Source of the DNA: a virus
DNA length: 23,509 nucleotides
Reading direction: 5' to 3' (one strand)
Virus record (IMG/VR): IMGVR_UViG_3300042454_000015
Span: 1-23,509 of that record
Every line of letters starts with the position of its first letter. Position 1 is the first letter of the stretch. Shown here in pieces: positions 1-23,509 of the stretch. The notes below the pieces were generated by a model, which did no database searches, was not told the DNA's origin, and worked only from the letters and a program-made list of their open reading frames with translations. The position numbers were made by a program, and so were the translations under genes.

Positions 1-122
1 TTAAGATTCTTGACCTTGAGGGTAAGTTTACAAAAGAAGAAATAAGTAATATTACAAAAATGATTATATCAGAAGATGAAGCATCTAGAACATTAGCTGA
101 AACAATTATAGAAAATGCTTAA
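1..122 (+). CDS. C-terminal end of an unidentified upstream protein (partial)
   Basis: An open frame enters from the left edge, with codons in phase from base 3, and stops with TAA at 120-122. About 39 residues are visible. They are charged and predicted helical, ending in ...ASRTLAETIIENA. No family can be recognised from so little. Its last codons overlap the ATG of the next gene at 115 by 8 bases, so the two are probably translationally coupled. Confidence 0.6.
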   Translation, partial: KILDLEGKFTKEEISNITKMIISEDEASRTLAETIIENA

Positions 123-387
123 TACAGTAGAAGAAATATTTGGAAATATGCATGATATACAGGAAAGAACTGTACATATGTATACTGGTGCATATGGTAT
201 GGAAATGATATCTCATGCTATGGCTGTAAACAATGCCACTGGTTATTTAGAGTGGGCTATAGAAAGCAACAAAGTTGATAAACAACCTGGAGAAAGATTA
301 ATAGAAATGTTAAACTCTTCAGATCATGATAATTTTAACCTGGCTTTATTAGCCATAGAACAAATGACAAATGAGTATACTATTTAG
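115..387 (+). CDS. small hypothetical protein, 90 aa
   Basis: I do not recognise the family. The product is a small acidic, apparently all-helical soluble protein with several Met residues in the first half (around residues 12-37). It has no signal peptide, membrane segment or cysteine motif. It overlaps the preceding gene by 8 bases and the following nuclease gene by 17 bases (371-387). This tight packing, and codon use like its neighbours, supports a real gene. Its place just before a nuclease and the terminase genes suggests a role late in replication or in packaging, but nothing in the sequence shows that. Confidence 0.6.
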   Translation: MLNTVEEIFGNMHDIQERTVHMYTGAYGMEMISHAMAVNNATGYLEWAIESNKVDKQPGERLIEMLNSSDHDNFNLALLAIEQMTNEYTI

Positions 388-1207
388 TGCTAGTGATCAT
401 TCATACAAAAGTATTGATGATACAGATAACATTGACTGGGTTAGTGTTACTACTTTGATATCACATTTAAAGAAATCTTTTGATGCTAAATCAACAGCTG
501 CAAAAGTTTCTAAAAATAAAAGATCAAAATGGTATGGTATTGAACCAGCTAAAATAGAATCTATTTGGAAAAATGAAGCTGATAGAGCTACTACATTAGG
601 AACATTCTATCATAACCAAAGAGAGACTGATTTATGTTCTCTTGCTTCTATGGAAAGAGAAGGTGTTACTATTCCAATTATAATACCTTCTGGTGAAACA
701 AATGGATTAAGATTTGCACCTATACAGAAACTAGAGGCTGGAATATATCCAGAACATATGGTATATTTAAAGTCTGCAGGTATTTGTGGTCAATCAGATT
801 TAGTAGAAGTAGTTAATGGTAAAGTAAATATCATTGACTATAAGACTAATAAAGAAATTAAGACAGAATCATTTGTAAACTGGGAAGGAGCCTCTGATAA
901 ACTGCTTGAGCCTATAAATCATTTAGATGATTGTAACTTTAATCATTATGCACTACAGCTTAGTATTTATATGTATATTATATTAAAGCATAACCCAAAA
1001 TTAAAACCTGGTAGAATATTTATACACCATGTTATATTTGAACAAGCTGGGGAAGATGATTATGGATATCCTATTACTCAACTAGATAATGATGGTAACC
1101 CAATTGTAAAAGAAGTTATTCCTATTCCTATACCATATTTAGTGGATGAAGTAATTAGTATTATTCATTATTTGCAACAGAATAAACATAAAATTAAAAA
1201 GAAATGA
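371..1207 (+). CDS. PD-(D/E)XK nuclease of the RecB/Cas4-like type
   Basis: The 278-residue product carries the ordered motifs of a RecB/lambda-exonuclease-like nuclease. There is a G-x-x-x-H element at residues 77-81 (GTFYH), a Glu-His at 128-129, an Asp in GQSDLVE (D143), the core IDYKTNK (D156, K158) and a downstream Q-x-x-x-Y helix (Q196, Y200). Together these make the metal-binding D...D-x-K site and its supporting helix. The family cuts or trims DNA ends in recombination, replication or genome processing; which job it does here is inference. Nucleases of this fold are common in crAss-like phages. The start is fixed by overlap with the gene before, and the end overlaps the next gene by ATGA at 1204-1207. 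The terminase follows one gene later, so a role in preparing packaged DNA is possible. Confidence 0.8.
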   Translation: MSILFSASDHSYKSIDDTDNIDWVSVTTLISHLKKSFDAKSTAAKVSKNKRSKWYGIEPAKIESIWKNEADRATTLGTFYHNQRETDLCSLASMEREGVTIPIIIPSGETNGLRFAPIQKLEAGIYPEHMVYLKSAGICGQSDLVEVVNGKVNIIDYKTNKEIKTESFVNWEGASDKLLEPINHLDDCNFNHYALQLSIYMYIILKHNPKLKPGRIFIHHVIFEQAGEDDYGYPITQLDNDGNPIVKEVIPIPIPYLVDEVISIIHYLQQNKHKIKKK

Positions 1208-1719
1208 TAGTAAGATTATTTGATGTACAAAATGGTGTAGTAGTTCCCACAGAACATTGCTATACATTAAAGGCACTTAAGGATGTTATGGATAACTATC
1301 CTGATGATTATCTTAAGATCTATTTGTATTTATTTTATATGACTTGTCCTAATCCAGATATGAATCCTTTCTTTCATACTCCTGAAATAGATAAAGAACA
1401 TATCATATTAACAGAGATTCAAGCAGAATTTTCTACAGAGGACACAGATATATTTATTGCATTAGAATTTTGTAAAAGAATGTATGAGACTCCAACATCT
1501 AGAGCATACAAAGGTATGGCATCTATGTTAGATAGATTAGCTAGATATATGGAAACTACAAGTATTACAGCAGGAAGAGATGGTAACATTAATTCACTAG
1601 TTGCTGCAGCCAAAAACTTTGATCAGATTAGAGCATCATTTAAAGGGGTATATAAAGATCTTCAAGATGAACAATCTAGCAAAGTACGCGGAGGACAGGG
1701 GTTAGCATATGACAGTTAA
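1204..1719 (+). CDS. conserved phage protein in the small-terminase position
   Basis: The 171-residue protein has no motif that names it. The N-terminal half is mixed, with an aromatic stretch around residues 40-57. The C-terminal half is helical and charged, and ends in a basic, glycine-containing segment (KVRGGQGLAYDS). It begins with an ATGA overlap on the nuclease gene and ends 2 bases before terL. Small terminase subunits normally sit directly upstream of the large subunit, so that role is the best guess by position. The usual N-terminal helix-turn-helix is not obvious, so this stays a guess. The sequence looks like proteins I recall upstream of terL in other Bacteroidota phages. Confidence 0.6.
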   Translation: MIVRLFDVQNGVVVPTEHCYTLKALKDVMDNYPDDYLKIYLYLFYMTCPNPDMNPFFHTPEIDKEHIILTEIQAEFSTEDTDIFIALEFCKRMYETPTSRAYKGMASMLDRLARYMETTSITAGRDGNINSLVAAAKNFDQIRASFKGVYKDLQDEQSSKVRGGQGLAYDS

Positions 1720-1721
1720 TT

Positions 1722-3923
1722 ATGAGTGAGATATATCAAGATATACCCTGTTGGGATAATGGTACTTGGACTACAGTTAGTTTTGAGTCTAGAGAAGAAT
1801 ATGCTAATGCTATAAAAGAACTTTTTAAAGAACCAGGTCAGTATCAGTTTGATGAAACAAGTTTTATATTTAATGAACAATCTATAAAATTTAATCAGAA
1901 TAAAGTATACTGCACAGCTCCTTTTAAATCTAAGGATTTTATTACCTACTGGGATAATGAAAAAATTAAATGTAGAAAAGGAGTCTTTTATATAAACAAA
2001 GATAAGAAGTGGTTTATTACTAGAGACTATTACATGTGGTTAAACTTCTTACCTATCTTTGATAAAGAAGAACAAAACTTTGGATTTGCTAAAGTAAGAG
2101 ATGCTCAGTATCACATGGCATTATATGAACTATTAGCAGAACTTAATTATAAGCATGTAGCTATTCTAAAGAAACGTCAGATAGCTTCATCATATTTCCA
2201 CATGTCTAAGTTACTTAATCAACTTTGGTTTGAAGCAGGGGTAACTTTAAAGATGGGAGCTAGTCTTAAGGATTATATTAATGAGAAAGGTTCTTGGAAG
2301 TTTATGTCTGAATATGCAGCATTCTTAAATGAACATACTGCATGGTATAGACCAATGTCTCCGGATAAAGTATTAATGTGGCAACAGAAGATTGAAGTTA
2401 GAAAAGGAGACAGAAAAACAGAAGTAGGTTTAAAGGGTACTATGCAAGGTATGTCTTTTGAGAAAGATCCTACAAATGGTGTAGGGGGTCCGGTAAAATA
2501 CTTCTTTCATGAGGAAGCTGGTATTGCTCCTAAGATGGATTTAACATATGAGTACATGCGTCCAGCAATGGCTTCTGGTTTAATTACTACAGGAATGTTT
2601 ATTGCTGCAGGATCTGTAGGGGATTTATCTCAATGTGAGCCATTAAGAAAAATGATATTGTCTCCTGGAGATAGTGATGTATACGCTGTTGAAACCGATC
2701 TTATTGATTCAAAAGGAACTCATGGTATGTCAGGTTTATTTATTCCTGAGCAATGGTCAATGCCTCCATATATAGATGATTATGGTAATTCACTTGTAGA
2801 AGAAGCATTAAAAGCTTTAGATGAGCAATTTGCAATTTGGAAGAAAGAACTTGATCCAGAAACTTATCAGTTAAGAATATCTCAGAGACCAAGAAACATT
2901 GAAGAAGCTTTTGCACATAGATCTGTATCTGTATTTCCTCCACATCTTGTTGCTGCACAAGCTAGAAGAATAGAAGAGAAAGAATATGCATATGAATACT
3001 TAGATATAACTACAGATGAGAATGGTAAACCTACTGTTAAAGCATCTAATAAACAACCAATTAAAGAATTTCCAATTACTAAAAAGACTGAAGATAAAAC
3101 AGGTTGTTTAGTAGTATGGGAAAGACCAATTAAAGATCCAACATTTGGACAGTACTATGCCTCTATAGATCCTGTTTCCGAGGGAAAAACTACAACCTCT
3201 GAATCATTATGTACTATTTATATTATGAAAGCTCCTGTAGAAGTTACTAAAGTAACAGGAGTAGAAACTGAAACTTACATAGAACCTGATAAGATTGTAG
3301 CTGCATGGTGTGGTAGATTTGATGATCTTAATAAAACACACCAGAGATTAGAATTGATTATAGAATGGTATAATGCATGGACACTTATTGAGAACAATAT
3401 CTCACTATTTATTCAGTATATGATATCCAGAAAGAAACAAAGGTTCTTAGTACCTAAAAGTCAAATCATGTTCTTGAAAGATCTTGGTTCTAATGCTAAC
3501 GTCTTCCAGGAGTATGGATGGAAAAATACAGGCACATTATTTAAACAACATCTTCTTAACTATGCAATAGAGTATACTAAAGAAGAGTTAGATATTGAAA
3601 CAAAAACAGATGGTACAATTGTACGGACAAAGTACGGTATAGAAAGAATACCAGATCCTATGTTATTAGTAGAGATGAGAGAATATGCTCCAGGTGTCAA
3701 TGTGGATAGATTAGTTTCTTTTTGCGCACTTGTAGCATTTATGAGAATACAACAAGCAAATAGAGGTTATGCAAAAAGAGTTATCATGGATGATGCTGCT
3801 AAAAACTTGCAAAAGTCAGAAAATTTGTTTAAATTAGTTAGTAGTCCATTTAGACATATGGGTAAATCATTTTACAAAGGGGATAATAGTCAGAAAAGAT
3901 CACCTTTTAAAAATTTTAAATAA
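1722..3923 (+). CDS. terL: terminase large subunit (packaging ATPase and nuclease)
   Basis: The 733-residue protein is the motor that pumps DNA into the prohead through the portal and cuts the concatemer. The ATPase half shows a Walker A-like element at about 148-158 (ILKKRQIASSY), an acidic Walker B with catalytic Glu at 258-265 (VKYFFHEE) and a coupling-type segment near 294-301 (IAAGSVGD). The nuclease half shows the three acidic motifs of the RNase H-like fold: D483 in YYASIDP, E557 in TLIENN and D662 in NVDRLVS. The Walker A lacks the usual Gly-Lys-Ser/Thr and reads Ala-Ser-Ser. The length is normal for terminases of large Bacteroidota podoviruses. The start lies 2 bases after the preceding stop, and the portal gene follows after 5 bases. 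Confidence 0.93.
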   Translation: MSEIYQDIPCWDNGTWTTVSFESREEYANAIKELFKEPGQYQFDETSFIFNEQSIKFNQNKVYCTAPFKSKDFITYWDNEKIKCRKGVFYINKDKKWFITRDYYMWLNFLPIFDKEEQNFGFAKVRDAQYHMALYELLAELNYKHVAILKKRQIASSYFHMSKLLNQLWFEAGVTLKMGASLKDYINEKGSWKFMSEYAAFLNEHTAWYRPMSPDKVLMWQQKIEVRKGDRKTEVGLKGTMQGMSFEKDPTNGVGGPVKYFFHEEAGIAPKMDLTYEYMRPAMASGLITTGMFIAAGSVGDLSQCEPLRKMILSPGDSDVYAVETDLIDSKGTHGMSGLFIPEQWSMPPYIDDYGNSLVEEALKALDEQFAIWKKELDPETYQLRISQRPRNIEEAFAHRSVSVFPPHLVAAQARRIEEKEYAYEYLDITTDENGKPTVKASNKQPIKEFPITKKTEDKTGCLVVWERPIKDPTFGQYYASIDPVSEGKTTTSESLCTIYIMKAPVEVTKVTGVETETYIEPDKIVAAWCGRFDDLNKTHQRLELIIEWYNAWTLIENNISLFIQYMISRKKQRFLVPKSQIMFLKDLGSNANVFQEYGWKNTGTLFKQHLLNYAIEYTKEELDIETKTDGTIVRTKYGIERIPDPMLLVEMREYAPGVNVDRLVSFCALVAFMRIQQANRGYAKRVIMDDAAKNLQKSENLFKLVSSPFRHMGKSFYKGDNSQKRSPFKNFK

Positions 3924-3928
3924 AGGAT

Positions 3929-6682
3929 ATGCAAATATATAACGCATTAGATTTAAAGAAAGGCGCAAAAGCCAATCACAATAGAATGGGTAGTATTACC
4001 CAACCTTTACAATTTTTATCTAAAAAAGATAAAGATGATGAGTGGGCTGCTTGGAACTTGGATTGGCTTGAATGGAATGGGCTAAAACAAATCCGTAGAA
4101 ATGCCCGCAGGTTAATGAAGAACTATAAACTTGCTAAAGGTATTATTGATAAAACTGATTACATTGTAGAGGAAGACAATGAAATGAGAGACATTGTTGA
4201 GGTGCTTACTAAAGAAGATCAATCTGCTTTAGAGTTAAAGTTCTACCCAATTATTCCAAATGTTATTAATGTCTTAGTAGCTGAATTTGCTAAAAGATCA
4301 ACTAAACTTACATACAGAGCTGTAGATGACTTCTCATATAATGAGATGATGGAACAGAAACGTAAGATGGTTGAGGACACATTAATGGCAGATGCTCAAA
4401 CTAAAATTATGGCTGCATTAGTGGAACAAGGATTAGATCCTAATTCACAAGAAGCTAATGAACAATTACAACCTGATAAATTAAAAACATTACCTGAGAT
4501 TGAAGGATTCTTTAAAAAGGATTACAGATCAATGATAGAACAATGGGCTTCACATCAACATCAAGTAGATACTGAAAGGTTTAGAATTGATGAGTTAGAA
4601 GAAAGAGGTTTCCGTGATATGCTTATTACAGATAGAGAGTTCTGGCATTTCAAAATGATGGAAGATGACTATGAAGTTGAACTGTGGAATCCACCATTAA
4701 CATTCTATCACAAATCTCCAGATGCAAGATATATATCTCAATCTAACTGGGTTGGTAAAGTTGATATGCTTACTGTAGCAGATGTTATTGATAAGTATGG
4801 ATACTTGATGACACAAGAGCAAATGGAAGCATTAGAAGCTATTTATCCTATCAGATCTGCTGGATACTCAGTTGGTGGTATGCAAAATGATGGATCATTC
4901 TATGATGCTACTAAGTCTCATGACTGGAATACTAGCATGCCCTCATTAGCATATAGACAATATACTTCATTTAAAGCTGGTTCTGTATATGATGGTGGAG
5001 ATATAATTAACCAGATCCTTTCAGAAGGTGAAGATTATTATGACCAAGGTACTGCATACTTATTACGTTGTACTACTGCATACTGGAAATCTCAAAGAAA
5101 GGTGGGACATCTTACTAAGATTAATGAGATTGGAGAAGTAGAAACAGAAATTATAACTGAAGATTATAAAATTACAGATAAAGCAATTTATGATACAAGG
5201 TTGTTTAAAAACAAATCTAAAGATAATTTAGTATTTGGAGAACATATTGATTGGATATGGATTAATGAAGTATGGGGTGGTGTAAAAGTTGGACCAAATC
5301 TTCCTTCATTCTGGGGTATGAATAATCCTGGTGGATTCTCTCCTATCTATATTGGTGTAGAAAAGAATCATATTGCACCTCTTAAATTTCAATTTAAAGG
5401 TGATTCAACATTATATGGTTGTAAACTTCCAGTAGAAGGTGCTGTATTCTCAGATAGAAATACTAAGTCTACTGCATTATTAGATCTAATGAAGCCATAC
5501 CAGATTGGATACAATATTGTAAACAATCAGATTGCTGATATTTTAGTGGATGAGTTAGGTACTGTAATTATGTTAGATCAGAATTCATTACCTAGACACT
5601 CATTAGGTGAAGATTGGGGTAAAGGAAATTTATCTAAAGCTTATGTAGCAATGAAGAATTTCCAGATGTTACCTTTAGATACATCTATTACAAATACAGA
5701 GAATGCATTAAACTTTAACCATTTCCAAAAACTAGATCTATCTCAGACAGAAAGATTAATGTCAAGGATACAATTGGCTAATCACTTTAAGCAACAAGCA
5801 TATGAAGTAATTGGAGTTAATCCTCAAAGAATGGGACAACAGTTAGCACAAACAACTGCTACAGGTGTAGAACAAGCAATGGCATCATCTTATGCACAAA
5901 CAGAAGTATTCTTTATACAACATTGTGATTATTTAATGCCAAGAGTGCATCAAATGCGTACAGACTTAGCTCAATATTATAACTCAACTAAACCTTCTGC
6001 AAGATTAACTTACATGACAGGCGCGGATGAGAAAGTAAACTTTGAGATAAATGGTACTGATTTACTGTTGCGTGATTTAAATATCTATGCAACAACTACT
6101 GCAAACCAGAGAGCTATTCTTGAACAGCTTAAACAAATGGCTATGCAGAATAATACTACAGGTGCAAGTATCTATGATCTTGGTAAAATTGTTCAGTCAG
6201 ATTCAATTGCTCAACTTAATACTGTTCTTAAAGCATCTGAACAAAAACAACAACAACAGAAACAAGAAGAACAAGCTTCTCAACAAAAAATGCAAGAACA
6301 ACAACTTGCTGCACAGAAAGAACAAACACAAATGGGGATTGATGCTGAGGCAATTAAAGATGAGAAAAATAGACAAAGAGATATTCTTGTTGCAGAAATT
6401 AGAGCAGCAGGTATGGGATCTATGGTTGATATTAACCAAAACCAAGAATCAGATTATCTTGATGCTATGAAAGAGATTAAGAGCTCACAAGAGTTTCAAG
6501 ATCAAACAAATCTTCAGAGAGAAAAAGAGACTAACCGTATGAATGGTGAGTCACAAAAAAATCAAATTGAAAGAGAAAAGATAGCAGCTCAAAAAGAAAT
6601 TGCTAACAAACAATTACAGATAGCACAAGAAAATAAGAACAAATTTGATGCTCCTGGAAAAAATAAAGAGAATAAAAAATAG
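3929..6682 (+). CDS. portal protein with long glutamine-rich C-terminal tail
   Basis: The 917-residue product is placed as the portal, the dodecameric ring at the head vertex through which DNA passes. Supporting features are its position directly after terL, the large mixed alpha/beta core, and a segment around residues 630-655 (GVNPQRMG followed by ATGVEQAMASS). That segment resembles the region after the stem helices in portals, where a G-x-x-x-x-x-x-G stretch leads into an AtGv-q helix. From about residue 771 to the end the protein is Gln/Lys/Glu-rich and likely coiled coil, with runs such as KQQQQKQEEQ. Such tails can form the barrel or bind scaffold and internal proteins. It is longer than most portals. 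TAAAGGATATG at the start gives one of the few Shine-Dalgarno-like sites here. Confidence 0.88.
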   Translation: MQIYNALDLKKGAKANHNRMGSITQPLQFLSKKDKDDEWAAWNLDWLEWNGLKQIRRNARRLMKNYKLAKGIIDKTDYIVEEDNEMRDIVEVLTKEDQSALELKFYPIIPNVINVLVAEFAKRSTKLTYRAVDDFSYNEMMEQKRKMVEDTLMADAQTKIMAALVEQGLDPNSQEANEQLQPDKLKTLPEIEGFFKKDYRSMIEQWASHQHQVDTERFRIDELEERGFRDMLITDREFWHFKMMEDDYEVELWNPPLTFYHKSPDARYISQSNWVGKVDMLTVADVIDKYGYLMTQEQMEALEAIYPIRSAGYSVGGMQNDGSFYDATKSHDWNTSMPSLAYRQYTSFKAGSVYDGGDIINQILSEGEDYYDQGTAYLLRCTTAYWKSQRKVGHLTKINEIGEVETEIITEDYKITDKAIYDTRLFKNKSKDNLVFGEHIDWIWINEVWGGVKVGPNLPSFWGMNNPGGFSPIYIGVEKNHIAPLKFQFKGDSTLYGCKLPVEGAVFSDRNTKSTALLDLMKPYQIGYNIVNNQIADILVDELGTVIMLDQNSLPRHSLGEDWGKGNLSKAYVAMKNFQMLPLDTSITNTENALNFNHFQKLDLSQTERLMSRIQLANHFKQQAYEVIGVNPQRMGQQLAQTTATGVEQAMASSYAQTEVFFIQHCDYLMPRVHQMRTDLAQYYNSTKPSARLTYMTGADEKVNFEINGTDLLLRDLNIYATTTANQRAILEQLKQMAMQNNTTGASIYDLGKIVQSDSIAQLNTVLKASEQKQQQQKQEEQASQQKMQEQQLAAQKEQTQMGIDAEAIKDEKNRQRDILVAEIRAAGMGSMVDINQNQESDYLDAMKEIKSSQEFQDQTNLQREKETNRMNGESQKNQIEREKIAAQKEIANKQLQIAQENKNKFDAPGKNKENKK

Positions 6683-6697
6683 GCTTAGCCATATAAT

Positions 6698-6714
6698 GTT
6701 AAATAATGTTTAAC
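6698..6714. other. perfect 6-bp inverted repeat after the portal gene
   Basis: GTTAAA at 6698-6703 and TTTAAC at 6709-6714 can pair around a 5-base loop. There is no T-tract after it and the stem is AT-rich, so it is at most a weak terminator or a processing site. It lies between the portal stop and the promoter-like motif. Confidence 0.3.
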
Positions 6715-6735
6715 CCTATAATAAATTTCTCAAGT

Positions 6736-6757
6736 TTAATTTGTATATTATAGTATA
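6736..6757 (+). promoter_or_regulatory. putative late promoter P1 (scaffold and capsid unit)
   Basis: The 92-base gap before the scaffold gene contains TAATTTGTATATTATA (6737-6752) running on into GTATA (6753-6757). The same 16 bases recur before the gene at 18943, and the 14 bases TATATTATAGTATA recur before the gene at 14136. All three copies are intergenic and 29-47 bases upstream of a start codon. The motif does not fit the Bacteroidota housekeeping consensus (TTTG at -33, TAnnTTTG at -7) well, so a phage-modified or phage polymerase is possible. Confidence 0.55.
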
Positions 6758-6774
6758 GATAAAAACCAACAAAA

Positions 6775-8046
6775 ATGGGAGAACCAACAAAAAATCCTGA
6801 TGACGCTCAGGTATTGGACACTACAACGGTAGACCAAGTAGATGTAAATATTGATGAGTTATTTGGTTCACCAGGTGCAGAAAACATTATGCTTCCTGCA
6901 GAAGGTGAAGAAGATAACAAACCAAAATCTTTATTCTCTAACCAGAATGTAGATGTTTCGTTCCTTGACAAGCCAGGTACAACTGCAGAAAGTAAAGCTG
7001 AAAAAGCTGAGATTAAAGCAGATGTAGATGAGGCAATTGCAGAGCTTGATGATTTAATTTCTCAAGAAGAAGATGCAGGTAATAAAGGAAGACCAAAAGT
7101 AGATAAATCTGGTCTTGCTGAGTTAGCACAAAAAATGATTGAAGAAGGTGCTTTAGTTCCTTTTGATGATGACAAACCATTAGAAGATTACACTACTAAA
7201 GATTTCAGAGAATTATTTGAAGCAAACTTTCAAGAAAGAGAAAATGCAATCAGAGAAAATACTCCAAAAGAGTTTTTCCAATCTCTACCTGAAGAACTAC
7301 AAGTAGCTGCAAAATATGTAGCTGATGGTGGTCAAGATTTAAAAGGTCTGTTTAGAACACTTGCTCAAGTAGAAGAAGTGTTTGAATTAGATGCTGATAA
7401 TGAACAACACCAAGAAGAAATAGCAAGACAATATTTGCATGCTACAAACTTTGGTACACCAGAAGAGATTGAAGAAGAAATCAAAGATTGGTTGGATATT
7501 GATAAGCTTGGACAAAAAGCTAGACAATTCAAACCAAAATTGGATAGAATGCATGAAGAAGTTGTAGCACATAAACTTGCTGAGCAAGAGTATAAGAAAC
7601 AACAACAAGCAGAACAAGCTAAAGATTACCAAGATAATGTGTATAATACATTAAGTATAGGTGAACTAGGAGGAGTTAAACTTGACAGAAAAGTTCAAGG
7701 TATGTTATACTCAGGATTAGTACAACCTAATTACCCATCTATCTCTGGTAAACAGACAAACTTGTTAGGACACTTACTTGAGAAGTACCAATTTGTAGAA
7801 CCAAGACATGACCTTATTGCTGAAGCATTATGGTTACTTGCAGATCCAGATGGTTACAAAGGTAAAGTAAGAGAACAAGGTTCTAAAAAAGCTGTAGAAG
7901 ATACAGTAAGAAAATTAAAAACAGAAGAAGCAAGAAAACTTTCAAGCTCTTCAACAAATACTGGTGCAGAAGAAAGCAGAAGACCTGCTTCTAAAGGACC
8001 ACAAAGAACACTTCCTAGACAGAATAACTTGTTTAAGAGGTTTTAA
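6775..8046 (+). CDS. probable head scaffolding protein
   Basis: The 423-residue protein sits between portal and capsid genes, where tailed phages usually encode the scaffold that templates prohead assembly and is later removed. It is rich in Glu, Asp, Gln and Lys. The N-terminal ~110 residues are acidic and low in hydrophobics. The middle (about 205-290) is strongly helical with heptad-like character. The C-terminus is a basic, Ser-rich tail ending in NNLFKRF, like the basic C-terminal arm some scaffolds use to bind capsid subunits. No cysteine is present. No protease motif was found, so scaffold is preferred over scaffold-protease fusion. It follows P1, with an A-rich leader (AACCAACAAAAATG) in place of a Shine-Dalgarno site. 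Confidence 0.65.
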   Translation: MGEPTKNPDDAQVLDTTTVDQVDVNIDELFGSPGAENIMLPAEGEEDNKPKSLFSNQNVDVSFLDKPGTTAESKAEKAEIKADVDEAIAELDDLISQEEDAGNKGRPKVDKSGLAELAQKMIEEGALVPFDDDKPLEDYTTKDFRELFEANFQERENAIRENTPKEFFQSLPEELQVAAKYVADGGQDLKGLFRTLAQVEEVFELDADNEQHQEEIARQYLHATNFGTPEEIEEEIKDWLDIDKLGQKARQFKPKLDRMHEEVVAHKLAEQEYKKQQQAEQAKDYQDNVYNTLSIGELGGVKLDRKVQGMLYSGLVQPNYPSISGKQTNLLGHLLEKYQFVEPRHDLIAEALWLLADPDGYKGKVREQGSKKAVEDTVRKLKTEEARKLSSSSTNTGAEESRRPASKGPQRTLPRQNNLFKRF

Positions 8047-8073
8047 TTAGTAACAAATAAAAACAAATAAATA

Positions 8074-9690
8074 ATGGCAACTCCAGTAATGAACAATGGT
8101 ATATTCCTCAGAGATACCGCTTACAATGCAAGTTCCCATGTGGATTCATACCACTTGGTAAACATGCTGAAAGATGCTGAGCCTATGGACTTAGGCCCAG
8201 TTGATTTATGGGCTATGGCTCAAAAAGTTGAAATGCCACTTTATCAAATGTCATCATTTGGTGGTAAAAATGTAATCATGGTTGATAATGCTCGTGGAGA
8301 GTACAAATGGCAGACTCCTGTATCTACAGATCTTCCATATGTAATTGAAGACATTGAGCCATCAAATGATTTCAAAGGTATTGATGGGACTACATTCCGT
8401 ATCAAATTAAGCAGACGTGAGTTTGGACATGGTGATATCATCACTTATGACAAATATAACGGTGTTGAGATGTATATTACAGCAGAGGATATCTTACCAA
8501 TTGGTGATGGATATATCTATACTGTACAGTTAGTAAACAATGACAACTTTAAATACTTAGATAGCAAATACTTAGCTAACGGTACTAAAGTATTCCGTAA
8601 AGGTTCTGCAAGAGGTGAGTATGGTGAGAGATTCTCTGACATTACTACAAGAACTGGTTTCCGTGAATTCTACAACTATGTAGGTGGAGCTGAAGCTCAC
8701 GTTCACTATTCAGTATCTTCTCGTGCAGACTTGATGATCAAAGGTGGAATGAATGCAGATGGTACAGTTCCTGTAACTGAGATCTGGAGAAACTTTGGTG
8801 CTACTAATGATCCATCTGTTACTTCTTTGGAAGATATGGTTAAAGTAATGGGTAAAGATAAAGTTAAGAAAGCATTTGATAATGGTGACTTATCTAGAAC
8901 TTTCCTTACTGGAATGGAAGCTGCTCACTTATCTAAAGTAGCAACGGATATTGAAACTTACTTAATGTGGGGTCAAGGTGGACGTATCAAACAAGATGGT
9001 CCAGATGACATGCGTTTATCTGTGGGTCTTTGGAAACAGTTGGATAACTCTTTCAAAAGAATCTACAATAAAAATAACTTTACATTGGACTTGTTCCGTT
9101 CTGAGATCTACAACTTCTTCAACGGAAAAGTTGAGTTCCAAGGACCAGATCCAAAACGCTCATTGGTTGTACAAACTGGTATGGGTGGTATGCGTATGGT
9201 TAATGAGGCTATCAAAAAAGAAGCTGTATCTTCAGGTTTATTAATTCAGGCTGCTGACATTGGTGCAATCACTGGTAAAGGTATGGACTTGAATTTTGGA
9301 TTTGCTTACACATCTTATGTAATTCCTTTCTTGGCAAATGTTAAGTTTGTATTGAACCCAGCATTTGACAATGTTCATACTAATGATATTGAGAACCCAA
9401 TCATTGATGGTTTCCCGTTATCTTCTTACTCATACATTATTTTTGATATCACAGATAATACTAATGACAACATCTTCTTGTTGAAATTATCTTGGGATAA
9501 TCAATTGAAATGGTGGTACCAAAATGGAACAATGGATTACATGGGACGTACCCAAGGATTCCAGTCTTCTGGACAATTCAATGGATACCGTGTAATGATG
9601 TCTCAAACAATGCCAGCTATTTGGGTTAAAGATCCAACTAAAGTTTTGAAAATTGTTATGAGAAATCCAATTACTGGTGGATCATTCTAA
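8074..9690 (+). CDS. probable major capsid protein
   Basis: The 538-residue product is taken as the main head subunit for three reasons. It lies after portal and scaffold. It sits just before a strong terminator, in its own transcription unit. Its codon use is unlike its neighbours: CGT for Arg, and TTC, ATC and AAC, appear far more often than in adjacent genes, which lean on AGA and TTT. That pattern fits the most abundant virion protein. It contains no cysteine. The sequence is rich in Gly, Asn and aromatic beta-strand segments, with a long helical stretch around residues 255-300, but an HK97 fold cannot be proven by eye. A purine-rich AAATAAATA leader precedes the ATG. The alternative is another abundant structural protein. 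Confidence 0.78.
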   Translation: MATPVMNNGIFLRDTAYNASSHVDSYHLVNMLKDAEPMDLGPVDLWAMAQKVEMPLYQMSSFGGKNVIMVDNARGEYKWQTPVSTDLPYVIEDIEPSNDFKGIDGTTFRIKLSRREFGHGDIITYDKYNGVEMYITAEDILPIGDGYIYTVQLVNNDNFKYLDSKYLANGTKVFRKGSARGEYGERFSDITTRTGFREFYNYVGGAEAHVHYSVSSRADLMIKGGMNADGTVPVTEIWRNFGATNDPSVTSLEDMVKVMGKDKVKKAFDNGDLSRTFLTGMEAAHLSKVATDIETYLMWGQGGRIKQDGPDDMRLSVGLWKQLDNSFKRIYNKNNFTLDLFRSEIYNFFNGKVEFQGPDPKRSLVVQTGMGGMRMVNEAIKKEAVSSGLLIQAADIGAITGKGMDLNFGFAYTSYVIPFLANVKFVLNPAFDNVHTNDIENPIIDGFPLSSYSYIIFDITDNTNDNIFLLKLSWDNQLKWWYQNGTMDYMGRTQGFQSSGQFNGYRVMMSQTMPAIWVKDPTKVLKIVMRNPITGGSF

Positions 9691-9703
9691 TCTATAATAA
9701 ACT

Positions 9704-9741
9704 AAGGAGGGAGGGACATCATTGTTCTTCTCTCTTTTTTT
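9704..9741 (+). terminator. intrinsic terminator T1 after the capsid gene
   Basis: GAGGGAGGGAC (9707-9717) pairs with GTTCTTCTCTC (9724-9734), with four G-U pairs, around the loop ATCATT. The stem can extend 3 more pairs outward. Seven T residues follow at 9735-9741. It lies 13 bases after the capsid stop codon. Confidence 0.85.
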
Positions 9742-9782
9742 AAATTTAAACAACCAACAAAAAATAAAAAACCAACAACAAC

Positions 9783-10799
9783 ATGGAAAATTTCACAATG
9801 GTAGAAACAGGGAAGGGATCAGTAAAACAAACTGCTATTGCAGTTAGACCATTCTTTGATGCAAATGCTTCTAATATGGGTTTAGAAGATTATGGTATGT
9901 CTCTTTTTGATGGTGTAACACATCATGAACAATTAGCATGCTTAGAAAATAATGGTGTCGTAAGATACTTAACTGGACTTAATGAATTTGCTCCAGAAAT
10001 TAGATTGCTTAATGCAGATGATAAAGCTGCAAGAGTAAAAGAAATTAGATCTGCAATAAGTGAATTAGAAAAAGAACTTGCAGCTAATGTAATTGATGTG
10101 GAAGATCCACAGTTTTGGAATTTGGTAAAGTTACTTAAACCTGATAATGCGGATTTCTGGAATAGAATTAGTATTGCATGTGGTAATGATCCATTATTCT
10201 TGGATCCAAAAGATCCATATGATAGAATTAAATTGCATGCAATTGAAGCAGGAGGTTTTGCTATTATAGCAAAAAGTTTTGATGATGCAAGATCTAGAGC
10301 TGTAGCTCCTAAGTTTTACTTAGATAAAACAGAAGAGACAGTGATGGCAAGAACTGAATACAAGAAAATGCGTAATAAAGCATTGTCTGAACTTCAGAAA
10401 TTATTTGACAAAAATAGTACTAAGTTATTCTACATTGCAAAAGTTGTAGATATTAACAGTACACAATATAAAAAGTCAACTCCTAATGATGTTATCTATG
10501 AGAATATGGATAACTACATTAATGGATTTGGTGGAGAAACCAACAAAGAAAGAGCAGCTAAATCATTTATTGATGCTGTAAACTTAGATATGGAAACACT
10601 AAAAATTAAATCAATTGTTAGAGATTCCGTATTTTTTAAGTATATTATAACTAAGGCAGATGGATACATCTATCATGTTAAAACTAGTTCAATGCTAGGA
10701 AGAAATGTGTCTGATGTATTAGAGTACTTGAAGAACCCTTTAAATGAGGACATTTTAAAAGACTTGAATGCTGCTTGTGAAAAGTATTGGAACTCTTAA
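9783..10799 (+). CDS. conserved phage protein of unknown function, 338 aa
   Basis: I do not recognise a named family, though the last ~140 residues look like a protein I recall beside capsid genes in other aquatic Bacteroidota phages. The N-terminal 60 residues are mixed, followed by a charged helix (about 76-100). The middle has two Trp-containing segments (PQFWNL, ADFWNRI). The C-terminal part contains TPNDVIYENMDNYING and YIYHVKTSSMLGRNV. It has no signal peptide or membrane helix. It opens the region after T1 with an unusual leader: two ACCAAC elements in an A-rich stretch (9742-9782) and no Shine-Dalgarno site. Its position between capsid and collar genes suggests a minor virion or assembly protein. 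Confidence 0.7.
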   Translation: MENFTMVETGKGSVKQTAIAVRPFFDANASNMGLEDYGMSLFDGVTHHEQLACLENNGVVRYLTGLNEFAPEIRLLNADDKAARVKEIRSAISELEKELAANVIDVEDPQFWNLVKLLKPDNADFWNRISIACGNDPLFLDPKDPYDRIKLHAIEAGGFAIIAKSFDDARSRAVAPKFYLDKTEETVMARTEYKKMRNKALSELQKLFDKNSTKLFYIAKVVDINSTQYKKSTPNDVIYENMDNYINGFGGETNKERAAKSFIDAVNLDMETLKIKSIVRDSVFFKYIITKADGYIYHVKTSSMLGRNVSDVLEYLKNPLNEDILKDLNAACEKYWNS

Positions 10800-10811
10800 A
10801 AACAAAATAAA

Positions 10812-11303
10812 ATGGCAACAAAAAAAATGCAAAAAGGTGGTGGAGTAAAACCTAAATCTACTGCTAAAAAAACAGCAGAACCTAAATTTACACCTCCAAA
10901 TAATAAACCTACTACAGATAGTACAAATTATTATGTGGATAAATATAAGTATTATAAAGATGCAGGTTATAGGCTTGCTGGTGTAAAAGGTCAATCTGAA
11001 AACTCACAAAACGCCTATGAAAAAGCTGAAAAAGCTAAAAAAGATGTGGGAAGACAGACAAGAAAAAGTATGCCTGGTTTTGATAATAATGGTTTTCCTG
11101 CAAAAATGCAAACAGGTGGAATGGTAAATTCTAATGCAAAAGTTACTGCATCTAAAGTTGCTAAAGGTAGACCTGCTAAATCTGCTGAACCAAGAACTGC
11201 AGCTAAAAAAGCTACAGGTAAAGTAGGTGGAGTTTCTAAAGCTCCAAAAGCTGCTGCACCAAAAATGAAAATGGGTGGTAGCATGAAAAAGAAATCTTGC
11301 TAA
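10812..11303 (+). CDS. small basic protein with three GG motifs, 163 aa
   Basis: This is the first of five consecutive lysine-rich small genes. The product is very basic and low-complexity in Lys, Ala, Gly and Pro. It has short motifs KKMQKGGG near residues 4-11, AKMQTGGM near 98 and PKMKMGGSMKKKSC at the C-terminus. A tyrosine-rich segment (YYVDKYKYYKDAGYR, about 39-54) is the only part that looks folded. The composition suggests nucleic-acid binding or an internal head protein. The paralog-like motif is shared with the next genes, so the set probably acts together. The start follows the previous stop by 12 A-rich bases. The function is unknown. Confidence 0.7.
   Translation: MATKKMQKGGGVKPKSTAKKTAEPKFTPPNNKPTTDSTNYYVDKYKYYKDAGYRLAGVKGQSENSQNAYEKAEKAKKDVGRQTRKSMPGFDNNGFPAKMQTGGMVNSNAKVTASKVAKGRPAKSAEPRTAAKKATGKVGGVSKAPKAAAPKMKMGGSMKKKSC
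10821..10840 (+). repeat. 20-base repeat encoding the KMQKGG motif, copy 1
   Basis: AAAAAAATGCAAAAAGGTGG is repeated at 12018-12037 and 12474-12493, always in frame to encode Lys-Met-Gln-Lys-Gly-Gly. The identity reflects a repeated peptide within the basic-protein cassette; low-complexity codons make some of it expected. Confidence 0.6.
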
Positions 11304-11304
11304 A

Positions 11305-11457
11305 ATGGCAAAGCAAATGCTAAAAAGAAAGGATGGTAGTTATTCCCAGAGAGGACTCTGGGATAACATCCGTGCTAATAAAGGTTCTGGAAAGAAACCT
11401 ACAACAGCAATGCTTAAGCAAGAGAAGAAGATTAAAGCAACTTCAAAAAAGAAATAG
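11305..11457 (+). CDS. very small basic protein, 50 aa
   Basis: ATG at 11305 opens a 50-codon frame that starts 2 bases after the previous stop's last T-A-A triplet ends (one intervening base) and stops with TAG at 11455-11457, 2 bases before the next ATG. The product begins MAKQMLKRKDGSYSQRGLWD, continues with a helix containing DNIRANKGSGKKP and ends in a Lys-rich tail. Seven Arg/Lys-rich patches and one Trp are notable. The QRGLWDNIRAN stretch resembles a short conserved block I recall in small proteins of many phages, but I know no function. It fills the gap exactly between two cassette members, which supports it being a real gene despite its size. Confidence 0.7.
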   Translation: MAKQMLKRKDGSYSQRGLWDNIRANKGSGKKPTTAMLKQEKKIKATSKKK

Positions 11458-11459
11458 TC

Positions 11460-11969
11460 ATGGCAGACAAAGTTAAATTTAATACCGGCAAAGAAAAACA
11501 TGTAGTTTATAAAAAGACTACTAAAAGAGGTGAAGGTAAAGTTGGTGACATTATGGTCAACCATACTAGTAAAAATAAGGGAACTTATGATACTATTAGT
11601 TTAACTAGAACTGCTAATGCTAAGACTGTAAAGCAAGGTGTTTCTGCTGAAAAAAAATGGCATAAGGAAAATGATAAAGCACCTAAAATGAAAACCGGAG
11701 GTTCTACTCCTGCATGGACTAAAAAAGAAGGAAAAAATCCTACAGGTGGATTAAATGCTAAAGGTGTTGCTTCTTATAGAAGAGAAAATCCTGGTAGCAA
11801 ACTTAAGATGGCTGTTACAACTAAACCATCTAAATTAGATCCAGATAGTAAAGATGCTAAAAGAAGAAAATCTTTTTGTGCTAGAATGTCTGGAGTAAAA
11901 GGTCCTATGAAGGATGAAAAAGGAAGACCTACTAGAAAGGCTCTTTCATTAAAAAAGTGGAACTGTTAA
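11460..11969 (+). CDS. DUF6321-like small basic protein, 169 aa
   Basis: The last ~100 residues form a conserved block I recall from many phages of aquatic bacteria, including cyanophages (DUF6321, name from memory). It runs PAWTKKEGKNPTGGLNAKG, then YRRENPG, then RRKSFCARMSGVKGPMKDEK, ending in LSLKKWNC. The block is very basic and has two cysteines, one in SFCARMSG and one at the C-terminal residue. The N-terminal ~70 residues are Lys-rich and lead into PKMKTGGST, the cassette's shared GG motif. The function of the family is not known to me. It starts with a TAG-TC-ATG junction. Strong conservation across distant phages suggests a real structural or DNA-contact role. Confidence 0.75.
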   Translation: MADKVKFNTGKEKHVVYKKTTKRGEGKVGDIMVNHTSKNKGTYDTISLTRTANAKTVKQGVSAEKKWHKENDKAPKMKTGGSTPAWTKKEGKNPTGGLNAKGVASYRRENPGSKLKMAVTTKPSKLDPDSKDAKRRKSFCARMSGVKGPMKDEKGRPTRKALSLKKWNC

Positions 11970-11981
11970 AATAAATATATC

Positions 11982-12602
11982 ATGGCTAAAAAATGTATGA
12001 GTTGCGGAGGTGCAATGAAAAAAATGCAAAAAGGTGGAAGTAATGTTAAGATGGGTATCTACGGTATTCCTCAAGAAAACATTGGAACATCTAGTCAATT
12101 CCAACCTACTGCTAAAAAAGGTGGTGCTGTTAAAAAAGCTTTACCTAAAGCTCAAGATGGGAAAACTGTTAAAAAAGTTGGTCCTAATAAATATGCTAAA
12201 GATCAAGTAATTGTAAATAAAAAAGATGGTTCTTCAGCTTCATATGTTGCAACAAATAAAGGAACTGTATATTCTACAAAAAATAAAAAAAATGGTCCAG
12301 CAGATGTTTTAAGTATTGATACAACAGGTTACTCAAAAGGTAAACCAAATTATGATCAAATTTATACAGGAAATGCGGGTTATAACAAAAGTACTGTAAA
12401 AAGAAAAGATGTTAAACCTTTATTAAAATCTATGAAAAAAGAAACATTAAGTTTTAAAACTGGTGGAATAGTTAAAAAAATGCAAAAAGGTGGAGCTACT
12501 AACTTTGGTATGTTATCAGTTAAAGCTGGTGTAGATAAAAATCCAAGAGCTACTGCTGCAGATAGAATTGCTGGTGCAAAAAAATCTGTTAAAAAGAAAT
12601 AG
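11982..12602 (+). CDS. basic protein with CxxC and two KMQKGG motifs, 206 aa
   Basis: The N-terminus MAKKCMSCGG has a single Cys-x-x-Cys, followed by KKMQKGGS near residue 13. A second copy, TGGIVKKMQKGGATN, lies near 160-175, and related short pieces (KKGGAVKKALPKAQDGK) lie near 55-72. Between them, about 75-155, is a more ordered region with beta-like segments (KYAKDQVIVNKKDGSSASYV, TVYST). The C-terminal ATAADRIAGAKKSVKKK resembles endings I recall in similar phage proteins. It is very Lys-rich with no membrane segment. It shares the motif and codon character with its neighbours, so it belongs to the same functional set. The function is unknown. Confidence 0.7.
   Translation: MAKKCMSCGGAMKKMQKGGSNVKMGIYGIPQENIGTSSQFQPTAKKGGAVKKALPKAQDGKTVKKVGPNKYAKDQVIVNKKDGSSASYVATNKGTVYSTKNKKNGPADVLSIDTTGYSKGKPNYDQIYTGNAGYNKSTVKRKDVKPLLKSMKKETLSFKTGGIVKKMQKGGATNFGMLSVKAGVDKNPRATAADRIAGAKKSVKKK
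12018..12038 (+). repeat. repeat encoding the KMQKGG motif, copy 2
   Basis: Same 20 bases as at 10821-10840, followed by A, in the N-terminal part of the 206-residue basic protein gene. Confidence 0.6.
12474..12494 (+). repeat. repeat encoding the KMQKGG motif, copy 3
   Basis: Third copy of the 20-base string, near the 3' end of the same gene as copy 2. The two copies within one gene are 456 bases apart, an in-frame distance. Confidence 0.6.
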
Positions 12603-12604
12603 TC

Positions 12605-12847
12605 ATGGCAACAACTAGAGCTGTAAAAACTTCTTGTAAAAATACAAAGGTTAGATCTGCAAGTGGATCATGTGTTAAAGAAAGACCATCAATGAAAAAA
12701 GGTGGTTCTACTGGTGATAAGAAATGGATTCAAAAAGCTATTAATCCTGCACACAAAGGTTATTGCACTCCACTTACTAAAAAAACATGCACACCTAAGA
12801 GAAAAGCTCTTGCTATCACTTTGAAAAAAATGGCTAAAAATAAATAA
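12605..12847 (+). CDS. small basic cysteine-containing protein, 80 aa
   Basis: This is the last of the basic cassette. The product has four cysteines: two in the first 25 residues (TSCKNTK, SGSCVKE) and two in YCTPLTKKTCTPKRKALA. The MKKGGST near residue 30 is the reduced form of the shared GG motif. The C-terminal half from KKWIQKAINPAHKG onward is a conserved block I recall in other phage small proteins, where WIQKAI is followed by a basic helix. The pairs of Cys could bind zinc or form disulfides. It starts with the same TAG-TC-ATG junction as the gene at 11460 and ends 2 bases before the next gene. Confidence 0.7.
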   Translation: MATTRAVKTSCKNTKVRSASGSCVKERPSMKKGGSTGDKKWIQKAINPAHKGYCTPLTKKTCTPKRKALAITLKKMAKNK

Positions 12848-12849
12848 TC

Positions 12850-13548
12850 ATGTTAAATAGTACCATTACAATAAAAATAAAACAACGTCTCAATAAATTG
12901 GATTCTAATGACTATGATAACATAGAGTGCTGGCAAATTGTTGAGAGCTTTAATAAAGCACAGGTTGAATGGACTAGAAGACAACTTCATGGTATCAACC
13001 TTGTTAAAGAAGGTGATGAGCAATCCACTAGAAGAAAAGATGACTTACAAGTTTTATTGTCTACTCAAACTTTATCTTTTACAGATAAAGGAGATTATTC
13101 TACTGCAGCCTTACCAGGTGAATATTTACAATGGAAACGTGTAGATGTATTTGCTAAAAAGGATTGTTGTGATAAAAGAAGAATGACAGTTTATCTTGCT
13201 GAAGAAGGTAACCTTAACCAGTTATTAAGAGATGCTAATAAGAAACCTAGTTTTGAATGGGCTGAAACATTTGCAACATTAATAGGTAATCAGGTTCATG
13301 TATATACTAACAATGATTTTGAAGTTGGTTCAGCTGATTTTGTATATTACAGACAGCCAATTAAAATTCAGATTCAAGGATGTGTTGACCCTTATACAAG
13401 TTTACAGTCTCCAGTTAATGTAGAGTGTGAATTTAAAGATGATATTATAGAAGTAATAATAGATGAAGCAGTTGCTATACTAGCTGGTGATATTGAATCA
13501 AGCAATCAATATGCTAGAGGTACAGAAGGTGCTGAAAGAAATAACTAA
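12850..13548 (+). CDS. ring/head-tail adaptor-like structural protein, 232 aa
   Basis: The protein begins with a helical region (about 1-60) typical of proteins that dock on the portal. It is followed by PGEYLQWKRVDV (around 90-101), like the L-P-x-D/E-Y/F motif at the start of a beta domain in collar or adaptor proteins. An acidic helix closes it (DDIIEVIIDEAVAILAGDIES), ending in SNQYARG. This architecture resembles the head-tail connector and crAss ring proteins, and I infer that role. It differs from the two ring-type proteins at 21916 and 22578. It lies between the basic cassette and the Dps-like gene, 2 bases from each neighbour. Confidence 0.6.
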   Translation: MLNSTITIKIKQRLNKLDSNDYDNIECWQIVESFNKAQVEWTRRQLHGINLVKEGDEQSTRRKDDLQVLLSTQTLSFTDKGDYSTAALPGEYLQWKRVDVFAKKDCCDKRRMTVYLAEEGNLNQLLRDANKKPSFEWAETFATLIGNQVHVYTNNDFEVGSADFVYYRQPIKIQIQGCVDPYTSLQSPVNVECEFKDDIIEVIIDEAVAILAGDIESSNQYARGTEGAERNN

Positions 13549-13550
13549 AT

Positions 13551-14069
13551 ATGGAAACTAAAGCAAGATTACTAAAAAGAAATCCAGAACCTACTAAGAC
13601 ACTTAGTAGACCCCAACCTATTGTTACACAACCTAAAGATGAACCTGCTAAAGCTGAACCTACTCCAGATACAGGAGTTGGTGGAAGTTCATTGGATACA
13701 ATGACTGCAGCATGTGCAACAGAGATGATGAATGCAGCAATCAGTTTTCATAGACTTCATTTAAAAGTAAAAGGAGATGGTTCTTATGCAGCACATAAAG
13801 CTCTTGGAAATTTTTATGAAGGGCTTCATGATCAAGCAGATACACTAATAGAAGGATATCAAGGAGTATGTGAAAAACTTTTATCATATAAAGATTCACC
13901 TATTAGAACTCTAGATACTGTGTCAGATGCTATAGGTTACTTAAGAGACATGTACAACATGGTAAATAAATTACAAGGTATGATGCCTTATTCAGAAATT
14001 GTCAACAATTTGGATCTTGTAAAAGATTCAATTAACAGCACTAAGTATAAGTTACTTTTCTTGAAATAA
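13551..14069 (+). CDS. Dps/ferritin-like protein
   Basis: The 172-residue product has a Pro-rich disordered N-terminus (1-45), then helices. In FHRLHLKVKG and AAHKALGNFYEGLHDQADTLIEGY, residues H70, H82, D97 and E101 fall at spacings of 12, 15 and 19, exactly as the H51, H63, D78 and E82 ferroxidase ligands of E. coli Dps. One further Dps ligand (D67) corresponds to G86 and is missing. HLKVKG also matches the HWNVKG hallmark of the family. Dps proteins form 12-subunit shells that oxidise iron and may bind DNA. Phage members exist (I recall DUF5856), but their job is unclear. The position among structural genes suggests a virion or assembly role. Whether it oxidises iron is not known. Confidence 0.72.
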   Translation: METKARLLKRNPEPTKTLSRPQPIVTQPKDEPAKAEPTPDTGVGGSSLDTMTAACATEMMNAAISFHRLHLKVKGDGSYAAHKALGNFYEGLHDQADTLIEGYQGVCEKLLSYKDSPIRTLDTVSDAIGYLRDMYNMVNKLQGMMPYSEIVNNLDLVKDSINSTKYKLLFLK

Positions 14070-14087
14070 TTTTGTTAATTCAAAAAG

Positions 14088-14107
14088 TTTTGTTATATTA
14101 TAGTATA
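14088..14107 (+). promoter_or_regulatory. putative late promoter P2
   Basis: TTTTGTTATATTATAGTATA lies in the 66-base gap before the 561-residue structural gene. Its last 14 bases equal those of P1. The start codon is 29 bases downstream of the motif end, after an A-rich leader. Similar TATATTAT strings continue to about 14115, so the exact -10 element is uncertain. Confidence 0.55.
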
Positions 14108-14135
14108 TTATATTATTAACTAAAAAAAAAATAAA

Positions 14136-15821
14136 ATGGCTTATTTTAATCATGCTTTCAAAAAAAGCTTTCTAGCAACAGGACCGACACAAAATGCGTT
14201 TCCTGTTACTCTTCCAAATGGAACTACTGTTAATGCTACAACATCTTTAGGTTATTTGGTATCAAATGGTATTCCTACTTATGGTTTAAATCAATTATCT
14301 GCAATTAAAGTTGGTACTTACGGTACAGCTACTACAGAAACTACTGATGGGTACATTGGATGGTTTAACCCAAAAACAAATTTATCAGTTGATATCAATG
14401 ATGAAGGATTTGCACCTTGTTGTAATTTATATCTTGCTGGTTCAGCAATTTATTCAAATGATAAGATTGGTCCTTTAGCAGGTGGTTACCAAGAGACTAA
14501 CAAGTCTAAAATGGTTAACCCTAAATATGTATCTAGATTTTATCAAGTAAATCCATGTACTCCACAAAATAATGTAATCCACGTAGGTTCTACATATTGG
14601 ACTGCAGGTGGTGGTATTTTAGATTTTGATACTTTTACTGCTGGTACAGGTTATGCTAATGGTACTTATACTGCTACTACTACAGGTGGTACAGGAACAG
14701 GTCTTGTTGTAGAAATCGTTGTAACTGGTGGTACTATTGATAGTTATACTATTGTAAATCCTGGAAAAGGATATACTATAAATGATGATCTTACAATTGT
14801 AGGTGGTAACAATGATGCTATATTAACTGATGTACTTGTTCTAACTGAAGCTCATGCACAAGTAGGATGTGGTATTACAACTGAGTGTTGTAAAGAATTT
14901 TTATGTGGTGAGACTTATAACTTACGTATTGATGTTAAAGGTTCTCCAGCATTACGTTTCTTAAATCACAATGCTTACTATACTGCTGATGCATACACAG
15001 GATGTTGCCCAGAAGGATCTATTGCACCAGTTGCAGTTGACTCTACTGAAGTAATGATCAAATGGGCTAGCGGAATTACAAACAATCCAATTGTATCTCC
15101 TTTTGTACAAGTAGTTGTACAAGCAGAAGATGGTCAGTTATTATATGCACCAGGAACTTCTGCTACTTTCTTAGCTGCTAATGGAGCTATTACTTGGGAT
15201 AACTATGTATCTGCTGGTCATACAGACGGAGCTTGTGCAGGTTTAATCTTAAATGGTGCTTATGTTGATACTAAATTTGGTGATTGTACATTCCAATTGA
15301 CTGACTTCTATGAAGTTGAGCCAGTTAGATTATATGCTTCTGAAGTAGACTTATCTGGTGACCCATGTACATTTGATTCATTATGTGTTGTTACTGAGTG
15401 TCAAGGATTACAAGTTCAAGGTTTAGGAGAATCAGTTGTAAGAGATATGACTATGTCAGAATCTTACAGACAAAACTTCTTAGCTACAGACTTACGTATC
15501 CGTGAGATTACTCAAGGTAACCAAATCATTAGTTCAGTTAACAGAGGTGCTTTATACTACAGATATATGTTACAACATAATGTTCCAAGAAATTATAATC
15601 CTTCTGGTACATTTGATTCTGATCAGTACATGTTAGAGATATTCTCTTTAGTTGCTCTTAATACTTTTGCAACGGATACTTCTGGTTGGTTAGAGGCTTG
15701 TGGTGTATGTGAAACTAATGTATTAGATAATGCATATGCTTGTGATACGGAATGTGATGTTCCAATTGCATTCCCTGCTATTCCTAAATACAATCCTTAC
15801 AATACAGTTGCTTGTAACTAA
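14136..15821 (+). CDS. abundant virion structural protein with inserted beta domain, 561 aa
   Basis: The N-terminal part (about 1-155) contains NKSKMVNPKYVSRFYQVNPC. The C-terminal part (about 245-561) contains ETYNLRIDVKGSPALRFLNH, HTDGACAGLILNGAYVDTKF and DLRIREITQGNQII. I recall these blocks in uncharacterised virion proteins of large aquatic phages. A Gly/Thr-rich module is inserted at about 160-235. The protein has many cysteines, including pairs CC at 95-96, 251-252 and 290-291. Frequent CGT codons, its own promoter-like motif P2 and terminator T2 suggest high expression. It could be a tail, collar or head-decoration protein; the sequence does not decide. No transmembrane or enzyme motif is seen. 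Confidence 0.65.
   Translation: MAYFNHAFKKSFLATGPTQNAFPVTLPNGTTVNATTSLGYLVSNGIPTYGLNQLSAIKVGTYGTATTETTDGYIGWFNPKTNLSVDINDEGFAPCCNLYLAGSAIYSNDKIGPLAGGYQETNKSKMVNPKYVSRFYQVNPCTPQNNVIHVGSTYWTAGGGILDFDTFTAGTGYANGTYTATTTGGTGTGLVVEIVVTGGTIDSYTIVNPGKGYTINDDLTIVGGNNDAILTDVLVLTEAHAQVGCGITTECCKEFLCGETYNLRIDVKGSPALRFLNHNAYYTADAYTGCCPEGSIAPVAVDSTEVMIKWASGITNNPIVSPFVQVVVQAEDGQLLYAPGTSATFLAANGAITWDNYVSAGHTDGACAGLILNGAYVDTKFGDCTFQLTDFYEVEPVRLYASEVDLSGDPCTFDSLCVVTECQGLQVQGLGESVVRDMTMSESYRQNFLATDLRIREITQGNQIISSVNRGALYYRYMLQHNVPRNYNPSGTFDSDQYMLEIFSLVALNTFATDTSGWLEACGVCETNVLDNAYACDTECDVPIAFPAIPKYNPYNTVACN
14613..14840 (+). other. inserted Gly/Thr-rich beta module within the 561-aa protein
   Basis: Residues about 160-235 read as a repeat-like beta unit: GTGYANGTYTATTTGGTGTG, then VVTGGTIDSYTIVNPGKGYT, then NDDLTIVGG. 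The G-x-GY-x-x-GTY and NPGKGYT marks are typical of modular beta domains I recall scattered in structural proteins of marine phages. Flanking segments appear to form one continuous protein, so this looks like an insertion at a surface loop. Confidence 0.6.
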
Positions 15822-15846
15822 TAAGTAACTCAATTTTAAAAAACAT

Positions 15847-15885
15847 AAAGGGGAGAAGAGTTCTAAACTCCTATCCCCTTTTTTT
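15847..15885 (+). terminator. intrinsic terminator T2
   Basis: AAAGGGGA (15847-15854) pairs with TCCCCTTT (15874-15881). Inside, GAGTT (15858-15862) pairs with AACTC (15866-15870). A run of seven T follows the CCCC. It lies 25 bases after the 561-residue gene's stop. The next ATG is only 10 bases beyond the T-run. Confidence 0.85.
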
Positions 15886-15895
15886 ATTATATACT

Positions 15896-16438
15896 ATGGC
15901 AAATCACGTCTTAAGTTTAGAAGTACCTACAGTTTTAAATACATGTGTAATGACTGTTATGGATACTAGTGTTTATACGGACCTTATTCCGGTTACGTGT
16001 GAGACATTAGCTATTACAGTACCAGGTTTTACTTACTCAGTTGAACTTCCTGTTACTGCAGGATTTATTGAAAACATTACTGCTTGTGACTTAGGTTTAC
16101 AAACAGCAGACTGTGGTACAAGTTATGTAGATATACCAGATGGAATTTATATAATTAAATATAGTGTATCTCCAAATGAACAAGTGTATGTAGAATACAA
16201 TCATTTGAGAATATCAAAAGCATTAAACATGTATAACAATATTCTATGTGGAGTAGATGTTAATGCATGTGATCCTCCTTTTGCAATTAAAGAAAAACTT
16301 GAAGCATTAAGAATGATATTTATGTATCTTCAAGCTGCAAAAGCAAAAGTAGAAACATGTCATGAACCTCAAAAGGGAATGAGCTTATATAATTATGCTG
16401 TAAAACTTTTGAAGAAAATGGGATGTGTAAATTGTTAA
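15896..16438 (+). CDS. two-domain structural protein (beta N-terminus, helical C-terminus), 180 aa
   Basis: The first ~100 residues are beta-rich (TLAITVPGFTYSVELPVT, then PDGIYIIKYSVSPNEQVYVE). The rest is helical (YNHLRISKALNMYNNILCG, IKEKLEALRMIFMYLQAAKA, KGMSLYNYAVKLLKKMGC). There are eight cysteines by my count, two of them in the CVNC end. I recall this pattern, with the CHEP and YNYAVKLL blocks, in phage genes next to Cys-rich fibre proteins, without a known function. The helical part could bind a partner and the beta part could serve as an adaptor. The start is only 10 bases beyond the T2 T-run; the adjacent TATATACT could act as a -10 element but would leave almost no leader. Confidence 0.65.
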   Translation: MANHVLSLEVPTVLNTCVMTVMDTSVYTDLIPVTCETLAITVPGFTYSVELPVTAGFIENITACDLGLQTADCGTSYVDIPDGIYIIKYSVSPNEQVYVEYNHLRISKALNMYNNILCGVDVNACDPPFAIKEKLEALRMIFMYLQAAKAKVETCHEPQKGMSLYNYAVKLLKKMGCVNC

Positions 16439-16459
16439 TAAACTAAAAACCAATAAGTT

Positions 16460-16660
16460 ATGGCAAAGTGTGCAAATTGCGGGGCTAATATGTCCTGCGG
16501 ATGTCAAAAAAGAGCAGCTTCAAACGGAGCAACGGCATGTTCATCATGCATTAATACATTAGAGGCTTCAATCAAAGCTGCAAAAATAGGTGCAAAATCA
16601 GTTACTGAACCGCGTGTTATTAAAGCAACTACTTGGGGTCCAGATAGATACAATAAATAA
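16460..16660 (+). CDS. small zinc-ribbon-like protein, 66 aa
   Basis: The N-terminal half has CANCGANMSCGCQKR followed by ACSSC, that is C-x-x-C, C-x-C and C-x-x-C, enough for one or two zinc sites. The C-terminal part is basic and ends in TTWGPDRYNK. No enzyme motif is visible. The CAxCG pattern recurs at the N-terminus of the fibre-type protein at 20484 (KCAKCGC), which hints at a shared assembly or anchoring role. It lies 21 bases after its neighbour, with a CCAATAAG leader, and 9 bases before the Cys-rich repeat protein. The function is unknown. Confidence 0.65.
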   Translation: MAKCANCGANMSCGCQKRAASNGATACSSCINTLEASIKAAKIGAKSVTEPRVIKATTWGPDRYNK

Positions 16661-16669
16661 TTAAAGAAG

Positions 16670-18907
16670 ATGAAAGTAGATCCGGTTGATAGTCCGTTAA
16701 TAAGATATTATAAGTTTACATCATGTTGTGATTCAAATGATGTAGTATCTTTTAGTATGTCTGGTTTTTTAGGCCCATTGGTTTATGAACCTGGAACTTA
16801 TATATATACTGGACCGGCTCCTTATGTAGATTCTTATGGTGCGTTTTTAGTACCTGGTAGATGTTATTATGTTGAAACACCTATTGCTTTAACATCTGTA
16901 GTTTTAACTATGTTTAATATGCCTCCAACTACACAGGTCGGATTATTAGGTGATTTATATGTTGTAGGTTTTACATGTTTAGATTCAGATCTATGTCCTG
17001 ATTGTAATTCATTTACATATTGTAATGAATGTCCTGAATCTTCAGAAACTATATCATATACTTTAGTTGATGGAATATGTATTGCAAGTGATGGATTTTA
17101 TTCATGGTCATTTCCTTCTGTTGCTTGTGATTGTTATGTTTTAATTCCATGTGATGGAGTAACAGAACCTTTTGTAAGTACAACAATTGACTTAGGAGGT
17201 TATTTAGATCAATTTATTAATATTACCTCTGGTAGCTATACAGGATGTGTATACGTAACAACATTAGAAAGTACAGATTGTTCAGGTGCTGTTAGTGTTA
17301 CAATTAATCCAGAAATAACATGTGATTGTGAAACTGTATGTTATTATATTGAAGGAGCTCAAGGAATTACTTATGTTAAGTATGTTGATGAGTCAGATCA
17401 GTTAGTTGAGTTTACTCCAGCAGGAACATTACCATGGTTAACCATATGTTCTAAAACATTTCCTATAGTAGGTAATATTAATACAAATTATATTATAACA
17501 CCATTAGGACCATGTATAGATAATGTATGTCCACAAAAATGTTATAAACTTACTGATTGTGAAGATCCATTAAATATTCAATATAGTACATCATTTGTTT
17601 TATTACCACATGCTATTAATGATGATGTAATTAAAATTGCAGGATTTACAGAATGTTGGAGAGTAGAAACTACTGAGGATGATTGTGAGTGTGCTATTGA
17701 TGTTAGTGTAACTTTTAGTTCAGCTACTTGTGCAATTTGTAAAACTGTAGTGGCTTATAAATTAACTAGTTGTACTGGAGTATATACTACTCAATATACA
17801 TACCAAGATTTATCACAATATGTTGGTGAAACATTATTAACAGACTGTGGATGTTTCATAGTAGAATTAATTAATTATGCCCCGCCTTCTATACAAGTAA
17901 TAACTATTATTACATCTTTTAGAGATTGTGCAACATGTGAAAGACCCTACTATAGATTAACTGAATGTAGTACAGAAGAAACAATAGATACTTCTAGTGA
18001 CTTAGGTGCCTACATAGGTAAGATTGTAAAGCTAGCAAATTGTGATGGTTGTTATGAAGTTGAATTAATTATAATTCCAGTTAATCCAAGTATTGTTACG
18101 GTAACAGATTCTTTTGTAACATGTTTAGAGTGTATAACTACTGCACCATGTATTTGTTCTAATGTTAGAAATGATAATGCAATAAACTATACATATGACT
18201 ATATTGATTGTTATGGTGATGTACAATCTATTACGGTAGCTCCTGGAGAAACTAGTCCTAAAATATGTTTAATAAAATGGTTAGAACCTGTAGATTGCAA
18301 TTGTCTTATTATAGCAACTACAGTAGGAACAACAACAACGTATAACATTTTATTTTCTACTGGTACACTAATTAACTATAGACCTTCATGGGAAGTAGTT
18401 GGTGTAGCAAGTATTTTTTATAATGGTACTCAATGGGTTAAAACAAATAGTTTAGGAATTCCTGATTATTATTTACCACCATCAGATGCAAAATGTCCAA
18501 TAGGAGTTTGGCATCCGTATTCAAGTATACCAAATTTAGTACCTACTACAGTAGTTACTAATCCTTGTCAAAGTTATTATACTTATTTTGGTGATTGCAA
18601 TAATGGAGTATGTCCTGCAACTATATATCCTAAAAGAAGTATTAAACCAGGATATAACACACCAGCATGTAGTATTGAAAAGTATGAAAATATTTCTTGT
18701 AGAGCATCTCAAATACTCTATAGAAATGTTCTTAACTTAAGATATGGGATTGCAAACTGTTGCCCAGAAGATGATGAATACTGGTTAGTTAAAAAAGAAT
18801 TAATAGATATAGCAGCATTATATAATCCTGATTTTAATTGTACTCCAGCAAATAGCTGTGGGTGTAATCAATCAAGTGATTGTGGATGTAATAGTTGCAA
18901 TTCTTAA
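16670..18907 (+). CDS. cysteine-rich repeat appendage protein, 745 aa
   Basis: By my count 57 of 745 residues are Cys. The middle (about 153-489) is a tandem array of units of roughly 65-70 residues. The clearest begin KCYKLTDC (290), AYKLTSC (362) and YYRLTEC (427). Each continues through a polar beta stretch with Leu-x-x-Tyr-x-Gly (LSQYVGE, LGAYIGK) and a Cys-Trp/Tyr-x-Val segment, and ends with C-x-x-C. A module with DYIDCYGDVQ and PGETSPKIC (about 508-533) follows. The C-terminal domain ends in the Cys cluster CGCNQSSDCGCNSC. I recall such repeats in phage fibre-type proteins. The role is inferred to be a virion appendage. No signal peptide is present, so assembly in the reducing cytoplasm may favour metal binding or late disulfide formation. 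Confidence 0.68.
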   Translation: MKVDPVDSPLIRYYKFTSCCDSNDVVSFSMSGFLGPLVYEPGTYIYTGPAPYVDSYGAFLVPGRCYYVETPIALTSVVLTMFNMPPTTQVGLLGDLYVVGFTCLDSDLCPDCNSFTYCNECPESSETISYTLVDGICIASDGFYSWSFPSVACDCYVLIPCDGVTEPFVSTTIDLGGYLDQFINITSGSYTGCVYVTTLESTDCSGAVSVTINPEITCDCETVCYYIEGAQGITYVKYVDESDQLVEFTPAGTLPWLTICSKTFPIVGNINTNYIITPLGPCIDNVCPQKCYKLTDCEDPLNIQYSTSFVLLPHAINDDVIKIAGFTECWRVETTEDDCECAIDVSVTFSSATCAICKTVVAYKLTSCTGVYTTQYTYQDLSQYVGETLLTDCGCFIVELINYAPPSIQVITIITSFRDCATCERPYYRLTECSTEETIDTSSDLGAYIGKIVKLANCDGCYEVELIIIPVNPSIVTVTDSFVTCLECITTAPCICSNVRNDNAINYTYDYIDCYGDVQSITVAPGETSPKICLIKWLEPVDCNCLIIATTVGTTTTYNILFSTGTLINYRPSWEVVGVASIFYNGTQWVKTNSLGIPDYYLPPSDAKCPIGVWHPYSSIPNLVPTTVVTNPCQSYYTYFGDCNNGVCPATIYPKRSIKPGYNTPACSIEKYENISCRASQILYRNVLNLRYGIANCCPEDDEYWLVKKELIDIAALYNPDFNCTPANSCGCNQSSDCGCNSCNS
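17126..18136 (+). repeat. tandem protein repeats of about 65-70 residues
   Basis: Units begin near residues 153, 224, 290, 361 and 427 of the 745-residue protein. The last three are clearest, each with a Y-K/R-L-T-x-C start and C-x-x-C end. The DNA is too diverged for a nucleotide repeat, which points to old duplication. Confidence 0.6.
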
Positions 18908-18910
18908 TTA

Positions 18911-18932
18911 TAATTTGTATATTATATTAATA
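18911..18932 (+). promoter_or_regulatory. putative late promoter P3 (fibre unit)
   Basis: TAATTTGTATATTATA at 18911-18926 is identical over 16 bases to P1 and is followed by TTAATAG. It occupies almost the whole 35-base gap before the gene at 18943. The ATG is 17 bases after the shared core. Confidence 0.55.
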
Positions 18933-18942
18933 GTAAAAAAGT

Positions 18943-20472
18943 ATGAAGCCGTTAAATTTAGATAATTCACCATGTAGTCCTATATCAAGTAACTGTGTTA
19001 TTTGGCAAGGACCAGACTTGGCATGTATTAAATTATGTAAGGGAGATACAGTCTCTGATGTTGTTGCTAAAATGGCTACAGAATTATGTACTATCCTAGA
19101 TCAACTTAATGTAGATAACTATGATCTAACATGTTTTAATTCAACAGCCTGTCCTCCAGTAGATTTTAAAGCACTGATTCAATTTTTAATTGAACACATA
19201 TGTGCATTAGAGAATGCTAATGTAGTTACAGTAACTACAATTAATCCTCCTAATACTACAAGTACAACATATCCAATAAGTTACCCTCAATCAAATACAT
19301 GTCCTGATTGTGTAGTTTCTGTAGCACCATGTTTTATTATTGGTACACAAACAACTATGCAGTTAACAGATTATGTTACAATGATTGCGGAAAAATTATG
19401 TGATTTAATTGATACTATTGCAACAATGCAAAATCAAATTAATAACATTGATGCAAGAGTAACTGTTTTGGAAAACGCGCCAGCTCCAAGTTTTACATTA
19501 CCAACTGTTTTTATTGACTGTACATTATCTCCAACAGTTGTTGGCGGCAATTCTTATCAGATTGATGTTATATTAGATGCCTTTATAAATAATTTATGGT
19601 GTCCATTTTATACAGTAGTAGGTTCTATAGCTGATATTAGTTCTAGTTTAGGTTCTATTTGTGTAGTTGCAAGTGATACATCTGTTGCATTTAATGAGGA
19701 CACAATGACAACGGCTTATAGTAATTGGATAGATGCACCATTAACTTTAGCGGCTTCTGTAAATAATTTATGGGTTGCTCTATGTGATTTAAGATCAGGA
19801 TATAGCACATATCAATTTATAGATTTGGGTTTACCAGAAAGTGTTTCATTCACAACAACATCTACACCTAACGTATATGGTGGTCAAACTTATACTGTAT
19901 CAGGTGTAACTAAACCAAAGGAAAATTTCTTTAATCAAATTGTTTCAACAGTACAGATTAAAGATGATTTAGTTCCTTCAGTAGATGTATATCATTTTCC
20001 TACAGGATATTCTACTTTAACTTATACATACCCATTAGGACTTACTGTAGCAACATTTGTAGTTCAAGTTTCTTATGATGTAAGTACAATGTTTTCAGGT
20101 TCAATTATAAATAATGCCGATATTGGAAACTGGGTTGATGGTGCTATTGTTAAAACAGTAGGTGTTGTAGATACAGTTCAATATCAAAGTTTTGCCGGTA
20201 GAACATTTTTAAGTGGTTATTTATTTGATGGTGCTTTAATTACAGATATTGTAAATACTGTATCAACAGATAAAGTTTTAACTACACCTTCTGGAGATCC
20301 TGTTGAATTTAGATTTTCAAATGGTCAACTAAATAATAATATTTCATTTATGAGTGTTGTAACATTAAATCCAGGAGAAACAATAAGTTTGAAATTTAAA
20401 ACAAAAGATACTTCAACTAATTCTGTTTTAACTCAAGCTCAATTATTAATACAAGAATTAATTCAAAATTAA
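18943..20472 (+). CDS. fibre-type structural protein, 509 aa
   Basis: The N-terminus (about 1-90) contains NCVIWQGPDLACIKLCKGDT followed by helical VAKMATELCTILDQL and FKALIQFLIEHICALE. I recall this conserved N-terminal pattern in phage fibre proteins of Bacteroidota and marine phages, where it is probably the virion anchor. A related helix recurs at about 142-180, extending into a likely coiled coil (MIAEKLCDLIDTIATMQNQ, then INNIDARVTVLENA), as in trimeric fibres. From 185 on, the protein is beta-rich and low in Cys: shaft and tip domains. It shares transcription unit P3-T3 with the next gene. Which host structure it touches cannot be told from sequence. Confidence 0.7.
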   Translation: MKPLNLDNSPCSPISSNCVIWQGPDLACIKLCKGDTVSDVVAKMATELCTILDQLNVDNYDLTCFNSTACPPVDFKALIQFLIEHICALENANVVTVTTINPPNTTSTTYPISYPQSNTCPDCVVSVAPCFIIGTQTTMQLTDYVTMIAEKLCDLIDTIATMQNQINNIDARVTVLENAPAPSFTLPTVFIDCTLSPTVVGGNSYQIDVILDAFINNLWCPFYTVVGSIADISSSLGSICVVASDTSVAFNEDTMTTAYSNWIDAPLTLAASVNNLWVALCDLRSGYSTYQFIDLGLPESVSFTTTSTPNVYGGQTYTVSGVTKPKENFFNQIVSTVQIKDDLVPSVDVYHFPTGYSTLTYTYPLGLTVATFVVQVSYDVSTMFSGSIINNADIGNWVDGAIVKTVGVVDTVQYQSFAGRTFLSGYLFDGALITDIVNTVSTDKVLTTPSGDPVEFRFSNGQLNNNISFMSVVTLNPGETISLKFKTKDTSTNSVLTQAQLLIQELIQN

Positions 20473-20483
20473 AATATATTATC

Positions 20484-21224
20484 ATGGGTTTAAATACTAA
20501 ATGTGCAAAATGTGGATGTGAAGATAATTTCTTGACAACGCCTGCACCATGCCCAACTCCGGTAGCATGTCCTACTCCTCCTCAATGTGATTTTGTTTTA
20601 GAAGCACAATGTACTATATATATAGGAGATAGTATTTTATGTGGCACAGATGTGGTGGTTCCTAATGATACAAATATGGAAGCTGCTATCAATAACATTG
20701 TAGATTATTTTTGTAGTAGAACTACAACTAGTGCTAACATAGTATGTGGTACAGATGTAGTAGTAGTTTCAGGAACTCCTGTGTTAGGTGCTTTAGTTTC
20801 AATAACTAATTATTTTTGTACTGAAATTGCTAACTTACCAACAGTATCTATACTTGGCGATAATGGAATTTTAGTTACTTCAAATGTTGTAGGTACTAAT
20901 ACTGAATATACAATAAGTGCAAATGGACTTAAGAAGTTTGTAAAAGAATTTACAGGTATAGAATTTGATGGTCAAGTAATAACTATAGCAGGTGCAGAAC
21001 TTACAGCATGTGGTTTATTATCATCAGCTTGTGGTGTTAGCACAACTAAAGCATCAGATTTTACATTTAACATTATGTATCTTTTTGCAGGAAATTGGAT
21101 TAGTCTTACAAATCAAGCAGGGGTTATTGTACAAGCAAATAATATCACGGGAAATATTTCAATTACATTAGGTTTACCAGCCGTTGATCCACCAGTTACT
21201 GTAAGAGTAACTATTATTGGATAA
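20484..21224 (+). CDS. fibre-type protein with Cys/Pro-rich N-terminus, 246 aa
   Basis: The N-terminus has TKCAKCGCEDNFLTTPAPCP and CPTPPQC, a Cys/Pro-rich segment known to me from companion fibre proteins in related phages. Two copies of a ~27-residue unit follow: LCGTDVVVPNDTN...DYFC (51-77) and IVCGTDVVVVSGT...NYFC (86-112). The C-terminal ~100 residues, starting GLKKFVKEFTG, look like a beta-rich tip domain (FNIMYLFAGNWISLTNQ, VTVRVTIIG). The size and domain order suggest a short fibre or a tip carried by the larger fibre encoded 11 bases upstream. Terminator T3 follows 42 bases after the stop. Confidence 0.68.
   Translation: MGLNTKCAKCGCEDNFLTTPAPCPTPVACPTPPQCDFVLEAQCTIYIGDSILCGTDVVVPNDTNMEAAINNIVDYFCSRTTTSANIVCGTDVVVVSGTPVLGALVSITNYFCTEIANLPTVSILGDNGILVTSNVVGTNTEYTISANGLKKFVKEFTGIEFDGQVITIAGAELTACGLLSSACGVSTTKASDFTFNIMYLFAGNWISLTNQAGVIVQANNITGNISITLGLPAVDPPVTVRVTIIG
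20634..20819 (+). repeat. internal duplication in the 246-aa fibre protein
   Basis: Residues 51-77 and 86-112 share CGTDVVV near the start and D/N-YFC at the end, with a period of 35 residues. It encodes two copies of a small module also echoed in the helical units of the 509-residue protein. Confidence 0.55.
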
Positions 21225-21230
21225 AAAGAA

Positions 21231-21255
21231 GTTACAGTTTGTTGGTTTCTGTGAC
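21231..21255 (+). other. 7-bp hairpin before terminator T3
   Basis: GTTACAG (21231-21237) can pair with CTGTGAC (21249-21255), with one G-U pair. A second hairpin, TTGTTG (21239-21244) with CAACAA (21255-21260), would exclude it. Neither has a T-run, so the role is unclear. Confidence 0.35.
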
Positions 21256-21266
21256 AACAACGACTT

Positions 21267-21295
21267 AACCCTTGCACTTGCAGGGGTTTTGTTTT
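21267..21295 (+). terminator. intrinsic terminator T3
   Basis: AACCCTTGC (21267-21275) pairs with GCAGGGGTT (21280-21288), with one G-U pair, around the loop ACTT. TT, G, then TTTT follow. It lies 42 bases after the fibre-type gene's stop. Confidence 0.8.
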
Positions 21296-21337
21296 ATACC
21301 TATATTTGCTAAAGTCATTTATTTTTACTATATTATT

Positions 21338-21919
21338 ATGAAGGAATTTAATAAACCAGATGTTAAAGCTCCAAGGTTTAGACCAGGAGTTTACAATGTA
21401 ATGAACAAAAAGTTCTTTGATAGCTTTAGGGAAAAGCATCCTAAGTATAAAGATATGGATAATGTTATGTTAAGAAAGATAGGCAAAACATTTAACCAAA
21501 CTATATACCAGGCTGTTATAGATAACCGGGATGGAGTGGAACTTCCAGAACAACTTGGTTGGCTATTTATTGGTACATGCCAACAAAGTAAAAAACAAAA
21601 TGTTGATTTTAATAAATCAAAACAGTATGGTGTTAAAGTAAGTAACAATAACTGGGCAACAGATGGAAAGTTAGCAAAGATATTCTTTTCAAATTTTGCA
21701 CCTAAACATAAGATAAAGAATAGAGAGTATTGGAAGTTTGTAGGTTGTAGGGATTTTAAAAGAACAGTTGCAAAAACATATCCTGAAAATTGGAATATGT
21801 ATGTAGAGATTGAGCCAAACAAACAAGTTAAACTTGCATACTCTAAAGCTATATACAAAGACATAATAATCAAAGAAACTACTGAAGCTTTAAAGACTTA
21901 TAATGAATTTGAAATATGA
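21338..21919 (+). CDS. conserved crAss-type protein of unknown function, 193 aa
   Basis: The start chosen is ATG at 21338. A longer frame from the non-ATG codon at 21272 would begin inside terminator T3 and encode a hydrophobic stretch that does not fit, so it is rejected. The product MKEFNKPDVKAPRFRPGVYN... contains NRDGVELPEQLGWLFIGTC near the middle and FKRTVAKTYPENW near the end. I recall these blocks in a protein conserved in crAss-like phages, where it lies next to collar genes. It is basic and probably alpha/beta, without a known enzyme motif. Its last bases overlap the next gene by ATGA (21916-21919). It may act in assembly or DNA handling, but this is inference. Confidence 0.68.
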   Translation: MKEFNKPDVKAPRFRPGVYNVMNKKFFDSFREKHPKYKDMDNVMLRKIGKTFNQTIYQAVIDNRDGVELPEQLGWLFIGTCQQSKKQNVDFNKSKQYGVKVSNNNWATDGKLAKIFFSNFAPKHKIKNREYWKFVGCRDFKRTVAKTYPENWNMYVEIEPNKQVKLAYSKAIYKDIIIKETTEALKTYNEFEI

Positions 21920-22578
21920 CAACAATTGGACAAGCAATTTCAAGAGTAAGAAATACATTAAAAGCTGTTAAGGAAGATCCTTTCTTAACGGATAGAATGA
22001 TATACAATTCTTTACTCAAGTATGCACAGACTCTTATAAAGAGAGAAGACAATCAGTTTAGACTTATGAAGATGAGTCAGATATTTAAGGTATTGCCTTA
22101 TGTAGAACTGATTGATGTAGATAAAGTTGAAGCAGGTTGTATTGGAGTTTACTCTGACTGTTACTTTAAAAGATCTAAAGAAAAACTTCCTACAATATTA
22201 AATGGAATGTTTGGTCCAATTATCCGTACTACATCTTCAATTGATGGTACTACAGAAATGTTTAGAACAGATCCCGGAACATGGTCTTCAATAACTAAGT
22301 CTACTACTTTTAAGTATAATAGAAAACAATACTTCTGGTATCTTGAAGGTTATATATACTGTCCTAATGTAGATTGGGATGCTATTAGAATTGAAGCAAT
22401 CTTTGATGGCCAATTAGATACATGTGATAGTGATCCTTGTTTATCAAGACAAGATGACCAATTTGTATTACCAGAGTATTTATTCTCTGAGGCTGAACAA
22501 TATGTAATAAAAGAATTAACAATGTCTATGTCTGTACCAGGTGATGGAGCAGATGACGGCCAAAATGCACTTAGATAA
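21916..22578 (+). CDS. crAss-type collar/ring protein, 220 aa
   Basis: The protein begins with a helical domain (TTIGQAISRVRNTLKAVKE, DPFLTDRMIYNSLLKYAQTL) followed by a beta-rich core. The core includes FKVLPYVELIDVDKVEAGCI, RTTSSIDGT and KSTTFKYNRKQYFWYLEGYI. The C-terminal part is PEYLFSEAEQYVIKELTMSM, ending in DDGQNALR. I recall the same blocks in ring proteins that stack under the portal in crAss-like phages. The order of helix pair, beta core and C-terminal helix matches the head-tail adaptor design. It overlaps its upstream neighbour by 4 bases and its downstream neighbour by 1 base (TAATG). Confidence 0.75.
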   Translation: MTTIGQAISRVRNTLKAVKEDPFLTDRMIYNSLLKYAQTLIKREDNQFRLMKMSQIFKVLPYVELIDVDKVEAGCIGVYSDCYFKRSKEKLPTILNGMFGPIIRTTSSIDGTTEMFRTDPGTWSSITKSTTFKYNRKQYFWYLEGYIYCPNVDWDAIRIEAIFDGQLDTCDSDPCLSRQDDQFVLPEYLFSEAEQYVIKELTMSMSVPGDGADDGQNALR

Positions 22579-23509
22579 TGGATTTTAATTACACATTACG
22601 TTACAGAACATTTGATCAGTTACTGGAAGATGTTACTATTGACCTTAATACATTTGCTTTAGAGAATATGATTGAGCCACAACAGCTTATCAAATTAGCT
22701 AGAAAATTAAATTATGAGTTGGGTCTAAGAATTAATCAGCAAAAAGAAGCTGTGTTAGATATCTGTCATGGTAGAGTAAAATTACCAGATGATTTTTATA
22801 CATGGAACTACGGTCTTGTATGTAATGAGTTTACAGAAGCAGTGGGTTATGATGGCTTAGCTGGTGGAACAAATATACAAGAGGTTCCCTATAGAGGAAT
22901 TTCTTATAGTGAAACACCAAGTACTGTTGCTCAATGTGCTGCACCAACTGTAAACTGTAGAACATGTAATTCAAACCCATGTAATCATACAGCAGCTTGT
23001 GATCTTAATCATCCTATAGTAGATCCAATACCTACACAGTATGATCCAAACAATCCATATGGAGATACATGTATTGCTCCAAGAGTATTTATGAATTGTA
23101 AAGGAGAGAAGTGGGAAATTGTACAAGTGATAAATCCTAGTTTAACTAGAGTTTATAATTCTTTGGTTCCTTTAAGAATGAAAAGAAGTCAAGAAATTCA
23201 CTGTGAATGTCCTAACTTATATTATAATACTCCAAATGAAGGTTGGATTAAAAATGGTTATTTATTTACAACATTTGATACAGGTAAAGTTTATATAAAC
23301 TATATGGGTGAACTTGTTGATGATAACGGAAACTTAATGGTTCCTGATCATGCCTTATTAAATGATTACTATGAGTATGCTTTTAAGAAAAGAATAATTG
23401 AGAACCTTGCTTTGAATGGAGAAGATGTAGCACAAAGATTACAATTAATTATTCCAGAATATAAAGCGGCAAGAAATCAAGCAATCAGTTTAGTTAATAC
23501 ACCTAACTT
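22578..23509 (+). CDS. crAss-type collar/ring protein, partial at the right edge
   Basis: An ATG at 22578-22580 overlaps the preceding TAA by one base, and the frame stays open to the end of the window (310 codons). The start MDFNYTLRYRTFDQLLEDVT, the motif RVKLPDDFYTWNYGLVC and the helical end EYAFKKRIIENLALNGEDVA match a conserved crAss-like ring protein that I recall. LPDDFY corresponds to the adaptor motif seen at 12850 (PGEYLQW). A middle insertion is Cys-rich (CRTCNSNPC, CDLN). It should form part of the collar between portal and tail. The true C-terminus lies beyond this window, so length cannot be compared. Confidence 0.72.
   Translation, partial: MDFNYTLRYRTFDQLLEDVTIDLNTFALENMIEPQQLIKLARKLNYELGLRINQQKEAVLDICHGRVKLPDDFYTWNYGLVCNEFTEAVGYDGLAGGTNIQEVPYRGISYSETPSTVAQCAAPTVNCRTCNSNPCNHTAACDLNHPIVDPIPTQYDPNNPYGDTCIAPRVFMNCKGEKWEIVQVINPSLTRVYNSLVPLRMKRSQEIHCECPNLYYNTPNEGWIKNGYLFTTFDTGKVYINYMGELVDDNGNLMVPDHALLNDYYEYAFKKRIIENLALNGEDVAQRLQLIIPEYKAARNQAISLVNTPN

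Follow-up and report, generated by a model that had tools for sequence, protein, structure and literature searches.

In a large group of crAss-like phages, many disulfides appear to stabilise the outer shell and a putative fibre protein. The window (the whole stretch of 23,509 nucleotides analysed here) contains a run of genes whose products are extremely rich in Cys, and this Cys-rich block is a real, very well conserved feature. Its first product, gpA, has the fold of a capsid auxiliary protein (AUX), and in both gpA and the repeat protein gpD the Cys residues have been lost and gained in pairs.

The Cys-rich block and its relatives

The window, an IMG/VR contig of 23.5 kb, belongs to Crassvirales, an order whose hosts are probably Bacteroidota. 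Profile matches identified its TerL (phrog_6681, E 1.3e-54) and portal (phrog_6547, E 8.9e-95), the MCP falls in PF23898 Crass_capsid (108.9 bits against a cut-off of 27), and several ring genes are present, one of which, at 12850, encodes a 232-aa protein with a match to crAss001 gp34 (E 1.7e-6). When the portal was compared with the “phages” collection, Lbo-JY46 (33%) and csAssE-Sib (29%) ranked first; tblastn gave no match for gpD or gpA in this collection. Relatives are numerous in IMG/VR and the Cys-rich block recurs among them: at least 596 of the 599 stretches listed encode MCP relatives, and 216 of 219 stretches encode a relative of the 180-aa gpB. Since the clade occurs in IMG/VR contigs and the isolates and gut phages of the “phages” collection include no member at close identity, we labelled it “environmental”. 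The genes of the block and those directly behind it are as follows.

14136 to 15821, + strand: gpA, 561 aa, 19 Cys, AUX by fold (AF2, VIA, BFVD and paired Cys losses)
15896 to 16438, + strand: gpB, 180 aa, 9 Cys, which from its place between the AUX and R2 genes is a candidate for tail hub protein A (THA)
16460 to 16660, + strand: gpC, 66 aa, 6 Cys (C4, C7, C13, C15, C27 and C30), at the place of THB
16670 to 18907, + strand: gpD, 745 aa, 57 Cys, putative fibre or hub-associated protein
18943 to 20472, + strand: gpE, 509 aa, 16 Cys, all within the first 281 residues
20484 to 21224, + strand: gpF, 246 aa, 13 Cys, with a Cys-rich N-terminus; its profile overlaps gpE
21916 to 22578, + strand: gpH, 220 aa, 5 Cys, ring protein R2 (PF25702 CrAss_Ring_2, E 2.5e-17; crAss001 gp40, E 9.5e-10)
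22578 to 23509, + strand: ORF truncated by the window end, 11 Cys visible, candidate at the R1 place

The preliminary description had credited the 745-residue protein with about 57 Cys and its neighbours at 15896, 16460, 18943 and 20484 with many; we counted 57 (7.7%) in the former, and 9 of 180, 6 of 66, 16 of 509 and 13 of 246 residues in the latter. The extent it gave, 16460 to 21224, is indeed Cys-rich, but the block begins earlier, with gpA, and continues beyond 21224 with the truncated ORF (its Cys counted by eye), at whose place most relatives encode a protein of about 345-366 aa that contains 10-13 Cys. Its statement that capsid and scaffold proteins are free of Cys is right for the MCP (8074-9690) and the acidic scaffold-like protein (6775-8046), with 0 each, but does not extend beyond the MCP to gpA, a capsid auxiliary protein by fold, for which reason the term “appendage proteins” also fits the block in part.

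In six near-complete relatives, which were read in pieces of at most 20 kb, most of the high-Cys proteins are encoded in this block and the proteins outside the high-Cys set average only 0.65-0.89% Cys, so the block is really unusual. The Cys numbers are well kept among distinct homologues: 15-21 in gpA (72 of 75), 9 in gpB (63 of 75, with 10 in another 8), 6 in gpC (63 of 65, with 7 in the other 2) and 35-77 in gpD (all 69), and 99 of 107 MCP homologues have 0. Cys columns are more conserved than other columns in gpA (0.89 vs 0.55), gpB (0.95 vs 0.63) and gpD (0.88 vs 0.32), and in a ranking of gpD residues Cys is by far the most conserved (0.91), followed by W at 0.60.

The C-x-x-C, C-x-C and CC patterns described earlier are present, but their spacing is not enriched beyond Cys density. 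With the 57 Cys of gpD placed at random in 745 residues, 4.3 of each pattern are expected, and we observed 8 C-x-C (p 0.055), 7 C-x-x-C (p 0.13) and 2 CC. Neither C-x-C nor C-x-x-C is in excess over density in the remaining tested proteins. As C-x-x-C and C-x-C are not in excess in gpD, we dropped spacing motifs as evidence for metal.

gpA has the fold of a capsid auxiliary protein

For the AF2 model of gpA (pLDDT 83), VIA gave a clear match to 7qof_a, the PhicrAss001 capsid protein of 333 residues (Z 14.3, rmsd 4.4, 304 of 333 residues aligned); the next other virus follows at Z 8.4, and FliD at Z 5.7 and 4.9. The AUX of crAss001, gp36, is described in passages of the structural study as a PH-like plus FliD-like build (PMC10172136), and the gpA model has both of these folds. 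By its predicted fold, gpA would be the capsid auxiliary protein, and by homology it would coat the head. Its BFVD matches are proteins of gut and marine crassviruses, among them a cr128_1 protein of 423 aa, as long as the product encoded immediately upstream of THA in that phage. The gpA gene is immediately upstream of gpB, a weak THA candidate (hhalign to the THA family gave 73% when 6 rows were used and 7% when 90 were used). Foldseek alone against PDB returned nothing for gpA at E 0.001, the profiles of gpA, gpB and gpD had no credible match to PDB sequences, and a profile of 169 gpA sequences gave E 0.22 against the gp36 sequence.

Hub-place proteins, repeat protein and downstream products

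From gene order and weak profile matches, we infer hub or fibre roles for the members other than gpA, with gpB and gpC as the probable tail docking hub. Homologues of gpB were also found in L085, L086 and L087. In the THA family a C-terminal Cys pair is conserved; gpB, too, has Cys at its C-terminal end. The small gpC, which had no match in PHROG, may be either a disulfide knot or a Zn site.

An iterated repeat profile found four repeat units in gpD, followed by a segment of variable length.

17129 to 17317, + strand: gpD repeat unit, residues 154-216
17528 to 17731, + strand: gpD repeat unit, residues 287-354
17738 to 17929, + strand: gpD repeat unit, residues 357-420
17933 to 18124, + strand: gpD repeat unit, residues 422-485
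18269 to 18595, + strand: gpD segment of variable length, residues 534-642, candidate for receptor binding

Among 135 homologues the length of segment 533-643 ranges from 0 to 347 residues, and the C-terminal part of gpD is helical and well conserved. The AF2 model of gpD has pLDDT 80 and pTM 0.40; against PDB, Foldseek gave nothing at E 0.001 and the maximum of VIA was Z 5.4, at residues 541-635. The place and the variability suggest a fibre function for gpD, gpE and gpF, and gpE has a weak match to crAss001 gp23 (E 9e-4).

Cys residues of gpA and gpD are lost and gained in pairs

A disulfide is expected to disappear as a pair, a metal site as a group of about four residues, and this difference served to discriminate between them. 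Events were counted by Fitch parsimony, with trees built by FastTree from alignments made with MAFFT, in which identical proteins were collapsed and near-identical ones kept, and columns with more than 15-30% gaps were excluded (the limit varied between analyses). The gpA tree holds 169 distinct sequences, 83 of them added from more distant relatives. All trees omit L085-L087, the first-set trees omit L189 and L190 as well, and the gpA of L151, cut by the contig end, is excluded from the gpA trees; from the large set we excluded gpA below 350 aa, gpB below 140 aa, and gpD below 380 or above 1300 aa. The pairs obtained are candidate disulfides.

gpA: 95-522, 141-536 and 252-367; 96-525 weaker
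gpD: 193-218, 222-241 and 494-514; 341-393 weaker

In the first gpA set, the losses of 141 and 536, of 252 and 367, and of 95 and 522 coincide on the same branches. With all 169 sequences, 252-367 shares 10 events (of 10 and 11 at its two columns), 141-536 shares 5 (of 7 and 6) and 95-522 shares 4 (of 6 and 6), and among 200,000 branch-length-weighted draws such sharing was reached 0, 0 and 1 times, respectively. Among gpA Cys columns with at least 3 events 6 of 7 are partnered, against 2 of 1504 columns for the other 19 residues (Fisher p 1e-14). The 83 added sequences were fetched after the pairs had been named, and with gap cells excluded both Cys are present, both lost or discordant in 41, 31 and 2 of them for 252/367, in 37, 30 and 4 for 141/536, and in 53, 27 and 3 for 95/522. 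For 96-525, both Cys are present in 147 sequences and few are discordant, with one shared event only.

The core Cys of gpA follow a few patterns. All 17 are kept in 83 of the 169 sequences, 141 and 536 alone are missing in 31, 252 and 367 alone in 11, and both pairs in 12. The other 32 sequences have different patterns, which include single losses and divergent members missing 7 to 12 Cys. Solitary losses affect 96, 251 (twice), 417, 522 and 525, and 8 core Cys were lost together on one branch leading to 17 sequences. The gpA pairs span 115-427 residues, and 95-522 and 141-536 bridge the N-terminal and the C-terminal part. In crAss001 gp36 these two parts make one discontinuous PH-like domain, as passages of the structural study describe (PMC10172136).

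For gpD (135 sequences, gap cells excluded), both Cys, neither, or one of the two are found in 66, 41 and 3 sequences for 193-218, in 71, 45 and 3 for 222-241, in 96, 14 and 0 for 494-514, and in 98, 26 and 4 for 341-393. None of 2000 draws reached the sharing observed for the first three; 341-393, which would link neighbouring repeats, has p 0.004, uncorrected for 1431 pairs. Many single Cys events occur in the N-terminal half of gpD. Columns 6 and 51 of the repeat are strongly associated (phi 0.97; both Cys 144, one 5, neither 180), but they are not independent evidence because repeat types are inherited. In gpB, which is too invariant to discriminate, 0 of 66 column pairs passed the rule for listing. 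A gain pair of gpB, 95 and 108, had one event in the first set and was rejected, as it is not a multi-event pair in the larger set.

The choice between metal and disulfides had been left open in the preliminary description. Paired loss and gain would not be expected of a metal site with four ligands and support disulfides in gpA and gpD, while metal may still serve in gpC, gpB, the gpD tail and the gpF N-terminus. The evolutionary evidence gives good support to the disulfide reading; the bonds themselves are predicted. As the Cys numbers are odd (17 core Cys in gpA, 9 in gpB), each of these chains must have one Cys or more that is free or intermolecular.

Export signals, redox proteins and tRNA

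As stated in the preliminary description, inspection found no signal peptide in these proteins (the maximum 12-residue mean hydropathy in the first 45 residues is 1.53), so they should be made in the cytoplasm. We searched 25 records for redox proteins. DsbA (controls matched in 8 of 14) and glutaredoxin (13 of 14) were found in 0 of 25; Evr1/Alr was likewise found in 0 of 25, but no control genome matched either, so this does not show absence. Thioredoxin was matched in 2 of 25 records at E 0.001 and in 1 of 25 over the cut-off. With cytoplasmic synthesis and neither DsbA nor glutaredoxin in the 25 records, we infer spontaneous oxidation at or after lysis; host enzymes may contribute. In the six near-complete relatives, read in pieces, no tRNA-Cys was found, and two of them have one tRNA-Arg each.

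Proposed explanation and alternatives

Structural disulfides are considered uncommon in proteins synthesised in a reducing cytoplasm. We consider it likely that the block encodes outer virion proteins whose Cys are mostly paired in structural intrachain disulfides, oxidised during or after lysis. By homology, the block proteins would be present in the virion, where gpA would coat the head, gpB and gpC would probably form the tail docking hub, and gpD, gpE and gpF would probably be fibre or hub-associated proteins. Synthesis and assembly would take place in the reduced state in the cytoplasm, and with oxidation during or after lysis most Cys would pair within each chain and some perhaps between chains. 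The disulfides would then lock the folds, namely the two-part PH-like domain of gpA and the bead-like repeats of gpD, and the locked folds would stabilise free virions.

An overlapping reading, to which we give somewhat less than an even chance, keeps the intrachain disulfides of gpA and gpD and takes the terminal Cys clusters of gpB, gpC, gpD and gpF as intermolecular disulfides or shared metal sites that would lock the fibres to the docking hub. Terminal Cys clusters repeated on neighbouring genes, the C-terminal Cys pair of the THA family and the odd Cys numbers in gpA and gpB agree with it, as do the hub-hub and hub-ring disulfides of crAss001 described in passages of the structural study (PMC10172136); against it, gpB is weak as a THA and the contacts between chains are conjectural. 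In a bolder version, which we offer as a tentative possibility, several hundred AUX copies and the hub and fibre set would be assembled reduced, and the oxidant met at lysis would convert them, without a phage-coded oxidase, to a disulfide-stapled and partly intermolecular covalent armour.

It is unlikely that the Cys form structural metal (Zn) sites, bound in the cytoplasm and still metal-bound in the virion. Such sites would need no oxidation in the reducing cytoplasm, and C-x-x-C and C-x-C clusters do stand at protein ends (6 Cys within 27 residues of gpC, the gpD tail, the gpF N-terminus); but the Cys of gpA and gpD change in twos while other pairs stay, a test which covers gpA and gpD apart from the terminal Cys clusters, and the C-x-x-C spacing of gpD is not enriched. 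Drift of codon or amino-acid usage with no structural role for Cys is very improbable, as we found no evidence in its favour, and the rank of Cys as the most conserved gpD residue, the low Cys content of the other proteins in the six relatives, their lack of a phage tRNA-Cys and the paired losses all speak against it.

A widely sampled phage group keeps many Cys, mostly 15-21 in the putative protein of its head coat and 35-77 in a repeat protein, and these evolve as pairs; named residue pairs are now available for a direct test. The results also provide a fold-based route to annotate the AUX of these crassviruses and a model in which virion stability would be gained after release.

Comparison with known systems

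Among the titles and abstract openings of the open-licence papers found, none describes Cys-rich AUX or fibre proteins of crassviruses, and an earlier report in print is possible. According to passages of the cryo-EM study, disulfides occur in the tail barrel, the docking hubs and the gp57 dimer of the purified PhicrAss001 virion (PMC10172136). PhicrAss001 (Kehishuvirus primarius; 7QOF, 7QOI and 7QOL) is like the window in its gene order (ring, AUX, hub, R2, with the hub a candidate in the window) and its AUX fold, and its THA, gp38, is likewise Cys-rich (11 of 215). In contrast, its AUX, gp36, has 1 Cys in 333 residues against 19 in 561 for gpA, and no counterpart of gpD was found in it, whereas the window has gpD, gpE and gpF between the hub-place and R2 genes.

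The epsilon crAss-like gut phage csAssE-Sib (OR575929.1) also has a Cys-rich protein at the AUX place (21 of 662) and after it a repeat protein (18 of 580), although the former is unmatched by the gpA profile (E 0.51) and the repeats differ; its gpB homologue has 4 Cys in 292 residues. Leptolyngbya phage Lbo-JY46 (PP438436.1) has homologues of gpB and of gpA, the latter with 15 Cys in 631 residues (E 1.1e-13), and two tRNA-Cys; compared with the window it has fewer Cys, and no gpD homologue was found among the proteins tested. Cellulophaga phage phi17:2 has a gpA-like fold in BFVD (R9ZWX4, E 1.6e-8) and a gpB homologue annotated as structural protein, but its AUX-place protein has 8 Cys in 650 residues. 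At the AUX place of gut phages, ten proteins contain 0-2 Cys. Since the AUX-place protein of the gut phage csAssE-Sib is Cys-rich and that of Cellulophaga phi17:2 has so few Cys, oxic water alone is no explanation, and high Cys marks a part of Crassvirales and not oxic water as such. Thus disulfides are known in kind from PhicrAss001, and what would be new here is their extent, in number, and their place, in the coat of the head.

Genes upstream of the AUX gene

Three features lie upstream of the AUX gene, which by the fold of its product encodes the capsid auxiliary protein:

371-1207, exonuclease by family matches (phrog_298, PD-(D/E)XK superfamily), 5' of the terminase gene
10812-12847, four small Lys-rich proteins
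13551-14069, 172-aa protein (DUF5856, phrog_858), with the ring gene on one side and the AUX gene on the other

KMQKGG-like stretches recur in some of the four small Lys-rich proteins, one of which contains DUF6321, and the count and length of such proteins differ among relatives. The annotation of phrog_858 is "starvation-inducible transcriptional regulator", and the 172-aa protein is probably Dps-like. Many relatives have a similar-sized product at the same place.

Cys-rich proteins, thioredoxin and tRNA-Cys genes

For gpE and gpF, the two neighbouring Cys-rich proteins (18943-21224), iterated profiles of each pick up more than one protein per locus, so that they may be paralogues or have a domain in common.

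The homologue of gpD, the repeat-bearing putative fibre or hub-associated protein, has 62 Cys in 855 aa in the relative L215, alongside a second very Cys-rich protein with 69 Cys in 1010 aa (G007 67552-70584). In the homologue from L122 (9088-11541), many Cys that are invariant elsewhere are absent together; mosaic origin is one possibility for this protein, divergence as a paralogue another.

A thioredoxin gene scored over the Pfam cut-off in one of 25 records (L191, G022:C1:96428-96721). Genes for tRNA-Cys were found in none of the six relatives of the window examined; two are annotated in Leptolyngbya phage Lbo-JY46 (L085 2093-2241) and one in the epsilon crAss-like phage csAssE-Sib (L086 3350-3421). 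The latter phage also encodes a 580-aa protein of repeats with about two Cys per repeat (L086 29784-31526), apparently a different Cys-paired repeat.
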